Shown here piece after piece: positions 1 through 64,000 of a stretch of 64,000 nt of DNA. Below the pieces are notes generated by a model. It was not told the DNA's origin. It searched no databases and worked only from the letters and a program-made list of their open reading frames with translations. This stretch comes from Thermotomaculum hydrothermale (lineage in GTDB: Bacteria > Acidobacteriota > Holophagae > Thermotomaculales > Thermotomaculaceae), in assembly GCF_016592575.1 (NCBI RefSeq), contig NZ_AP017470.1:186001-250000 (forward strand), given 5' to 3'. The translations under genes and the position numbers were made by a program. Positions within the stretch are counted from its first letter, which is position 1, and every line of letters begins with the position of its first letter.

Positions 1-2698
1 CCCTCCGTCCAAGATATTTCCACATTACCTACAAGGAATTGAAACACTTCTATAAACCACACATCACCCCACCTAACAACCTATTTCCACATTACCTACA
101 AGGAATTGAAACATTGGTAGAACCCACTCTATACCCCCACTCTTTTTAATTTCCACATTACCTACAAGGAATTGAAACCATCAAATTTAGTTCCATCACT
201 TAAAAATTGCCCCTCGATTTCCACATTACCTACAAGGAATTGAAACAGATAAAAGAGTGTAGGGCTTGCCCACTGCACTATCCATTTCCACATTACCTAC
301 AAGGAATTGAAACAAAAAAGAGGTTGATTACAAGGTTTTTGTGGTTAAATTTCCACATTACCTACAAGGAATTGAAACTGTCCTCGCTGTAAGAATAAGA
401 AGGCTTTGTAAAAATTTCCACATTACCTACAAGGAATTGAAACACTCCTCTTAAAGTAGAGTTTCTTTTTTCCTATTTGCATTTCCACATTACCTACAAG
501 GAATTGAAACTGGAATAAAAAGCGAAGCAACAATGAAACGAGCCACATTTCCACATTACCTACAAGGAATTGAAACTTGTTATATTTGCCCCATCAGTTT
601 CCCCAGCGGGGATTTCCACATTACCTACAAGGAATTGAAACTAACACAACCCACGAGATTTTTATCGCCGATTTAACATTTCCACATTACCTACAAGGAA
701 TTGAAACTCTATATAATTATATATACGGTGGTTATGTGTATAACTATTTCCACATTACCTACAAGGAATTGAAACGAATTAAAAGGCAATTACTTCGGGA
801 AATTCTCTTTAACAATTTCCACATTACCTACAAGGAATTGAAACACAATCCCCGTTGCCTCAGGTGTAAAGATTTTCGCAATTTCCACATTACCTACAAG
901 GAATTGAAACTCAGCACCGGAAGGAACAAATTACATAAGAGTGTGGAATTTCCACATTACCTACAAGGAATTGAAACATCATAATTCCCCCTTTGCTAAT
1001 ATTTCTAAACCTTATTTCCACATTACCTACAAGGAATTGAAACAAGGCTCTTTCTCTCTGTTCCGCATCTTGCGGGTCAATTTCCACATTACCTACAAGG
1101 AATTGAAACGGGGTTGAGCCTGTCTTAATAAATTCTGCATTAGTTTATTTCCACATTACCTACAAGGAATTGAAACTTTGAATGCGTATGCAATTCGGTA
1201 TGATCATAAGTCATTTCCACATTACCTACAAGGAATTGAAACACCCACCTGTCAGGGTCGCTTGCTCCATCGTCCAGCATTTCCACATTACCTACAAGGA
1301 ATTGAAACATCTCCTCCGTCCACCTTCTCCTTTCGCCCCGCTCCTATTTCCACATTACCTACAAGGAATTGAAACCATAAAAGCACCTGACAAAATAGCG
1401 GTTGCACAGGATTTCCACATTACCTACAAGGAATTGAAACATCTCCTCCGTCCACCTTCTCCTTTCGCCCCGCTCCATTTCCACATTACCTACAAGGAAT
1501 TGAAACTAAAATCATTAAATCTTAATTTCAAATCAATTTCAGAATTTCCACATTACTTACAAGGAATTGAAACCTGCAACATATAATAAGGTTTGTGCAA
1601 GAGATTATTTATTTCCACATTACCTACAAGGAATTGAAACTATAAGAGTGTGGATTGTTGGGATTGCAATATACGATTTCCACATTACCTACAAGGAATT
1701 GAAACATTAGAGAAACACCGTTCCAAAAACCAGATAAAGGAATTTCCACATTACCTACAAGGAATTGAAACATAATCAAAGGCAAAGCAAATGCCGGGCT
1801 TATGCAGATTTCCACATTACCTACAAGGAATTGAAACTCAATGGGGATAGTGTTTTCATTGGCTATTGCTTTTCATTTCCACATTACCTACAAGGAATTG
1901 AAACTATTGCAGCCTGACCGGAACACCAACCCAGGGAAACATTTCCACATTACCTACAAGGAATTGAAACTATACCGTGCTTTTAATATAACACACAGGG
2001 ACAATCCATTTCCACATTACCTACAAGGAATTGAAACTCGGAAGTCTTTGAAATTTCTTTCAAATCCTTTTGCAATTTCCACATTACCTACAAGGAATTG
2101 AAACTTTGCACTCTGAACATTTCCAAATCGTCAAGGCGTATTTCCACATTACCTACAAGGAATTGAAACAATAATTATAGGCGATAGCAAGCCCACAACA
2201 CCAGCATTTCCACATTACCTACAAGGAATTGAAACTTATGATACAAGAAAATAATTCCCAAAACAAGAAAAAATTTCCACATTACCTACAAGGAATTGAA
2301 ACGCAAATCCAGATATGGACGAGGAAGTTTACAAAAAGATTTCCACATTACCTACAAGGAATTGAAACCCACACAACGCCACAAATTTTTGCGTCCCCAT
2401 TGGCATTTCCACATTACCTACAAGGAATTGAAACTTTCTATATCTGTATCATCATATGGGGAAATCGATATTTCCACATTACCTACAAGGAATTGAAACC
2501 TGTATGGGATAATATTCCCTGAAGTAAACGGGAACCTTTCCACACTACCTACAAGGAATTGAAACACTTATTTTCCGCCCATTCAGGCAGTCCACCCAAA
2601 AGACTTTCCACACTACCTACAAGGAATTGAAACAAAGCCTTCTGAAACTCTGTTTTTAGCCCTGTAAAATTTCCACACTACCTACAAGGAATTAAAAT
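1..2698 (+). CRISPR. CRISPR array, 41 repeats visible, truncated at left edge
   Basis: Forty-one copies of a 30-bp repeat are seen, the first at 16-45 and the last at 2669-2698. The repeat begins ATTTCCACATTACC and ends AAGGAATTGAAAC. The 40 full spacers are about 35-38 bp, and bases 1-15 are the end of another spacer. The repeat ends in ATTGAAAC, the usual 8-nt crRNA 5' handle of type I-A/I-B and III systems, so transcription is read as left to right. Copies are near perfect except one with a C-to-T change at 1557 and the last three (2536, 2604, 2669), which share T-to-C at repeat position 11; two of them also change base 1. The final copy ends AAAAT instead of GAAAC. Decay at the right marks the old, leader-distal end, so the leader lies left of the window. 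No cas gene is present here. Spacers at 1309-1345 and 1441-1476 are duplicates. Confidence 0.98.
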
Positions 2699-2865
2699 TT
2701 CTGTATTGCAAGCGCTAAATATTCCTAAAGTTCAAATTTTTACATTTTCCCCTATGAATTTGACATTGATGGCCTGGTTTAAGTAAAATTTTTCAACTAT
2801 AGTATTTTTATTGGGGTAAATCCATTTTTTATGTTTTTTTGTTTTAAAAAAATTAGTCATTGGTT
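2699..2865. other. AT-rich gap after the CRISPR array
   Basis: This gap between the last repeat and the promoter of the M1 peptidase is AT-rich with many T and A runs. I see no reading frame, no further repeat remnant and no clear terminator hairpin. Confidence 0.5.
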
Positions 2866-2894
2866 TTGAATTTTAGTTATTTTTTTTGTAATAT
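2866..2894 (+). promoter_or_regulatory. Sigma70-type promoter for the M1 peptidase gene
   Basis: TTGAAT at 2866-2871 and TAATAT at 2889-2894 are spaced by 17 bp. Transcription would start near 2901, about 24 bases before the ATG at 2925. Confidence 0.5.
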
Positions 2895-2924
2895 TTAATG
2901 GTGAAATTTTATGCGGGGGTGTTG

Positions 2925-2993
2925 ATGTTTAAAAGGGTTAAATTTGTACTTTTGTTTTTATTTTTTGTGGTTTGGTTAGTGCGGGGAATTTAA
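2925..2993 (+). other. Frameshifted signal-peptide start of the M1 peptidase
   Basis: ATG at 2925 follows a G-rich stretch (2914-2921) and opens a 22-codon frame: MFKRVKF and then a run of Leu, Phe and Val, ending at TAA 2991-2993. This is the frame of a signal peptide, but it is one base out of register with the long downstream frame. One extra T in the T6 run at 2961-2966 would join them into a normal signal peptide ending ...CGLVSA, cleaved before GNLSDFYEK. The peptidase was therefore very likely once, or is still conditionally, secreted. Confidence 0.65.
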
Positions 2994-4954
2994 GTGATTT
3001 TTATGAAAAGGCAACTTTCCCAAAGCTTCAACAACTTAATATTAAAACAAAATCTTTTAAGGTTGCTGATTTAGTTGTAAGTGTTAAACCTGATAGCAAG
3101 ATTTACCTTATGCTTGCAGATGATGAACCTGTTGGTATTGCTGTAAGCAATGCCAGTTACGATTATAAGTTTGGGGATAAGTTTTTTCTTCCCGTTGCTG
3201 TAAGGAATTTTAAAAATACCTTTGGTGACAAACCGAATATTGAAAATGGGAAGATGGTTTTCAAAGATGATGCAGAATGGATATTTATCTGGAGTGCAAA
3301 GATTGGCAATGCTTTGAAGAACAGGGTAATTCCAGACGGAGCACCTTTTCCTGAAGGAGTAAAAAAGGTTTTTAACGGGGTGTTAGGTTCGGTTCCTTCA
3401 ATAGGGGCGGTTTACGATAAAATTTTCCCTCAAAGTGGTATTGTTAGTGTTTACATTCATTCAAAAAAGAGGAAGTTGGAGTATTTTATAGACCCTTTTG
3501 ATGCTTTAACTGAAGAAATGTATGCAATTATGCCTTACAATTCAAATAGTGTTGATTTAAAAGGTAATTACTATGTAGCCGAGTTGACTTCAAAGACTTT
3601 GAAAAATTCCTGGCTAGATAAAGACAATCCTCTTTTTACCGTTGTTGACACTAAACTTGATGTTTTTAACGATAAAGGAGACCACTTAATTGTTAAGTCT
3701 AAACAAAGGGTGAGAATTAATAGGAATAATTTAAAAGGTTTTTTTACAAACCTTATCTCTTCAAGGTATGACAATGAGTTTAAGTATTATCATGCTAAAA
3801 GTGTAAAGGTTGATGGAAAGAATGTAAGCTTTTTACATAAAAAGGGTAGGTTGTTTGTAGATTTAGGGAAGCCTTATAATTTAGGGGATTTTGTTACTAT
3901 TGAAACTGTTTGTGAGGGGGATATTGCAATTCATCCAAGCGGGGACAATTACTTTTCATTAGGTACTTATGCATGGTACCCGCAGCCTGATCTGGATAAA
4001 GAAAAGTCTTCATTTGAGATAACGGTAAAAGCGCCTAAACCTTACACTATTTTTGCAAGCGGCAACATTGTGGATAAAGGGGAAGACGGAGATTACAATT
4101 ATTTAAAAACAAGCATCGATGATGAGGTTCAATTCCCGGTTGTTGCCGCAGGGAAGTATCATGTTTATTCCAAAGACTACAACGGTTATAAATGCACTGT
4201 TTCTTCTTACGCAATGGCAAAGAAAAAGCATGCTTTAAGGCTTGCAAATAACTTTTTAGTTGCAAGTGATTACTATTCAAGGCTTTTTGGTTATAAATAC
4301 CCTTTCAAAAATCAGGAAGTTGTTGAGGTTAACAGCTGGGGATTTGGTCAGGCACCTCCTGGATTGATTTTTATCACTCAGGAAGCCTTTTCTCCTTTAA
4401 GGGATTATTTGTCAAAGCTTTTTTCACAGGGGGTTAACCAGAGGTTTGTTCATGAGATTTCCCACGCCTACTGGGGGCATATTGCAAAGATTCCAAATGC
4501 TAAAGAGATGTGGATTTCTGAAGCGCTTGCACAGTATTCTTCCGCTTTGTGCATAAAGGCAATGTATAAAAAGAAGAAAAAGGGCGAGAAGGTATTTAAT
4601 AAAATGGTTAAAAATTGGTATACCCAGACAAAAATGTTGAATAAAGGAAGCGTCCTTTTCTTTGCTCAGGATTTATCAGGGGAAAGCGACAGAGACTATT
4701 GGGACAGGTGGAAGCTTATTTATAACAAGGGTCCCCTTGTGATTCACGCAATCAGGCTTAAACTTCAGAAACAGTACGGAGAAAAGCAGGGTGACAGAAT
4801 GTTTGTTATCTTTTTAAGGGCAATTTTAAAGAATTCGGACTTCGATTATGTTTATACTAAGGATTTAATAGGGATATTAAACGCAATAACAAAAACAGAC
4901 TGGACGCCTTTCTTTGAAAGGTATGTGCTTGGCACCGATATTCCGGAAGTTTAA
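2972..4954 (+). CDS. M1-type zinc metallopeptidase (gluzincin), secreted form frameshifted
   Basis: A 660-residue frame from a TTG at 2972. The zinc site is HEISH at residues 494-498, followed 18 residues later by the glutamate of WISEA (E517), the HEXXH-X18-E signature of the M1/gluzincin clan. The GXMEN exopeptidase motif of classical M1 aminopeptidases is not evident; the matching region reads GFGQAPPGLIFI, so aminopeptidase activity is not assured. The N-terminal half is beta-rich and unrecognised. TTG 2972 is unlikely to be the natural start: the true N terminus appears to be ATG 2925, one base out of frame (see that entry). The gene stands alone, with its own promoter upstream and a hairpin terminator after it. 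Confidence 0.8.
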   Translation: MVSAGNLSDFYEKATFPKLQQLNIKTKSFKVADLVVSVKPDSKIYLMLADDEPVGIAVSNASYDYKFGDKFFLPVAVRNFKNTFGDKPNIENGKMVFKDDAEWIFIWSAKIGNALKNRVIPDGAPFPEGVKKVFNGVLGSVPSIGAVYDKIFPQSGIVSVYIHSKKRKLEYFIDPFDALTEEMYAIMPYNSNSVDLKGNYYVAELTSKTLKNSWLDKDNPLFTVVDTKLDVFNDKGDHLIVKSKQRVRINRNNLKGFFTNLISSRYDNEFKYYHAKSVKVDGKNVSFLHKKGRLFVDLGKPYNLGDFVTIETVCEGDIAIHPSGDNYFSLGTYAWYPQPDLDKEKSSFEITVKAPKPYTIFASGNIVDKGEDGDYNYLKTSIDDEVQFPVVAAGKYHVYSKDYNGYKCTVSSYAMAKKKHALRLANNFLVASDYYSRLFGYKYPFKNQEVVEVNSWGFGQAPPGLIFITQEAFSPLRDYLSKLFSQGVNQRFVHEISHAYWGHIAKIPNAKEMWISEALAQYSSALCIKAMYKKKKKGEKVFNKMVKNWYTQTKMLNKGSVLFFAQDLSGESDRDYWDRWKLIYNKGPLVIHAIRLKLQKQYGEKQGDRMFVIFLRAILKNSDFDYVYTKDLIGILNAITKTDWTPFFERYVLGTDIPEV

Positions 4955-4972
4955 TTTGATTTGAATTTTTAG

Positions 4973-4996
4973 AGGGGGGCTAAATGCCCCCTTTTT
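4973..4996 (+). terminator. Rho-independent terminator after the M1 peptidase
   Basis: A G-rich arm (4975-4980, GGGGGC), a TAAAT loop and GCCCCC (4986-4991), followed by TTTTT. It lies between two convergent genes and overlaps the glgA stop codon. The minus-strand side lacks a good T tract, so it probably acts mainly on the plus strand. Confidence 0.75.
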
Positions 4997-6434
4997 ATTT
5001 TTTGTAAAGTTTTATATATTCTTTTACTGTTTTTTCCCAGGTAAATTTTGTATCCATTCCGTTTAAAGCAAGCTTTTTGAATTCTTCCCTGTTTGTTTTA
5101 TACAAAGTAACCGCTTTCCTGACTGCTTCATAAAATGCGTAAGGGGAATAGTACTCAAATTTAAATCCTGTGGCTTTTTCAATCCCCTCGTCAATGTCAA
5201 TTACAGTATCTTTTAGTCCCCCGGTGTTTCTTACAACAGGGACAGTGCCGTACTTCATTGCATACATTTGAGACAATCCGCACGGCTCATACTTTGACGG
5301 CATAAGGTATATGTCTCCGGCAGCGTAAAGTTTATGCGCAACCTCTTCGTTATAAGCCATATAGCCCACAACTTTTCCCTTAAATTGATGTTCTTTCCAG
5401 TTGAAAAAATCCACATAGTGTTTTTCCCCTGTGCCTAATATTACAATTTGAACTCCAAGGTCAACAAGCATGTCAAAAACAGGTGTTATTAAATCTATCC
5501 CCTTCTGGTCTATAAGCCTTGAAACCATAACAAGCATAGGTTGTTCCGGGTTAACTTCAAGCCCCAGTTCTTTTTGAAGAGCAATTTTGTTTTTTAATTT
5601 TCTGTCAAATAGTTTTTTATTGTATTTGTAAGGGATAAACTTATCCCTCCAGGGATGCCAGACAGAGTAATCAACCCCGTTTAGTATTCCAAAAAGGTTG
5701 TCTGCCCTTTTCCTTAAAACCCCGTCAAGCCCAAATCCAAATTCAGGTGTTTGAATCTCTTTTGCGTAAGTTGGCGATACTGTGGTAACTATGTCAGAGT
5801 AAATAATCCCAGACTTTAAGTAGTTTATGTGGTTGTAAAATTCAAGCCCTTCAGGGTTAAAATACTTCCAGTCAACATTCAAGAGGTACATGTCATACTG
5901 CCAGAAAATTCCCTGATACCCTAAATTGTGTATTGTAAATACAGATTTTACCTTTTTATCTATTTTGCCTATTTTTTTGTAAAACTCTTTAAGGTAAAAC
6001 ATGCCTATTGCAGTGTGCCAGTCGTTTAAGTGGATAACATCTATTTCTTTTAAGTATGCAGCAAGTTCAAGAATACCCCTTGAGAAGAATAAAAACCTCT
6101 CTGCATTGTCTTTATATGGGGTTACTCCGTCTCCAAACAGGTTTTCCCTATCAAAGTATTCGTCATTGCAGATTAAATAAATAGTGAGGTTTTTATCTAA
6201 TTCAGCCTTTTCAACATAGCCTTTAACATCTCTATCCCCTATTGGAATAGATAGTTCAAATCCTTTAACAGGTTTAAAACCGTATTTTTTTCTGTCAATT
6301 TTTGAGTATCCTGGCAGTACTGCATATACTTTATGCCTTTTTGATAATGCTTTAGTATACGCACCTGCTGCATCTCCAAGTCCCCCTGTTTTGACAAGGG
6401 GATAGTACTCTGCAACTCCGTATAAAACTTTCAT
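4995..6434 (-). CDS. glgA: Glycogen synthase (ADP-glucose type, GT5)
   Basis: This 479-residue protein transfers glucose from a nucleotide sugar (normally ADP-glucose) to a growing alpha-1,4-glucan. Its length matches bacterial GlgA. The N terminus carries KTGGLGD (residues 15-21), the nucleotide-sugar loop of GT5 enzymes. IHLNDWHTA lies in the N-terminal domain, and the C-terminal Rossmann domain contains PSKYEPCGLSQMYAM, the E-x7-E type motif. It is the last gene of an operon on the minus strand, 17 bases after galT, and meets the M1 peptidase gene tail to tail. Together with the branching enzyme two genes upstream it makes glycogen or a similar storage glucan in the cytoplasm. Confidence 0.93.
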   Translation of the reverse strand: MKVLYGVAEYYPLVKTGGLGDAAGAYTKALSKRHKVYAVLPGYSKIDRKKYGFKPVKGFELSIPIGDRDVKGYVEKAELDKNLTIYLICNDEYFDRENLFGDGVTPYKDNAERFLFFSRGILELAAYLKEIDVIHLNDWHTAIGMFYLKEFYKKIGKIDKKVKSVFTIHNLGYQGIFWQYDMYLLNVDWKYFNPEGLEFYNHINYLKSGIIYSDIVTTVSPTYAKEIQTPEFGFGLDGVLRKRADNLFGILNGVDYSVWHPWRDKFIPYKYNKKLFDRKLKNKIALQKELGLEVNPEQPMLVMVSRLIDQKGIDLITPVFDMLVDLGVQIVILGTGEKHYVDFFNWKEHQFKGKVVGYMAYNEEVAHKLYAAGDIYLMPSKYEPCGLSQMYAMKYGTVPVVRNTGGLKDTVIDIDEGIEKATGFKFEYYSPYAFYEAVRKAVTLYKTNREEFKKLALNGMDTKFTWEKTVKEYIKLYKK

Positions 6435-6451
6435 TTTCCCCTCCTTAGAGG

Positions 6452-7447
6452 CTAAAAGGTTGCTTCTCTTAATGCTTTTGCCGCATCCTCTGGTTTTACA
6501 GGATTAACAAATATGCCTCCGCCTGATTGAGGTGCTGAATAGCAGTTTAGTATAGGATAAATTTCTATGTGCCAGTGGTAAAATTCAAGGCTTTCTTCCT
6601 GCACTGGTGAAGTATGAAGAACAGTGTGGTATGGAACATTCCCCAGCACTTTGTTTAATCTTTTAAAGGTATCAAGGTATATTTCAGCAAGGTGGTAAAA
6701 CATAATCTTTGACGACATTTCAAAGTGGGATATGTGTTTTTGAGGTAAAATCCATATTTCAAATGGAAACCTTGAAGCATAAGGGCATATTGAGATAAAA
6801 TCCTCATTTTGTGAAATAACCCTGATTCCTTCTTTTCTCTCCTGTTTTACAATGTCACAGAAAACGCATCTATCTTTGTAAGAAAAGTAATCTTCCGCAC
6901 TTAAAAGCTCTAATTCAATGTGTGCTGGAATAAAAGTGGTTGCAATCATTTTAGAGTGAGGGTGTATTATTTTGTTTTCTGGTGTAATTCCAAATTCTTT
7001 GAAAAATAAAAGATATTCAAGTCTTTTATCGTTTTTTAAGTCAACAATTCTGTCATGGTATGCCCAGAATATTTGCTCAACCCTGTTTAAGTCCATTTTA
7101 TAAGTAAATTCATTGTGTTTTGGGGATTCAATGATAATTTCATTTGCCCCTGTGCCGCTCATTAAGTCAAATATTCCTTCTCCCTCTTTTTGCAACTCTG
7201 TTTCAACCCTTAAAAATGGGTTTGGGGCAGGTATTACAAGCAAATCCCATTTCCCATTGTTTCTAAAATCATATTTTAAAAGAATCTTTGTATCTTCTCC
7301 GTTGAATTTGCAAAATGGGCAGTTTTCATCAAATTCAGGTAAATTTTCAGGGATAGCCTGCTCTTTTATTGCAGGATACGAGATGGTTTTTTCAGGGGCA
7401 ATAATTACCCATTGATTTAAAACAGGGTCTTTTCTGTACTCACTCAT
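6452..7447 (-). CDS. galT: Galactose-1-phosphate uridylyltransferase-like protein (HIT superfamily)
   Basis: 331 residues with the GalT fold. A zinc-type pair CPFC sits at residues 43-46 and a second CVFC follows in the middle. The active-site motif is HPHSK at 162-166, and a second FYHWHIEIYP motif lies near the C terminus. GalT forms a uridylyl-His intermediate on the second His of HPHxQ. Here the conserved Gln is Lys (codon AAA checked on the reverse strand), an important substitution. Lying between a glucan branching enzyme and glycogen synthase, it may act on NDP-glucose or glucose-1-phosphate rather than galactose; this is inference. Its start abuts the branching enzyme stop with no gap. 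Confidence 0.82.
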   Translation of the reverse strand: MSEYRKDPVLNQWVIIAPEKTISYPAIKEQAIPENLPEFDENCPFCKFNGEDTKILLKYDFRNNGKWDLLVIPAPNPFLRVETELQKEGEGIFDLMSGTGANEIIIESPKHNEFTYKMDLNRVEQIFWAYHDRIVDLKNDKRLEYLLFFKEFGITPENKIIHPHSKMIATTFIPAHIELELLSAEDYFSYKDRCVFCDIVKQERKEGIRVISQNEDFISICPYASRFPFEIWILPQKHISHFEMSSKIMFYHLAEIYLDTFKRLNKVLGNVPYHTVLHTSPVQEESLEFYHWHIEIYPILNCYSAPQSGGGIFVNPVKPEDAAKALREATF

Positions 7448-9106
7448 TTAGTCTTCCAGATACCATTCAAGGCATATGTTGTTAAAAACAATGTTTTCCC
7501 TTGAAACCTTTTCAATAAAAGCCTTTTCTTCATCTGAAAGTGTATTTTGATGAAGGTAATTTTTTGCAATAGAAATAAGTTTTTCAACCTCTCCTATGTG
7601 TTTGTTAAACCTTTCTTCAACATAGTCTACCCCAGATTGGGTATGAATCAGAAATTGCCAGTCTGATGCTTCTGCGATAATTAAAGATTTAGCCGCTTCT
7701 TTCAAAATTTTGTTTAGCGTTTTTTCAAGCAATGCCTTTCTCTTGTGTTTCTTTAAAAAGGCTAAAAAGTTTTTTTCAGTATTGTAGAGTTTTTCCCATG
7801 TCCATTTTGTATTTTCATTAAACCAGACTGAATGGTCGTTGTTTTCTCCCCACGAGCCTTCTTTAAGAGTGATTGTTTCTGTTTTAGGAGAATTTTTTAG
7901 GATGTCTATTCCAGTTGCGGGCTCTACCCCGTCAATCTTTTTAAGATTTTCAATAACCTTTTCAAGCCACTTTGGCCCTTCAAACCACCAGTGCCCGAAC
8001 AATTCTGCGTCAAATGGGGCAACTAAAACTCCGTTTAACCCTGTTTCGCTTTTGAATTTTTTAAGTATCTGGGTTATTAACTCTGCAAAGTGCATTGCAT
8101 TTTCATTAACCCTCTCTTTTGCCTTATCGGGGGAGTAAATTTCCTTAAATGCAAGGTCAAGGTTTGCCCCTGTTATTCTCCAGTATTTTATGCCGCTTGT
8201 ATCTTTCTGTTTGTGGAATTCAAGGTAAAAAGGGTCTCCAGGGTAGCCGTAATGTTTACTCCACACCTGATACCCGGTTATATGGTCTCTAACAAATAAT
8301 GTTAATCCAGATGCAAGTTTATAGGGGATATAAGGTGTTTTTTTGTATTCAAATCCAAGTGGGTTAAGGCTCTTTTCTCCATACTGATTAAACAACGACG
8401 CATTTTCAAGGTTTGGGCTATCAATAAAGGTGTACTCAATACCCTCTTCAACAAGTATTTCATCAACCCCTTTTCTTATAAAAACCTCTTTGGTAATTGG
8501 ATTTTTCCATAAACCCTTAGGCCTGTATGCGCATTCAGGCATCCATATCCCCTTTGGTTTTTTCCCAAAGTATTTAACATAGGTGTCTATACCTGCTTTA
8601 ATTTGAGCCCTCACATTGTTGTCGTATCCTAAAAGGGGCAGGTATCCGTGTGTTGCAGCCGATGTCAATATTTCAATATAGCCTTTGTCTAAAAAGTATT
8701 TAAACCTGTTAATTATGTCTTTTTTATATGTGATGTTAAACAAATGTTGAATATCTGTATAAAACTTTTCCCAGAACAACGCAAGCATTGTATATTCGTT
8801 TTGATTCTTTCTCTCAAATTCTTTTTTATCTTTTTGAAGAAGCTCTATTTTAAATTCAAGGTATTTGTTAAACTTTTCTTTAAAATAATCACTCTTTAAC
8901 TGTTCAATCAAAACGGGGGTGAGGCCAAGGGTTATTTTAGGCTTAATCCCTTTATCTTTAAACCTCTCCAGCATTTGAAGAAGGGGGATATAGGTTTCTG
9001 CTGTGGCTTCAAATAGCCAGTATTCCCCGTGAGGCCATTCTCCGTGTTTTAGAACATAGGGTATATGTGAATGTAATATAAAGAGAAAATTTCCGTTTTT
9101 TTCCAT
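7448..9106 (-). CDS. GH57 1,4-alpha-glucan branching enzyme
   Basis: 552 residues, first gene of the glycogen operon. GH57 motifs are clear: HSHIPYV at residues 12-18; WMPECAYRP, with E191 as the likely nucleophile; and PFDAELFGHWW, with D366 as the likely acid/base. A helical C-terminal domain with aromatic motifs typical of GH57 branching enzymes follows. The length and the HSHIPYV start fit this subgroup better than GH57 amylases or 4-alpha-glucanotransferases. It would introduce alpha-1,6 branches into the glucan made by GlgA. The start ATG has GGAG a few bases upstream. GH57 branching enzymes are common in thermophiles and anaerobes. Confidence 0.88.
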   Translation of the reverse strand: MEKNGNFLFILHSHIPYVLKHGEWPHGEYWLFEATAETYIPLLQMLERFKDKGIKPKITLGLTPVLIEQLKSDYFKEKFNKYLEFKIELLQKDKKEFERKNQNEYTMLALFWEKFYTDIQHLFNITYKKDIINRFKYFLDKGYIEILTSAATHGYLPLLGYDNNVRAQIKAGIDTYVKYFGKKPKGIWMPECAYRPKGLWKNPITKEVFIRKGVDEILVEEGIEYTFIDSPNLENASLFNQYGEKSLNPLGFEYKKTPYIPYKLASGLTLFVRDHITGYQVWSKHYGYPGDPFYLEFHKQKDTSGIKYWRITGANLDLAFKEIYSPDKAKERVNENAMHFAELITQILKKFKSETGLNGVLVAPFDAELFGHWWFEGPKWLEKVIENLKKIDGVEPATGIDILKNSPKTETITLKEGSWGENNDHSVWFNENTKWTWEKLYNTEKNFLAFLKKHKRKALLEKTLNKILKEAAKSLIIAEASDWQFLIHTQSGVDYVEERFNKHIGEVEKLISIAKNYLHQNTLSDEEKAFIEKVSRENIVFNNICLEWYLED

Positions 9107-9132
9107 TTCTAACTCCTAAAACTTATATTCTT

Positions 9133-9138
9133 ATTATA
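9133..9138 (-). promoter_or_regulatory. Possible -10 box of the glycogen operon
   Basis: Read on the minus strand this is TATAAT, about 27 bases before the branching enzyme ATG. No convincing -35 was found at 16-18 bp, so the call is weak. Confidence 0.3.
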
Positions 9139-9273
9139 AAACAACTAAAACATAATAAAAACCACTCAATCAATAAAATAGACAAAAACTTTATAAAATC
9201 AACAGGAAAGTTTAAGTTTAAAGAATAATAAAAATTTTTTTTTATTATTTTTTGATAAATTTCAGAACTGATT

Positions 9274-9281
9274 GTTAACTC
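9274..9281. repeat. Target-site duplication, left copy
   Basis: GTTAACTC here is repeated exactly at 10539-10546 on the far side of the IS element: an 8-bp direct repeat, as expected for an IS256-family insertion. Confidence 0.85.
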
Positions 9282-9307
9282 GGCAGTGTAACATTAATTG
9301 TGTCAGG
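9282..9307 (+). repeat. IS256 left inverted repeat
   Basis: The outer end is GGCAGTGTAACA and the inner part TTAATTGTGTCAGG is identical to the complement of 10513-10526. Confidence 0.88.
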
Positions 9308-9318
9308 GAGAAAAAAAA

Positions 9319-9374
9319 CTCCTTTCGGGAAGGAGAGGTTAAAATAACCTCAGAAGAAAAATTCCCGAAAGGAG
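9319..9374 (+). promoter_or_regulatory. Stem-loop that can sequester the transposase Shine-Dalgarno
   Basis: CTCCTTTCGGGA at 9319-9330 is a perfect 12-bp complement of 9363-9374, whose end is part of the transposase ribosome site (GGAGG, 9371-9375). A small hairpin (9335-9340 with 9346-9351) lies in the loop. Folded RNA would hide the ribosome site and limit transposase translation, a control known in principle from other insertion sequences. Confidence 0.7.
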
Positions 9375-9383
9375 GTACCACCA

Positions 9384-10517
9384 ATGAGTGATTTAATTTT
9401 CACTCAATTTAAAGAATTTTTCAAGAAAATGTTGCAGGAAATGTTGTTGGAAGAGAGGGAAAGATACTTAAAAGAAGCAAGAGGCCAAACAAGGGCAAAC
9501 GGTTATTATAAGCGAACGCCTAAAAGCTTTTTAGGAGAGATTGAATTGCAAATTCCAAGAACAAGAGACAGTCAGTTTAAGGTTAAATGGCTTCCCCAGA
9601 GAAAAAGGGTAATGTTTTTTCTTGAAGATATTGTGGAGGCAATGTTTATAGCAGGAGTATCCACAAGAAAGACAGCAGGGGTAATTAAAAATCTCATAGG
9701 GGCTAACATATCCGCTCAATATGTAAGCAGGATAAGTGAAATATCTGAAGAAGTAATTGAAAAATGGAAAAACAGCAGATTAACAAAAACATACCCCGTG
9801 CTATACATAGACGCAACATACATTTCATTAAAAAGAGACAGTGTGGCAAAAGAGGCAGTATATGCAGTATTGGGCCTGTCTGAAGACGGTAAAAGAGAAA
9901 TTTTAGGATACTTTCTTCCTGGAGGAAACGAAAAAGCATCCCTCTGGCAGGAAATATTCAGGGATTTAAAAGAAAGAGGCTTAAAAGGAGTAAAACTGAT
10001 TATAAGTGATGATTTAACAGGTTTATCTGAAGCGATAAAAGAAGAATTTCCTGAGACTATGCACCAACTTTGTTGGTTTCACCTGAAAAGAAACATAAAA
10101 AACAGAGTAAGAAAACATCATTTTGAGAAAATAAAAGAAGAATTAGACGAGATAATGAAATGCGAAAGCAGGGAAGAAGGGAAAACCAAACTTCTTGCAT
10201 TTATTGAAAAATGGAAAAAGATATACAGGTTTTTAAAAAACATTAAGGCAAAAGTTGATAACTATACATTCTTTCTCCTTGCCCCTGATGAGATAAGAAG
10301 TTACTTCAGAACAACAAACTGGATGGAAAGGTGTTTTAAAGAGTTAAAAGATTACATACGAATACGAGGATTTTTTCAAAATGAACAAAGTGCAGAGAAG
10401 TTTCTTTACATTTTCTTCACAGACAAGAATGAGAAGTATCAATCAAGGAGTTTAAGGTATTCTTCTTCTTTTAATCGCTTTTTTTCTTCTCTTTCCCGGG
10501 AGGCTTCCCATGCCTGA
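9384..10517 (+). CDS. IS256-family transposase
   Basis: 377 residues, slightly short for the family (about 400) but apparently complete. The DDE catalytic residues lie in LYIDATYISLKRD, LIISDDLTGLSEAI and TNWMERCFKELK. The IS256 signature QLCWFHLKRNIKNR follows the second Asp. An N-terminal region with basic residues (RANGYYKRTPKS) would bind the ends. ATG 9384 has GGAGG 8 bases upstream, inside a stem-loop. The stop codon lies within the right inverted repeat, as is usual for compact elements. Confidence 0.96.
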   Translation: MSDLIFTQFKEFFKKMLQEMLLEERERYLKEARGQTRANGYYKRTPKSFLGEIELQIPRTRDSQFKVKWLPQRKRVMFFLEDIVEAMFIAGVSTRKTAGVIKNLIGANISAQYVSRISEISEEVIEKWKNSRLTKTYPVLYIDATYISLKRDSVAKEAVYAVLGLSEDGKREILGYFLPGGNEKASLWQEIFRDLKERGLKGVKLIISDDLTGLSEAIKEEFPETMHQLCWFHLKRNIKNRVRKHHFEKIKEELDEIMKCESREEGKTKLLAFIEKWKKIYRFLKNIKAKVDNYTFFLLAPDEIRSYFRTTNWMERCFKELKDYIRIRGFFQNEQSAEKFLYIFFTDKNEKYQSRSLRYSSSFNRFFSSLSREASHA

Positions 10518-10538
10518 CACAATTAACTTGACATTACC
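10513..10538 (-). repeat. IS256 right inverted repeat
   Basis: Complement of the left terminal repeat with five mismatches in 26. It contains the transposase stop and an outward-facing TTGACA. Confidence 0.88.
10528..10533 (+). promoter_or_regulatory. Outward-facing consensus -35 box in the IS right end
   Basis: TTGACA, a perfect -35, points out of the element. The nearest -10-like sequence outside is TAAATA at 10550-10555, spaced 16 bp, which is weak. Such boxes in IS256-type ends are known to create hybrid promoters. Confidence 0.4.
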
Positions 10539-10546
10539 GTTAACTC
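10539..10546. repeat. Target-site duplication, right copy
   Basis: GTTAACTC, identical to 9274-9281. Confidence 0.85.
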
Positions 10547-10581
10547 CTCTAAATACAAAAATAAACTAATAAATTTAATTT

Positions 10582-10590
10582 TGATATAAT
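10582..10590 (+). promoter_or_regulatory. Extended -10 promoter for GMC oxidoreductase
   Basis: TGATATAAT (extended -10 with a perfect TATAAT at 10585-10590), 26 bases before the ATG. No good -35 at 17 bp. Confidence 0.55.
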
Positions 10591-10615
10591 TAAAAAAAAC
10601 ATAAAAGAGGTCGGT

Positions 10616-12229
10616 ATGATTTACGATTTTGCTGTAATTGGTTCAGGTTTTGGGGGCAGTGTTTCCGCTTTAAGGCTAACGGAAAAGGGATATTCGGTTT
10701 TAGTGCTTGAAGAGGGGAAAAGGTATAGCGATAATGATTTCCCAAAAACAAACAACAACCCTTTCACCTTTTTCTGGAAGCCTGAATTTTTTTGCTTTGG
10801 CTATCAGAGGGTGCATTTTTTCAAGCATGTGTCAATTTTAGGGGGCACGGGGGTTGGAGGCGGTTCCCTTGTTTATGCAAATACCCTTCTAATCCCGAAA
10901 GATAAGTTTTTTACCTCTTCCGATATTCCACAGCACATAAACTGGAAAGAGGAATTAATGCCTTTTTATAAGGTTGCATCTAAAATGTTGGGAAGGGTTA
11001 AAAATCCGACAAAGACAAATGCTGATAGTATTCTTTTGAAAACTGCAAGGGAATTTAGGGTGGATAACACCTTTTACAATGTTGATGTTGGTGTTTACTT
11101 TGGGGAGAAGGACAAAACGGAGAAAGACCCTTACTTTAACGGGGAAGGGCCTGATAGGACAGGGTGTAATTTATGCGGCGGCTGTATGATTGGATGCAGA
11201 AAGAATGCGAAGAATATGCTTACAAAAAATTACCTTTACCTTGCGGTTAAAAAGGGGGCAAGGGTTGTATCTAAAAGAAAGGTTGTTGATATAAAAAAAC
11301 ACGGCGATTACTTTGAGGTTGTTACAAAGGTATCAACGCTTCCCGCCGATGTTAACGAGGTTTTCAGGGCAAGAAAGATAGTTTTATCAGCAGGGGTAAT
11401 TGGCACTTTAGAGTTGATGTTTAAATTAAAACTTAACGGAAGGTTAAATATCTCCGACATGTTAGGTGAAAAGGTGAGGACAAATAGCGAGTCTTTAGTA
11501 GGGGTTAGGGTGCCTGAAAAAGAGGGGGAGATTAGCGAAGGGGTTGCCATAACTTCCGGTGTTTATATAAATCCCAATACACATATTGAGGTTGTGCGCT
11601 ATTCAAAAGGGGCAAACGGGATGGCTTTTATGACAACCTTGCTTATTGATAAAAAAGGCGACAATTCAAGGGTTTTTGAATTTTTAAAACAGGTTTTGAA
11701 GCATCCAGTAAGGACTTTGAAGGTTTTAAATCCTGTGGGCTTTGGAAAGCAGGGTTTAATCCTTCTCGTAATGCAGGATGTTGAAAATAAAATAAGGTTT
11801 AAGGCAAAAGAGACTTTCAGGGGAGAGGTTAAACTTTACACAGATATTTATCCAGATTCCCCCCCTGCACCTGTCTACATCCCTGAGGCTAACGAATTTG
11901 CAAGAAAAATGGCTGAATTAACAGGGGGTATTGCTTTAAGCAATATTTATGAAGTATTCTTTGATTCCCCATTAACAGCCCATATTTTAGGCGGTTGTCC
12001 CATAGGGGAAACTGAAAATGACGGGGTTATTGATGTTAACCACAGGTTGTTTGGAGAGGAAGATGTGTATATCTGTGATGGAAGCGTAATCCCCGCAAAT
12101 TTAGGGGTTAACCCCTCGTTGACAATTACCGCAATGGCTGAAAGGGCAATGTCTAAAATCCCCCCAAAGGTTAATAATGTAAAACATACAGGATACGAGG
12201 TGTTAAATGAAGGTTTACAAAAAAATTAA
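10616..12229 (+). CDS. GMC-family FAD oxidoreductase (cholesterol-oxidase-like)
   Basis: 537 residues. The FAD dinucleotide fold is at the N terminus (IGSGFGGSVSALRL, residues 8-21). The C-terminal GMC_oxred_C signature contains GGCPIG and DGSVIPANLGVNPSLTITA. The middle holds a cysteine cluster CNLCGGCMIGC (CxxCxxCxxxC) that resembles a 4Fe-4S ligand set. Members of the family oxidise alcohol groups to aldehydes or ketones. It has no signal peptide. The next gene, an aldehyde dehydrogenase, starts inside its last 23 bases, so the pair is translationally coupled and may run a two-step alcohol-to-acid oxidation. The substrate is unknown. Confidence 0.85.
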   Translation: MIYDFAVIGSGFGGSVSALRLTEKGYSVLVLEEGKRYSDNDFPKTNNNPFTFFWKPEFFCFGYQRVHFFKHVSILGGTGVGGGSLVYANTLLIPKDKFFTSSDIPQHINWKEELMPFYKVASKMLGRVKNPTKTNADSILLKTAREFRVDNTFYNVDVGVYFGEKDKTEKDPYFNGEGPDRTGCNLCGGCMIGCRKNAKNMLTKNYLYLAVKKGARVVSKRKVVDIKKHGDYFEVVTKVSTLPADVNEVFRARKIVLSAGVIGTLELMFKLKLNGRLNISDMLGEKVRTNSESLVGVRVPEKEGEISEGVAITSGVYINPNTHIEVVRYSKGANGMAFMTTLLIDKKGDNSRVFEFLKQVLKHPVRTLKVLNPVGFGKQGLILLVMQDVENKIRFKAKETFRGEVKLYTDIYPDSPPAPVYIPEANEFARKMAELTGGIALSNIYEVFFDSPLTAHILGGCPIGETENDGVIDVNHRLFGEEDVYICDGSVIPANLGVNPSLTITAMAERAMSKIPPKVNNVKHTGYEVLNEGLQKN

Positions 12230-13646
12230 CCCGTCAAACGGGGAGTTTCTTTACGAGGTTGAAATATTTGATAGAGATAAGGTGAGGAAAGAGGTTGATG
12301 CTGCAAGGGAAGGTTTATCGGTCTGGGGCAATCTTTCCCTTTCTGAAAGGGTAAAAATTTTAAAGAATATTTTAAAAAAGATTAAAGAGAGGAAGGATGA
12401 ATTTGTAAAAGTTGTTATGGAAGATGCGGGAAAGGTTAAGCAGGATGCAATAGTTGAGATTTTTACTACGGTAAACCACATACACTATTTAACTAAAAAG
12501 GGGTACAAATATTTAAAGCCTGAAAAAAGAAGCAGTGGGTATTTTAAAAACTATAAATGCTTTGTTCAATTTAAGCCATGGGGGGTTGTGGGAATAATAT
12601 CCCCGTGGAATTATCCGCTTATTCTAACTGCAACTCCCCTGTTTCACGCATTGCTTGCAGGAAATACAGTTGTTTTAAAGCCTTCAGAGATTACCACAAA
12701 GGTTTCACTTTTGCTTGAAGAGGTTTGCAAGGAAGCGGGATTGCCTGACAATGTCTTCAGGGTGGTAACGGGGGATGGAAGCACTGGGAGGGAGTTGGTT
12801 GAAAGTAATGTTGATATGGTCTGTTTTACAGGAAGCACTGCTGTTGGGATTGAGATTGCAAAAAAGTGTTCTGAAAGGCTAATCCCTTATGTTCTTGAAT
12901 TGGGAGGCAAGGATAATGCAATTGTTTTTGAGGATGCAGACCTTGGAAGGGCTGCCGCAGGAATTGTCTGGGGTGGAATAAGCAACGGTGGACAAACCTG
13001 TATTGGTGTTGAAAATGTCCTCGTTGAGGAGAGCATCTATGATAAATTTATTGAAATGCTAAAAAATGAAGTTGAGAAAATCCCGAAAGAGGATTTAGGG
13101 GCTGTAATTAACTCAATTCAATTTGAAAAGATTGAATACCACATAGAAGACGCATTAAAAAAAAGGGCAGAACTTGTTTGCGGTGGAAAAAGGCTTGATG
13201 ACTATCACTTTGAGCCGACAGTATTAAAAGATATTACTCCTGATATGAAGGTTTTTTATGAGGAAACATTTGGCCCTATTTTAGGGGTAATGAAATTTAA
13301 TAGTGAAGAGGAATTGATAAAAATAGCAAATAGCCTTGAATACGGTTTAAACGGTTCAATTTGGACAAAGGACAGAAACAAGGCTGAAAGAATTGCAAAA
13401 AAGCTTGACACAGGCACAATGTGTATAAACGATTGCCTGACAAATTACCTTATAACTGACCTGCCGTTTGGGGGAGTTAAAAAAAGCGGGATTGGCAGGG
13501 TGCACGGGGTTGAAGGGGTGAGGGCTTTTGCAAAGATGCAAAGCATAACAGTTCGCAAGTTTGGATTAAAGAAGGAGTTGTGGTGGTACCCCTATTCAAA
13601 AAAAATAATAAACCTGTTTTTAAAGGCTATAAAGATACTTTACTAA
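12207..13646 (+). CDS. NAD(P)-dependent aldehyde dehydrogenase
   Basis: 479 residues with the whole ALDH set: N135 in SPWNYP, the general base E231 in ELGGKDN and the catalytic C265 in GGQTCIG. The conserved PFGG motif is near the C terminus. The last 25 or so residues (KKELWWYPYSKKI and on) are aromatic, basic and hydrophobic, which suggests membrane contact as in long-chain aldehyde dehydrogenases; this is inference. It overlaps the GMC oxidoreductase and probably oxidises its aldehyde product. Automatic transfer would call it succinate-semialdehyde dehydrogenase, but nothing here fixes the substrate. Confidence 0.88.
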   Translation: MKVYKKINPSNGEFLYEVEIFDRDKVRKEVDAAREGLSVWGNLSLSERVKILKNILKKIKERKDEFVKVVMEDAGKVKQDAIVEIFTTVNHIHYLTKKGYKYLKPEKRSSGYFKNYKCFVQFKPWGVVGIISPWNYPLILTATPLFHALLAGNTVVLKPSEITTKVSLLLEEVCKEAGLPDNVFRVVTGDGSTGRELVESNVDMVCFTGSTAVGIEIAKKCSERLIPYVLELGGKDNAIVFEDADLGRAAAGIVWGGISNGGQTCIGVENVLVEESIYDKFIEMLKNEVEKIPKEDLGAVINSIQFEKIEYHIEDALKKRAELVCGGKRLDDYHFEPTVLKDITPDMKVFYEETFGPILGVMKFNSEEELIKIANSLEYGLNGSIWTKDRNKAERIAKKLDTGTMCINDCLTNYLITDLPFGGVKKSGIGRVHGVEGVRAFAKMQSITVRKFGLKKELWWYPYSKKIINLFLKAIKILY

Positions 13647-13701
13647 AAAAATGTAAAATTGTATAAAAAACGCTAAAAATTACTTTAAAGTAAAAATTAT
13701 T

Positions 13702-13730
13702 TTGACAAAAAAATTTTTTTAAAGGATAAT
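13702..13730 (+). promoter_or_regulatory. Strong sigma70-type promoter for the GGDEF gene
   Basis: TTGACA at 13702-13707 and GATAAT at 13725-13730, 17-bp spacer. One of the best promoter matches in the window. Confidence 0.7.
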
Positions 13731-13776
13731 ATATAAAATTTAGAAAGGGGGAATTATCTTTTTCAGGATTCTAAAT

Positions 13777-14820
13777 TTGTTAATGGGAGATGATTCATTT
13801 CCTTTAAAACACAAAATCTTAAATGCAGTAATGCTAATAATGTCTTTTTATTTATTTATAACTTCATTTATTAATTTTTATATTGAAGAAAATCCGGTTA
13901 TTATATTTTCAAGTTTTGTTTTAACTTTCATATTATTTTTGGGGTATTATTTCACCAGAGTAAGAAAAAATTTTGGCATTAGTTATGCTGTTGCTGTTAT
14001 TGCCATTTTAGCTTTGCCTGTTTACCACAAGTTTGATGGTGGAATAAGCTGCGGAACAGGTTTTTATGTTGTGGTTGAGGCAATGATATTTGCTTCTCTT
14101 TTTAAAGGAAAGGTTAGAACAATATTTTTGTCATTGCTTGGTATATTGTCGGTGTTCTTTGTTTTAATAGAAATTATAAATCCATTGTATGTTGTTGAAA
14201 TCTCCCGCAAAACCTGTTTTGTTAATAATGTAACAGCATTTGTCTTGACAGGAATTACTGCTATATTGTTTTCCTTGATTTCAATTAATACATTTGAGCT
14301 TTATGCAAATGAACAGGAAAAGCTTGCTTTAGAAGATCCTCTTACAGGTCTTTTGAATAGAAGAGCAATAAGATTTGAGTTAAAGCATCACTTACAGATA
14401 TTATTGAGAAGAAAAATTCCATTTTGCCTTGTTATGGTTGATATTGATGATTTTAAGAAGATAAATGATACATATGGACATAACTGTGGCGATAAAGTTT
14501 TAATCCTTGTTTCAGATTTATTAAAAAAATCGGTTAAGACGGGGGATTTAATAGGAAGATGGGGAGGAGAAGAATTTTTGTTGATTCTTACATTTTCTAC
14601 TCAACAAGAAGGGTTTATGGTTGCTGAAAGGTTGAGAAAAAAAATAGAAGAATTGAAAATAAATTGCGGCACGAATGAATTTTCAATTACAGCAACATTC
14701 GGGTTAAGTGAATTTGACCCAAATATGAACATTAGGCAAAATATTGAAAGAGTTGATAGGGCAATGTATGAGGGGAAAACAACAGGTAAAAATAAGGTAG
14801 TAGTAGCGCCTTTTAATTGA
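13777..14820 (+). CDS. Membrane diguanylate cyclase (GGDEF)
   Basis: About 347 residues. The N-terminal 175 residues hold roughly five or six hydrophobic segments, a membrane sensor of unnamed type. The C-terminal GGDEF domain has the linker-start EDPLTGLLNRRA and an intact active site RWGGEEF (GGEEF at 263-267), so it should make cyclic di-GMP. The inhibitory RxxD site is absent: the matching position reads KTGD. The start is uncertain: TTG 13777 or ATG 13783, with a weak CAGGA upstream; a better G-rich site at 13746-13751 lies too far off. It has its own promoter. Confidence 0.88.
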   Translation: MLMGDDSFPLKHKILNAVMLIMSFYLFITSFINFYIEENPVIIFSSFVLTFILFLGYYFTRVRKNFGISYAVAVIAILALPVYHKFDGGISCGTGFYVVVEAMIFASLFKGKVRTIFLSLLGILSVFFVLIEIINPLYVVEISRKTCFVNNVTAFVLTGITAILFSLISINTFELYANEQEKLALEDPLTGLLNRRAIRFELKHHLQILLRRKIPFCLVMVDIDDFKKINDTYGHNCGDKVLILVSDLLKKSVKTGDLIGRWGGEEFLLILTFSTQQEGFMVAERLRKKIEELKINCGTNEFSITATFGLSEFDPNMNIRQNIERVDRAMYEGKTTGKNKVVVAPFN

Positions 14821-14844
14821 CCTTTAATTTTTCTATGTTATAAA
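14817..14844 (+). promoter_or_regulatory. Promoter for purC
   Basis: TTGACC at 14817-14822 (overlapping the stop codon of the GGDEF gene) and TATAAA at 14839-14844, 16-bp spacer. Confidence 0.55.
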
Positions 14845-14874
14845 AACTTGAGAAAACTTTTTTCAGGAGAAACT

Positions 14875-15750
14875 ATGATTATAGAGGAGTTAAATCTTGT
14901 TAAACAGGGAAAAGTAAGGGATATTTACTCAATTGGGGATAATCTTTTATTTGTTGCAACAGACAGGATTTCAGCCTTTGATGTTGTATTAGGTTCAGAA
15001 ATCCCTGATAAGGGAAGGGTTTTAAACCTTATTTCAGCATTCTGGTTTGATAAAACTTCACATATTGTAAAAAATCATATGATTGAATGGAATTTTAATA
15101 ATTTTCCAGAAGAGTTAAAGAAATATGGTTATTTAAAAAACAGGTCTATGATAGTTAAAAAAGCAAAGCCTCTTCCTGTTGAATGCATTGTGAGGGGATA
15201 CCTCGTAGGCTCAGGCTACAAAGAGTATAAAAACCAGGGCACTGTTTGCGGAATAAAACTGCCTGAAGGTTTGAATCTTGCATCTAAACTTGATGAACCT
15301 ATTTTCACACCTTCAACAAAAGCAGAAAGCGGACACGATGAAAATATCTCTTTTGAAAAAATGAAAGAGATAATAGGAGAGGAAAAGGCCAACAAAGTTA
15401 GAGATATATCTCTTGCTCTATATAAATTTGCTTATGAATACGCCTATGAAAGGGGAATAATTATTGCTGATACAAAGTTTGAATTCGGGGAAATTGGGGG
15501 GGAGATTATCCTGATTGATGAAGCATTAACCCCTGATTCTTCAAGATTCTGGCCTGTTGAAGGGTATAGAGAGGGAGAGAATCCCCCATCCTTTGACAAA
15601 CAGTATGGAAGGGATTACCTTGAGTCAATTAAGTGGAATAAAAAGCCACCTGCTCCTGAGTTGCCGAAAGAGGTAATTGAAAATACAAGAAAAAAGTACT
15701 TTGAGGCATTTCACAAATTAACAGGAAAGAAAATGGAGGAGTATTTATGA
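14875..15750 (+). CDS. purC: Phosphoribosylaminoimidazole-succinocarboxamide synthase
   Basis: About 291 residues from ATG 14875, which has AGGAGA just upstream; the frame runs open 27 bases further up, but without a ribosome site. It joins CAIR with aspartate using ATP, step 8 of purine synthesis (SAICAR). Signature segments are [10 protein letters not shown], the GKVRDIY start, [13 protein letters not shown] and [11 protein letters not shown]. Length and sequence match the longer, yeast-like class of PurC rather than the 240-residue E. coli type. The next gene overlaps its stop by four bases (ATGA), although that product is a secreted phospholipase with no obvious link to purines. Confidence 0.95.
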
Positions 15751-16940
15751 AAAGGTTTTTTGCCTTATTTTTAGTTGTATTAGTCTCTTTTTATGCCTTT
15801 TCGTTTGAATATAAAGGGGATAATTTTAAGGTAATTATTGCAACCTCTATCCCGGTTGAAACAGATTTGTCATATGGTAAAACAGCCAAAGCCTATGAAG
15901 TCTGGATAAACGCTATTAAAACTGCAAATAAAAGCATTGATTTTTCTGAATTTTACCTTACAGGGAAGGATAGGTGGCCTTTAAGCCTTGTGGTTAAGGA
16001 GATAGTAAACGCTGCTAACAGAGGAGTAAAGGTTAGATTTTTGGTAGATGTTAAAATGCTAAAAAATTCAAAAGAATTGGTGGAATATTTTTCTAAAATT
16101 CCAAATATAAAGGTTACTATTTTTAACTGGAAGCATTTAACAGGGGGAATAAACCACTCAAAATACTTTATTGTTGACAATAAACTCTGTTTTGTTGGCA
16201 GTCAAAACTTTGATTGGAGAGCATTGAAGCATATCCACGAAACAGGGATATTAACTGATGAGCCTCACATTGTAAAAGCCCTTTCTTTGATTTTTAATGC
16301 AGACTGGGATTACAACAACGGAGACAGGAAAGCCTATGAGAAGCTAAGAAAACAAAAGGTTACATTTAGAGACGATATTTATTTAACAGGTTCTCCTGAC
16401 AGGTTATTGCCTGATGGAATGGATTTTTCGCTCAATGAATTGTTAAATATGATTAACTCTGCAAAAAAATCTATAACAATTCAATTGCTAAACTATTCCA
16501 CTTTTGTTCACGGTAAAACTGAAAAGTTTGATGCAATATCAAAGGCTTTGATTAAGGCTGCAAATAGAGGGGTCAATGTAAAATTGCTTGTTTCTAACTG
16601 GAATTTAAGAAAGCCAGGGGTTGATTCATTAAAGGAATTGGCCAGAGTTAAAAATATTGAGGTCAGGTTTGTTCAAATACCAGTGAGCAAAAAAGAGGGC
16701 TTTATTCCCTATGCAAGGGTTATTCATTCAAAGGTTGTAATTGTAGACAATAAAGTTGGTTGGGTTAGCACAAGCAATTTTGGTTACGATTACTTTTACA
16801 AATCAAGGAATGTTGAGGTTGTTTTAAAAATCAAACCAGTTCTAAATGTGTTGAGAGAGATGTTTAAAAACCTCTGGAATTCAAAGTATGCGCATAAGCT
16901 AAACTTAAAGAGAGATTATAAACCGCCTAAAATTACTTAA
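15747..16940 (+). CDS. Secreted phospholipase D-like protein
   Basis: 397 residues. A signal peptide is clear ([19 protein letters not shown]). Two HKD half-sites are present: HSKYFIVDN in the first half and HSKVVIVDN in the second, each followed by the usual S/N-rich NFD or NFGYD strand. This two-domain form is expected to hydrolyse or transfer phosphodiesters through a phospho-His intermediate, either as a phospholipase or a nuclease, outside the cytoplasm. It overlaps purC by ATGA. Substrate not predictable. Confidence 0.88.
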
Positions 16941-16968
16941 ATTGGGCTCTGATATTATTTGGTTGGTA

Positions 16969-17002
16969 AAAGTGCTGCGTGTTTAAGGTTAATTCGCACT
17001 TT
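16969..17002 (+). terminator. Possible weak terminator after the phospholipase D-like gene
   Basis: AAAGTGC at 16969-16975 pairs with GCACTTT at 16996-17002 across a 20-base loop; the following tract (CATTTTGTT) is poor. Confidence 0.3.
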
Positions 17003-17067
17003 CATTTTGTTCTAATTATTGTGTGTTAAAGGCGGAAATTTCAGGATAATTTTTGATTAAAAATTTG

Positions 17068-17095
17068 TTGACTTTTTTTACCGTTTTGGTATTAT
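17068..17095 (+). promoter_or_regulatory. Promoter of tRNA-Phe
   Basis: TTGACT at 17068-17073 and TATTAT at 17090-17095 (16-bp spacer). Transcription would start just before the mature tRNA 5' end at 17109. Confidence 0.65.
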
Positions 17096-17108
17096 ATCTT
17101 TTGCTGGT

Positions 17109-17184
17109 GGGCTGGTAGCTCAGTCGGTAGAGCAGGGGACTGAAAATCCCCGTGTCGGCGGTTCGATTCCGTCCCGGCCCACCA
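17109..17184 (+). tRNA. tRNA-Phe (GAA)
   Basis: A 76-base cloverleaf with the CCA end encoded. The acceptor stem pairs 17109-17115 with 17174-17180 with one G-U. The D arm has TAGCTCAGTCGGTAGAGCA, the anticodon stem GGGGA/TCCCC encloses CTGAAAA with anticodon GAA at 17142-17144, and the T arm contains GGTTCGATTCC. It is a single gene with its own promoter. Confidence 0.97.
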
Positions 17185-17212
17185 TTTTTTTTGTGCAAAA
17201 TTTTATAGAAAT

Positions 17213-17243
17213 AAAAAAAGGGGCTTTAAGCCCCTTAATTTTT
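17213..17243. terminator. Bidirectional terminator between tRNA-Phe and the ODP-like gene
   Basis: A run of A, then AGGGGCTT, AAGCCCCT, then a T run (17213-17243). The A and T tracts on both sides let it serve both strands: the tRNA from the left and the minus-strand gene from the right. Confidence 0.75.
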
Positions 17244-17260
17244 TTATGTACTCTGTTTAT

Positions 17261-18364
17261 TTACATTACCATATCGTCAAACTCAATGCTGTCATGGCTC
17301 TTTTTTAATTTCTCTGTGTCAAGCTCAGGTAAAGAGAATTTTATGTCTAATTGTTCAAGGTTATCCATTAGAATGCCTAAAAGCGATGTTTTTAAATCAT
17401 TGTCTTTTATTGAGTTGATAAAATTCACTATTTGAAGCAATGCAAGGTCCTGGCTTACCCTTAACTTCTTTACCCTGTTGTTAACAATTTCAAACGGTGT
17501 TGTAAAATCATTCCCCTTTTGAAAGAATTGAATCATTTCTGTAAAGACATTTCCAAAATTCACTTCCATTAGCTCAAAAAAGTTGTTAATTGCAACAACA
17601 ACAAGTTCTGCATCAGGGTTGTCTTCTTCAATTAAATCTATTCCCACTTCCAAATCATTCATTTTTGTCAAAAAGTCAGCGACTAAATCTCCTTTAATAA
17701 CATCGCCGTGCTGAGGAGCAATGACTTCCGGGAATGGATTTAACATGCTGATTCTCTCAACAGTTGTTTTGACAGCCTTTGATGCAGGCATATATAACTG
17801 GTGGAATAGTTTTATCCCTTCCCAGGAATCATTAGTTGCGTAAATTCCTTCACCTTTTCTTGTGTTAATTCCACCCATAAAATCACCTGTAAAAAGAACC
17901 TTTGATTCATAATCGTAAAGCATCATTGCCCCTCTGAAATGACAGTACCTTGCAGGAACAAATTTAACCTGTAATCCAGATTTTTTAAATTTTAAAATTG
18001 ATGAGTTGAAGCTTTCTGTGGTTTTAACTCTATGTGAGGGCAATCCGTACATTTTAACAAGTCTCCATGTGTCAAGAGATGTTATTAAAAAACTTCTTGG
18101 GGCAGATTGCATAATAACACTGGTGTTTGCTGTTAAGTCAGGGTCCTGGTGGCTTAAGAAGATAATGTGAACGTTCTTTATCCCGCCTATTGTTTCGCTT
18201 AAAAATGGCAAAAGTTCCGGCATGTCAAGTTTTGTTCCCGGGTCAAAAAGAATGTTAATGCTTGAACCGTCTTCTGCAACTATCTTTTTTAGATAGATAT
18301 TTCTGTGGAAGTCTTCTTCCTTACTTCTTAATACATAAAAGTTTTTACCAATTTCGTAATACAT
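17261..18364 (-). CDS. ODP/flavodiiron-like metallo-beta-lactamase-fold protein
   Basis: 367 residues. The first 240 form a metallo-beta-lactamase-like diiron domain as in flavodiiron proteins and the oxygen-binding ODP protein. Candidate ligands are H72, D74 and D76 (SHQDPD), H142 (CHFRGAM), D161 (GDFMGG) and H218 (PQHGD). Flavodiiron enzymes have HxExDH, so E-to-D and the loss of the last His are notable. There is no flavodoxin domain; the C-terminal 130 residues are helical and unrecognised. It probably senses or handles O2 or NO with a diiron site. It is transcribed divergently from the ORP-like cluster. Confidence 0.75.
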   Translation of the reverse strand: MYYEIGKNFYVLRSKEEDFHRNIYLKKIVAEDGSSINILFDPGTKLDMPELLPFLSETIGGIKNVHIIFLSHQDPDLTANTSVIMQSAPRSFLITSLDTWRLVKMYGLPSHRVKTTESFNSSILKFKKSGLQVKFVPARYCHFRGAMMLYDYESKVLFTGDFMGGINTRKGEGIYATNDSWEGIKLFHQLYMPASKAVKTTVERISMLNPFPEVIAPQHGDVIKGDLVADFLTKMNDLEVGIDLIEEDNPDAELVVVAINNFFELMEVNFGNVFTEMIQFFQKGNDFTTPFEIVNNRVKKLRVSQDLALLQIVNFINSIKDNDLKTSLLGILMDNLEQLDIKFSLPELDTEKLKKSHDSIEFDDMVM

Positions 18365-18512
18365 GTTTCATTCTCCTTTTTACAATATGTTTAATTGAAT
18401 AATATGGATTTTCATATCCAAATAATATTAGAATATTTTTGTAATAAATTAATTTTTTTCTATTCGTTTTTTTGATTTCAATCAATTTTTCCCCATATAA
18501 ATATAAAAACCC

Positions 18513-18541
18513 TTGCATTTTGAACTTATGTTCATTATATT
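18513..18541 (+). promoter_or_regulatory. Promoter of the ORP-like cluster with palindromic operator
   Basis: TTGCAT at 18513-18518 and TATATT at 18536-18541, 17-bp spacer. The spacer holds a perfect inverted repeat TGAACTTATGTTCA (18521-18534). A repressor bound there would block polymerase. The regulator is not identifiable from the window. Confidence 0.6.
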
Positions 18542-18564
18542 ATCAATGAGATGAGGAGGTGAAT

Positions 18565-18879
18565 ATGAAAATAGCAGTTAGCTCTCTTGGAAGCAACCTT
18601 GATTCAAAAGTTGACCCGAGATTTGGAAGGGCGCACGGTTTTATAATTTACAATACTGAAACAGATTCATTTGAGCATGTTGATAATTCAAAAAATTTAT
18701 CTTTAATGCAGGGAGCTGGAATTCAAACTGCTCAATTTATTGCAGATAAAGGGGTTGATGTTGTTGTTAGCGGGAGTTTTGGCCCCAAGGCTGCAAGTGT
18801 TTTAGAGAGAGCGGGAATAAAAATGGTGAGCGTAGGTGAAGGGTTGACGGTAAAAGAAGCAATTGAAAGAGCATTATAA
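18565..18879 (+). CDS. NifX/NafY-type Fe-Mo cofactor-binding protein (orange-protein-like)
   Basis: 104 residues from ATG 18565 with a strong GAGGAGGT site. The fold is the dinitrogenase iron-molybdenum cofactor domain: MKIAVSSLGSNLDSKVDPRFGRA at the start (given here only as the family type), a central GAGIQTAQ and the C-terminal AGIKMVSVGEG. Such small proteins, including the Mo-Cu orange protein of Desulfovibrio, hold metal-sulfur clusters. The genes that follow (two DUF5320-type proteins and two MinD/ferredoxin ATPases) are the usual partners of this family. There are no nitrogenase genes in the window, so a nitrogenase role is unlikely. Confidence 0.85.
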   Translation: MKIAVSSLGSNLDSKVDPRFGRAHGFIIYNTETDSFEHVDNSKNLSLMQGAGIQTAQFIADKGVDVVVSGSFGPKAASVLERAGIKMVSVGEGLTVKEAIERAL

Positions 18880-18889
18880 GGAGGTGTTT

Positions 18890-19117
18890 ATGCCTTATGG
18901 AGATAGAACAGGTCCCCTTGGACAGGGTCCAAAAACAGGGAGAGGGTTAGGTTATTGTTCAGGAAACGATAGACCAGGTGCTGATACTGATGCCCCGAGA
19001 CGTGGTATGGGAAGAGGAACAGGCTTTGGAAGAGGCGGCGGTAGAGGAATGGGAAGAGGTATGGGTAGAGGTTTTGGCAGAGGTATGGGTAGAGGAAATT
19101 TTAACAATAATGAATAA
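18890..19117 (+). CDS. Gly/Arg-rich DUF5320-type small protein 1
   Basis: 75 residues from ATG 18890 with AAGGAGGT upstream; an in-frame start further up would overlap the preceding gene. The N terminus is the family signature PYGDRTGPLGQGPKTGRG followed by LGYC. The rest is low complexity, GMGRG/GFGRG repeats with one visible Cys. It follows the NifX-type gene by ten bases. The function is unknown; members occur next to NifX-type and MinD/ferredoxin proteins in anaerobes. The Arg/Gly tail could bind acidic clusters, nucleic acid or protein. Confidence 0.8.
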   Translation: MPYGDRTGPLGQGPKTGRGLGYCSGNDRPGADTDAPRRGMGRGTGFGRGGGRGMGRGMGRGFGRGMGRGNFNNNE

Positions 19118-19141
19118 AAATAAAAATACAGGGAGGTGAAT

Positions 19142-19441
19142 ATGCCTTTTGGTGATGGTACAGGTCCTCTTGGACAGGGCCCTATGACAGGCAGGGGGTT
19201 AGGTTATTGTGCAGGCAATAATGCCCCTGGCAGGTTTGGTGGCTTTGGCAGAGGTTTTGGTTATGGCAGAGGCTGGGGCAGAGGTTTCGGAAGAGGTTTC
19301 GGCAGAGGCTGGGGCTATAGATGGTATGGAAATGCCCCTGTTGATGAAAAAACTGCGCTGGAAAACAGGCTCAGATTTCTTGAAGAAGAATTAAAATACA
19401 CAAGGGAGAGATTGAAGGAGATTGGAGAGGATAGCGAATAA
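19142..19441 (+). CDS. Gly/Arg-rich DUF5320-type small protein 2
   Basis: 99 residues from ATG 19142 (GGGAGGTG upstream). It is a paralogue of the previous gene: PFGDGTGPLGQGPMTGRG, then LGYC and a GFGRG/GWGRG stretch. It adds a C-terminal helix (ENRLRFLEEELKYTRERLKE) that looks like a short coiled coil, so it could form oligomers or dock partners. Two paralogues in a row suggest separate roles in one complex. Function unknown. Confidence 0.8.
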   Translation: MPFGDGTGPLGQGPMTGRGLGYCAGNNAPGRFGGFGRGFGYGRGWGRGFGRGFGRGWGYRWYGNAPVDEKTALENRLRFLEEELKYTRERLKEIGEDSE

Positions 19442-19445
19442 GTTG

Positions 19446-19474
19446 TTGCCCCTTTTTTAAGGGGCAATTTTTTT
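19446..19474 (+). terminator. Terminator inside the ORP-like cluster
   Basis: TTGCCCCTT (19446-19454) pairs with AAGGGGCAA (19459-19467), followed by seven T. It separates the small proteins from the ATPase pair and may only partly stop transcription. Confidence 0.85.
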
Positions 19475-19529
19475 ATACTATTTTTTGATGTATATTAGAA
19501 TGGAAGTGGAAAAATAAAAGGAGATGTAA

Positions 19530-20375
19530 ATGAAAATAGCCATTGCTTCGGGAAAAGGAGGAACCGGGAAGTCTTTTGTTGCCACCAATCTTTCTTATGC
19601 TTTAAGCGAGAATTTTCAGGTTGCCCTTGTTGACTGTGATGTTGAAGAGCCAAATGCTTACCTATTTTTAAAGCCTGAAATAAAGGAGAAGAGAGACATT
19701 ACAATAAAAGTCCCTGTTATAGATAATTCAAAGTGTACTGGTTGCAGGCTTTGTTCAACTCACTGTGAGTTTCACGCTTTAATCACAGTTAAAGATAAAA
19801 CCTATGTTTTTGAAGAGTTATGCCACGGTTGTGGATTTTGTATGAGGATTTGCCCTAATGGAGCAATAGGGGAAAAGAATAAGGTAATCGGAGAGTTTTC
19901 TTATGGTTTTGTAGGAAGAATGGATTTTTACATGGGTGAAATGAAGGTGGGAACAGAACTTGCCACACCGGTTATAAGATATGTTAAAGAACAGGTAAAG
20001 GATAGGGGGATTGTTATCTTTGATTCTCCTCCCGGGACTTCCTGCCCTGTTGTTGAGACAATAGAGGATTGTGATTTTGTTGTTCTTGTTACTGAACCTT
20101 CCCCATTTGGGTTGAATGATTTAAAGCTTGCTGTTGAAACTGTTAAGTCAATGGGGATAAGGTTTGGAGTGGTTGAAAACAGGGCGATGGAAGGAGTAAA
20201 TATTATCAAGGATTATTTGAGAGAGAATAATATCCCTTTGCTTTCTGAAATACCGCTTGATAGAGAGATTGCTGAAGTGTATTCCCACGGAAAGCTTGTG
20301 GTAAGGGAGATTCCTTCCTATAGAGACAGGTTTTTAAAGATTTACGATGAAATAGTAAAGAGGGTGGAGATATGA
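19530..20375 (+). CDS. MinD-superfamily ATPase with inserted 2[4Fe-4S] ferredoxin domain, 1
   Basis: 281 residues. The deviant Walker A SGKGGTGKS opens the protein (residues 7-15). Two ferredoxin motifs are inserted in the first half: CTGCRLCSTHC and CHGCGFCMRIC. DSPPGTSCPV forms the switch region. It belongs to the Mrp/MinD ATPases that load or move metal clusters; the homologous pair in Desulfovibrio belongs to the orange-protein complex. A good ribosome site (AAGGAGATG) lies upstream. The next gene, its paralogue, starts within its stop codon (ATGA). Confidence 0.9.
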   Translation: MKIAIASGKGGTGKSFVATNLSYALSENFQVALVDCDVEEPNAYLFLKPEIKEKRDITIKVPVIDNSKCTGCRLCSTHCEFHALITVKDKTYVFEELCHGCGFCMRICPNGAIGEKNKVIGEFSYGFVGRMDFYMGEMKVGTELATPVIRYVKEQVKDRGIVIFDSPPGTSCPVVETIEDCDFVVLVTEPSPFGLNDLKLAVETVKSMGIRFGVVENRAMEGVNIIKDYLRENNIPLLSEIPLDREIAEVYSHGKLVVREIPSYRDRFLKIYDEIVKRVEI

Positions 20376-21241
20376 AAGAATTGGTTGTTATTAGTGGAAA
20401 GGGTGGGACAGGGAAGACCACTTTTGTTCTTGCCTTAGGTAGTATTTTTAAAAACTCTGTTCTTGCCGACTGTGATGTTGATGCGGCAGACATGTTTCTT
20501 GTTTTAAATCCTTCAGTTAAAGAAGAGTATGAGTTTTCAGGAGGCAAAAAGGCTTTTATAGATAAAACAAACTGCACTGAGTGTGGAAAGTGTATAGAGG
20601 TTTGCGAATACAATGCTATTTCTCCTGACTTTGTTGTTGATGAGATAAAGTGTGAAGGTTGCGGTGCATGTGTTTACTTCTGCCCTGAAAAAACAATAGA
20701 GTTTAATGAAATTGTCTCCGGAAGTGTTTTTATTTCAGATACAAGGTTAGGGCCTTTTGTTCACGCAAGATTGAAGCCTGGAATGGAGAATTCAGGGAAA
20801 TTGGTAAGCAAGGTGAGGAATGAAGCGAAAAAAATTGCTATTGAAAAAAATGCTGAATTGACTTTAACTGACGGTTCTCCCGGAGTTGGGTGTCCTGTGA
20901 TTTCTTCAATTTCAGGGGCAGATTATGTTGCAATTGTAACAGAGCCAACTGTATCCGGCATTCACGACCTTGAAAGGGTTGTTGACTTGTTAAACCACTT
21001 TAAGATTAAAGGTGGGGTTATTGTTAATAAATGGGATTTAAATCCAGAAAAATCAAATGAGGTTGAAAGTCTTAGCAATAGAATGGGTATAGATTTTTTA
21101 GGGAAAATTCCTTATAAAATCGAAGATGTTCTTGGCGCCATGAACAATTCAAAGACAATTATTGAGTATAACCCTGAAAGTGAAGTTTCTAAAAGTATTA
21201 AAAATATTGCAGACAAAATAAAAAATATTATAAATATTTAG
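20372..21241 (+). CDS. MinD-superfamily ATPase with inserted 2[4Fe-4S] ferredoxin domain, 2
   Basis: 289 residues, paralogue of the preceding gene. Walker A SGKGGTGKT lies at residues 8-16, cluster motifs CTECGKCIEVC and CEGCGACVYFC follow, and DGSPGVGCPV matches the switch region. The overlap of four bases implies coupled translation and an equimolar pair, probably a heterodimer. Expected role: ATP-dependent metal-sulfur cluster handling with the NifX-type protein upstream. Alternative: a ferredoxin-linked regulator of cell division, as proposed for the orange-protein complex. Confidence 0.9.
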   Translation: MKELVVISGKGGTGKTTFVLALGSIFKNSVLADCDVDAADMFLVLNPSVKEEYEFSGGKKAFIDKTNCTECGKCIEVCEYNAISPDFVVDEIKCEGCGACVYFCPEKTIEFNEIVSGSVFISDTRLGPFVHARLKPGMENSGKLVSKVRNEAKKIAIEKNAELTLTDGSPGVGCPVISSISGADYVAIVTEPTVSGIHDLERVVDLLNHFKIKGGVIVNKWDLNPEKSNEVESLSNRMGIDFLGKIPYKIEDVLGAMNNSKTIIEYNPESEVSKSIKNIADKIKNIINI

Positions 21242-21259
21242 CCAATATTTTCTAAAAAC

Positions 21260-21297
21260 TTGATTTTAAAGATATTCCCCTTTAGAATGAAAGGGGG
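21260..21297 (+). promoter_or_regulatory. Promoter with overlapping hairpin before the FHA gene
   Basis: TTGATT at 21260-21265 and TAGAAT at 21283-21288 with a 17-bp spacer. An inverted repeat CCCCTTT/AAAGGGG spans the -10 and reaches the ribosome site of the next gene. If transcribed from upstream, the hairpin would hide that site. Confidence 0.5.
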
Positions 21298-21303
21298 GTA
21301 TCT

Positions 21304-22200
21304 ATGTATGGAAGGGATAGAAGAATCCCTGTAAATGTTTCGGAAGATAAATGCGATTTACCAAAATTATGCTACCTTTTTGTCATATCAGGCAAAGAGG
21401 AAAACGATTTTTTTAAAATCCCCAAAGAAACATTTTTGATAGGAAGCAGTTTAGGTTGTGATTTTCGTCTGTCAGATAAAAAAATACCCTCTTTCTGTAT
21501 AGAAGCAAAGCCTGTGTTTAAAAATGATTCCCTTGTAAAGTTAAAGATAAAACTTCTTAAAGGCAATGTTTTCATAGGAAATAAAAAGGTTACAAAGGCT
21601 GATTTAAAGATAGGGGATGTTTTAAGAATAGGTAATACTGTTTTTAAGCTTGAAAAAATCTATCCCTTTGAGATTGAATACAGAAACCTTATTGAGGAAA
21701 AGATAAAAAAAGGCTATGTGCTTGATAGAGAAGATAGTTTCTATTTTTTGGAGAAATTCTTTAATATTGCAGAAAAGTATAAGAGGCCTTTATCTTTAAT
21801 TGTTTTTCAGGTGGATTATTTTAGCCTTATTAAGGATTCTTTTTCTGAAAAAGAGATTGAGCAGATATTCAGAGAGGCAAGGAGAATCTATAAAAAGACT
21901 ATCAGGAAGAGTGATATATTGGGAAGAATTGAGGAAAATAAATTTGTAATAATCCTTCCTGAAACCCATGAAATAGGAGCTATTACCCTTGCAAGGAGAA
22001 TTAAAGAGAGATTTAAAACAGCGGTATTCAGGGTTGAGGGAGAGGAGCACACCTTTTCGGTATCTCAGGGTGTTGTTTCATTAGACTGTCACCATTATTC
22101 TAATTTTGAGGAGTTTCTTTTAGCTGGCGAAAAATTCCTTGAAAAAGCGGTAAAAAAAGGCAAGGCATCTATTGAGTATTGCAGAGAGGTAAATGCTTAA
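21304..22200 (+). CDS. FHA domain protein with degenerate GGDEF domain
   Basis: 298 residues. Residues about 20-120 look like an FHA phosphothreonine-binding domain (FLIGSSLGCDFRLSD, then a late GDVLRIGNTVFKL). The second half has a GGDEF-family fold (LSLIVFQVDYF, RKSDILGRIEENKFVIILP), but the signature is EENKF, so cyclase activity is unlikely. It would be a signalling adaptor that binds phosphorylated partners or GTP/c-di-GMP. The next gene starts inside its last codons. A Ser/Thr phosphatase (40.5 kb) shows that the organism uses protein phosphorylation. Confidence 0.75.
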   Translation: MYGRDRRIPVNVSEDKCDLPKLCYLFVISGKEENDFFKIPKETFLIGSSLGCDFRLSDKKIPSFCIEAKPVFKNDSLVKLKIKLLKGNVFIGNKKVTKADLKIGDVLRIGNTVFKLEKIYPFEIEYRNLIEEKIKKGYVLDREDSFYFLEKFFNIAEKYKRPLSLIVFQVDYFSLIKDSFSEKEIEQIFREARRIYKKTIRKSDILGRIEENKFVIILPETHEIGAITLARRIKERFKTAVFRVEGEEHTFSVSQGVVSLDCHHYSNFEEFLLAGEKFLEKAVKKGKASIEYCREVNA

Positions 22201-23410
22201 AGATATTTATTTAAAACTCATTGAAAAGATAAATCCTGAAAAGCTATTAACTAATTATTTTGCTCGCAAAAAACAAACCTTACCATATAAATATGTTGTC
22301 GCCATAGGTAAGGCTGCTATTCCTATGGTAAAGGGTTTTTCTCAGCTTTTTTCTTTTAAGAAAGGTTTTGTGGTTTCCCCCTATGATGGGGACATCCCTT
22401 CAAATTGTGAGTTGTTCGTTTCCACTCATCCAGAAATTAGCGAGGAAAGTTTTAAAGCGGCAAATAAACTGATAAATTTTCTTGAAAATTCAAAGGGGAA
22501 TACCGCAATCCTTCTTTCAGGGGGAGGCTCTGCTTTAATCGAAAAACCACTTGATTTTTTATCATTGAAGCAAGTTTCAGATGCAAGCAATTTTCTTGTA
22601 AAGTCAGGATTACCTATTGAAGATATAAACTTTTTTAGAATTCACCTCTCTCAAATTAAAGGAGGAGGGCTATTAAATTTTTTAAAATCAAATGCAGAAT
22701 GCTTTATTTTGTGCGATGTTTTGGGAAAAAGGATTGACAGGGTTTCTTCCGCACCATTTTTAAAGGTTAAAAGGGATTTTAAAACCTTTGTTGAGAAAGC
22801 AGAAAAAATTGGTTTGTTTTCTGTTTTAGGGAATTTGAGGGAAGAGTTTTTAAACACAAATTTTAAGGTAAATGATTTTAATATCCCTCATAGTATTGTT
22901 GCTGATAATTCAACAGTTGTGGATATTTTTTCTTCTCAATTGGAGGCTAACGGTTTAAAGCCTGAAAAATATTATGATTTTATCCAGAAAGATGTTGAAA
23001 CCGAGTCAAAAAGGCTATTTAGTCTTTTAAAAGAGTTTGGAAACAATGAAAAAACGGTTATTGTTGCAGGCGGTGAGGCAACGGTTAAGGTGAGGGGCAG
23101 GGGCAAGGGGGGAAGAACTCTTGAATTAGGTTTAAGGTTTATAAAAAGAATGATAGAAGACAAAGAGTTTTTACCTGTTGATTTTTTGTTTGCTACAACT
23201 GATGGCATTGACGGAAACAGTGATTCAGCAGGGGTATTTGTTGACAGCAGGACTTTAAAAACTATTTTTGAAAATGAAACTCTTTTTTCCATTGATGCTT
23301 ACCTTTTAGAGAATAATTCAAAGGCTTTTTTTGAAAAGTACAATTGTCTTTTAAAAACAGGATATACAGGTACAAACTTGCTGGATATTTACTCAATCAG
23401 AAAGGTTTAA
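22193..23410 (+). CDS. Glycerate 2-kinase (GckA/TtuD, MOFRL family)
   Basis: 405 residues. The N-terminal domain has VVAIGKAAIPM, STHPEISEES and the loop LLSGGGSALIEKP. The C-terminal MOFRL domain contains GGEATVKVRGRGKGGRTLEL and TTDGIDGNSDSAG. It phosphorylates glycerate (usually to 2-phosphoglycerate), joining serine or glyoxylate-derived carbon to lower glycolysis. It overlaps the FHA gene by eight bases and has GAGAGG just upstream of ATG 22193. Confidence 0.9.
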   Translation: MLKDIYLKLIEKINPEKLLTNYFARKKQTLPYKYVVAIGKAAIPMVKGFSQLFSFKKGFVVSPYDGDIPSNCELFVSTHPEISEESFKAANKLINFLENSKGNTAILLSGGGSALIEKPLDFLSLKQVSDASNFLVKSGLPIEDINFFRIHLSQIKGGGLLNFLKSNAECFILCDVLGKRIDRVSSAPFLKVKRDFKTFVEKAEKIGLFSVLGNLREEFLNTNFKVNDFNIPHSIVADNSTVVDIFSSQLEANGLKPEKYYDFIQKDVETESKRLFSLLKEFGNNEKTVIVAGGEATVKVRGRGKGGRTLELGLRFIKRMIEDKEFLPVDFLFATTDGIDGNSDSAGVFVDSRTLKTIFENETLFSIDAYLLENNSKAFFEKYNCLLKTGYTGTNLLDIYSIRKV

Positions 23411-23489
23411 GAACAGTTTTGCTGTTTTTTCTTTTTGATATCAACCTTTTTTTGTAAGATAGATAAGAAAATAAATTATAGAGGTAAGT

Positions 23490-24086
23490 ATGGATTTGAA
23501 AAATATGTACTTTGTAGGAAGAAACTATGTTGAGCATGCAAAGGAATTAAATAACGAAGTACCTGAAAAACCGCTAATTTTTTGTAAGCCTTTGTCAACA
23601 TTAAGTGAAGATAATAATATTATTCTTCCATTTCACTCAAATGAGGTTCATTTTGAGGGTGAGATGGTTTTTAAATTTTCAAAAGATGGCTACTATCACG
23701 TTTCCTGCGGGATCGATTACACTGCAAGGGATGTTCAGAATGAGATAAAGAAAAAAGGCTGGCCATGGTTTGAGGCAAAGTGCTTTAAAAATTCAACTGT
23801 GCTAAATAAAAATTTTGTAAAAATAGAAAAAGAAAAACTTGATTTCCTTTCTATAGAAACCTATTTAAACGGGGAATTGAAACAGAAAGGGAATTACACC
23901 CAAACTATATTCAAAATTGATTTTCTTTTTGATTACCTTGATAAAATTATTGGATTAAAAGAAGGGGATATTGTTTTTACAGGCACCCCCTCTGGGGTTG
24001 GAAAGGTAAAAAAAGGGGATATTTTAAAAGTTTTGATAAAATTGGAAGGTAAACTAATTTCAGAGGTTATAAGCGAGGTGAAATAA
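23490..24086 (+). CDS. Fumarylacetoacetate hydrolase-family protein
   Basis: 198 residues, close to the small single-domain FAH members. The family core is visible: FVGRNYVEHAKEL, the metal-binding HFEGEMVFKF and GTPSGVGKVKKGD near the end. Such proteins hydrolyse or decarboxylate beta-keto acids (oxaloacetate decarboxylase, acylpyruvate hydrolase). The stop codon overlaps the start of the Wzz-like gene by one base (TAATG). The substrate cannot be told. Confidence 0.85.
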   Translation: MDLKNMYFVGRNYVEHAKELNNEVPEKPLIFCKPLSTLSEDNNIILPFHSNEVHFEGEMVFKFSKDGYYHVSCGIDYTARDVQNEIKKKGWPWFEAKCFKNSTVLNKNFVKIEKEKLDFLSIETYLNGELKQKGNYTQTIFKIDFLFDYLDKIIGLKEGDIVFTGTPSGVGKVKKGDILKVLIKLEGKLISEVISEVK

Positions 24087-25234
24087 TGGAGATAAAAGAG
24101 TTTATTGAAATTTTGCTTGAAAAGAAAAAAGTTGTTTTGTGGATTTTAATAGGTGCCCTAATTGTTGGGGTAATTGCAAATTTTGTAATACCTTCCTATT
24201 ACGAAACAAATGTGACATTTATGGTGCTTGAATCAAAGATGATAAGAAGGAATTTAGAGGGAAAAAAGTTGGATATTGACACTTATTTAAACTTTATAGA
24301 CAACGATTCTGTTTACCATTACGCTTATAAAAAACTCAATATAAACAAAAAGTTTGATATGGATTTTGACAGGTTTAAAGAGTGCTTTGATGTTGTTTCT
24401 GTTGAGGATACTGCAATTATAGTTTTAACCGTAACCTTCCCTGATAAAAAAATGAGTTACGAAATTGCAAAGGCGGTTGCAGAAAAGGTAATTGAGTTAA
24501 ACAAGGATATAATAGCAAAAGAGATAAAGTCAGGTTACAGGTTTGCGGAAAATCAGGTTGAAATTGCAAGAAAGCAGTATGAGGATGCGAGGAGAGAGCT
24601 TGAAGACTTCCTTGAAAAAAACAAGGTTTTTTTAAATGCTGAAGAGATAGAATTGGCAAGAAACACACTTGCAGTTTACTCTAACGGCTATTTTCTTCCA
24701 TATACAAATACTGAGTTTTCCACTTTAACTGATAAAGCAATTGTTTCAACAAATAACCTGAATGCTCAAATAAAAGAGTCACTTTCAATTTTTGAAATAA
24801 ATCAAAAGATTCTTGAATTGAAAACCAAATTAAAAACTGCAACCTATGACAATCAAAAATTGAAAATCAAAAAAGATATAGCCTATTACCAAACTTTGAA
24901 AAATGAAAAGATTAAAAATTTAGACTCTTTAAAGAAAAAAATTGAAGAGTTACAAACTGTGTATGACAAACAAAAATTTGCTTATCTTGAAAAATATAAC
25001 AACTTTATTGCAATGTCGAAAGCCTATGCAAACCTTGTAATGGAATTTATGAATATTAAGATTGAAATTGCAGGCAAGACCAAGGAGATGGCTGTAATAG
25101 GTGAACCGATTGTTCCTGAAAAACCTGTATTTCCCAGGCTTCCAATTACAATTGTTGCAGGTATTTTCCTTGGGCTTTTAATTGACTTCCTGTACATTCT
25201 TGCCATAGGGTATTACAGAAAGTTGTATGCTTAG
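24086..25234 (+). CDS. Wzz/chain-length-determinant-like membrane protein
   Basis: 382 residues with the Wzz layout: a transmembrane helix near residues 15-35 (VVLWILIGALIVGVIANFV), a long periplasmic coiled-coil region (about 130-320, rich in Lys/Glu) and a second helix at the C terminus (LPITIVAGIFLGLLIDFLYI). VPEKPVFPRLP before the last helix is the proline-rich motif of the family. No kinase domain follows. It likely sets the chain length of a surface polysaccharide together with the ligase/polymerase-like proteins downstream. Confidence 0.85.
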   Translation: MEIKEFIEILLEKKKVVLWILIGALIVGVIANFVIPSYYETNVTFMVLESKMIRRNLEGKKLDIDTYLNFIDNDSVYHYAYKKLNINKKFDMDFDRFKECFDVVSVEDTAIIVLTVTFPDKKMSYEIAKAVAEKVIELNKDIIAKEIKSGYRFAENQVEIARKQYEDARRELEDFLEKNKVFLNAEEIELARNTLAVYSNGYFLPYTNTEFSTLTDKAIVSTNNLNAQIKESLSIFEINQKILELKTKLKTATYDNQKLKIKKDIAYYQTLKNEKIKNLDSLKKKIEELQTVYDKQKFAYLEKYNNFIAMSKAYANLVMEFMNIKIEIAGKTKEMAVIGEPIVPEKPVFPRLPITIVAGIFLGLLIDFLYILAIGYYRKLYA

Positions 25235-25724
25235 CGGCATAGTTGTATTTTTAGCAGTTTTTTTTAGTTTTTTATTCCTTTCATTAAAAAAAGGTATTGA
25301 TTTTCCAGTTATTTTTTCTTTTTCAGTTACACTTCCGTCAATTGCCTGTTTGCTATATTACCTTTACCTTTTGTTTCCCGGTAACTCACACACTTTTTAC
25401 AGGATTTTTCTGTTGACTTCCTCAATCTTATTTTTTATTTTTTCATTTATTTATTACTCAAAAAATGGGGAAAAGGGAAGGTTTAAACCTGATTTATGGT
25501 TTTTAATACCTGTTTTTGTCTCTTCAATTATCTTTGTTTTTACGGCAAGGTTTTATCCAGATTACGACCCGTTAAGCTATGCTTTGATTGGCAAAACTGT
25601 ATTCAAATACTCGTCTTTGTCACATTATCCCTTTGTTGAAAAAAAATGTTTTGCGGCCTATTTTTTCATACTTTTATCACCCCCCGGTATTGCCTTTAAT
25701 CTATTCCTTTTTATATCTTTTTAA
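25227..25724 (+). pseudogene. N-terminal part of a frameshifted membrane glycosyltransferase-like protein
   Basis: 165 residues in this frame, with three or four membrane helices and then ARFYPDYDPLSYALIGK, which resembles the acidic first periplasmic loop of GT39/ArnT-type enzymes. After an A8 run at 25639-25646 the sense continues in another frame (next entry); the local tail here (CFAAYFFILLSPPGIAF) is probably out of frame. Removing one A would give PFVEKNVLRPIFSYFYHPP, a normal continuation. The start overlaps the Wzz-like gene by eight bases and has no strong ribosome site. Confidence 0.7.
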
Positions 25725-27432
25725 ATTAAATTCTTTTATGTATTATGTTGGCGGTTATTTTTACCTTTTCTTAAATTCTTTTCTGTTTGGTTTTTTTAAA
25801 AAAAAATATGGCATTTTACCAGCTATTTTTGTTTTGATTTTTGTCGCTTTTACTCCCGGATTTTTTGAGCTTTCACGGGCAAACTTTACAGGAAGTATGA
25901 GAATGCTTTTCTTTGCCTTTTCCCTTTACTACATAGCTAAGTATCCTTTAAATTCATTGCCGGTTATGTTTTCAGGTGGCTTTGCCGTCTTTTCCCACTC
26001 AATCGGGCTTCTTGTGCTTCCCGCTTTATTCTTTGCTGAGGTGTGGAAGGATAAAAAGCTTGATTTTAAAAAACATTTTTTTGCTTTTTCCTCAATGTTT
26101 TTTTTAGGAGGATTTCAGTATTTGATAAATATTTTCAAGTTTCATTCCCTTGATACAAGGGGGTACCTTTTAGGGTATTACGGAGAAATAGGTAAACACT
26201 TTATAGATTACCAGTTTGCAGAAAGGCATTTGATTGGGTTTAAAAACAGATTATTAAACGGTTATTTCAACTTTTTCTTTCAGTTTAAGCACTTTGCCCT
26301 GTCGTTTTTTGTGTCTTTTGCTTTTTATTTAACATCTCTTTTAAAGTACTTTAAACGGGATAGAATGGTAAAACTCTCTGTCTTATTTGCTGGAATTTAT
26401 CTCTTTTTCCATTTTTCCCCTTTAAAGGGTGGAATTTTTATAATGACTTACAGGTATGTTTTTACAATTTTTCCCGTTTTGGTTTTAGGTTTTGCACCTT
26501 TACTTGAAAAAAAGCATTTTAGAATTTTGTTTTATTACCTTGTTTTTGTAAACCTCTGTCTCACCCTGCTTTTTGCAAACCCATTTTACAAAAAGGTTTT
26601 CTGGTATGGAGAAATGAAAAATTATATAGATAAAAATTTCAAAGGCAATGAGAAGGTGCTTATTGACCATCTGCCTTCCTTCTTTTTCTATAACGAAGGT
26701 ATAAAGGGCAAAGAGTTAATGGACCCTGATTTAGCAGATTTTTACAAAATTAAAGATGTTTATAGTGCAATGGAATACTTGAAAAAACATAAGTTTACCC
26801 ATATTTTAATGCCATACAGGCCTGACCCTTTTGCTTCAGATACGCAGGTTGTTAATATTTTTAAATACCCCTTTCTTGTTAAGGCTTTGAAAACCTATTA
26901 CCATTGTTCTCTTTTTAAAATAAATTATGAGAATATTTATCTTTTAAAAGAAAAGAAAGAAACTGTCTTTAAATGGAATGGTGAGAAAATCCCTGTTTTC
27001 TTTTACAAACATAAAAAATATGCAAAGGGGAAAGGGGGGTATTCTTTTGAAAAAGGAAGGATTAAGGTTTTTTCTGAAAACAAAGGCTTTGCCTTTGCCT
27101 TTGCAAAAAATAAGGTGTGGAAAAAAGATTCCTGTTATATTAATGTTAAAGGTAAAAAATGGATAGTTTTAAAATTTAAGGCAGATTTGGTTTCAGATAA
27201 TTCAAAGATATTTCCTTTTTTGCACAGGAAAAGGGAGAATGGTTTTGACGATTTAGGTTTAAGGTGGGTAAAACAGGGAGACTATTATTTTGCGCTGGCA
27301 AAATCTCCCTATTTCAGGGTTTTCACCCCTTATATAAATGTTGCGGGGGGTAAATGTATCGCACCGGGGGTTAATTTTTATTTAAGCGGAGGAGAGGTTG
27401 AAATTACAGGGCTTGAAATTAAAGGGTTTTGA
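25588..27432 (+). CDS. Main part of a frameshifted membrane glycosyltransferase-like protein
   Basis: An open frame of 614 residues; true homology probably begins near 25640, after the A8 frameshift. SYFYHPPVLPLIYSFLYL matches the HPP loop of GT39-like polytopic glycosyltransferases. About eight or nine further membrane helices follow (to about residue 330), then a soluble domain of some 280 residues that I do not recognise, ending in a beta-rich region. ATG 25588 is only a formal start. With the 5' piece the intact protein would be about 735 residues. The setting between a Wzz-like and a ligase-like gene fits polysaccharide assembly. Confidence 0.65.
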   Translation: MAKLYSNTRLCHIIPLLKKNVLRPIFSYFYHPPVLPLIYSFLYLFKLNSFMYYVGGYFYLFLNSFLFGFFKKKYGILPAIFVLIFVAFTPGFFELSRANFTGSMRMLFFAFSLYYIAKYPLNSLPVMFSGGFAVFSHSIGLLVLPALFFAEVWKDKKLDFKKHFFAFSSMFFLGGFQYLINIFKFHSLDTRGYLLGYYGEIGKHFIDYQFAERHLIGFKNRLLNGYFNFFFQFKHFALSFFVSFAFYLTSLLKYFKRDRMVKLSVLFAGIYLFFHFSPLKGGIFIMTYRYVFTIFPVLVLGFAPLLEKKHFRILFYYLVFVNLCLTLLFANPFYKKVFWYGEMKNYIDKNFKGNEKVLIDHLPSFFFYNEGIKGKELMDPDLADFYKIKDVYSAMEYLKKHKFTHILMPYRPDPFASDTQVVNIFKYPFLVKALKTYYHCSLFKINYENIYLLKEKKETVFKWNGEKIPVFFYKHKKYAKGKGGYSFEKGRIKVFSENKGFAFAFAKNKVWKKDSCYINVKGKKWIVLKFKADLVSDNSKIFPFLHRKRENGFDDLGLRWVKQGDYYFALAKSPYFRVFTPYINVAGGKCIAPGVNFYLSGGEVEITGLEIKGF

Positions 27433-28720
27433 TGAAATAGCGGCGTTATTACTTTCTCTTTGTTTTTTTACGCTATTCCTTTTAGGAAAAAAAGGCATTA
27501 TTGCTGATTTTGCACTTATTGGGCTTATTGTTTCTGCTATTTATGCCCTTGTTAATATAGAGATTTTTCTTGTATTTGTCACCTATGCTGCGGCAATAAA
27601 AGGTACATACTTAAATGTTTTACCAAAATCAATAGATATGACTCTGCTGTTTTTTGCATTTTTGGTTTTAGGGTTAATGCTTCACATTGCTTTTAACAAA
27701 AGAAAATTCCCCTCAATCTATCTCTTTGACGGGGTTGTTTTGTTTCTTGCTATCTCTGTTATTGTCGCTTTTTTAAATACCTCTTCCAAATCTTATACTT
27801 ACGGGCTTGAGAAGTTTTTAAGGTTCTTTATTGTTGTTTTGCCTTTTTTCTATATTCCAAGGTTGTTTGATGACAAAGATTTGAAAAAACTGATACACTT
27901 TTTTGCTTTTTTCGGGGCTGTTTTCTGCCTTGCTATCTTCCTTTACTATGAGGATTACAGGGCATTGAAAGAGGCTGGACAGCATTATCTTCCTGTTGCA
28001 AAAATGGCGGGAATATCTTTCATTTTTAATATATACCTCTTTCTAAACGAAAAGGGATTTTTTAAAAAACTTTTCTTTCTCTCCCTTACCCTTGTTTCTT
28101 TACTAATGCTGTTTAAAGCAAACTCAAGGGGCGCAATACTTTTTTCATTTTTTGTGCTTTTAATTTACAGCTGGTATATTTTGAAGGACAAAAAAATCTA
28201 TTTTATTGTTCTTGCTGCAACGGTTGTGATAAGCATTCTTGTTGTGTTCACCGTTTCTCCTGACTCATTCAGAAGGTTTTTTATGCTATTTGGCAGGCAT
28301 AAGGGATTATCAGTTTCCATAAGAATGGTACTTTATAAAATAGCATTAAAGTTGATTTCAAAATACTGGTTTACAGGAATAGGATTGGGAGGGTTTGCAA
28401 GATACCATTACCTTAAGTATCCCCACAATTTATTTCTTGAATTTTTTGTAGAGTGTGGATTATTGGGATTTTTAAGCATAACTTTGTTTTTAGGATATCT
28501 AACTTTCTGTGCAGTTAGGTTAATAAAGATTACAAGACTTGAAAACGAATATACCCCATTTATTCTGTCATTTCTTTTTGTTGAGTTATACCATATGACT
28601 TCTTTTTCAATGATTCATCTAAGGTGGTTAATGGTTTTCGCCGGTTTTGTTTTTATGTTTTATATCAGGGTAAAAGAAAGAGTAAAACATAGCCAGGAAA
28701 TAAAAGATTTGAAGGTTTAA
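27398..28720 (+). CDS. O-antigen ligase/polymerase-like membrane protein 1
   Basis: About 440 residues with some ten to twelve membrane helices. The Wzy_C/WaaL signature lies in the C-terminal third: GIGLGGFARYHYLKYPHNLFL followed by EFFVECGLLGFL (quoted in parts). KANSRGAILFSFF matches the conserved Arg loop. The start is uncertain: TTG 27398 directly follows GGAGAGG, so TTG 27413 may be used instead; both lie inside the preceding gene. The C terminus overlaps the minus-strand neighbour tail to tail by 93 bases. Confidence 0.78.
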   Translation: MKLQGLKLKGFDEIAALLLSLCFFTLFLLGKKGIIADFALIGLIVSAIYALVNIEIFLVFVTYAAAIKGTYLNVLPKSIDMTLLFFAFLVLGLMLHIAFNKRKFPSIYLFDGVVLFLAISVIVAFLNTSSKSYTYGLEKFLRFFIVVLPFFYIPRLFDDKDLKKLIHFFAFFGAVFCLAIFLYYEDYRALKEAGQHYLPVAKMAGISFIFNIYLFLNEKGFFKKLFFLSLTLVSLLMLFKANSRGAILFSFFVLLIYSWYILKDKKIYFIVLAATVVISILVVFTVSPDSFRRFFMLFGRHKGLSVSIRMVLYKIALKLISKYWFTGIGLGGFARYHYLKYPHNLFLEFFVECGLLGFLSITLFLGYLTFCAVRLIKITRLENEYTPFILSFLFVELYHMTSFSMIHLRWLMVFAGFVFMFYIRVKERVKHSQEIKDLKV

Positions 28721-29836
28721 TTCAGTATCCTTAAATGTACATTCAGTTAATCCCTCAATGTGGTAGAGGAGAAAAATCAAAAGTATTGTAAGTTTAAAGA
28801 AAAAATCATCTTTGTTTTTTAGAGAAATTATTAAATCTCTCAAAATTGATATATGAAAAAGATAAAAAATTAAAAAGCCTAATATTCCAGTTGTTCCTAA
28901 AAGCTCAAAAATGTTGCTGTGGGCGTGGTACAGTTTGTTAAATCCACTTCCATCCCACTTTTTTGTTTTTGTATAAAAGTTTCCAAACCCTATACCTATG
29001 AAGGGATGTGATTTGAAGTAAGAAATACTTTTCCCCCATATTTGTTTCCTTAATGATAAGCTAAAAGCTACTTTTTCTTTTTGAAAGCGCCAGAATATTT
29101 TCTTTTTATTTGGGATTAAAGCAAGAATTAGAACAAAGACCACAATTATTATTAAAGCCTTTTTCATGTTTTCAGTTTTATAGGCATAAATTAAAGAATA
29201 ACTTATTGAAATTACTATTGTTGCTATCAAAGGCATCTTTTCCCTTGAAAAAACAAGGCCTAAGAAATTCAGGATTAAAAAGAAAAGAGTTAGATACTTT
29301 TCTTTTTTTGATATTTTGTTTTCTAAAAAAAAGTAAAATCCTAAAACAATTGCAAAAGATGTTGTTTCTGAATATGTAAGTGGATGGGATAGAAACCCTT
29401 TTGCAAAAATATAATAGGTGTGGGGGTTAAAAGGTTTTTCAAGCTTTAATCCCCAGAATGGCTGAAGTATGGCAAAAATTGAGGATAGGGTAGCCCCTAA
29501 AAAAAATGCTTTAAAAAAGTTTCCCTTTTTTTCTCTATGTAAAGCAAACAAAGGAATTAGAGAGGGTAATACAACAATGTATAAATGTCTTTTATACCAT
29601 ACAACCGCTTTAATAATATTTTCCGCATTTAAAAAAGAAATTAAAGGGAAAAGCATAAACAGAGCGAGAAGGATAGGATGAGGGAAAGACGGTTGATTTA
29701 ATTCTTTTTTTGCTAAAATCTGAAAAAAAACATAAAACACGAGAGTGGCGGAGAGTATTTGTGAGGCAGTTATTGATAGGGGAAGTGAAAATGCTAAAAT
29801 CAAAAGGGTTAAATATATAAACTTATCTTTCTTCAT
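28628..29836 (-). CDS. O-antigen ligase/polymerase-like membrane protein 2
   Basis: 402 residues, ten or more membrane helices. The Wzy_C region is FIGIGFGNFYTKTKKW, then KLYHAHSNIFELLGTTGILGF, with the His of HAHSN at the expected place and the LGTTGILG helix. SREKMPLIAT corresponds to the conserved Arg loop. It is the only minus-strand gene in this block and faces ligase 1, sharing 93 bases of opposite-strand coding sequence. The pair may divide polymerase and ligase tasks, or serve two glycans. Confidence 0.8.
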   Translation of the reverse strand: MKKDKFIYLTLLILAFSLPLSITASQILSATLVFYVFFQILAKKELNQPSFPHPILLALFMLFPLISFLNAENIIKAVVWYKRHLYIVVLPSLIPLFALHREKKGNFFKAFFLGATLSSIFAILQPFWGLKLEKPFNPHTYYIFAKGFLSHPLTYSETTSFAIVLGFYFFLENKISKKEKYLTLFFLILNFLGLVFSREKMPLIATIVISISYSLIYAYKTENMKKALIIIVVFVLILALIPNKKKIFWRFQKEKVAFSLSLRKQIWGKSISYFKSHPFIGIGFGNFYTKTKKWDGSGFNKLYHAHSNIFELLGTTGILGFLIFYLFHISILRDLIISLKNKDDFFFKLTILLIFLLYHIEGLTECTFKDTELNLQIFYFLAMFYSFFYPDIKHKNKTGENH

Positions 29837-29899
29837 AAAAACTATTTTAAAGGTTTGTTTTGTGTTTTAAAATAAAAAAGTGTGAGAAAAGGAGATATT

Positions 29900-30592
29900 A
29901 TGAATAAATGTCTGGTACTTTTAAGCGGTGGTTTAGATTCTGCAACCTGCCTTGCTATTGCAGTTGACAATGGCTTTAAGCCTTATGCTTTAAGCTTTGA
30001 CTATGGGCAAAGGCATAAAGTTGAGCTTGAAAAAGCAAAGGCTCTTGCTAAAAGGTACAATGCCACACATTTTATATTCCCTTTATCATTAAATATTATA
30101 GGAGGCTCAGCTTTAACTGATATGAGCATTGATGTGCCGGATGTCCCCCTGGAAAAAATTGGGGAAGGGGTTCCAATCACTTACGTGCCTGCAAGAAATA
30201 CCATTTTTTTGTCAATAGCAGCAGGGTTTTGCGAGGTAAATGATATAGAGCATATTTTTATTGGGGTAAATGCACTTGATTACAGTGGTTACCCTGATTG
30301 CAGGCCAGAGTTTATTAAAGCAATGGAGAAGGCAATTACACTTGGAACAAAGTATTCAGATATGGGAAAATCTTTTAAAATACATACCCCTTTGATTGAT
30401 TTAAAAAAATCTGAAATAATAAAGTTGGGAATAAGTTTGGGGGTTGATTATTCACTTACAAACAGTTGTTACAACCCTGATGAATCTGGCAACCCATGTG
30501 GGAAGTGTGATTCCTGCAAATTGAGACTTAAAGGATTTAAAGAGGCGGGTTTCAAAGACCCGTTAAAATATCCGGAAGGGATTGAGCTATGA
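29900..30592 (+). CDS. queC: 7-cyano-7-deazaguanine synthase
   Basis: About 230 residues from ATG 29900, preceded by AAAAGGAGAT. The PP-loop LLSGGLDSATCLA is at the N terminus and the zinc motif CGKCDSCKLR near the C terminus, after NSCYNPDE. It converts carboxy-deazaguanine and ammonia to preQ0 with ATP, a step to queuosine in tRNA. No other queuosine gene is in the window and I saw no preQ1 riboswitch in the short leader. The next gene overlaps by ATGA. Confidence 0.95.
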   Translation: MNKCLVLLSGGLDSATCLAIAVDNGFKPYALSFDYGQRHKVELEKAKALAKRYNATHFIFPLSLNIIGGSALTDMSIDVPDVPLEKIGEGVPITYVPARNTIFLSIAAGFCEVNDIEHIFIGVNALDYSGYPDCRPEFIKAMEKAITLGTKYSDMGKSFKIHTPLIDLKKSEIIKLGISLGVDYSLTNSCYNPDESGNPCGKCDSCKLRLKGFKEAGFKDPLKYPEGIEL

Positions 30593-31332
30593 AAAAACTT
30601 TTAAGTTTATTGCTTGTTTTTCTGATATTGTCTGTTTCTTGTATATCAAAACCTGAAACTGTTTATAAACAGAAGCAAGGTACTAAAGTCCAATGGTACC
30701 ATACCGATGTTTCAAAAGATATCCCGGAAGACAAAGAGATTGTAGATATTATCAAACCTTACAAAGACCAGTTGTCAAAAGAGATGAACACAGTAATTGG
30801 CTATGCCGAGGTTGACCTGGTTAAAGGTAGTCCTGAGTCTACTTTAGGAAACTTTGTTGCAGATGTGATTTTTGATACAGCAAGGCACTTTGACAAAGAT
30901 GTTGATTGTGCAATTACAAACAGTGGAGGTTTAAGAGCACCTATTTATAAAGGTAAGATTAAGGTAAAAGACGCATTCAATTTAATGCCATTTCAAAACA
31001 GAATTGTAATTCTGAAGTTTTCAGGCAAGGATTTTTTAGAGTTAATCAGGGAGATTGTTGAAAACAGGGGAGAGCCAGTGTCAAATCTTACAATAAATGT
31101 GACAGACGGCCTTATTGATGCCTATGTAAATGGAAAACAGGTTGAAGATTATAAAACATACAAGGTTGCAACAATTGATTATCTTTATAAAGGTGGTGGA
31201 AGTATGCCTGCAATGAAAAAGGGTGAATTGGTGAAAGATACAAAGGTTTTGCTTAGGGATGCCATTATTGAATACATTAAAAAGCATAAAAAAATTAATG
31301 AAAAAATAGAGGGAAGGATATTGTTACAATGA
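30589..31332 (+). CDS. Lipoprotein with 5'-nucleotidase C-terminal domain
   Basis: 247 residues. A lipoprotein signal ends in LSVSC (Cys about residue 19), so it is anchored to a membrane outside the cytoplasm. The body is the 5_nucleotid_C domain alone: GNFVADVIFDTA, ITNSGGLRAPI, NLMPFQNRI and YKGGGSMP, the substrate-binding half of UshA-type nucleotidases. The catalytic half is the next gene, overlapping by ATGA. The two halves are normally one chain with the catalytic domain first; here they are separate and reversed. Confidence 0.88.
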   Translation: MKKLLSLLLVFLILSVSCISKPETVYKQKQGTKVQWYHTDVSKDIPEDKEIVDIIKPYKDQLSKEMNTVIGYAEVDLVKGSPESTLGNFVADVIFDTARHFDKDVDCAITNSGGLRAPIYKGKIKVKDAFNLMPFQNRIVILKFSGKDFLELIREIVENRGEPVSNLTINVTDGLIDAYVNGKQVEDYKTYKVATIDYLYKGGGSMPAMKKGELVKDTKVLLRDAIIEYIKKHKKINEKIEGRILLQ

Positions 31333-32234
31333 TTAACAGAAGGGATTTTATAAAGACAGCCTTCTTTTTAGGTACAGCAACAGCATTTGCAGGGCCGGAT
31401 TATCTGTTTAATAAAAAATCGGTAATCCATATCTTTCACACAAATGATGTTCATTCCCATATTGAGCCTTTTCCTTTAACTGACAAGAGATTTCCGGGGA
31501 TGGGTGGGTATGCAAAAAGGCAGACAATGCTTAAAAAATTTAGAAAAAAGTATGGAAATATTTTGCTTTTTGATGCAGGAGATGTTTTTCAGGGAACCCC
31601 CTACTTTAATTATTACGAAGGAAAACTTGATTATAAGTTAATGAGTAAATTAGGTTACAATGCGGCTACTTTGGGAAACCACGATTTTGACAATGGAACT
31701 GACAAGTTGGCCGAAGCAATGAGGTATGCAAACTTTTCAATAGTTTCTTCAAACCTTAATATTACACATCCGATATTAAGAAAAAGGGTAAAGCCTTATG
31801 AAATTTATGTTAGAAAGGGCAAAAAGATAGGAGTATTTGGCTTAACTGTAGCTTTTAAAGGCCTTGTTACAGAGGATAACCACAAGGGCGTAAGTTACAT
31901 TGACCCTGTAAGTGTTTCAAAAAAGATGGTTAATTTTTTGAGAAAAGAAAAAAACTGTGATTTAGTGATTTGCCTTTCCCATTTGGGAATATCTGCGTAC
32001 AAAACCGACATAGGAGATGTTGAACTTGCAGAGCAGGTATCTGGAATTGATGTAATTATAGGTGGTCATTCCCATACTTTTCTTGACGGTGGTTTAAATG
32101 TTATATCGAAAGACGGCTGGAATACTTTAATTACCCAGGTTGGGTTTGCAGGTGTTTGGCTTGGGCATATAATCATTGATTTTGATAATTTCTCTAAGAA
32201 AAAGAATATTCTTGCAGGAAAGTATAAGGTTTAA
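31329..32234 (+). CDS. 5'-nucleotidase catalytic domain (metallophosphoesterase), exported
   Basis: 301 residues. The N terminus NRRDFIKTAFFLGTATAFA resembles a Tat signal (RRDF). Calcineurin-like motifs follow: HTNDVHSH, LFDAGDVFQG, LGNHDFD, LSHLG and IIGGHSHTF, all the expected metal ligands of the UshA N-terminal domain. It stops where the C-terminal domain would begin; that domain is encoded by the gene just upstream. Export by Tat would mean folding and metal loading in the cytoplasm. The stop shares a base with the tsaD start. Confidence 0.9.
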   Translation: MINRRDFIKTAFFLGTATAFAGPDYLFNKKSVIHIFHTNDVHSHIEPFPLTDKRFPGMGGYAKRQTMLKKFRKKYGNILLFDAGDVFQGTPYFNYYEGKLDYKLMSKLGYNAATLGNHDFDNGTDKLAEAMRYANFSIVSSNLNITHPILRKRVKPYEIYVRKGKKIGVFGLTVAFKGLVTEDNHKGVSYIDPVSVSKKMVNFLRKEKNCDLVICLSHLGISAYKTDIGDVELAEQVSGIDVIIGGHSHTFLDGGLNVISKDGWNTLITQVGFAGVWLGHIIIDFDNFSKKKNILAGKYKV

Positions 32235-33211
32235 TGATAGTTTTAGGAATAGAGACCTCATGCGATGATACCTCTGTTGCGGTTGTAAGGAATGGCAGAG
32301 AGGTATTGTCAAGTATTGTATCGTCTCAAATAAAAGTTCATGCCCCTTACGGTGGGGTGGTGCCTGAACTTGCATCAAGGGAACATATTAAAAACTTACC
32401 CATTGTCTTTCAGACAGCATTAAGAGAAGCTAAAGTAAGTGTTAATGATATTGATTTAATAGGAGTTACTGTGGGGCCAGGGCTTTTAGGGGCTTTGCTT
32501 GTGGGAGTTTCCTTTGCAAAGGGGTTGTCTTTTGCTTCAAATATTCCTTTTGTGGCTTTAAATCACATAGAGTGCCATATTCAAAGTGCATTTATTGAAT
32601 ACGGCGAAAAGATTGAATTACCTGCTATGGCATTTGTTGTTTCAGGTGGACATACTCATCTTTTTTATTTAAATGAGAAAAAGGAGATTAAACTTCTCGC
32701 AAAAACCAGAGATGATGCGGTAGGAGAGGCATTTGATAAATTTGCAAAGATGCTTAATTTAGGCTATCCGGGAGGTCCGATTATAGACAAATTGGCTCAA
32801 AGGGGAGAACCTACATATAAACTTCCAATTCCTAAAATGAGTGATGGAAGCGACGATATGAGTTTTTCTGGAATTAAAACTTTTCTTTTAAGAACAATTG
32901 AAAAGGAAAAAGAGGATTTAAATATTGAAAATCTTGCTGCAAGTTTCCAGAAAACAGTTGCTGATATACTTATAAAAAAAATAAAACGCTTTGAAAGAGA
33001 ATTTCCTGCAAAATCTATTCTATTAACAGGGGGAGTTTCTGCAAATTCTTATTTAAGAAAGAGATTTAAGGATGAATTTGGGGAAAAGTTTTTTGTTCCT
33101 TCTCCTAAATTTTCCACAGATAACGCCGCAATGGTTGCTTCCCTTGCTTTTGAAAGGAAAGGCCAAAAGGCTGAACTGCATCAGGAATGCTTCCCTACTT
33201 TGTTTTTTTAA
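32234..33211 (+). CDS. tsaD: tRNA threonylcarbamoyladenosine synthase, TsaD subunit
   Basis: 325 residues. Signatures of the Kae1/TsaD ASKHA family are VLGIETSCDDTSVAVV at the start, the metal motif NHIECH, FVVSGGHTHL and LTGGVSANSYLR near the end. It transfers threonylcarbamoyl to A37 of ANN-decoding tRNAs together with TsaB and TsaE, neither of which is in the window. It is the last gene of a tight run starting at queC. Confidence 0.96.
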   Translation: MIVLGIETSCDDTSVAVVRNGREVLSSIVSSQIKVHAPYGGVVPELASREHIKNLPIVFQTALREAKVSVNDIDLIGVTVGPGLLGALLVGVSFAKGLSFASNIPFVALNHIECHIQSAFIEYGEKIELPAMAFVVSGGHTHLFYLNEKKEIKLLAKTRDDAVGEAFDKFAKMLNLGYPGGPIIDKLAQRGEPTYKLPIPKMSDGSDDMSFSGIKTFLLRTIEKEKEDLNIENLAASFQKTVADILIKKIKRFEREFPAKSILLTGGVSANSYLRKRFKDEFGEKFFVPSPKFSTDNAAMVASLAFERKGQKAELHQECFPTLFF

Positions 33212-33294
33212 GTTTTTTTATTAAAAATAATACTATCCCTTTATAATCATACAATTACGCCGTAAAAAAATTTTGCATTTTTTTAAAAAAATTG

Positions 33295-33324
33295 TTGACT
33301 TGCCTCAATTAAAAGGTGTAAAAT
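33295..33324 (+). promoter_or_regulatory. Promoter of the subtilase gene
   Basis: TTGACT at 33295-33300 and TAAAAT at 33319-33324, 18-bp spacer. It leaves an unusually long leader of about 165 bases before the subtilase ATG, in which a short reading frame is found. Confidence 0.6.
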
Positions 33325-33413
33325 GCATACAACTCAATGTGGGTTTTTTGAAAACATTAGTTATATGGCAACTTGTATTAGAATAAATAAGCAAGCTAAG
33401 GAGAGGTTATAAG

Positions 33414-33500
33414 TTGTTTTTGTTAAGAAAATCAAAAAGAAAAAACAATATATTTAGAAAAGTTAATAACTTCTTTTCAATTTTTTGGGAGGGCGCATGA
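33414..33500 (+). CDS. Possible 28-codon leader peptide before the subtilase
   Basis: TTG 33414 has a strong ribosome site AAGGAGAGG (33398-33406) seven bases upstream. The frame of 28 codons is basic (MFLLRKSKRKNNIFRK and on) and ends at TGA 33498-33500, which overlaps the subtilase ATG as ATGA. Spacing, overlap and the strong site suggest translational coupling to the protease. I know of no family match; it could be chance. Confidence 0.45.
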   Translation: MFLLRKSKRKNNIFRKVNNFFSIFWEGA

Positions 33501-36500
33501 AACGTACATTTGTTTTTCTGACGGGTCTATTTTTTGTATTAACCTCTTTTGCCGGTGTGTTGCATTTGCGAATTGGTGATGTTAACACATCAGCTTCAAA
33601 TGAAGCTGGAGTTATGAAGTTAAAGGCGAGAAGTCACAATGACTTTTATATCGCCGAATACCCGGCAAATGAGCCGAGGCTCTATATTGTTCAATTTAAA
33701 ACTCCAATAACAACTGAAATCAAACAGGCATTGGAGGAAAGAGGAATAAAGATTTTTGATTATATCCCAGATAATGCTTTTATTGTTTGGGCAAACAAAG
33801 GGCAGATGGATTCTCTGAATTTGGCATCATTGGATTATAAGGGAATTTTTCAGCCTGCATTTAGGGTTCAGCCTGCGTTGATTCCTCTTGCAAAGTCTGA
33901 TTCTTTAGTGGAAGTGAGGATTACCTTTTATCCTGTAATCTCTAAAAAAGAAGCTGAATTTGCTTTGATGGATGCAGGTGCAGTTTTAGAAAAGGCAGAT
34001 TCTTCAAGCTGGCAGCACGCAGTAATCGCTAAAGTTTCATCAAGAATATTACCTCACATAGCATCTTTGCCTGGGGTTAAGTGGGTTGAAAAATATGTTG
34101 CTCCAAAACCTTATTCTGTAGAATCTCCTCACATTGAATTTTATGTGGATAAAAAAGCCTTAGAGAGAGCTAAAAATCATCAGGCTTCTGATATTATGAA
34201 TGTTGCCCCTGTTTGGGATGCCGGTTATACTGGTTCAACTCAGATTGCCGCAGTTTGTGATACAGGTCTTGATGTTGGTGACTATGATTCAATTCATAGA
34301 GACTTTTTCCAGGATTTAGATGGGGACGGCCATAACGATAAAATTGTTGCTGCATATGCACTTGGCAGAACAAATGATTGGTCAGATGACCAGGGACATG
34401 GAACACATACAGCAGGTTCTGTACTTGGAAATGGTGCTAAGAGCAATGGACAGTTTAAGGGAATGGCCTATAATGCAAGGCTTGTTGAACAGTCTGTGCT
34501 TGATTCAAGAGGTGGTTTAGGTGGACTCCCTGCTGATTTGAATGATTTATTCCAGCAGGCTTATGATGATGGCGCAAGGGTGCACTCAAACTCCTGGGGT
34601 GCAGCAGTTTCTGGCCAGTATGATTCTTCCTCTCAGCAGGTTGACCAGTTTACATGGAATCACAAGGATATGGTTATTACAGTATCAGCAGGAAATGAAG
34701 GTGTTGATTCAGATAGGGATGGTGTTATTGACCTTGATTCAATAGGTTCACCTGCAACTGCTAAAAACTGTATAACTGTAGGTGCTACTGAGAGTGATAT
34801 TAATGCTACCACCTATACATGGGGACAGGGTTGGCCTGACAGTTATCCTGCAGATCCTATTAATAGTGATAATTTAAACGATAATAGAAATGGTATGGCT
34901 GCTTTCTCATCAAGGGGACCTTGTGATGATGGAAGAATTAAGCCTGACATAGTTGCTCCAGGAACAATGATTATCTCAGTTCGTTCTCAGGATCCAAATG
35001 CAGACACAGGATGGGGTGCATATGATGACTGGTATATATATGAAGGTGGAACTTCTATGTCTAACCCGTTGACTGCTGGGTCTGCTGTTTTAGCAAGAGA
35101 ATTTTTTGAACAGCATGAAGGTATTACTCCCTCCTCAGCATTAATTAAGGCAACTCTGATGAATGGGGCTTATGATATTTATCCTGGCCAGTACGGTACA
35201 GGTGCCGGGCAGGAAATTCCGACAAAAAGACCTAACAATGTTGAAGGTTGGGGAAGAGTTGACCTTGCCAATGCTTTAATGCCTCAGGCACCGGTACAAT
35301 TAAAATACTTTGATGAAACCTCAGGGTTGAATACTGGTGATACAAAGACATACACTGTAGATGTTGCTGATACTTCTGTTCCTCTCCGTATAACTTTGGT
35401 ATGGACAGACTATCCTGCATCAACCTCTTCAAGCAAGCAGCTTGTTAATGACCTTGATTTGACTGTAACTGCTCCCAATGGAACAGTTTACTATCCAAAT
35501 CATTTAAGCGGCGCTGACAGAACAAACAATGTTGAAACAGTAGATATTGAAAATCCAGTATCTGGAACATATACAGTTACAGTTAAAGGTTACAATGTTC
35601 CATACGGACCGCAGCCTTTTGCGATAGCTATGCACGGTGGATTTGGGACATCTGCACCTGATACCACTCCACCTGTAATCTCAAATGTTCAGGCAAATCC
35701 TTCCTACGATAGTGCTACAATTACATGGACTACAGATGAATCTGCTTCAAGTGTTGTGGTTTATGGAACCTCATCTTCAAATTTAAACCAGCAGGCAACT
35801 TCATCTGGTTACACAACTTCACATAGTGTTAACATAACAGGATTAAATGCGGAAACAACATACTATTTTAAGGTTAAATCTGCAGACTCTTCAGGAAATG
35901 AAAGCCAGAGCGATGTATACTCTTTTACAACAACAGCAGAACCTCAGATGCCAACAGACTTCAGTGATGATATGGAAAATGGCGATGGTAACTGGACAAA
36001 ACATCCTGATGGTTCAACTCCGTGGGCAATAGTTTCCACAAGCTATGTACACTCAGGTTCCCACGCATTGTTCAGTGCAGATGAGGGTTCAATAAAAGAC
36101 GATACTATTGATACTTATGAAATTGATTTAAGGAATGCTTCAACAGCAACATTGACCTTCTATCACACATACGAACTTGAAAATACCTATGATGGTGCTG
36201 TAATTGAAATTTCAACAGATGGTGGTTCAACTTTTACAGATTTAGGAAGCCACATAACTCAGGGTGGATACAACGGTACAATTTCAACAAGTTATCAGTC
36301 TCCAATTGCTGGTAGAAGTGCATGGACAGGTGGAAGCCTTGGCACAATGACTCAGGTTGTTGTTGACCTTTCATCTTATGTAGGAAATACAGTTATTATC
36401 AGGTTCAGGATGGCCTGTGACTCATCTGTTAACAAAACAGGTTGGTATGTTGATGATGTTGTTGTTTCAACTTCAGGTTCTACTCCGACACCTGCTCCAA

Positions 36501-37780
36501 CAGTTGACAGTTTCACAGCAGATCCGACAACAATAACAGAGGGTGAAAGCTCAACATTGAGCTGGCAGACAACCAACGCAACAAGCGTAACAATCAAAGA
36601 TGGAAATGGAAGCACAGTTTACAGCGGTTCATCAGTAGATGGCTCAACAACTGTTTCTCCGACAAGCACAACAACTTATACCTTAACCGCAACTGGGGAT
36701 GGAGGCACAGCAACAGCATCTGTAACTGTTACTGTTAATTCAGCACCAGCACCTGCGCCAACTGTTGATAGTTTTACAGCTGATCCAACAACTATAACTG
36801 AAGGCGAAAGTTCAACATTAAGCTGGCAGACAACCAACGCAACAAGCGTAACAATTAAAGATGGTAATGGGAACACTGTTTACGACGGTTCAACAGTAGA
36901 TGGTTCAACAACTGTTTCTCCGACAAGCACAACAACTTATACCTTAACAGCGACAGGAGATGGAGGCACAGCAACAGCATCTGTTACTGTTACAGTTAAC
37001 CCTGCTGACAATAGCGGCACAGTTGATACAAGGACTTTCTCTTCAACAGATGTTCCTAAATCAATACCTGATAACGATTCAAATGGTGTAATTAGTACCC
37101 TTGAAATAACTGATGGTACTGATATTCAGTCACTTACGGTACATGTTGATATTACCCACACCTATGTTGGAGACCTTACTCTCTACCTGATAGGGCCTGA
37201 CGGTACAACTGTTACCTTGAGGCAGAATTCCGGTGGTTCTGCGGATGATATACATGAGGATTATACCCCAACAGAATTTAACGGTAAGAGTGCAGTAGGC
37301 ACCTGGAAATTGAAGGTTGTTGATAATGCAACATATGATACTGGTACAATTGATGGTTGGAGCTTAACAATAAAAGCAACTTATTCTTCAGATAGTGGTG
37401 GCGATGATGGTGGAACAACTCCAACAACTCACACATATGTAAGCTCAGATACTCCAATCTCAATTCCGGATAACAACGCAACTGGTATAACATCATCAAT
37501 CAATGTTCCAGACAGCGCAGTTGTTACCGAGATTAAGGTTACAGTTGATATTACTCATACTTATATAGGCGATTTGATTGTAACTTTAGTTGCTCCAAAC
37601 GGTGCTACAGCAACTTTAAGCGACAGGGAAGGTGGTTCTGATGATGATATCCATCAAACCTATACAGTTACTGCATCAGATGGAATTCAGATTAATGGTA
37701 CATGGAAGTTAAAAGTTTCTGATAATGCCCAGTATGATACAGGTACTCTCGATGGATGGAAACTTGAGTTTACCTTCTAA
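33497..37780 (+). CDS. Large secreted subtilase with FN3, Ig-like and two P domains
   Basis: 1427 residues from ATG 33497 (GGGAGGG upstream). Order: signal peptide (KRTFVFLTGLFFVLTSFA); N-terminal/propeptide region to about 230; S8 catalytic domain with D255 (AVCDTGLD), H301 (GHGTHTAG) and S520 (GGTSMSNP); a beta domain with TLVWTDYP; an FN3 domain (PPVISNVQANPSYDS); a MAM/jelly-roll-like region (FSDDMENGDGNW, GWYVDDVVV); two near-identical 87-residue Ig-like repeats; two proprotein-convertase P domains (IPDNDSNGV, then IPDNNATGI; both with DITHTY and GTWKLKV). It should degrade extracellular protein; there is no sorting signal at the C terminus. It has its own promoter and terminator. Confidence 0.95.
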   Translation: MKRTFVFLTGLFFVLTSFAGVLHLRIGDVNTSASNEAGVMKLKARSHNDFYIAEYPANEPRLYIVQFKTPITTEIKQALEERGIKIFDYIPDNAFIVWANKGQMDSLNLASLDYKGIFQPAFRVQPALIPLAKSDSLVEVRITFYPVISKKEAEFALMDAGAVLEKADSSSWQHAVIAKVSSRILPHIASLPGVKWVEKYVAPKPYSVESPHIEFYVDKKALERAKNHQASDIMNVAPVWDAGYTGSTQIAAVCDTGLDVGDYDSIHRDFFQDLDGDGHNDKIVAAYALGRTNDWSDDQGHGTHTAGSVLGNGAKSNGQFKGMAYNARLVEQSVLDSRGGLGGLPADLNDLFQQAYDDGARVHSNSWGAAVSGQYDSSSQQVDQFTWNHKDMVITVSAGNEGVDSDRDGVIDLDSIGSPATAKNCITVGATESDINATTYTWGQGWPDSYPADPINSDNLNDNRNGMAAFSSRGPCDDGRIKPDIVAPGTMIISVRSQDPNADTGWGAYDDWYIYEGGTSMSNPLTAGSAVLAREFFEQHEGITPSSALIKATLMNGAYDIYPGQYGTGAGQEIPTKRPNNVEGWGRVDLANALMPQAPVQLKYFDETSGLNTGDTKTYTVDVADTSVPLRITLVWTDYPASTSSSKQLVNDLDLTVTAPNGTVYYPNHLSGADRTNNVETVDIENPVSGTYTVTVKGYNVPYGPQPFAIAMHGGFGTSAPDTTPPVISNVQANPSYDSATITWTTDESASSVVVYGTSSSNLNQQATSSGYTTSHSVNITGLNAETTYYFKVKSADSSGNESQSDVYSFTTTAEPQMPTDFSDDMENGDGNWTKHPDGSTPWAIVSTSYVHSGSHALFSADEGSIKDDTIDTYEIDLRNASTATLTFYHTYELENTYDGAVIEISTDGGSTFTDLGSHITQGGYNGTISTSYQSPIAGRSAWTGGSLGTMTQVVVDLSSYVGNTVIIRFRMACDSSVNKTGWYVDDVVVSTSGSTPTPAPTVDSFTADPTTITEGESSTLSWQTTNATSVTIKDGNGSTVYSGSSVDGSTTVSPTSTTTYTLTATGDGGTATASVTVTVNSAPAPAPTVDSFTADPTTITEGESSTLSWQTTNATSVTIKDGNGNTVYDGSTVDGSTTVSPTSTTTYTLTATGDGGTATASVTVTVNPADNSGTVDTRTFSSTDVPKSIPDNDSNGVISTLEITDGTDIQSLTVHVDITHTYVGDLTLYLIGPDGTTVTLRQNSGGSADDIHEDYTPTEFNGKSAVGTWKLKVVDNATYDTGTIDGWSLTIKATYSSDSGGDDGGTTPTTHTYVSSDTPISIPDNNATGITSSINVPDSAVVTEIKVTVDITHTYIGDLIVTLVAPNGATATLSDREGGSDDDIHQTYTVTASDGIQINGTWKLKVSDNAQYDTGTLDGWKLEFTF
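36494..37003 (+). repeat. Tandem 261-bp repeat (two copies) in the subtilase gene
   Basis: Copy 1 starts at 36494 and copy 2 at 36755, exactly 261 bases apart. Each encodes an Ig-like unit APTVDSFTADPTTITEG... with only a few residue changes. Some blocks are identical in DNA (around 36570 and 36831) while others differ mostly at third positions. Confidence 0.9.
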
Positions 37781-37802
37781 GATTTAAAATTTGATTTAAT
37801 TT

Positions 37803-37831
37803 AAAGGGCGAGATTTCTCGCCCTTTTTTTG
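37803..37831 (+). terminator. Terminator after the subtilase
   Basis: AAAGGGCGAGA, TTT loop, CTCGCCCTTTTTTT: a strong GC stem with a T tail. Confidence 0.92.
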
Positions 37832-37853
37832 TTTTTTTTGCTAAAATTTAAGA

Positions 37854-38720
37854 ATGAAACAAATAGCAAACTTTCTTAAAAATTTCAGAGAAAAAAAAGG
37901 GCTGTTAAAGGAAGATATAATAGCTAAAACAACCCTGACAAAAACAGTAATCAATTTAATAGAAGCAGGCGAATTTGAAAAAATAGGGGCTGAATTTTAT
38001 ATAAGAAGTTTTCTGAAACAGTACTGCTCAGTAATTGGATTAACTGATAACGAAACTGATGAAATTATTCAAAAAGTTGTAAATGCCATTTCTAAAAACA
38101 AGGTTAAGGTAAATACAAAAGAAGAAAAAAAGAGTAATAAACTTATTGTATTCATTTTATTGGTTATTTTTGCTTTAATTGTATTTTTTGTTTTTTTTAG
38201 GGGTAAAAAACCAAAACTTAAAAATATTCAACAAACTAAAATTGTAACCAAAACTGAAAATAATTCTGTTTCAGAAACCCTCAAAAAGGGTTTTAAAGAG
38301 AGTGTTAATTCAAGTAATGAATCACATAGTAAAGAGTTAAAAGTTGAAACACCTGTTGAAAAGAAAAAAAACGAAAATCCAAAAAGTGAGGCAAATATAA
38401 AAGAGCCAATAGCTAATAAACCTGTTGAGGAAAAATCATCCAAAACTGATATTAGAGAAACAAAAAATGTTAAAACTGAAGCTATTAAAAACAAAGTAAA
38501 CATAAAATTTGTTGCTTCTTGTATGTGCTGGGTTAATATATCTTTTAAAGGGAAAGTTGTAAGGGATTTTATTTTAAAAGAAAACGAAGTTTACTCTATT
38601 GATGTTCCTAAAAATTCAACTTTAACTGTTGGCAACGCAAGTTGTTTAAAACTGTATTTCAATGGTAGAATAGTTGAGTTAGGTGATGAAAAGGTTGTCA
38701 GAAACATTTTGGTGGAATAA
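37854..38720 (+). CDS. RodZ-like protein (HTH, membrane helix, DUF4115)
   Basis: 288 residues. The N-terminal 75 form an Xre-type helix-turn-helix as in RodZ (IANFLKNFREKKGLLKEDI, then FYIRSFLKQYC). One transmembrane helix follows (KLIVFILLVIFALIVFFVFF, about 97-116), then a long Lys/Glu/Ser-rich linker and a C-terminal DUF4115-type beta domain (CWVNISFKGKVV, FNGRIVELGDE). RodZ links MreB to cell shape; the linker-rich layout fits. No mreB is in the window. Confidence 0.82.
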   Translation: MKQIANFLKNFREKKGLLKEDIIAKTTLTKTVINLIEAGEFEKIGAEFYIRSFLKQYCSVIGLTDNETDEIIQKVVNAISKNKVKVNTKEEKKSNKLIVFILLVIFALIVFFVFFRGKKPKLKNIQQTKIVTKTENNSVSETLKKGFKESVNSSNESHSKELKVETPVEKKKNENPKSEANIKEPIANKPVEEKSSKTDIRETKNVKTEAIKNKVNIKFVASCMCWVNISFKGKVVRDFILKENEVYSIDVPKNSTLTVGNASCLKLYFNGRIVELGDEKVVRNILVE

Positions 38721-38723
38721 CAG

Positions 38724-39791
38724 ATGGATTTAAAAAGTAGAATTAAAAATAGAGAATTGCCCCAGGAAATTTTAAACGCCATTTCAACAATGAGTTTCCC
38801 CTTAACACCTGAGGATTATGTAGAGATATTGCCCTATGTTTATGAACAGGGCGACAAAACTCTAAAGGAAAATGTTGTTTCTACTATAAATAGGATGTCG
38901 TTAGACTTAATTATTCCCTTTCTTGAAACAACCGAAGATATTAATGATCTTGTTTTTTATTTTCAATTTTACTTAAAGGTTGAGCCTAATCCTGAGTTGC
39001 TAATCAAGATTTTAAATAATCCTCATTGTCCACCCTCTCTGTTTTCCCTTGCTGCAAATTGTAGTTATTCTGAGGTATTAACATATCTTGTAAATAATGT
39101 GTCTCTTTTGCAAAAGCATAAAAATATAGTTCCTATTTTATTTAAAAACAAATATTTAGATGGATTTCTAAAAGAAAAATTAAAAGAATATGAAGAATTT
39201 GGAATTTTAGGCGAGAAAAAACCTGAAGTCAAAAAAGAAGAAAAAGAGAAGGTTGAAGAAAAGGAAGATGAAGGCATAGTTGCCTTAAAAGAAAAGTTAA
39301 TTGAACAGGCTGAAAAAGAGGGGGTAAAACTTGATGAAAAATCTGAACTTGAGGTTAGAGAAGAAGATGTAGAAGAAGAAAACCTTACCCTTTATCAAAA
39401 ACTTTTAAGAATGACAGTTGCTCAAAAAATTGATAGAGCTTTAAAGGGAACCAAAGAGGAGAGGACATTATTAATAAGGGATTCAAATAAGGTTGTGGCA
39501 ATGGCTGTAATTCAGAGCCCAAAGATTACTGAGCAGGAAGTTGCAGCTATTGCCGGAATGAGAAATGTCCATAAAGATGTTTTAAGGTATATAGGTTCAA
39601 ATAGGCAGTTTTTAAAAAAGTACAAAATTATTCTTGCACTTGTGAAAAATCCTAAAACACCCCCGGACATAGCCCTTACCTTGCTTAATAGAATAGGTGA
39701 AAAGGATTTAAAATCACTTGTCAGGGATAGAGGTATATCAGAATTTGTCAGACAGGCGGCATCAAGGCTTTTAAAATCAAGAAAAAAGTGA
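38724..39791 (+). CDS. Helical-repeat protein of unknown function
   Basis: 355 residues, not recognised. The N-terminal 170 residues are helical and HEAT-like (YVEILPYVYEQ, NPHCPPSLFSLAA). A charged Lys/Glu linker covers about 172-225. The C-terminal 125 residues hold short helical repeats of the kind LIRDSNKVVAMAVIQSPKIT and LALVKNPKTPPDIAL, in which a residue pair N-P or S-P recurs every 38-39 residues. No signal peptide. It sits between RodZ and a DnaJ-TPR protein and three bases after rodZ, so it may take part in envelope or pilus assembly; this is inference. Confidence 0.7.
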   Translation: MDLKSRIKNRELPQEILNAISTMSFPLTPEDYVEILPYVYEQGDKTLKENVVSTINRMSLDLIIPFLETTEDINDLVFYFQFYLKVEPNPELLIKILNNPHCPPSLFSLAANCSYSEVLTYLVNNVSLLQKHKNIVPILFKNKYLDGFLKEKLKEYEEFGILGEKKPEVKKEEKEKVEEKEDEGIVALKEKLIEQAEKEGVKLDEKSELEVREEDVEEENLTLYQKLLRMTVAQKIDRALKGTKEERTLLIRDSNKVVAMAVIQSPKITEQEVAAIAGMRNVHKDVLRYIGSNRQFLKKYKIILALVKNPKTPPDIALTLLNRIGEKDLKSLVRDRGISEFVRQAASRLLKSRKK

Positions 39792-39801
39792 AATTATTTT
39801 A

Positions 39802-39829
39802 TTGCATTGTGTAATTTATTGTTTATAAT
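39802..39829 (+). promoter_or_regulatory. Promoter of the DnaJ-TPR gene
   Basis: TTGCAT at 39802-39807 and a perfect TATAAT at 39824-39829, 16-bp spacer; GAGGTGA ribosome site follows. Confidence 0.65.
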
Positions 39830-39852
39830 TTATATTAAGGTTGAGGTGAACA

Positions 39853-40515
39853 ATGAATTACTATGAAATTTTAGGAGTTTCACGTAATGCTTCCATAGAT
39901 GAAATAACTGCTGCCTTTAAAAAAAAGGTAAGAGATTTACATCCTGATAGATTTAATACTGAGGAAGAAAAGAGAGAAGCAGAGAAACAATTTAAAGAAG
40001 TAACACGTGCCTTCAATGTATTAAAAGATCCTGAAAAAAGAAGAGAATATGACAGGCAATTACAGGACTCCTTTTTGAAGGGAGAGAAAAAAACTGTATA
40101 CTCTTCAGTGAACAGTGACGAATTGTTTAAGAAAGGCCTGGTATTATACAAAAAAGGTGAATATGAAAATGCAGAAACTTTTTTCCAGGGGGCTATTGGC
40201 AGGGGGATGGCGACTGCAGATGCATATTACCACCTTGCTTTGGCCCAAATGCATTTGCCAAGGAGAAGTAAAAAGGTTGTTGAAAATCTGGAAAATGCGA
40301 TAAGCCTTGACCCTTTAAATGTTAAATTTAGAATTGCTCTCGCAGATTTTTATTTGCAAAAGGGAGTTAAATCAAAAGCTATTCATCATTATAAACGTGC
40401 TTTAAAGCTTGACCCGAAAAATAAAAGAGCAATAGAAGTTTTGAGAAGTTTTGGTATAATAAAAGAAAAGAATTTTTTAGAAAAGCTGTTCGGGAATCTT
40501 TTTAAGAGAGGTTAG
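39853..40515 (+). CDS. J-domain protein with TPR repeats
   Basis: 220 residues. The J domain fills residues 1-70 with the HPD motif (DLHPDRFN) and the FNVLKDPEKRREYD end. The C-terminal half has about three TPR units (LFKKGLVLYKKGEYENAETFF, in parts; AIHHYKRALKLDPKNKRA). It lacks the zinc and substrate domains of DnaJ, so it should direct DnaK to specific clients bound by the TPR. The PP2C gene follows after one base. Confidence 0.88.
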   Translation: MNYYEILGVSRNASIDEITAAFKKKVRDLHPDRFNTEEEKREAEKQFKEVTRAFNVLKDPEKRREYDRQLQDSFLKGEKKTVYSSVNSDELFKKGLVLYKKGEYENAETFFQGAIGRGMATADAYYHLALAQMHLPRRSKKVVENLENAISLDPLNVKFRIALADFYLQKGVKSKAIHHYKRALKLDPKNKRAIEVLRSFGIIKEKNFLEKLFGNLFKRG

Positions 40516-40516
40516 G

Positions 40517-41281
40517 ATGAATTACAGTTTTTTTGGGATAACTGATGTAGGGCAGAAAAGATCTCACAATGAGGATGCTTTTTTATACGATGAATCCCAC
40601 GGATTAGCAGTGGTTGCTGATGGAATGGGTGGGCATGCCGCCGGTGAGATAGCTTCAGGGATTGCGGTAGAAGTGATAAGTGAATTTATAAGAACTATGG
40701 ATAAAGACGGAGAGGTTACCTGGCCTTTTGATTACAACAATGAATTTTCTTTTGAGGCTAATCTTTTAATTGCAGGAATAAATTTAGCTAATGATAAAAT
40801 CCTTCAAAAGGTTGAAGAAAATAATAAATTAAAGGGAATGGGGACTACTGTTGTTGCCGGATTGTTTAAAGGAGAAAAAGTTACTATTGCCCATATAGGG
40901 GACAGTAGAGCCTATTATTTTAGAAATGGGAAGTTAAACTTAATCACAGAAGACCACTCCTGGGTCAATGAACAATTAAAAAAAGGAATTATAAGTGAAG
41001 AACAGGCAAGGGAACACCCTTTTAAAAATGTGGTTACGCAGGCCTTAGGTAGTGGCGAAAAATTATTTGTGGATATAGATGAGGTAAAAGTAGCAAGTGA
41101 TGATATTTTCCTTTTTTGTAGCGATGGAGTTAATTCTATGTTAAGTTATGAAGAGATGCAGGGTATTTTTGAGAAATTCAATGGAGATATTGAGCAGTTG
41201 GGAAAAAAGTTAATTGAGGGAGCAAATCAGGCTGGAGGGGATGACAATATAACCGTTGTTATTGTGAGGGCTTATGAATAA
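40517..41281 (+). CDS. PP2C-family serine/threonine protein phosphatase
   Basis: 254 residues with the bacterial PP2C (PrpC/Stp) motifs: DVGQKRSHNEDAF, VVADGMGGHAAGE, MGTTVVAGLF, IAHIGDSRAY, EDHSWVNEQL and AGGDDNITVV. All metal Asp residues are present. It dephosphorylates Ser/Thr-phosphorylated proteins. No Hanks-type kinase is in the window, but FHA domain proteins are likely readers of the same marks. It directly follows the J-domain gene and precedes the pilM promoter. Confidence 0.93.
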   Translation: MNYSFFGITDVGQKRSHNEDAFLYDESHGLAVVADGMGGHAAGEIASGIAVEVISEFIRTMDKDGEVTWPFDYNNEFSFEANLLIAGINLANDKILQKVEENNKLKGMGTTVVAGLFKGEKVTIAHIGDSRAYYFRNGKLNLITEDHSWVNEQLKKGIISEEQAREHPFKNVVTQALGSGEKLFVDIDEVKVASDDIFLFCSDGVNSMLSYEEMQGIFEKFNGDIEQLGKKLIEGANQAGGDDNITVVIVRAYE

Positions 41282-41294
41282 GTGTAAATTTTCC

Positions 41295-41323
41295 TTGACA
41301 AAAAGGCGTTTTTCTTTTATTGT
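41295..41323 (+). promoter_or_regulatory. Promoter of the pilMNOPQ operon
   Basis: Perfect TTGACA at 41295-41300 and TATTGT at 41318-41323 with a 17-bp spacer; start of transcription near 41330. Confidence 0.65.
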
Positions 41324-41365
41324 AAATTCTAAATTGATATAAAAAAAATATTAGGAAGGTGGGCT

Positions 41366-42418
41366 GTGTTATTTAAGAGAAAAAAACAATTAATCGGGCT
41401 TGACATTGGTTCTTCTTTTGTAAAACTTGTGGAATTAAAAGATTTAGGTAAGGGGAAAAATTTTCAACTTGTGAATGTTGGAGTTGAACCAGTTCCGCCT
41501 CAAAGTATAGTTGATGGCGGGATAATGGATTCATTTGCCGTATCTGAGGCGGTAAGAGCGCTTTTTGAGAGATTAAATGTTAAAAATGAGAAAGTAGCTA
41601 TTGCCGTTTCTGGTAATGGGGTAATTATAAAAAAAATTACCTTGCCAAAAATGAGCATGGAGGAATTAAACGACCAGATTAAATTTGAGGCAGAGCAATA
41701 TATTCCTTTTGAAATTGACGAGGTGAATATTGACTATGAGGTTGTAGATTCCAGTGAAGATGACCAGATGGATGTGGTGTTGGTTGCGGCAAAGAAGGAT
41801 GTCATAAGCGATTATACCTCAGTTGTTGTTCAGGCGGGACTTGAGCCACTTGTAGTTGATGTTGCCGCATTTGCTCTCCAAAACGCCTATGAGTTTAACC
41901 ATTTAATAGATCAGGATTTAATTACCGCTCTTGTTAATATAGGGGCATCCTCCACCAATATAAATATTCTTTTAGGTAACAAATCATTATTCTGGAGAGA
42001 CCTTTCTGTTGGAGGTTCTCTCTACACTCAAAATATTCAGAAAGAGCTTGGAATTGATTTTGATAGTGCAGAGAATCTAAAAAAAGGCAATAATGTTGAG
42101 GGCATTGCATTTGACAGCGTAATACCTATTATTAATCAAACATCAGAGGAGTTGATAGGAGAATTTTTGAAAACCTTTGAGTTTTTTAAAGCAACTTCCC
42201 AGTTTTCAACAATTGATAAAATTGTGTTATCCGGTGGAGCTGCAAAAACCCACGGCCTTGATAAGATGTTAGAGGATAAATCAGGAGTTAGGGTTGAAAT
42301 ATTTAACCCCTTTGAAAACATAAAGGTTGATGAAAGTGTATTTGACCCTGAGTTTATAAATGATGTATCTACAATGGTTTCAATAGCAGTGGGATTATCA
42401 CTGAGAAAGGAGATGTAA
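41366..42418 (+). CDS. pilM: Type IV pilus assembly protein PilM
   Basis: 350 residues from GTG 41366 (AGGAAGGTGGG upstream). It is an actin-like ATPase (LIGLDIGSSFVKLVEL; VALVNIGASSTNINIL type strand; KIVLSGGAAKTHGL) that forms the cytoplasmic ring under the pilus alignment complex and binds the N-terminal tail of PilN, the next gene. FEAEQYIPFEIDEV is the usual PilM segment. First gene of the operon. Confidence 0.95.
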   Translation: MLFKRKKQLIGLDIGSSFVKLVELKDLGKGKNFQLVNVGVEPVPPQSIVDGGIMDSFAVSEAVRALFERLNVKNEKVAIAVSGNGVIIKKITLPKMSMEELNDQIKFEAEQYIPFEIDEVNIDYEVVDSSEDDQMDVVLVAAKKDVISDYTSVVVQAGLEPLVVDVAAFALQNAYEFNHLIDQDLITALVNIGASSTNINILLGNKSLFWRDLSVGGSLYTQNIQKELGIDFDSAENLKKGNNVEGIAFDSVIPIINQTSEELIGEFLKTFEFFKATSQFSTIDKIVLSGGAAKTHGLDKMLEDKSGVRVEIFNPFENIKVDESVFDPEFINDVSTMVSIAVGLSLRKEM

Positions 42419-43027
42419 ATGATACAAATAAATCTTCTTTCAGGGAAGGAAAATTTAGCAAAAGATTTTGATACAAAGGTGTTTGCCCCGAAAGAAACAG
42501 GCGGTGGTGGAGATAAGAGCGATCAGTTAATCCAAATGGGCGCAGCGGTTGTTTTTATTATTGGTCTTGTTATTCTTGGTATCTGGATGTTTATGGCGTA
42601 TAACGGGGTAAGTAAAGCCAAAAGGCTGCTTGCTCAGAAAAGGGCAGAAAAGAAAAAGTATGAAAGTTTAATAAAAGAGCAAGATGCTCTCCAAAAGGAA
42701 CTGGATTTATTGAAAAAGAAGACTGATTTAATTAATAATCTTAAATCCAGGCAGTCAATCCCAGTTAAGATTCTTGAAGAGTTGTTTAATAGATGTCCGG
42801 ATAGTGTGTGGTTTGAAAGCATTTCTAAAAAGGGAAATCTTCTTGATTTGAAAGGGCAGGCAAAAAACTCAGAATCAGCGAACAATTACTACCAATTTTT
42901 GTCAGAATCCCCTATTGTTAAATCATTGCAATATCCTATTTTGAAAAAAGTTGAAAAATCAAAAATCCCGGGTATTGTTTATTTTGAATTTAAAATAACA
43001 TTAAAAGATAAGATGGATAAGGAGTGA
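42419..43027 (+). CDS. pilN: Type IV pilus assembly protein PilN
   Basis: 202 residues, beginning MIQINLLSGKE, the PilM-binding INLLP-like tail. One transmembrane helix (VVFIIGLVILGIWMFM, about 42-60), a coiled coil (about 65-105) and a ferredoxin-like periplasmic domain follow. The tail insert before the helix (to about residue 38) is longer than usual. It starts immediately after the pilM stop. Confidence 0.92.
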   Translation: MIQINLLSGKENLAKDFDTKVFAPKETGGGGDKSDQLIQMGAAVVFIIGLVILGIWMFMAYNGVSKAKRLLAQKRAEKKKYESLIKEQDALQKELDLLKKKTDLINNLKSRQSIPVKILEELFNRCPDSVWFESISKKGNLLDLKGQAKNSESANNYYQFLSESPIVKSLQYPILKKVEKSKIPGIVYFEFKITLKDKMDKE

Positions 43028-43030
43028 GTT

Positions 43031-43627
43031 ATGGAAAATCTATCTCCTAAGGCACAGGCCGGGTTGCTAATAGGTTTGCTTGCTATTTTTTACCTTATAG
43101 GGTATTTGGTTTTTATAAAAGGCTGGTATTCGTCCACAGCTTCTTACAATAAGCAAATAGAAAAACTTGATAAAGAAATAAAAGAAGCAAAAAAGCTAAC
43201 AAAACATATTGAACAATTTAGAGCAAAAAAGAAGGATTTGCAAAATCAATTAAAAATATTGAAACAAATTCTTCCTAGCAAAGAGGAAGCAGGCCAGCTT
43301 TACAGTAAATTAAATAAAATGGCTCAGGAAAGTGGAGTAGAAATAGTTGAAATTAAGGCAGGACAGAAAAAGCCCATGGGCATAACCTTTGAGCTTCCTT
43401 ACAAGATCAAAATGAAAGCAAGGTATCATGATGTTGGCTTTTTCTTTGCAAAACTTGCAAACTTTGAAAAAATTATCAATATAACAGAGTTTAAAATGGA
43501 AAAACCAAAAAAGATTACTTCTAAATATTCAGTTTTTGTTGATTGTACAGCTTCCACATATATTTACAACGAGAATGCAGACAATATGGAGGCCGACAAT
43601 TCAACAAATAGAAGGAGAAGAAGATGA
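43031..43627 (+). CDS. pilO: Type IV pilus assembly protein PilO
   Basis: 198 residues: a short cytoplasmic start, one transmembrane helix (GLLIGLLAIFYLIGYLVFI), a coiled coil (about 38-75) and the PilO domain (LPSKEEAGQLYSKLNKMAQ, ITFELPYKIKMKARY, YHDVGFFFAKLANFEKII). It pairs with PilN to join PilM to PilP/PilQ. The C-terminal tail NRRRRR is unusually basic. Overlaps pilP by ATGA. Confidence 0.93.
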   Translation: MENLSPKAQAGLLIGLLAIFYLIGYLVFIKGWYSSTASYNKQIEKLDKEIKEAKKLTKHIEQFRAKKKDLQNQLKILKQILPSKEEAGQLYSKLNKMAQESGVEIVEIKAGQKKPMGITFELPYKIKMKARYHDVGFFFAKLANFEKIINITEFKMEKPKKITSKYSVFVDCTASTYIYNENADNMEADNSTNRRRRR

Positions 43628-44121
43628 AAAAGGTAACAGTAATATTAATAGTGCTTTCTTTTGTCTTCTCTGGGGTTGCGCAGGTCAAGGATAAAAAAGA
43701 GAATAAATCTCAGGTTCCTGAGGTTGTTATGCCGTTTACTTATCAACCTAAATCAAAAAGGGATCCTTTTATTTCCCCTTTTGACCTTGAAATGCTAAAA
43801 ACCGGGAAAAAGAAAAAGATTCCTGGAATAGCAGGGATGTCAATTGATGAGATTGTTTTACAGGGAATTATAAAGTCAAAGAAAAGAGGGTACGAGGCTC
43901 TTGTTTTAGGTAGTGATAATAAAGTTTACTGGATAAAACCGGGGGATAAGTTATACGATGGAGAGGTATTAGAAATTGGAATGGGCAAAAAATCTCCGGA
44001 TGAAATTTCGTCTCCTGCTGAGGCTGGAAAAGTTTTTGGGTATGTTATTTTCAGGCAGTACGTTAATGACCCAAGTTTAATTAAACCTTACAAAGACATA
44101 AAAAAATATTTGGATAAATAG
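43624..44121 (+). CDS. pilP: Pilus assembly protein PilP
   Basis: 165 residues. A signal sequence (MKKVTVILIVLSFVFSGVAQ) without the usual lipobox Cys, so it may not be lipidated. KRDPFISPF is the PilP core start, and GIAGMSIDEIVLQGIIKSK and WIKPGDKLYDGEVLEI cover the beta-sandwich that docks on PilQ. It links the inner-membrane PilNO complex to the secretin. Confidence 0.9.
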   Translation: MKKVTVILIVLSFVFSGVAQVKDKKENKSQVPEVVMPFTYQPKSKRDPFISPFDLEMLKTGKKKKIPGIAGMSIDEIVLQGIIKSKKRGYEALVLGSDNKVYWIKPGDKLYDGEVLEIGMGKKSPDEISSPAEAGKVFGYVIFRQYVNDPSLIKPYKDIKKYLDK

Positions 44122-44130
44122 GAGGGGTAA

Positions 44131-46131
44131 ATGTTTAAACGTGTTTTTCTGTTACTTTGCTTAATATCGTTAAGCCAGGTGGTGTTTGGGTTTTCTATTA
44201 AGGGGATAAACTTTGTAGAAAACAAAAGTGGGACAAAAGTTACTGTTATTCATGACAGCAATAACCCCCTCCACTATAATATTGTGACAAATAACGGGAG
44301 ATTGTTTGTGGTTGAAATAGAGGGGATTGGAAATATAAAAACAGAGGTTCCTGTTATAAATACAGAAGAGGTAATGTCATTCAATGCTGAACCTATTGAT
44401 GATGTTATTAGATTGACCTTTTTGCTAAAGGATAATGTGAAGGCCAAAGTATTGAACAATCCAAGAACCCTGTCTTTTATATTCTATCCTGTAAAGGATA
44501 AAACGACTATAAAATCAATTGATGTTGAAGATGTCCTTGACAACTTAACTCTTGTAAAGTTTGCATGCAATAAAAAACCTTATTATACAATTGAAAAAGA
44601 CAACAATATTGTGACTTTAGTTTTGCATAATGCATCTTTAGCAACTAATATCAATGATATAAAAGGCGTTAAAGTATCGCAGCTTGATGATGATGTAATT
44701 GTAAAAGTTCAGAAAGATGTTGAACACCTTTCAACCAGGGTTAAGTTTTCAAACAACAGCTTACTTCTCTATGTAGGCGAACAGGTTCAAGCTGCACAGG
44801 AAACTACCCCAGAACAAGTAACCGGGAATGAGGAACTGCAGTATGCTTTTTTAACAAAGACTATTGCAGGTGGCCAAAAAAAGTATGTGGGAGAAAAGAT
44901 TGGTTTAATTGATATTAAAGATATTGATATAAGAGATTTGCTCAGATACATAGCAGATTTTGCAGGCTTAAACCTTATTGTTGATTCCTCTGTTGAAGGG
45001 ACTGCTACATATAGATTTAAAGATATTCCCTGGGATCAGGCATTAGACATTATATTAAAAGACAAAGGTTTGGGAAGTGAATTACAAAACGGTGTTTTAA
45101 GGGTTGCAACACTTGATAAGTTTAGAAAAGAGGCTGAAGAGAGAAGAAAACTTAAAGAGGAAAAGGAACTTGCAGTAGATACTCAGACAATAGCAAAATC
45201 CCTTTCATATGCAAAAGCAAAAGAAGTTGAACCTATTTTGAAATCATTCCTTTCAAAAAGAGGGCAGATAATTGTTGATGAAAGGACAAATACCGTAATT
45301 ATTACAGATATTCCCAAAAAGATCCCGCCTATTTTAGAAATGATTGACCTTCTTGATAGGGCGAATACTCAGGTACTTATTGAGGCAAGAATTGTAGAAA
45401 CCAAAAAGGTTTTTGCAAAAGAAATAGGTATTCAATGGGGATTCACTGGAATATACGATTCATCTCTGGGTACCCAGACAGGTATGTCATTTCCAAATAC
45501 TATTAGGGTAGGTGGAACTGTAAACCCGGCAGACGGGACATTGGGGCCAATTGGAAGTGGTTATGCGGTTAATTTGCCTGCTGTGAATACTACATCTTCA
45601 ATAGGATTGATGTTAGGGAATGTCTTAGGTTCATTCTCCCTTGATATGGTTTTGTCTGCAATGGAAAATGAAGGAATGGGAAGGATTTTATCAAGACCTC
45701 ATGTCGTTGCTCAGAATAATAAAACAGCGGTTATTGAAAGTGGTGCGAGAATCCCTATTCAGACAGTTCAGAACAATACGGTAACTGTGAAGTACATTAA
45801 TGCTTCGTTGAAATTAGAGGTGACACCTCAGATTACGGCTGAAGGAACTATAATTATGGATTTGAATGTTAAAAAAGAGGAGCCTGACTGGACACATACT
45901 GTTCAGGGTAACCCGACAATTATTACAAGAAATGCAAATACCCAGGTGCTTGTAAAGGATGGCGGCACTACGGTAATAGGTGGAATTTTCCAGGTAAATG
46001 ATCAGAATTCTAACGACTATGTTCCAGGTTTAAGAAACATTCCGTTGATAAGCTGGTTATTTAGGCACAAGCTTGAAAGTTCTGAAAATAATGAATTATT
46101 GATTTTTATAACCCCAAAAATAGTTAAATAA
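44131..46131 (+). CDS. pilQ: Type IV pilus secretin PilQ
   Basis: 666 residues. After a signal peptide comes an AMIN-like beta region (peptidoglycan or septal targeting), a second weakly conserved region, the STN domain (IDIRDLLRYIADFAGLNLIV), secretin N domain (KSLSYAKAKEVEPILKSFL; TNTVIITDIPKKI) and the secretin core (LIEARIVETKK; LSRPHVVAQNNKTAVI; VKDGGTTVIGGIF; VPGLRNIPLISWLF; ELLIFITPKIV). It makes the outer-membrane gate for the pilus. AAGGAGGGG-type ribosome site upstream. The set lacks pilA-D/T, which must lie elsewhere. Confidence 0.96.
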   Translation: MFKRVFLLLCLISLSQVVFGFSIKGINFVENKSGTKVTVIHDSNNPLHYNIVTNNGRLFVVEIEGIGNIKTEVPVINTEEVMSFNAEPIDDVIRLTFLLKDNVKAKVLNNPRTLSFIFYPVKDKTTIKSIDVEDVLDNLTLVKFACNKKPYYTIEKDNNIVTLVLHNASLATNINDIKGVKVSQLDDDVIVKVQKDVEHLSTRVKFSNNSLLLYVGEQVQAAQETTPEQVTGNEELQYAFLTKTIAGGQKKYVGEKIGLIDIKDIDIRDLLRYIADFAGLNLIVDSSVEGTATYRFKDIPWDQALDIILKDKGLGSELQNGVLRVATLDKFRKEAEERRKLKEEKELAVDTQTIAKSLSYAKAKEVEPILKSFLSKRGQIIVDERTNTVIITDIPKKIPPILEMIDLLDRANTQVLIEARIVETKKVFAKEIGIQWGFTGIYDSSLGTQTGMSFPNTIRVGGTVNPADGTLGPIGSGYAVNLPAVNTTSSIGLMLGNVLGSFSLDMVLSAMENEGMGRILSRPHVVAQNNKTAVIESGARIPIQTVQNNTVTVKYINASLKLEVTPQITAEGTIIMDLNVKKEEPDWTHTVQGNPTIITRNANTQVLVKDGGTTVIGGIFQVNDQNSNDYVPGLRNIPLISWLFRHKLESSENNELLIFITPKIVK

Positions 46132-46152
46132 ATATATATGAGGGAGAAAGAT

Positions 46153-47493
46153 ATGATGAAAAGACTTTTAACAATTTTTAGCCTTTTTATAGTTGTTGCA
46201 GGAATGGTTGCTTGTAGTGGTGGTGCAGAGGGCGATCCTCAGGTGCCCAGCACTTTTAAAATTGAAAGTGTACTGTCAGAGGGAAATACCAACAATGTGG
46301 AAGCTGATATGATTAATAGTGATGATGGTCTTACTGCTGATTATGTTTCAGTTACTGTTAGCAATTACTTAAAAAATGCATCCGCTACTCCTTCACACTT
46401 TAACGACATTACAATTTACAAGTACAGCGTTCATTTTTATAGAAACGATGGCGGAACAGTGTTTAGCGACTTTGAAAGAGCAGTAACAGAGACAGTTCAG
46501 GTAAACTCTACAAAAACATTTAGTCTTGAATTGGTAAGGTTAGATGAAAAAACCCATGGTGCTCTTGCTGGGACTTACTCCCCTTACGAAATGAATGCTG
46601 AAATTACCCTTTATGGTAAAAACGGTTCAGGCCAGTATGTTCAGGCTAAGGGGACAATTGGCATTACAATTGCCAACTTTGGAAACGATACCGCCAGCCT
46701 TACTCCTTCAATTGATTTGTTAAGTGCAGACAAAACTATAATTTCAGACGGCGATGATGTAACATTATTCTGGTTGTTATCCGGTAGTGTTGCTGAAATA
46801 GTTATTCAACCTGGAGATATCCATCTTAACCCGGTTGATTACTACCCTTACGGTTCTTATACTCTTCATAATGTCACTCCTCCCGTAACTTACACATTAA
46901 TTGTTTCAAGCCCGTTTGGAACTGCTTCTTCAGAGGTTTCTATAGATTCTGCTGCAACTTCTGGCGGTGTTATTGACCCTGTTATAAACCTTTTTATGGT
47001 TTCTCCAACAACTATAAGCGCAGGTCAGCAGGCGGTTATCAGTTATGATGTCTCAAATGCCGATTCTTTAACTCTTTACCCAGGAGCCCAGACTTTAACA
47101 TTACCTTCAGGTGAAATAACTGTAAGCCCAACATATACGACAGATTATGTATTGCTTGCAAAGAATAATTCTGGAGGAATGGCAAGTGCAACTCAAACAT
47201 TAACAGTAAACAATGTGACTGAAGCAAGTATTACAATGTTTACTGGCTCAAGGAAAGAAGTAGAGGCTGGTGATGTAATTACTTTATACTGGACTATTGA
47301 GGGTACTTACGATAAAGCTGAAATTTTCCCATGGAATGCTGCTAACGATACAGACAAGATAATGGAAGTTACTGGAATGAACTCTATTACAACTCCTCCT
47401 ATTAATAATGACACTACCTTTGTACTCTCTGTATACTCAGGGAACAAAGTGATCAATGCTACATTTGAAGTTACTCTTGCGCAAAACAATTAA
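46153..47493 (+). CDS. Lipoprotein with Ig-like repeats, after pilQ
   Basis: About 446 residues from ATG 46153 (GAGGGAG upstream; an ATG at 46138 lies before the ribosome site). Lipobox VVAGMVACSG. After an N-terminal beta domain come three or more Ig-like units with the same grammar as in the subtilase: SADKTIISDGDDVTLFW, SPTTISAGQQAVISY and EVEAGDVITLYW. It is likely an outer-membrane or periplasmic lipoprotein. Its place directly after pilQ suggests a pilot or structural partner of the pilus. Function not known. Confidence 0.8.
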   Translation: MMKRLLTIFSLFIVVAGMVACSGGAEGDPQVPSTFKIESVLSEGNTNNVEADMINSDDGLTADYVSVTVSNYLKNASATPSHFNDITIYKYSVHFYRNDGGTVFSDFERAVTETVQVNSTKTFSLELVRLDEKTHGALAGTYSPYEMNAEITLYGKNGSGQYVQAKGTIGITIANFGNDTASLTPSIDLLSADKTIISDGDDVTLFWLLSGSVAEIVIQPGDIHLNPVDYYPYGSYTLHNVTPPVTYTLIVSSPFGTASSEVSIDSAATSGGVIDPVINLFMVSPTTISAGQQAVISYDVSNADSLTLYPGAQTLTLPSGEITVSPTYTTDYVLLAKNNSGGMASATQTLTVNNVTEASITMFTGSRKEVEAGDVITLYWTIEGTYDKAEIFPWNAANDTDKIMEVTGMNSITTPPINNDTTFVLSVYSGNKVINATFEVTLAQNN

Positions 47494-47502
47494 GGGAGTT
47501 AA

Positions 47503-48471
47503 ATGCTCGAAAAGATTGATTTAGTAAAACAGGTTGAGAAAAAGATAAAAAACAATGATTATAAAGGGGCACTTGGTGACATCACCAGGTGCCTCGAATT
47601 GTATCCAAATTTTATTGTAGCCAAGGTTTTGAAGGCAGAGTGCCTGCTTAACCTTAATAATGCGGAAGAGGCTCTCGCTCTTGCAAATGAAGTATTATTT
47701 TCAAGTCCTGATAATATTAAAGCAAGAAAGATTGCTATTGAGGCTAATTTAAGAGTGGGTAATGTAGAAGAAGCAAAAAGTCATGTTGATTTTTTAGGCT
47801 TTCTTCTTCCTGCAAATCACCCTTATTTAGATGAAATTAAGAAGAAGATTAATGAACAAGAAAAGTTAAGTCAGGTTGACAATGATGAAACCTTTGAAAT
47901 TGAAAGAACTGAATTAACTAATGATAAAGATGAACAGCCAGATGAAGTTATTGAAAATGTAGATCAGGAATTAAAAGAAGAAGACTACCCTGTTGAGAAA
48001 ACAAAAGAGATTTCTGAAGACGAAAGAATAGAAACTGATAGGGACGAAGATGAATTGGTAAAGGATTCTGAAGAAAAAGAAGATGATTTCCTGATTGAAT
48101 CTCAGGATATTGAGGAAGAAATCGGAGATGAGTATTCAAGCGGAGAGCAGGTAGATGAAATTAAAAAAGAAGAAGTTGTAACAGGAGTTCTTCCGGATCA
48201 GATTTCAACAGTCACATTACCTGACAAAAAAGAAGAGCCTGAAATAAAGACAAGGACACTGGCTTTGATATATGAAAGACAGGGTATGTTTGAAGAGGCT
48301 CTTGAGATATTAGAGAATCTTTTTGATGAAACTCAAGATATAGAGCTTCTAAAAGATATTGAAAGAATTAAAACCAAATTAAAGGGCGGAGATAAAAACG
48401 AATTTGTTATTAAAAAAATAAAGATTCTTGAAAATTGGTTAGAGAGAGTGAAATGGCATTCAAGCAATTAA
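47503..48471 (+). CDS. Acidic TPR protein of unknown function
   Basis: 322 residues. The first 110 form about three TPR units (NDYKGALGDITRCLELYPN; AEEALALANEVLF; GNVEEAKSHVDFL). Residues about 125-235 are a low-complexity Glu/Asp linker. A single C-terminal TPR-like hairpin (YERQGMFEEALEILENLF) and helix close the protein. No signal peptide. The next gene starts inside its last 19 bases. An acidic linker between interaction repeats suggests a scaffold, perhaps for the pilus base; this is inference. Confidence 0.7.
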   Translation: MLEKIDLVKQVEKKIKNNDYKGALGDITRCLELYPNFIVAKVLKAECLLNLNNAEEALALANEVLFSSPDNIKARKIAIEANLRVGNVEEAKSHVDFLGFLLPANHPYLDEIKKKINEQEKLSQVDNDETFEIERTELTNDKDEQPDEVIENVDQELKEEDYPVEKTKEISEDERIETDRDEDELVKDSEEKEDDFLIESQDIEEEIGDEYSSGEQVDEIKKEEVVTGVLPDQISTVTLPDKKEEPEIKTRTLALIYERQGMFEEALEILENLFDETQDIELLKDIERIKTKLKGGDKNEFVIKKIKILENWLERVKWHSSN

Positions 48472-48785
48472 TATCAGATTTAAATGTAAAATCTATTCTG
48501 GTTTTTGATAGTCAAGGCTTGTTGATATACTCTTCTGAGGCAATCTATGATTATATCCATGAGCCTGAAATGTTAGCTGTAGAATTGTTGGATTTTGTTA
48601 ATTCTTTGCAACCTTTGCCTTTGTTTTTCCCTGACCATTATATTATTAAGGCTGATGGTCTCAATTTTTTTGTAAAAAAACACCAGGATTTTTATGTTGT
48701 GCTGCTTGCAGATGATAGCAGATTGTTAAAAGCCAATCTGGATTTTATAAAAGTTTATAATAGGGTAATAAAGACTCTTTTATGA
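48453..48785 (+). CDS. Small protein, possibly Roadblock/LC7-like
   Basis: About 110 residues from ATG 48453 (AGAGAG upstream). The start NVKSILVFDSQGLLIYSSE resembles the first strands of Roadblock/LC7 domains (MglB, RarD), followed by a helix and two more strands (HYIIKADGLNFFVKK, FYVVLLADDSRLLKAN). Roadblock proteins regulate small GTPases such as MglA, which place pili in some bacteria. No MglA is in the window and the match is by eye only. Overlaps the TPR gene by 19 bases and pepP/Q by four. Confidence 0.5.
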   Translation: MAFKQLISDLNVKSILVFDSQGLLIYSSEAIYDYIHEPEMLAVELLDFVNSLQPLPLFFPDHYIIKADGLNFFVKKHQDFYVVLLADDSRLLKANLDFIKVYNRVIKTLL

Positions 48786-49879
48786 AAAATTTCCAATTTG
48801 ATTTTAAAAATAGAATTCAAAAATTAAGAGATTTTTTGTGTTTGAAGAAACAAAAGGCAGTTTTATTTACTGATTTAAAGGATATTTTTTATTTTTCAGG
48901 CTTTAAAGGTAGTAAAGCCTTTTTATTGATTACTGGCGACAAAGAATTTCTTATTACTGATTTCAGATACTTTGAAAAAGTTGATAAAGATGGTTGTTAC
49001 GGTGAATTATTTAAGGTTAAATCAAGCTATTTTGATGATACTGCTGGATTTATTTTTTCTCTTAAAATTAAAGAAATTGTATTAGATGAGGCCAAAACAA
49101 CTTGTGAGATTTACAATGAATTAACCTCACGATTACCTGAGACATCTTTTTCTTTTCAAAAAAATATTAGTAACGAAATAAGAGGTGTAAAAGAGAAAGA
49201 AGAAATTGAAATTATAAAGGAGGGGGCTTTAAAAACCTCAAAAGTTTTTGAGAAAGCCCTTTCTTTTTTGACAAAGGGGATAACGGAGAAATCTTTTGCT
49301 TTAATCCTTGAAGATCTGCTTAAAAAAGAGGGTTTTGAAAATGTGTCTTTTCCCCCTATTGTGTTGTTTGGGAAAAATTCAAGTATGCCCCATGGAGAAT
49401 CAGGTAATACTCCATTAGATGAAAATCAGGCTGTGCTTGTTGATTTTGGCGGTATATATAAAGGCTATTGTACAGATTTTACAAGAACCTTGTTTTTTGG
49501 TAATCCCGATAGTTCTTTTATACACATTTACTCTAAACTTTTAAATTGTCAGAAAACTGTTATAGATAAAGCTCGTACCGGGATGAAGGCTTTTCAAGTT
49601 GATGCTATTGGTAGAGAGTGTCTTGATTCTGTTAGCCTGGGAGAATTTTTTCAACACAGCCTTGGACATGGAGTAGGGCTTGAGATTCATGAATCCCCTA
49701 TGGTTTCCCCCTTTAGTGATATTGTTATTGAGAATGGAATGGTTTTTACTGTTGAGCCTGGAGTTTATTTTGAAAATAGGTTTGGCATTAGAATAGAAGA
49801 TATGGTTGTAGTTGAAAATGATAGGTTGAATGTATTGACTGATTTTCCAAAAGAACTTATACTCATTAAGCAGGAATAA
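48782..49879 (+). CDS. M24 Xaa-Pro-type aminopeptidase
   Basis: 365 residues. The N-terminal creatinase-like domain (VLFTDLKDIFYFSGFKGS) precedes the pita-bread domain with the metal ligands: Asp pair in VLVDFGGIYKGYCTDFTRT, His in SLGHGVGLEIHE, and the two Glu in TVEPGVYF and RIEDMV. It removes N-terminal residues before proline. It stands next to efp, a common pairing, and overlaps the preceding gene by ATGA. Confidence 0.93.
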   Translation: MKNFQFDFKNRIQKLRDFLCLKKQKAVLFTDLKDIFYFSGFKGSKAFLLITGDKEFLITDFRYFEKVDKDGCYGELFKVKSSYFDDTAGFIFSLKIKEIVLDEAKTTCEIYNELTSRLPETSFSFQKNISNEIRGVKEKEEIEIIKEGALKTSKVFEKALSFLTKGITEKSFALILEDLLKKEGFENVSFPPIVLFGKNSSMPHGESGNTPLDENQAVLVDFGGIYKGYCTDFTRTLFFGNPDSSFIHIYSKLLNCQKTVIDKARTGMKAFQVDAIGRECLDSVSLGEFFQHSLGHGVGLEIHESPMVSPFSDIVIENGMVFTVEPGVYFENRFGIRIEDMVVVENDRLNVLTDFPKELILIKQE

Positions 49880-49891
49880 TGGAGGTGAAAT

Positions 49892-50452
49892 ATGTACGAT
49901 ACAAGTGACTTTAGAAATGGTCTAAAAATTGAAATTGATGGCACCCCTTTTGAAATAATAGAGTTTTTACATGTAAAACCTGGGAAGGGTGGTGCTTTTG
50001 TTAGAACAAAGTTAAAAAATCTTCAAACCGGGGCGGTTTTAAACAAAACCTTTCGTTCAGGTGAAAAGGTGGGCAAACCTGACCTTGTTGATAGACATAT
50101 GCAGTTTCTTTACTCTCAGGGCGATGAATTGGTTTTTATGGATCTGGAAACATACGAACAATTTACTATTCCCTTTGAAAAGATAGAGGATAAAGCAAAA
50201 TTTTTGAAGGAAAATATGGAAGTAGACGTTCTATACTATAAAAATGAACCTATCTCTGTTGAGTTACCTACTTTTGTAGAATTAGAGGTTGTGGAAACAG
50301 AGCCTGGATTTAAGGGAGACACAGCAACTGGTGGAACGAAGCCGGCTGTTCTTGAAACAGGAGCTAAAATAAATGTCCCTCTGTTTATTAATGTTGGGGA
50401 TAAATTAAAGATTGACACCAGAACCGGTCAGTATGTTGAGAGGGTGAAATAA
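49892..50452 (+). CDS. efp: Translation elongation factor P
   Basis: 186 residues, the standard length. Domain I ends in the loop [10 protein letters not shown], with K32 at the tip where modification takes place; the C-terminal signature KTINVGD-like segment is [22 protein letters not shown] relieves ribosome stalling at polyproline. The modifying enzymes are not here. The stop overlaps the accB start by one base (TAATG), an efp-accB-accC order seen in many bacteria. Confidence 0.97.
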
Positions 50453-50901
50453 TGGATATAAAAGAAATAAAACAATTGATGGAAGCATTTGCTAAAAATG
50501 GTTTGACAAAGCTTGAACTTACAAATGGAGATTTTAGTATAAAATTAAAAAAAGAGGTCTCTGAAGTAAAGGTTGTGCAAGCAGGAGAACCAGTCCATGT
50601 TCCTTCTGTTACCCCTGCAAAGGTGGAAACTGTTGAAGAAAAAGAAGAGGGAGACGAAAACCTGATATACATTACATCTCCAATTATTGGAACATTTTAC
50701 AGAGCACCCAGTCCAGATTCAGACCCTTATGTAGAGGTTGGAAGCAGGGTGAAAAAGGGAGATGTTCTTTGCATCGTTGAAGCTATGAAAATTATGAATG
50801 AAATTGAAAGTGAGTATGATGGGGTAATTGTCAAAATCTTCCCGAAAAATGCTGAGGCTGTGGAATACGGCCAGAAGCTTTTTGCGTTAAAGCCTGAGTA
50901 A
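50452..50901 (+). CDS. accB: Biotin carboxyl carrier protein of acetyl-CoA carboxylase
   Basis: 149 residues. N-terminal helical part, an acidic linker (to about 70), then the biotinyl domain with K113 in [12 protein letters not shown] as the biotin site; the thumb segment [17 protein letters not shown] is present. It carries CO2 between AccC (next gene) and the carboxyltransferase, starting fatty acid synthesis. Confidence 0.96.
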
Positions 50902-50913
50902 TAAGGGAAAGGT

Positions 50914-52275
50914 ATGTTTAAAAAGATTCTTATTGCGAACAGAGGAGAGATTGCTCTTCGAGTAATTAATGCTTGCAGGGAATTGGGAATAAAAACTGTT
51001 GCAGTATACTCTGAAGCAGACAAAGACTCTCTTCATGTTAAATTTGCTGATGAGTGCATATGCATAGGTCCTCCGCAAAGTTATAAAAGTTATTTGCATA
51101 TACCTTCTATCATTGCAGCGGCAGAAATTACAGGGGCTGATGCTATACACCCTGGATATGGTTTTCTTGCTGAAAATGCTCAATTTGCTGAAGTGTGTAA
51201 AAGTTGTGGCATTACTTTTATAGGGCCGGAACCTGATCACATAAGGCTTATGGGAGACAAGGCTGTTGCAAGGCAAACTGTAATGAAGAAAAATGTTCCT
51301 GTTGTTCCTGGTAGCGAAGGTGGATTGTCCGATATTGGTGAATTAAAGTCATTGGCAGCTAAAATTGGGTACCCTGTAATCCTTAAAGCCTCGGCAGGTG
51401 GAGGCGGAAAGGGAATGAGAGTTGTCTGGAGCGAGGATGAACTACAGTCGCAATTTGAAACAGCAAAAAATGAAGCAATGGCAGCTTTCGGCAATCCAGA
51501 GATATACCTTGAAAAATATATTGTTAATCCCAGGCATATTGAGATTCAGATTGTGGCGGATAAATTTGGCCATGTTATTTACCTTGGTGAAAGAGAATGC
51601 TCAATTCAAAGGAATCATCAGAAAATTATTGAAGAGGCACCGTCATCGGTTTTGACTGATGATTTAAGAAAAGCCATGGGACAGGCTGCAAAAAAAGTTG
51701 CATCTGCTATTGGATACTCCAATGTGGGAACGGTGGAATTTTTATTAGACAAGGACAATAACTTTTATTTTATGGAAATGAATACCAGAATTCAGGTAGA
51801 ACATACTGTAACAGAAGGAATTACAGACATTGACCTTGTTAAACTTCAGATTGAGCTTGCAGCAGGGGAAAAATTAAAATTAAAACAAAAAGATATTAGG
51901 ATTACTGGGCATGCAATTGAGTGCAGGGTAAATGCTGAAGACCCAAAAACTTTTATGCCATCTCCAGGTAAGATTGAAGCTTTTCATACCCCAGGAGGAC
52001 CAGGAATAAGAATTGATACTGCAGCCTACGCAGGCTATACAGTTCCTCCATATTATGATTCAATGATTGCCAAAGTGATTGCCCATGGGAGAAACAGGGA
52101 AGAAGCAATTGCCAGAATGAAAAGGGCGTTGGAAATGTTTCTTATTGAGGGGATAAAAACAAATATCCCATTACATTTAAAGATTCTTGAAGACGAGTTT
52201 TTTATTAAAGGGGAAATTAATACACACTTTATGGAAGAGTTTTTCAGGAGAAATGAGATATCTGGTACTGAGTGA
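50914..52275 (+). CDS. accC: Biotin carboxylase subunit of acetyl-CoA carboxylase
   Basis: 453 residues. ATP-grasp enzyme with [15 protein letters not shown] at the start, the glycine-rich lid [32 protein letters not shown] and [14 protein letters not shown]. It carboxylates biotin on AccB. Twelve bases after accB. The C terminus overlaps the phosphodiesterase gene by 23 bases. Confidence 0.97.
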
Positions 52276-52990
52276 TATTCACTCAAATATTGATGCTTTC
52301 AATTCGGTTTTATCTTTCTTTAAGAGGAAAAAATACAATAAAATTCTGTTTTTAGGTGACCTTGTAGGCTATGCTGCTGCCCCCAATCAGGTTGTTGAAA
52401 AATTCCGCTCATTGAAAAATGTGCTTTATGTTAGAGGGAATCACGATAAGGTATGTTCAGGCATAGAAAAAGGCAATCATTTTAATGATAAGGCAAAGGC
52501 AGCAGCTTTGTGGACTATGAAAAAGCTTACCAGGAATAACCTAAATTTTCTAAAAAAAATGCCCCAAGGACCCTTGGAAGTTAACAATGATATTCTAATA
52601 GCCCATGGTTCACCAATAAACGAAGACTTCTATATTTTTTCTGACTTTGATGCCTATCAGATTTTTATGCAGACAAATCACTTTATTACATTTATTGGGC
52701 ATACTCACTTACCAATTGTATATGAGTTTGATGGAGAAGATGTAAATGGATTCTTTTTAAGGGATAGAATGGTAATAAAACTTGATAGGAAAAAAAGGTA
52801 TATTATAAATCCTGGTTCTGTTGGCCAGCCAAGAGATAGAGACCCCAGAGCATCTGCTATTATTTATGACAGTAAACTTGACAAAATTTATGCGTATAGA
52901 ATAAATTACAATATTAACAAAGCTTTTGATAGGATTGTTAAAGAAAGGCTTCCTATTCATCTTGCTATAAGGCTGGGGTATGGAGTTTAA
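52253..52990 (+). CDS. YfcE/MJ0936-type metallophosphoesterase
   Basis: About 245 residues from ATG 52253 (CAGGAG upstream, inside accC). Calcineurin-like motifs: [43 protein letters not shown] and [10 protein letters not shown]. This single-domain cytoplasmic type hydrolyses phosphodiesters in vitro; the natural substrate is unknown. The next gene overlaps by 11 bases. Confidence 0.9.
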
Positions 52991-53375
52991 AGGGAAAAAG
53001 GGATTTACTGTAATTGAATTAATGGTCGTAATGACCATTATTCTTTTGCTGGCATCAGTGGCTGTTAAAATTAACAAAAAAGCCATTATTAAAGCAAAAG
53101 AAGCGGTATTAAAGGAGAACCTGTTTCAAATGAGGCAGGCTATTGAGCAGTACTATGCAGACAAGGGGCACTATCCAGATAGTCTTGAAACACTGGTTGA
53201 CGATGGATATATGAGAGAAATCCCCAAAGACCCATTCACAAAATCTTCAGACACATGGCAGGTTGAATATGAAAACCCTGAAGATGTAGGTGAAGATTAT
53301 GAGCCTGGTATAATTGATGTAAAAAGTGGATACTCAGGTAAAGCTCTGGATGGGACAAACTATGATGAGTGGTAA
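52980..53375 (+). CDS. Type II/IV pseudopilin (GspG-like)
   Basis: 131 residues. The prepilin cleavage site is KKG|FTVIELMVVM, with Glu at +5, followed by the hydrophobic spine. The C-terminal part has the GspG pattern: YYADKGHYPDSLETLVDDGY, IPKDPFT and W near the end. It is made as a precursor for the prepilin peptidase and would enter a pseudopilus or a type IV pilus. It overlaps its neighbours on both sides. Confidence 0.92.
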   Translation: MEFKGKKGFTVIELMVVMTIILLLASVAVKINKKAIIKAKEAVLKENLFQMRQAIEQYYADKGHYPDSLETLVDDGYMREIPKDPFTKSSDTWQVEYENPEDVGEDYEPGIIDVKSGYSGKALDGTNYDEW

Positions 53376-53949
53376 CAATAAGGGGTATATATTAACTGCT
53401 ACAATAGTAATGATTGTAATCCTCTCTATTTCAATGGCTTTAATTGCGGAAAAATGGACATATGTTGTAAAAAGGGAAAAAGAAAATGAACTTTTATTTA
53501 GAGGAGAGCAATACGCTCAGGCTATAAGAAGGTTTTATTTAACCCATAAAAGGTATCCCTTTGAGTTAAAAGAATTAATTGAAAGTAATCCAAGGTGTAT
53601 AAGAAGGCTTTACAGAGAGCCTTTTTCAAAGGATGGTAAATGGGGACTTATTTATTTGTCAGACCTGGCCAGCGGGAAAGTTTTTAAAAAAACAAATACT
53701 GCAGAAGAAGGAAACGGTAAGCAAACTTCAAACCCTAATCCTGTTCCAGTGGGACAAATATACAATAAATCAAGCCAGCCTATTATAACCGGGCAAATTG
53801 TAGGTGTATTTTCAAAGTCTAAAGACAGGCCTTATAAAGACTTTATGAAAGGGGATGTGTATTCAGATTGGAAGTTTATAGCCCCGGTAATAACCAGAAA
53901 CAAGAAAATAGAATTAAGGAGAGAGTCTGATGAAATTCAACGAAAATAA
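53362..53949 (+). CDS. Pseudopilin-like membrane protein
   Basis: About 195 residues from ATG 53362 or 53365; the frame is open a little further but a start there would overlap the GspG-like gene more. NKGYILTATIVMIVILSISMAL is a degenerate prepilin-like N terminus with no Glu at +5 (G|YILTATI). After the helix, FLTHKRYPFELKELIE matches the pseudopilin Y-P pattern, and a Pro/Asn-rich tail follows. It probably works with the previous gene. Whether it is processed is unclear. Confidence 0.75.
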   Translation: MMSGNNKGYILTATIVMIVILSISMALIAEKWTYVVKREKENELLFRGEQYAQAIRRFYLTHKRYPFELKELIESNPRCIRRLYREPFSKDGKWGLIYLSDLASGKVFKKTNTAEEGNGKQTSNPNPVPVGQIYNKSSQPIITGQIVGVFSKSKDRPYKDFMKGDVYSDWKFIAPVITRNKKIELRRESDEIQRK

Positions 53950-54223
53950 TTTAACGACTGCTTCCGAATGTTTAAAGGTGTTGTCCCATCCTCTGCGCTT
54001 AATGATACTTTTTTTAATTAAAGACCAATCTTTAAATGTTTCTTCAATTGAAAAGCTAACAGGGGCAACCCAGTCAAATGTATCACAGCACCTTGCAATA
54101 ATGAGGTATAACGGGATGGTTAAACAGGAGAAAAAAGGGAATGAGGTATATTATACTGTTGCTACAGAAAGACTTAAAAAATTGTTGGAATTAATCGGAG
54201 AATTACTCTGTGAAAAACATTAA
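53930..54223 (+). CDS. ArsR-family winged-helix regulator
   Basis: 97 residues, almost only the winged helix: LKVLSHPLRLMILFLI, the recognition helix TQSNVSQHLAIMRYNGMV and the wing KKGNEVYYTV. No Cys metal site typical of ArsR/SmtB is visible, apart from two Cys at the ends (ASECLK, LLCEKH). The ligand is unknown. It overlaps the pseudopilin gene by 20 bases and pgpA by 14, so it is expressed with them. Confidence 0.9.
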   Translation: MKFNENNLTTASECLKVLSHPLRLMILFLIKDQSLNVSSIEKLTGATQSNVSQHLAIMRYNGMVKQEKKGNEVYYTVATERLKKLLELIGELLCEKH

Positions 54224-54683
54224 CTATATTATTGCTACTTTCTTTTATTGCGGCTATTTTCCTTTTGCCCCCGGGACTTTTGCTTCTTTAGTTGCAGGTT
54301 TATTAGGTTATTTTATTCTTTTAGAGGCAAATTATTTAACTTTGGTAGCTGTTTTTTTCATTATTACCATTGCTGGTTTTTTAACATCAGGAATTATAGA
54401 AAATTACGAAAATAAAGAAGACCCTTCCATTGTGGTGATCGATGAGGCTTCAGGAATTTTGGTTTCAATGCTGATAGTTGGTTTTTTTTATGAGAACTAT
54501 TTTTTAAATTTTATTCTATCTTTTGTTTTTTTCAGGTTTTACGATATAACAAAATTTTTCCCTGTTAATAAAATGGAAAAAATAAAAGGTGGAAGTGGTA
54601 TAATGCTTGATGACATAGTGGCAGGAATAATGGCCGGTGTTTCGGTATTAATAATAGTTTTTATAGCGGGAAAGATAAAATGA
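54210..54683 (+). CDS. pgpA: Phosphatidylglycerophosphatase A
   Basis: 157 residues from GTG 54210. FPFAPGTFASLVAG at the start, DEASGILVSM and RFYDITKFFP with DDIVAGIMAG near the end match PgpA, with four membrane helices. It dephosphorylates phosphatidylglycerophosphate to phosphatidylglycerol in the inner membrane. It overlaps ribF by ATGA. Confidence 0.93.
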   Translation: MKNINYIIATFFYCGYFPFAPGTFASLVAGLLGYFILLEANYLTLVAVFFIITIAGFLTSGIIENYENKEDPSIVVIDEASGILVSMLIVGFFYENYFLNFILSFVFFRFYDITKFFPVNKMEKIKGGSGIMLDDIVAGIMAGVSVLIIVFIAGKIK

Positions 54684-55624
54684 AAACTTTTTTTCATAGA
54701 GAATCAGATTTTTCTTTAAATGCATCTGTGGTTACCATTGGGAATTTTGACGGGGTACATTTAGGGCATCAGAAGATTATTAACCTTGCTAAAGAAAGTG
54801 CTGAGAAAATGCAATTACCTCTTGTGGTTGTAAGTTTTGATCCACATCCGGGAAAGGTACTATACCCTGCAAATGCTCCTAAATTAATTAAAACGAGAAA
54901 ACAGAAGAGGGATTTGCTCAGAAAAATGGGGGTTGACTATTTTTATGTTATTAACTTTACCCCTTCTTTTGCTAAAAAATCCCCAGAGGAATTTGTTGAC
55001 GAGGTTTTAATAGATTCTTTGGGGGCAAAAAAGGTTTTTGTGGGATTTAACTTCGCATTTGGTAGAGATAGAAGCGGAGACCTCTCTTTTTTAAAAAAAC
55101 AGGGTGAAAAAAAAGGGTTTGATGTAATAGCGGTACCTCCTGTTAAAGTTGATGGAGAGATTGTTTCAAGTTCCTTAATCAGAAAACTGCTTGAAGAGGG
55201 TATGGTTAAGAAAGCAAATAAGTTTTTAGGAAGGCATTATTATCTTGAAGGGATTGTAATCCATGGGGAACAAAGGGGGAGAAAAATAGGTTTCCCAACT
55301 GCTAATATTATTACTGAAAATGAACTTGTTCCCAGATTAGGGGTTTATGCTTCATACACAAAACTAAACAGTATAAATTATCCCAGCATTACAAATATTG
55401 GCTATAAACCAACCTTTGGAAGTGAAAAGATTATTGTTGAAACATATATATTTGATTTTGACAGAGAAATTTATGGGGAACTAATAGAGGTAAAGTTTGT
55501 GGATTTCATAAGGCCTGAAAAGAAATTTTCAGGGGTTGATGAACTTGTAAAAGAGATAAAAGCGAATTGTGAACAGTGTAAAAACATTCTAAAAAGAAAT
55601 GGATTTTTAGAAAAATTAATTTAG
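54680..55624 (+). CDS. ribF: Bifunctional riboflavin kinase/FAD synthetase
   Basis: 314 residues, full length. The N-terminal FAD synthetase domain has TIGNFDGVHLGHQKII and SSSLIRKLLEEG; the C-terminal kinase domain has RGRKIGFPTANI, LGVYASY and NIGYKPTFG. It makes FMN and FAD from riboflavin. There is no FMN riboswitch in front; the gene is coupled to pgpA. Confidence 0.97.
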   Translation: MKTFFHRESDFSLNASVVTIGNFDGVHLGHQKIINLAKESAEKMQLPLVVVSFDPHPGKVLYPANAPKLIKTRKQKRDLLRKMGVDYFYVINFTPSFAKKSPEEFVDEVLIDSLGAKKVFVGFNFAFGRDRSGDLSFLKKQGEKKGFDVIAVPPVKVDGEIVSSSLIRKLLEEGMVKKANKFLGRHYYLEGIVIHGEQRGRKIGFPTANIITENELVPRLGVYASYTKLNSINYPSITNIGYKPTFGSEKIIVETYIFDFDREIYGELIEVKFVDFIRPEKKFSGVDELVKEIKANCEQCKNILKRNGFLEKLI

Positions 55625-55650
55625 AAGAAACTTTTTTTTATATAAAATGC

Positions 55651-55679
55651 TTGATTTAACTTTTTTAAACTATTACAAT
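55651..55679 (+). promoter_or_regulatory. Promoter of the LysM gene
   Basis: TTGATT at 55651-55656 and TACAAT at 55674-55679, 17-bp spacer; ribosome site TAGGAGTGG before ATG 55714. Confidence 0.65.
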
Positions 55680-55713
55680 TAAGACAAGAATTTTACTTTT
55701 TAGGAGTGGATTT

Positions 55714-56838
55714 ATGAAAATTAGAAAAAAAGTTTTATTTTTTGCAATGTTTCTAATGATTTTTGCCGGTATGTCTTATGCTGAGATTACAGTTGAAAAG
55801 CATTGGACTCCGTATAATCCTCCTACATCATATCCAGATGGCACAAAAGTATACATAATTGTTAAAGGAGATACACTCTGGGACCTTGCAGGGAAGTTTT
55901 TTAATAACCCCTATCTCTGGCCAAAGATCTGGGAAAAGAATAAATATATAACAGACCCACACTGGATTTATCCGGGAGACCCTCTTGTAATAGAAGAAGT
56001 AGAAACAGTTAAAGAAGCAAAAGCGGAGACTCAGCCGGAGCAGGAAGTAAAAGAGTTTCAGGAAGAAAAAGAAGAAAAGGTTGAAGAACCCACACATAAA
56101 GAAATACAACAGGTAAATTCAAAAGAAGAGGCTAAAGTAACTGAATCAGCTACAGTAGCAGATATAAAAAATGCTATGTATTCGATTACTGTTGACTCTC
56201 CAAAAGACTATGAAGCTAAAAGCTTTAACGGAGTTGTTGTAGAGGGAGATGAAGACGAACAACTTACATTTGCTGTACCTGATGTTATTTATGCAAAAGA
56301 ATTTGCAGACGGGAAATTAGTTGCAAATGAAACTTATGCAGTTGTTAGACCTGAAAAAGTGGTTAAAGTTGAGAAAGATAAGTATGTTGTTATACTCCAG
56401 AGGCTTGCAGATGTTAAAGTTCTCTGCGTAAACGATGGCATTGCAACAGCAAAATTTATTTACTCTTCCCATCCTGTTGAGAGGGGAGATTTTCTTGTTA
56501 AATTAGAGTATGAACCTATTCCTTTAATGGTGGATTATAAACCAAAAACAGGGGATTGCCAGATTCCTGACAGGGCAAAGATGTTGAAAATATACATGGC
56601 GAAAGATAAGGCCTACCATGCAGGCCAGGGCTCTACGGTTGTTATTGAAGGGGGAGAAAAAGGCGGACTTAACGCAGGGGATATTGTACAGTTTTTTAGA
56701 AAATTAAAACATATTGACAGATATATCTATCTTGGAGAAGGAGTTGTTCTATTTTCCAATGATTACACCTCAACTGTTAAGGTTGTTTATTCAGAAAAAG
56801 AAATGCCTGTTGAGGAAACAGTAGCTGTAAAAAGGTAA
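55714..56838 (+). CDS. Secreted LysM-domain protein
   Basis: 374 residues. Signal peptide (KKVLFFAMFLMIFAGMSYA). A LysM domain at about 45-92 (VKGDTLWDLAGKFFNNP, WIYPGDPLVI) should bind peptidoglycan. A Glu/Lys-rich linker (95-145) leads to a 230-residue C-terminal domain of beta strands that I do not recognise, with PVERGDFLV and LNAGDIVQFFRK. The layout is that of periplasmic cell-wall anchor proteins seen in several Gram-negative phyla. Confidence 0.85.
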   Translation: MKIRKKVLFFAMFLMIFAGMSYAEITVEKHWTPYNPPTSYPDGTKVYIIVKGDTLWDLAGKFFNNPYLWPKIWEKNKYITDPHWIYPGDPLVIEEVETVKEAKAETQPEQEVKEFQEEKEEKVEEPTHKEIQQVNSKEEAKVTESATVADIKNAMYSITVDSPKDYEAKSFNGVVVEGDEDEQLTFAVPDVIYAKEFADGKLVANETYAVVRPEKVVKVEKDKYVVILQRLADVKVLCVNDGIATAKFIYSSHPVERGDFLVKLEYEPIPLMVDYKPKTGDCQIPDRAKMLKIYMAKDKAYHAGQGSTVVIEGGEKGGLNAGDIVQFFRKLKHIDRYIYLGEGVVLFSNDYTSTVKVVYSEKEMPVEETVAVKR

Positions 56839-56842
56839 GAAA

Positions 56843-57229
56843 ATGAAAATTCTATACATTGGGGCAGCGATAATTGCTGCCCTTTTTATTTTGAAAATAA
56901 TTCTTCAAATTGTCATATTAAAAAAGGCAAAAAAAAATGTTGGTGTAAAGCTCTCAGATATTTTGCCTGATTTCAGAGGGAAAGACTTTTTTGTATATCT
57001 TTATTCTCCATCGTGTACACCGTGTATTCGCTTAACCCCTCATATAAAAAATTTGATTTCTAAAGGTGTTAGAGGGAAGATGGTTGATGTGACTAAAAAT
57101 ATGGAAGTTGCAAGAAAATTAGGTATTATGGCAACTCCATCTGTTGTTATTGTGAAAGATGGGTATATTAAAGATATTTTAATGGGACTAATAAAGCCTG
57201 AAGATATTGAAAAACAATTAAATCAATGA
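56843..57229 (+). CDS. Membrane-anchored thioredoxin-like protein
   Basis: 128 residues. One N-terminal helix (YIGAAIIAALFILKIILQIVI in part) and a thioredoxin fold with YSPSCTPCIRLTP as the CxxC site and MATPSVVIV holding the cis-proline. By the positive-inside rule the KKAKK after the helix leaves the domain in the cytoplasm, so a reducing role is likely; not certain. It overlaps the next gene by ATGA. Confidence 0.85.
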   Translation: MKILYIGAAIIAALFILKIILQIVILKKAKKNVGVKLSDILPDFRGKDFFVYLYSPSCTPCIRLTPHIKNLISKGVRGKMVDVTKNMEVARKLGIMATPSVVIVKDGYIKDILMGLIKPEDIEKQLNQ

Positions 57230-59826
57230 AAATCATAACCTCTCATATAAACTTAGATTTTGATGGATACGCCGCTTGCTGTTTGTTATCTCTGTTTTTT
57301 AAAGATTACTCTATTGTTTTTCCCGGTTCCAAGGAAGACAAAGTCAATGATTTTGTAAAAAAAAACAAAGATTGGCTTCCTGAAGAAAAAAAGCTGTCTG
57401 AAATTAGAGAAAAGGAACTTAAATCTGCTGTTATTGTTGATACCTCTGCCTGTAACAGGTTAGGGGAATTGTGTGATAAAGTAAAAAAAGTTAGCAAAAA
57501 CAAGCTGTTTGTTTTTGATCATCATGTCAAAAATGCCCAGAAAATGTTTTTAAATGCTGAAAATAATTTTATACGAAGAAGAGGTTCATCTACGTCAATT
57601 GTTGTTGATTTTCTAAAAGAAAACAATGTTGATATTCCAGAAAAGTTTGCGACTCTTGGAATTATTGGCATTTATGAAGATACAGATTTTCTCTCATTTG
57701 CAGAAACCACTCCTGAAGATATTGAGGCAGTTGCTTACCTTTTAAGATGCGGGGGGAATTTGACTGAGGTTGCAAGAGTGTTAAAGACTCCATTGAACAA
57801 AAAGCAGGTTGAGCTATTAAACAGAATTATTACAGAGATGGAAAGGTTAAGAATAAAGGGGAGAGATATTGCTATTGTGCAATTATCCCTTAACTCTTAT
57901 TTTTCAGATGTGTCAACTGTTATTCATAGAGTTATGGAGTTAGAGGCTATTGAGTTATTTATAGCTATTATCCAGATGGAGAAAAAGATTTATCTTATAG
58001 TTAAAAACAACTACCGTGATATAGATTTGCAAATACTCTTTAAAAATATAGCAGGAGGGCATAAAAATGTAATCTCCAAAGTCTTTAAAGACAAAACAGT
58101 ATTTGAAGTGAGAAATTTTGTAGAAGAGGTGCTTCAAAACATTCCTCCCTTAACAAGATGCGAGGATATACTTTCTGTTCCAATTGCAGTTTTAAGTGAA
58201 AATACAAGTGTTAAAGAAGCTTTTGATGTGTTTAACCGAACAAAAGTAAATTCTCTTCCGGTTGTTAATGAAATAGGGGATTACACTGGTTATATTTTAA
58301 GACAGGATATAGATTATGCAATTTCAAAGCAACTTGAAAGTTACCCTATTGCTCACTTTGCTATAAGGGATGTAATAAGGGTAAGTGCTGATGATGATAT
58401 TGAAAGTGTAAAAAAACTGTTTCTTGAAAAGGGGATAAAACTTGTTTTTGTTGAAAAAAATGGAAAAGTTAAGGGAATAATAACCAGAACGGCTGCACTT
58501 AAACACTTTGCGGTTGTGAAAGATGTAGGTGGTGAAGTTTCAATAAATTTAAAGGACAGGTTAAAAGAAAACCTGCCCGACAATATTTATTCAATACTTG
58601 AAACAGCCTCAGATTTGGCAGAGGAAAAGGGTGTTGAATTGTATATTGTTGGCGGTTTTGTTAGGGATTTACTCTTAAAAAAGAAGAATTACGATCTTGA
58701 TTTAGTTGTTTCGGAAGATGGAATGGAGTTTGGAAAAGCCCTTGCAAAAAAATTGGGTGGCAGGGTAAAGACTCATGAAAAATTTAATACAGCAGTTGTT
58801 ATCTTGGAGAATGATTTAAGAGTAGATGTTGCCACTTTGAGGTTTGAGTATTATGAATTACCCGGTGATTTGCCCAAAGTTACCCCCGGAAATCTCTTTC
58901 ATGACCTTTATCGAAGGGATTTTACAATTAATGCGATGGCAATTTGTTTAAATAGAAAAAGATTTGGTGATTTAATAGATTACTTTAACGGAAAAAGAGA
59001 TTTAAAAGATAGAATTATAAGGGTATTGCATTCTTTAAGTTTTATAGATGACCCTACAAGAATTTTAAGAGCATTGCGGTTTAAGCACAGGTTCCAGTTT
59101 AAAATAGGTAAAACTACTGAAAGCTTAATGTTGTCTGCCGCTAATCTAAATATATTTGAAAGAATAACAGGGATAAGATACTTAAAAGAGTTTAAGCAAT
59201 TGTTTGCTGAGAGAAATGCTTCTTTTATACTGGATGATTTTGAAAAGTATGGTTGTCTTAAATTTTTTGGAGATAAAATCTCTATTGACCACTACATTAA
59301 ACAGATAGCGTTAAACATTGATTCAGTTTTAACCTGGTACAAGCTTTTGTATAAAAACTCTGCTGAAGATTGGCTATTGTATCTGATGGCGATATTGATT
59401 CATTCTAAAAGAGATGAAAGGCTTAAAATTGCTGAAAAGCTAACCCTTAAAAAAAGGGCAAAGAATATACTTTTGAATTACAAGGCTTTTTTAAGAGAAT
59501 ATTCAATCTTCGCAAAATGGCAGGATAGAAAATTGTCTGAGTATTATCACTTTTTCAAAGGGGTTGAAATAGAGATTCTTCTCTTTGCCATAGCATTTTT
59601 TGATGATGAAAAATACAGGAAGAATATAAGTCTCTACATAGACAAGTATATGGACTTTAAATTATATGTTAGTGGCAAAGATGTTATAAAGTTTGGTATC
59701 AAAGAGGGAAGAGAGATAAAGAAAATTCTTGATAGAGTGATTTCAGAGGCAATTGATTACCATATAACTTCAAAGAAAGAGCAAATTGAAATTTTAAATA
59801 GGGTAATTTCTTCTTTTAAACCCTGA
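57226..59826 (+). CDS. DHH-CBS-poly(A) polymerase/CCA-adding fusion protein
   Basis: 866 residues in three blocks. Residues 1-300: DHH/DHHA1 phosphoesterase (SHINLDFDGYAA, VDTSAC, DHHVKN, the last being the DHH motif). About 310-440: two CBS domains (VKEAFDVFNRTKVNSLPVV, GIITRT). About 465-866: class II nucleotidyltransferase head and neck (LYIVGGFVRDLLL, YDLDLVVSEDG, RRDFTINAMA, RILRALRFK). The fusion occurs in several anaerobic phyla and is either a CCA-adding enzyme with a nucleotide-sensing front or a poly(A)/A-adding enzyme. The DHH part may degrade short RNA or a dinucleotide signal. Confidence 0.9.
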   Translation: MKIITSHINLDFDGYAACCLLSLFFKDYSIVFPGSKEDKVNDFVKKNKDWLPEEKKLSEIREKELKSAVIVDTSACNRLGELCDKVKKVSKNKLFVFDHHVKNAQKMFLNAENNFIRRRGSSTSIVVDFLKENNVDIPEKFATLGIIGIYEDTDFLSFAETTPEDIEAVAYLLRCGGNLTEVARVLKTPLNKKQVELLNRIITEMERLRIKGRDIAIVQLSLNSYFSDVSTVIHRVMELEAIELFIAIIQMEKKIYLIVKNNYRDIDLQILFKNIAGGHKNVISKVFKDKTVFEVRNFVEEVLQNIPPLTRCEDILSVPIAVLSENTSVKEAFDVFNRTKVNSLPVVNEIGDYTGYILRQDIDYAISKQLESYPIAHFAIRDVIRVSADDDIESVKKLFLEKGIKLVFVEKNGKVKGIITRTAALKHFAVVKDVGGEVSINLKDRLKENLPDNIYSILETASDLAEEKGVELYIVGGFVRDLLLKKKNYDLDLVVSEDGMEFGKALAKKLGGRVKTHEKFNTAVVILENDLRVDVATLRFEYYELPGDLPKVTPGNLFHDLYRRDFTINAMAICLNRKRFGDLIDYFNGKRDLKDRIIRVLHSLSFIDDPTRILRALRFKHRFQFKIGKTTESLMLSAANLNIFERITGIRYLKEFKQLFAERNASFILDDFEKYGCLKFFGDKISIDHYIKQIALNIDSVLTWYKLLYKNSAEDWLLYLMAILIHSKRDERLKIAEKLTLKKRAKNILLNYKAFLREYSIFAKWQDRKLSEYYHFFKGVEIEILLFAIAFFDDEKYRKNISLYIDKYMDFKLYVSGKDVIKFGIKEGREIKKILDRVISEAIDYHITSKKEQIEILNRVISSFKP

Positions 59827-59863
59827 TTTGTTAATTAGTCTTTAAATTACCCTAAAATTTATC

Positions 59864-59869
59864 TATAAT
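59864..59869 (+). promoter_or_regulatory. Candidate -10 box before adenosine deaminase
   Basis: A perfect TATAAT 25 bases before the ATG at 59894; the -35 region (TTTAAA near 59841) is weak. Confidence 0.4.
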
Positions 59870-59893
59870 CTTTTAAAAGATGAGGGAGGTTCT

Positions 59894-60988
59894 ATGACAG
59901 AAGAAAAATTACAGCAGGAAATAGGGAAAGAGTATGTTTTTCCTAAAAAAGATGATAACAAACCTGTTACCGAAGAAATTATAAAAAAATTACCTAAGGT
60001 TGAACTTCATTGTCATTTAGATGGCAGTATGCGTGTGGAGACAATTCTTGAAGAGGCTGAAAGACAAAAGGTTAAACTGCCTGCAGACAATCCAGATAAA
60101 TTAAAAAAGATGGTGCAGCCAGGTTTTGATTGTAAAAGCCTTGTTGACTACCTTAAAGCGTTTGATATTACCTTAAGCGTTTTGCAGGAAGAAGAGGCGT
60201 TATACAGGGCTGCGTACGAATTGATTGAGGATGTTGCTAAAGAGAATGTTAAATACATTGAGGTAAGGTATTCCCCTATACTTCATCAAAAAAAAGGTTT
60301 AGGGCTTGTTGACATTTTAGAAGCTGTCTTACAGGGATTAAAACAGGGTGAGAGGGATTTTGGTGTTAAGTCTGGAGTTATAATATGTGGAATAAGAAAC
60401 ATAGACCCAAAGTACTCAATGAAATTGGCAGAACTTTCTGTTGCGTACAAAAACAAAGGGGTGGTAGCTTTTGACCTTGCTGGAGCAGAAGAAGATTACC
60501 CGGCAAAAGAGCATAGAGAGGCTTTCCAGCTTGTTTTGAAAAACAACCTTAATTCAACAACCCATGCAGGAGAGGCTTATGGCCCTGAATCTATCCATCA
60601 GGCAATACATTACTGTGGAGCTCACAGAATAGGACACGGCACAAGGCTGTTTGAAAATGGGGATTTATTAAATTATGTTAATGACCACAGGATTCCTTTG
60701 GAAATATGCATATCTTCAAATATTCAAACAAAGGCTGTTAAGAGGTTTGAAGACCATCCTGTAAGGCTTTACTATGATTTAGGTTTAAGAATAACCTTAA
60801 ATACTGACAACAGGCTTGTGTCTGACACAACATTGACAAAAGAATTTATGATTGCCCACGAATACTATGGCTTTACCCTTGAAGAGATAAAAGACATTAT
60901 TATTCAAAGTTTTAAATCTGCTTTTATCCCTTATCGGGAAAAAAGAGACATGCTCAGAAAAGTAATAAAAGAATTAGAAAAGTTTTAG
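59894..60988 (+). CDS. add: Adenosine deaminase
   Basis: 364 residues. Zinc and catalytic residues are those of the family: ELHCHLDGSM (HxH), THAGEAYGP (HAGE, catalytic Glu), GHGTRLF and LNTDNRLVS (final Asp pair motif TDN). It converts adenosine to inosine in the cytoplasm. A 30-residue polar extension precedes the usual start. RBS GAGGGAGG. The adenine deaminase branch is less likely given HCHLDGSM. Confidence 0.92.
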   Translation: MTEEKLQQEIGKEYVFPKKDDNKPVTEEIIKKLPKVELHCHLDGSMRVETILEEAERQKVKLPADNPDKLKKMVQPGFDCKSLVDYLKAFDITLSVLQEEEALYRAAYELIEDVAKENVKYIEVRYSPILHQKKGLGLVDILEAVLQGLKQGERDFGVKSGVIICGIRNIDPKYSMKLAELSVAYKNKGVVAFDLAGAEEDYPAKEHREAFQLVLKNNLNSTTHAGEAYGPESIHQAIHYCGAHRIGHGTRLFENGDLLNYVNDHRIPLEICISSNIQTKAVKRFEDHPVRLYYDLGLRITLNTDNRLVSDTTLTKEFMIAHEYYGFTLEEIKDIIIQSFKSAFIPYREKRDMLRKVIKELEKF

Positions 60989-61000
60989 TCTTTTAAAATA

Positions 61001-61009
61001 TGCTATAAT
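61001..61009 (+). promoter_or_regulatory. Extended -10 promoter of sucCD-kor
   Basis: TGCTATAAT: TG extension plus a perfect TATAAT (61004-61009). Transcription would start about 61016, just before a hairpin. Confidence 0.6.
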
Positions 61010-61023
61010 TTTATGAAAAATTT

Positions 61024-61043
61024 TTTTGTGGGAAACCACAAAA
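61024..61043 (+). promoter_or_regulatory. 5'-leader hairpin of sucC with GAAA tetraloop
   Basis: TTTTGTGG (61024-61031), GAAA loop, CCACAAAA (61036-61043): a perfect 8-bp stem with a GNRA loop close to the predicted 5' end. It may protect the mRNA. No T tract, so it is not a terminator. Confidence 0.6.
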
Positions 61044-61062
61044 CCAAAAGTGGGAGGTTGTT

Positions 61063-62229
61063 TTGAAAATCCACGAGTATCAAGCTAAGGCGATTTTAAG
61101 AGAGTTCGGAGTGCCTACTCCTAAGGGTGAAGTTGCCTTTACCCCTGAGGAGGCTAAGGCAATTGCGGAGAAGTTAGGCGGTGGCCTGTGCGTTATAAAA
61201 GCCCAGATACATGCCGGAGGAAGGGGAAAAGGTGGCGGAGTTAAATTAGCCAAAAACCCTGATGAGGCATATGAAATAGCAAAACAAATGATTGGTATGA
61301 CCCTTGTTACCCACCAGACTGGACCAGAAGGTAAAAAGGTTCATAAAGTTCTTGTTGAGCAGGGATTAAACATTGAAAAGGAATTATATGTAGGTATTGT
61401 TGTCGACAGGGGAACAGGGAAACCTGTTGTAATGGCTTCAACTGAAGGTGGAGTTGAGATTGAAGAAGTTGCTGCTAAAACCCCTGAAAAGATTTTGAAA
61501 GAGTTTGTTGACCCCTCAATAGGTCTTGCTGCTTTTCAGGCAAGAAAGCTTGCGTATGGCTTAAACCTTACTGGCGATGTTGCCAAAAAAGCGGTTAAGT
61601 TTTTTATGGCGCTCTACAAAGCTTTTGAAGCAAAAGATGCGTCTCTTGCAGAAATTAATCCCCTTGTTATTACAAAAGAGGGAGATGTTCTTGCACTGGA
61701 CGCAAAGATGAATTTTGATGATAACGCTTTGTTCAGACACCCTGAAATTGTTGAATTAAGGGATATTTCAGAGGAAAACGAATACGAAGTTGAAGCATCC
61801 AAGTATGATTTAAACTTTATTAAATTAGACGGTAATGTCGGTTGCATGGTAAACGGTGCTGGTCTTGCTATGGCAACAATGGATATTATTAAACTTGCTG
61901 GTGCTGAGCCTGCAAACTTTCTTGATGTAGGTGGTGCTGCTAATACTGAGAGGGTGTCAAACGCATTCAGACTTATCCTTTCAGACCCCAAGGTTGAGGC
62001 AGTTTTAATAAACATCTTTGGCGGAATTGTTAGGTGCGACATGGTTGCAGAGGGTATTGTCCAGGCAGCCAAGAATGTTGGTGTAAATGTTCCAATAGTT
62101 ATAAGGCTTCAGGGTACAAACGCAGAACAGGGTGCTGAAATTCTTAAAAATTCAGGCCTTAACTTTGAAGTTGCAACAGGTTTGAAAGAGGCTGCCGAAA
62201 AGGTTGCCGCCATTGTTAACGGAAAGTAA
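61063..62229 (+). CDS. sucC: Succinyl-CoA synthetase beta subunit
   Basis: 388 residues from TTG 61063 with GGGAGG upstream. ATP-grasp protein starting [42 protein letters not shown] and [13 protein letters not shown] are diagnostic. With SucD it interconverts succinyl-CoA and succinate with nucleotide triphosphate. Followed by sucD after 12 bases and by the kor genes, it could work in the oxidative or reductive TCA direction. Confidence 0.97.
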
Positions 62230-62241
62230 TGGAGGGATAAA

Positions 62242-63114
62242 ATGGCTGTCCTTGTAAATAAAGATTCAAGAGTTTTGGTTCAGGGGATTACAGGTAAAGA
62301 GGGAAGATTCCACACTGCTCAGTGTATTGCTTATGGAACAAAGGTTGTTGCTGGTGTTACTCCAGGGAAGGCAGGAGAAACTGTTGAAGGAGTTCCAGTA
62401 TTCAATACTGTTGCTGAAGCGAGAAAGCAAACTGGGGCAAATGTATCATTAATTTTTGTTCCCCCTGCATTTGCTGCAGACGCTATTATGGAAGCAGCTG
62501 ATGCTGGAATGGAATTGATTGTTTGCATTACTGAGGGAATTCCTGTTCTTGATATGGTAAAGGTAAAAAATTATTTAAAGGATAAAACTTCAAGGCTTAT
62601 AGGCCCAAACTGTCCTGGTATTATCACACCAGAAGAGGCAAAAATAGGCATTATGCCAGGTTTTATCCATAAAAAGGGTTCTATAGGTGTTGTTTCAAGA
62701 AGTGGAACCTTGACTTATGAGGCTGTTTATCAGTTAACAGAAAGAGGGCTTGGCCAGTCAACCTGTATTGGTATTGGTGGAGACCCTGTTAATGGTACAA
62801 ACTTTGTTGATGCACTTAAACTCTTTCAGGAAGACCCTGAAACTGAAGGCATTGTAATGATAGGCGAAATCGGTGGAACAGCGGAAGAAGAGGCTGCTGA
62901 ATATATAAAACAGCATGTAACAAAGCCTGTTGTCTCATTTATTGCAGGCCAGACAGCGCCTAAGGGCAAGAGAATGGGACATGCAGGGGCTATTATCGCA
63001 GGCGGTAAAGGAACAGCCAAAGAAAAGATGGAAGCACTTGCAAATGCAGGCGTCCATGTTGTAAAAAGCCCTGCAGAGATAGGCGAGACAATGCTGAAAG
63101 CATTGAAGAAATAA
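62242..63114 (+). CDS. sucD: Succinyl-CoA synthetase alpha subunit
   Basis: 290 residues. [18 protein letters not shown] is the CoA-binding start; [10 protein letters not shown] and the phospho-His region [17 protein letters not shown] complete the signature. It forms the active site His with SucC. The tail is standard length. Confidence 0.97.
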
Positions 63115-63125
63115 GGAGTTTAACA

Positions 63126-63410
63126 ATGACAGGCGAAGATAGAAAAATAAATGAAGAGGCACTAAAAAGACGTAAAAAACCGAGTAAGGTTCACCACAGG
63201 GTTCATGTTTATGAAAATCTTTGCAAGGGATGCGGTATATGTGTTGCCGTATGCCCGACGGGGACATTGCAATTAGTAAACAACAAGTATTCTGTTTACG
63301 GCGTTGTTGCAAAGGTTGATGCAGAGGAATACTGCATAGGTTGCAAAACCTGTGAAATGAGATGCCCCGATTTTGCTATTCGTATAGACGAGGAGGAAAC
63401 AAATGAGTAA
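63126..63410 (+). CDS. korD: 2[4Fe-4S] ferredoxin subunit of 2-oxoglutarate oxidoreductase
   Basis: 94 residues. Two cluster motifs: CKGCGICVAVCP and CIGCKTCEMRCP. The Lys/Arg-rich start (about 30 residues) precedes the ferredoxin fold. Directly upstream of korA (overlap of eight bases) and downstream of sucD, which marks it as the delta subunit of the 2-oxoglutarate ferredoxin oxidoreductase of four-subunit type. Confidence 0.92.
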   Translation: MTGEDRKINEEALKRRKKPSKVHHRVHVYENLCKGCGICVAVCPTGTLQLVNNKYSVYGVVAKVDAEEYCIGCKTCEMRCPDFAIRIDEEETNE

Positions 63411-64000
63411 AAGAAAAGGGGTATATACAGGAAACGAACTTATTGCTCTTGCGGCAATTGATGCAGGGTGCAGGTTTTATGCCGGTTACCCAATTACCCC
63501 ATCATCAGAGATTATGGAGGTAATGTCCAAAGAGATGCCAAAGGTTGGTGGCGGTTTTATCCAGATGGAAGATGAAATTGCTTCAATGGCTGCTGCAATT
63601 GGTGCTGCATGGACAGGGGTAAAATCAATGACTGCATCTTCAGGTCCTGGAATTTCCTTAAAATCAGAAAACTTAGGTCTTGCTTGTATTACCGAAACTC
63701 CAGTGGTAATTGTTAACATTATGAGAGGTGGCCCGTCAACTGGATTCCCAACTGCACCAAGCCAATCTGATGTTATGCAGGCTAAATGGGGAACTCACGG
63801 AGACCACCCTGTTATTGCCCTTGTACCGGGTAATGCAAAGGAAATGTATTATGAAACAGTTAGGGCTTTCAATTTGGCAGAAAAATTCAGAACTCCTGTG
63901 TTTATATTAGGCGATGAAACATTAGGCCACATGAATACAATGGTTGAATTGCCAGACCCATCTGAGCTTGAGATTGTTGAAAGGGAAATATACCAGCCGA
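63403..64000 (+). CDS. korA: 2-oxoglutarate:ferredoxin oxidoreductase alpha subunit, cut by window end
   Basis: ATG 63403, with GAGGAGG just upstream, opens a frame that stays open for 199 codons to the end of the window. GVYTGNELIALAAIDAGCRF, YAGYPITPSSEIMEVM, MEDEIASMAAAIGA, TASSGPGISLKSE and IMRGGPSTGFPT are the typical core of KorA-type enzymes, thiamine-binding partner of KorB (expected next, outside). It oxidises 2-oxoglutarate to succinyl-CoA or fixes CO2 in reverse. Confidence 0.94.
   Translation, partial: MSKRKGVYTGNELIALAAIDAGCRFYAGYPITPSSEIMEVMSKEMPKVGGGFIQMEDEIASMAAAIGAAWTGVKSMTASSGPGISLKSENLGLACITETPVVIVNIMRGGPSTGFPTAPSQSDVMQAKWGTHGDHPVIALVPGNAKEMYYETVRAFNLAEKFRTPVFILGDETLGHMNTMVELPDPSELEIVEREIYQP

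Follow-up and report, generated by a model that had tools for sequence, protein, structure and literature searches.

What are the three genes that follow pilQ in Thermotomaculum hydrothermale, and what would they be doing at the end of a pil operon? In the 64,000-nucleotide stretch of contig NZ_AP017470.1 analysed here (the window), pilQ is trailed by a lipoprotein gene, a gene for an acidic TPR protein and a gene for a protein of 110 residues resembling the Roadblock family, the fold of MglB and MglC. This arrangement raises several questions. Are the frames real and conserved? Is the smallest one a Roadblock protein, and of which kind? Can a TPR scaffold reach the secretin at all? And do these genes serve the pilus or the genes that come after them?

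The end of the pil operon

All genes discussed here lie on the forward strand. The open frames that we take to be pilM (41366-42418), pilN (42419-43027), pilO (43031-43627) and pilQ (44131-46131) were named from sequence and gene order, and these names hold in relatives; pilP (43624-44121) is barely at its Pfam cut-off. The pilQ stop (46131) is followed after 21 bases by the lipoprotein gene (446 aa, 46153-47493, with an alternative in-frame ATG 15 bases upstream at 46138) and, after 9 more bases behind that gene, by the gene of a cytoplasmic TPR protein of 322 aa (47503-48471; TPR_19, E 7.8e-11). The third frame (110 aa, 48453-48785) begins with an ATG at 48453, inside the TPR frame, which it overlaps by 19 bases; it encodes a protein that we call MglC-like by position, on the grounds of predicted fold, synteny and the profile of its relatives. 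It overlaps in turn by 4 bases (ATGA) with a pepP-like gene for an M24 peptidase (48782-49879; Peptidase_M24, E 9.1e-62), behind which lie what are presumably efp (49892-50452), accB (50452-50901) and accC (50914-52275), in an order held in relatives. The three frames behind pilQ are real and stand where a first-pass annotation had placed them. That annotation had also called them a tightly coupled continuation of the pil operon; the overlap and the gaps are as it described, but since the run goes on into pepP-efp-accB-accC, tight coupling alone is no proof of a pilus role.

The lipoprotein has the N-terminus MMKRLLTIFSLFIVVAGMVACSGG, with MVAC as its lipobox (by eye), and an N-terminal domain common to other lipoproteins encoded behind pilQ. 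An hhalign comparison of 24 Myxococcaceae sequences with 25 of the window's phylum relates part of this first domain to the lipoprotein found between pilQ and mglC in Myxococcaceae (probability 95.8, pairwise E 6.6e-9, 98 columns), a relation that is patchy by HMMER (4 of the 24 and 2 of the 25 sequences found). The rest of the protein consists of Ig-like repeats akin to those of a secreted protease at 33485-37780 (BLASTP E 4e-6).

How widely is the arrangement kept? Eight other genomes of the window's family share these genes, their order and their strand as far as their contigs reach (the contig of L058 ends within the Roadblock gene, and L060 and L061 start only within the TPR or lipoprotein gene), and many more have syntenic versions, so the three frames are more than chance frames. 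In this family and its sister family (f64) the run reads pilMNOPQ, lipoprotein, TPR and Roadblock, with pepP, efp, accB and accC following in full or in part. The syntenic Roadblock gene is over the Pfam cut-off in six of seven f64 genomes (24.3 to 32.1 bits); in G156, of the same family, it is absent from the Pfam matches and was recovered with profile A1. A profile of these Roadblock proteins is positive in 63 of 396 genomes of the phylum, none of which belongs to family f2 of the same class. The window protein alone gave one convincing match besides itself among 149 genomes (G013, E 8.7e-8), and none of the operon genes is present at six loci picked from weak matches (L063, L069-L073). Conservation next to pilQ, by which the first-pass annotation had set store, is what we find: the Roadblock gene lies downstream of pilQ in 52 of the 63 positive genomes, window included. 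Among the 62 neighbourhoods other than the window (the 63 positive genomes minus the window; L055, L056, L061, L062 and L064-L067 are from genomes outside the sample), pilQ is upstream in 51, at distances up to 5.5 kb. The other 11 comprise L058, cut at the contig end, seven loci with at most 3.5 kb of upstream sequence, and L134, L141 and L192, where pilQ was not found in the 6-8 kb upstream of the Roadblock gene. Of the 51 pilQ loci, 35 have a called TPR gene adjoining the Roadblock gene and 16 do not; in 15 of these 16 the Roadblock gene comes at most 271 bases behind pilQ. The TPR-Roadblock pair is therefore not obligatory. At L122 a frame is present at the TPR place, yet the TPR profile leaves it unlabelled.

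Could the pair belong functionally with pepP-efp-accBC, its nearness to pilQ being an old accident of operon layout? One or more of accB, accC, efp and pepP lie downstream in 44 of 61 loci. Two loci have the pair in such company without pilQ, namely L141 (TPR-Roadblock-AccB-AccC, pilQ lacking within 8 kb) and L192 (TPR-Roadblock-PepP), and in Citrifermentans (L176) pilQ and the pair are 5.5 kb apart. Against this stand ten loci in which the Roadblock gene follows pilQ with neither a TPR gene nor the downstream genes detected (L108, L109, L110, L115, L120, L123, L124, L128, L131 and L143; the sequence behind the Roadblock gene runs to about 180 bases in L120 and to about 2.3 kb in L123). Moreover, the nearest characterised relative, MglC, acts in polarity according to PMC10329633 and PMC12719032. 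We regard an allegiance to the downstream genes as unlikely.

Which kind of Roadblock protein?

Seen by sequence profiles, the 110-residue protein is elusive. It has no Pfam or NCBIfam match by hmmscan, and a six-frame search of its own genome with Robl_LC7 gives a weak match at its gene (11.8 bits, E 0.338; cut-off 23). MglC of Myxococcus xanthus is likewise without a Pfam match at E 0.1, and Robl_LC7 matches in 26 of the 33 relatives in alignment A4. The AlphaFold model of the protein, built on 14 aligned sequences (mean pLDDT 83.7, pTM 0.77), predicts the order helix, two strands, short helix, helix, three strands, long helix. Nearly all of the matches listed by Foldseek are MglB, archaeal Roadblocks, dynein light chains and Ragulator-type subunits; VIA places MglB (3t1s) at Z 12.5, with an rmsd of 2.4 over 109 residues, and other Roadblock-type chains among its best 50 matches at Z of about 9 to 12. 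The resemblance that the first-pass annotation had noted by eye is thus borne out by a predicted Roadblock/LC7 fold, as firm as prediction makes it. The modelled fold by itself does not separate MglB from MglC; MglC is not among the matches listed by Foldseek and VIA, which is no argument against it.

The first-pass annotation had looked to the MglA/MglB systems, and a pil operon encoding an MglB-type GAP for MglA was the earlier reading of this gene. Two observations speak for it: MglB is among the best structural matches of the fold, and MglA occurs in all 63 Roadblock-positive genomes. The profiles of the relatives say otherwise. Profile A5, built from 25 syntenic sequences, none from the window's family, has MglC as its best PDB match (7ct3/7cy1, 95 bits, E 2.6e-26), with MglB (6h5b) at E 0.65. 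An MglC profile (32 sequences of Myxococcota, Desulfobacterota and Nitrospirota, L144-L177) was then set against one for MglB, made from 15 sequences taken at 20 loci of the window's class. On every one of 32 orthologs that do not belong to the window's family, MglC outscores MglB, with 10.8 to 110 bits versus at most 7.8, a comparison that weighs MglC against MglB and not Roadblock membership, since the orthologs had been gathered with Roadblock profiles. With its orthologs at noise against MglB and high against MglC, an MglB-type GAP is rejected on profile scores. The genome context agrees, as there is no MglA gene among the frames around the Roadblock gene and a canonical, coupled mglB-mglA pair sits elsewhere, at 1.666 Mb. 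The protein, at 110 aa, is also without the extra terminal parts ascribed to MglB in PMC7949163. By place and by relatives the gene is of the MglC kind, and we consider the GAP reading very improbable.

What does the place of MglC look like where it has been studied? With the MglC chain as query, 34 loci were obtained in named genomes. In the 28 myxococcal ones (L144-L171), pilQ is upstream of mglC in 27 (L167 starts behind pilQ), efp is downstream in all 28 and accB with accC in 27 (L164 ends before them). The M. xanthus locus (L144) reads pilM, N, O (P was not called), Q, a lipoprotein frame of 230 residues, MglC, EFP, AccB and AccC, and then a TPR frame of 1052 residues taken to be SgmX; in the published numbering PilQ is MXAN_5772 (PMC3222651), MglC is MXAN_5770, with structure 7CY1 (PMC11112851), and SgmX is MXAN_5766 (PMC7519303). 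Six further loci come from Nitrospiraceae, Geobacter, Citrifermentans and Deltaproteobacteria; a TPR gene directly precedes the Roadblock gene in five of the six, and a pilQ is reached upstream in two.

The window protein itself stands further away. It does not match the MglC profile (-0.9 bits) or the MglB profile (-1.4 bits); against the MglC profile, the eight sequences of its family lie between -1.4 and 5.3 bits, at noise level, and a profile made from the Roadblock proteins of this family only finds nothing in the PDB. Profile A1 reaches MglC there at E 0.031 only, and hhalign joins the window's family to the sister family weakly (probability 4.8, E 0.0084). In MglC of Myxococcus, FDI and KRR residues are described as binding MglB and RomR (PMC10329633; the FDI motif also in PMC7949163). 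Read from alignments, both are absent from the window protein: SQGL stands for FDGI at the turn facing MglB, where Gly alone is kept, and KANLDFIK for GKGRYVLR at the patch on the last helix facing RomR. Being too diverged for a sequence match to MglC, and with two interface motifs missing, the protein is an MglC-like positional ortholog and not a proven MglC; what ties it to MglC is place, fold and intermediates rather than its own sequence, and it probably works in the place of MglC. Given the changed interface residues, the Roadblock protein of this family may have lost RomR or MglB and serve the TPR protein alone.

The same divergence would be expected of a drifting relic of MglC which has kept its fold and lost its old partners: the match to MglC is undetectable by sequence and the interface residues are changed. 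However, the frame is intact in the window and in seven of the eight other family genomes read (in the eighth, L058, the contig stops before the frame does), identity within the genus is 68-88%, and the overlap with the TPR frame is kept. A relic seems quite improbable to us, even less likely than an allegiance to pepP-efp-accBC, and the reading of an MglC-like protein working at its old place is the one carried forward.

The TPR protein and its C-terminal helix

What is the neighbour with which the Roadblock frame overlaps? The AlphaFold model of the TPR protein (mean pLDDT 68.5, pTM 0.40; disordered part below 50) is confident for the TPRs of residues 1-127, disordered over 128-248, and closes with a C-terminal TPR followed by the last helix, 297-320 (KIKILENWLERVK); Foldseek returns TPR domains for it. 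Residues 128-248 are 41% Asp and Glu, with a net charge of -37. By inspection, the N-terminus carries no signal peptide or lipobox. This bears on the proposal of the first-pass annotation that the scaffold links to the secretin complex, which needs correcting. PilQ sits in the outer membrane, out of direct reach of the cytoplasmic TPR and Roadblock proteins, so that a link would run through the cytoplasmic base of the machine, by contact with PilM/PilN or the ATPases. Pilotins of the PilF/Tgl type are TPR proteins that are lipoproteins, and this candidate identity was rejected on the same inspection of the N-terminus. With N- and C-terminal TPRs, a disordered middle and no signal peptide (by inspection), the protein has an SgmX-like layout. 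An identity as the SgmX ortholog was also rejected, there being a better candidate elsewhere: searched against the genome at E 0.001, the C-terminal part of SgmX matched only G000:C1:1766693-1767202, not the TPR protein.

The last helix contains a Trp motif that recurs among the TPR partners. In the last 45 residues, the strict form L-x2-[WF]-L-x2-[ILV] is found in 36 of 44 TPR partners versus 0 of 489 other operon proteins, and a looser form in 43 of 44 versus 5 of 489, the motif having been derived from these same 44 partners. The 44 exclude L144-L171 and a hand list of 16 loci (two of them in that range) whose upstream frame is pilQ or another; no upstream frame was obtained for L158 and L177. 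The 489 control proteins comprise the best-labelled frames of L104-L177 minus those labelled TPR, and of the 31 TPR-labelled frames so removed 26 have the strict motif. Does the motif extend beyond the set that defined it? A hold-out of 16 later loci has a TPR gene in 14, with the strict motif kept in ten and missing in four; of these exceptions, L188 keeps the Trp without the rest, and L191, L193 and L197, all of one genus, are without the Trp. The C-terminal Trp helix of the TPR protein recurs in other phyla. It shows no excess amphipathicity, as its moment of 0.304 versus a shuffle mean of 0.263 is reached by 35% of shuffles. A profile of the helix has no match anywhere in the M. xanthus genome, to which, for so short a motif, little weight attaches.

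How might such a helix be used? Trp394 of RomR is reported to be required for MglC binding (PMC12719032). RomR was identified in the M. xanthus genome by its length, its linker and residues E390, K391, W394 and E402, the one fit among the 20 of 150 receiver-domain places that were examined. The helices of RomR and the TPR protein have the Trp in common and no common sequence pattern, and docking of the TPR helix on the Roadblock protein would be an analogy with RomR.

A candidate adaptor and its known relatives

Is there a polarity module for such a pair to serve? Besides the one mglB-mglA pair, the genome encodes four more MglA-like GTPases, in longer frames, and a SgmX-like protein at 1766693 (E 9.1e-27). 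It also has a RomR-like protein (549 residues) that, judged by eye, opens like a receiver, continues into a very acidic linker and bears IREIAWEVIPQIAEDIV close to the C-terminus; this protein matches the last 70 residues of RomR at E 3.9e-5. Co-occurrence with MglA, the check named by the first-pass annotation, turned out positive: at E 1e-15, MglA is present in 63 of 63 Roadblock-positive genomes versus 201 of 333 negative ones (Fisher 7e-13, not corrected for kinship). Most of the Myxococcus polarity set has homologs in this genome, which is our strongest indication that the Roadblock gene of the pil operon is part of that set.

On balance we lean, with modest confidence, towards a Roadblock protein of the MglC branch at the old mglC place, strongly diverged in the window's family, and joined by a TPR adaptor to the pilus base. 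In this reading the pair would act as an adaptor that joins the polarity module to the pilus machine at its cytoplasmic base and not at the secretin. Its observed base consists of the predicted fold, the gene order, the profile relation of the orthologs to MglC, the MglA, MglB, RomR-like and SgmX-like genes and the Trp motif; from these we infer the physical interactions, a Roadblock dimer and the role in polarity. The N-terminal TPRs would bind a component of the pilus base (PilM, PilB or PilC) and the acidic linker would provide reach. Held at the base by the TPR protein, the putative Roadblock dimer would recruit or sense MglB/MglA, and the lipoprotein might act across the envelope, near PilQ. 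A wider proposal, which we offer tentatively and think rather doubtful, is that the pair of TPR protein and MglC-type Roadblock protein predates the myxobacteria and is spread over several phyla, as an ancestral receptor at the pilus base for the MglA module. Myxococcus would then have lost the TPR half, leaving RomR alone to hold MglC; in the window's lineage it would be the Roadblock protein that drifted, to fit its TPR partner.

How new is this? McLoon et al. reportedly named MglC in 2016; they may already have given the gene order and covered part of what follows. The first-pass annotation had presented the locus as the best candidate for a little-described system. It is less obscure than that: MglC is a studied Myxococcus protein and, with MglA, MglB, RomR and SgmX known already, the kind is known. 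Within the open-access papers searched, no TPR-MglC pair in a pil operon turned up. As far as these searches go, what is new is that a gene of the MglC type recurs in pil operons of bacteria distant from the myxobacteria, and that it has a TPR partner bearing a Trp helix. Only part of the route by which the MglA polarity module reaches the type IV pilus machine is understood; SgmX has been proposed to recruit PilB (PMC11580455). An ancestral receptor, if true, would be a missing physical link between the two. If MglC-type genes belong to the pil operons of several phyla, with a TPR partner whose helix serves for docking, the link could be tested beyond the myxobacteria, for example in Geobacter-type bacteria, and a recurrent pair of unnamed genes gains a likely function.

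Several known proteins invite comparison. MglC of M. xanthus is, like the window protein, short and of Roadblock fold, and its gene also stands behind pilQ and a lipoprotein gene and before efp-accB-accC. The window protein differs from it in being undetectable by sequence and in lacking the FDI and KRR interface residues, and a TPR gene adjoins its gene whereas Myxococcaceae have none at that place. MglB, the GAP of MglA, has the Roadblock fold in common with the window protein and provides its best structural matches; unlike MglB, the window protein is at profile noise and is not encoded beside mglA. The TPR protein recalls RomR, the response regulator that binds MglC, in its long disordered linker and its C-terminal helix with an important Trp (for RomR, PMC12719032 and PMC3441718), but it has no receiver domain, its helix differs in sequence, and a separate RomR-like protein is present in the genome. 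Similar in layout are the TPR effectors of MglA, SgmX (MXAN_5766) and Bd2492, which are described as cytoplasmic proteins with N- and C-terminal TPRs and an unmatched middle (PMC7519303); what sets the TPR protein of the window apart from SgmX is its C-terminal Trp helix and a gene that adjoins that of a Roadblock protein.

Genes flanking the pil operon

What else is encoded around the pil operon? Upstream of pilM lie three genes (window 38724-41281). One product, of 355 residues, belongs to no clear family; the other two are a DnaJ-TPR protein and a PP2C-like phosphatase. The same three are found ahead of pilM in those relatives whose contigs extend there. A large protease, which we take to be subtilisin-like, is encoded at 33485-37780 and is similar in its Ig-like repeats to the lipoprotein behind pilQ. 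On the other side, downstream of accC, two overlapping genes occupy 52980-53949; the first matches N_methyl and T2SSG, being of pilin or pseudopilin type, and no Pfam match was found for the second. At 55714-56838 there is a LysM protein of 374 residues (LysM E 2.2e-6) with a signal-like start; it is a candidate secretin partner of the TsaP type.

Additional Roadblock matches and a doubtful record

In the sibling genus, an additional TPR gene adjoins a low-scoring Roadblock match (13-14 bits, under the cut-off) on contigs different from that of the pil operon, with frames of ~268 and ~120 residues (G013:C31:19984-20767, G153:C88:2485-3283 and G155:C27:655-1441). Another genome, G010, has two Roadblock matches of equal score on opposite strands of its contig C1 (783177-783443 and 1743681-1743947); either the sequence was duplicated recently or this is an assembly repeat. 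The record titled Comamonas sp. KCTC 72670 (locus L147) holds a Myxococcus-like pil-mglC locus, with an MglC identity of 95%, and is probably mislabelled or mixed.

MglA-like GTPases, an SgmX-like and a RomR-like protein in the T. hydrothermale genome

Apart from the MglA adjoining mglB, the genome (G000) encodes four additional MglA-like GTPases, in frames of 388-720 residues, at C1:1735567 (L179, whose tail is long and acidic), C1:2035177 (L180), C1:1268965 (L181) and C1:673027 (L182). An SgmX-like TPR protein is located at C1:1766693-1767202 in a frame of 956 residues, and a match is present in all 31 genomes searched. A RomR-like protein of 549 residues (L224, C1:2289860-2290006) has a start that looks receiver-like by eye, followed by a very long acidic linker and a C-terminal helix of the RomR type, with Trp and Pro, which was matched in 15 of 31 genomes searched.
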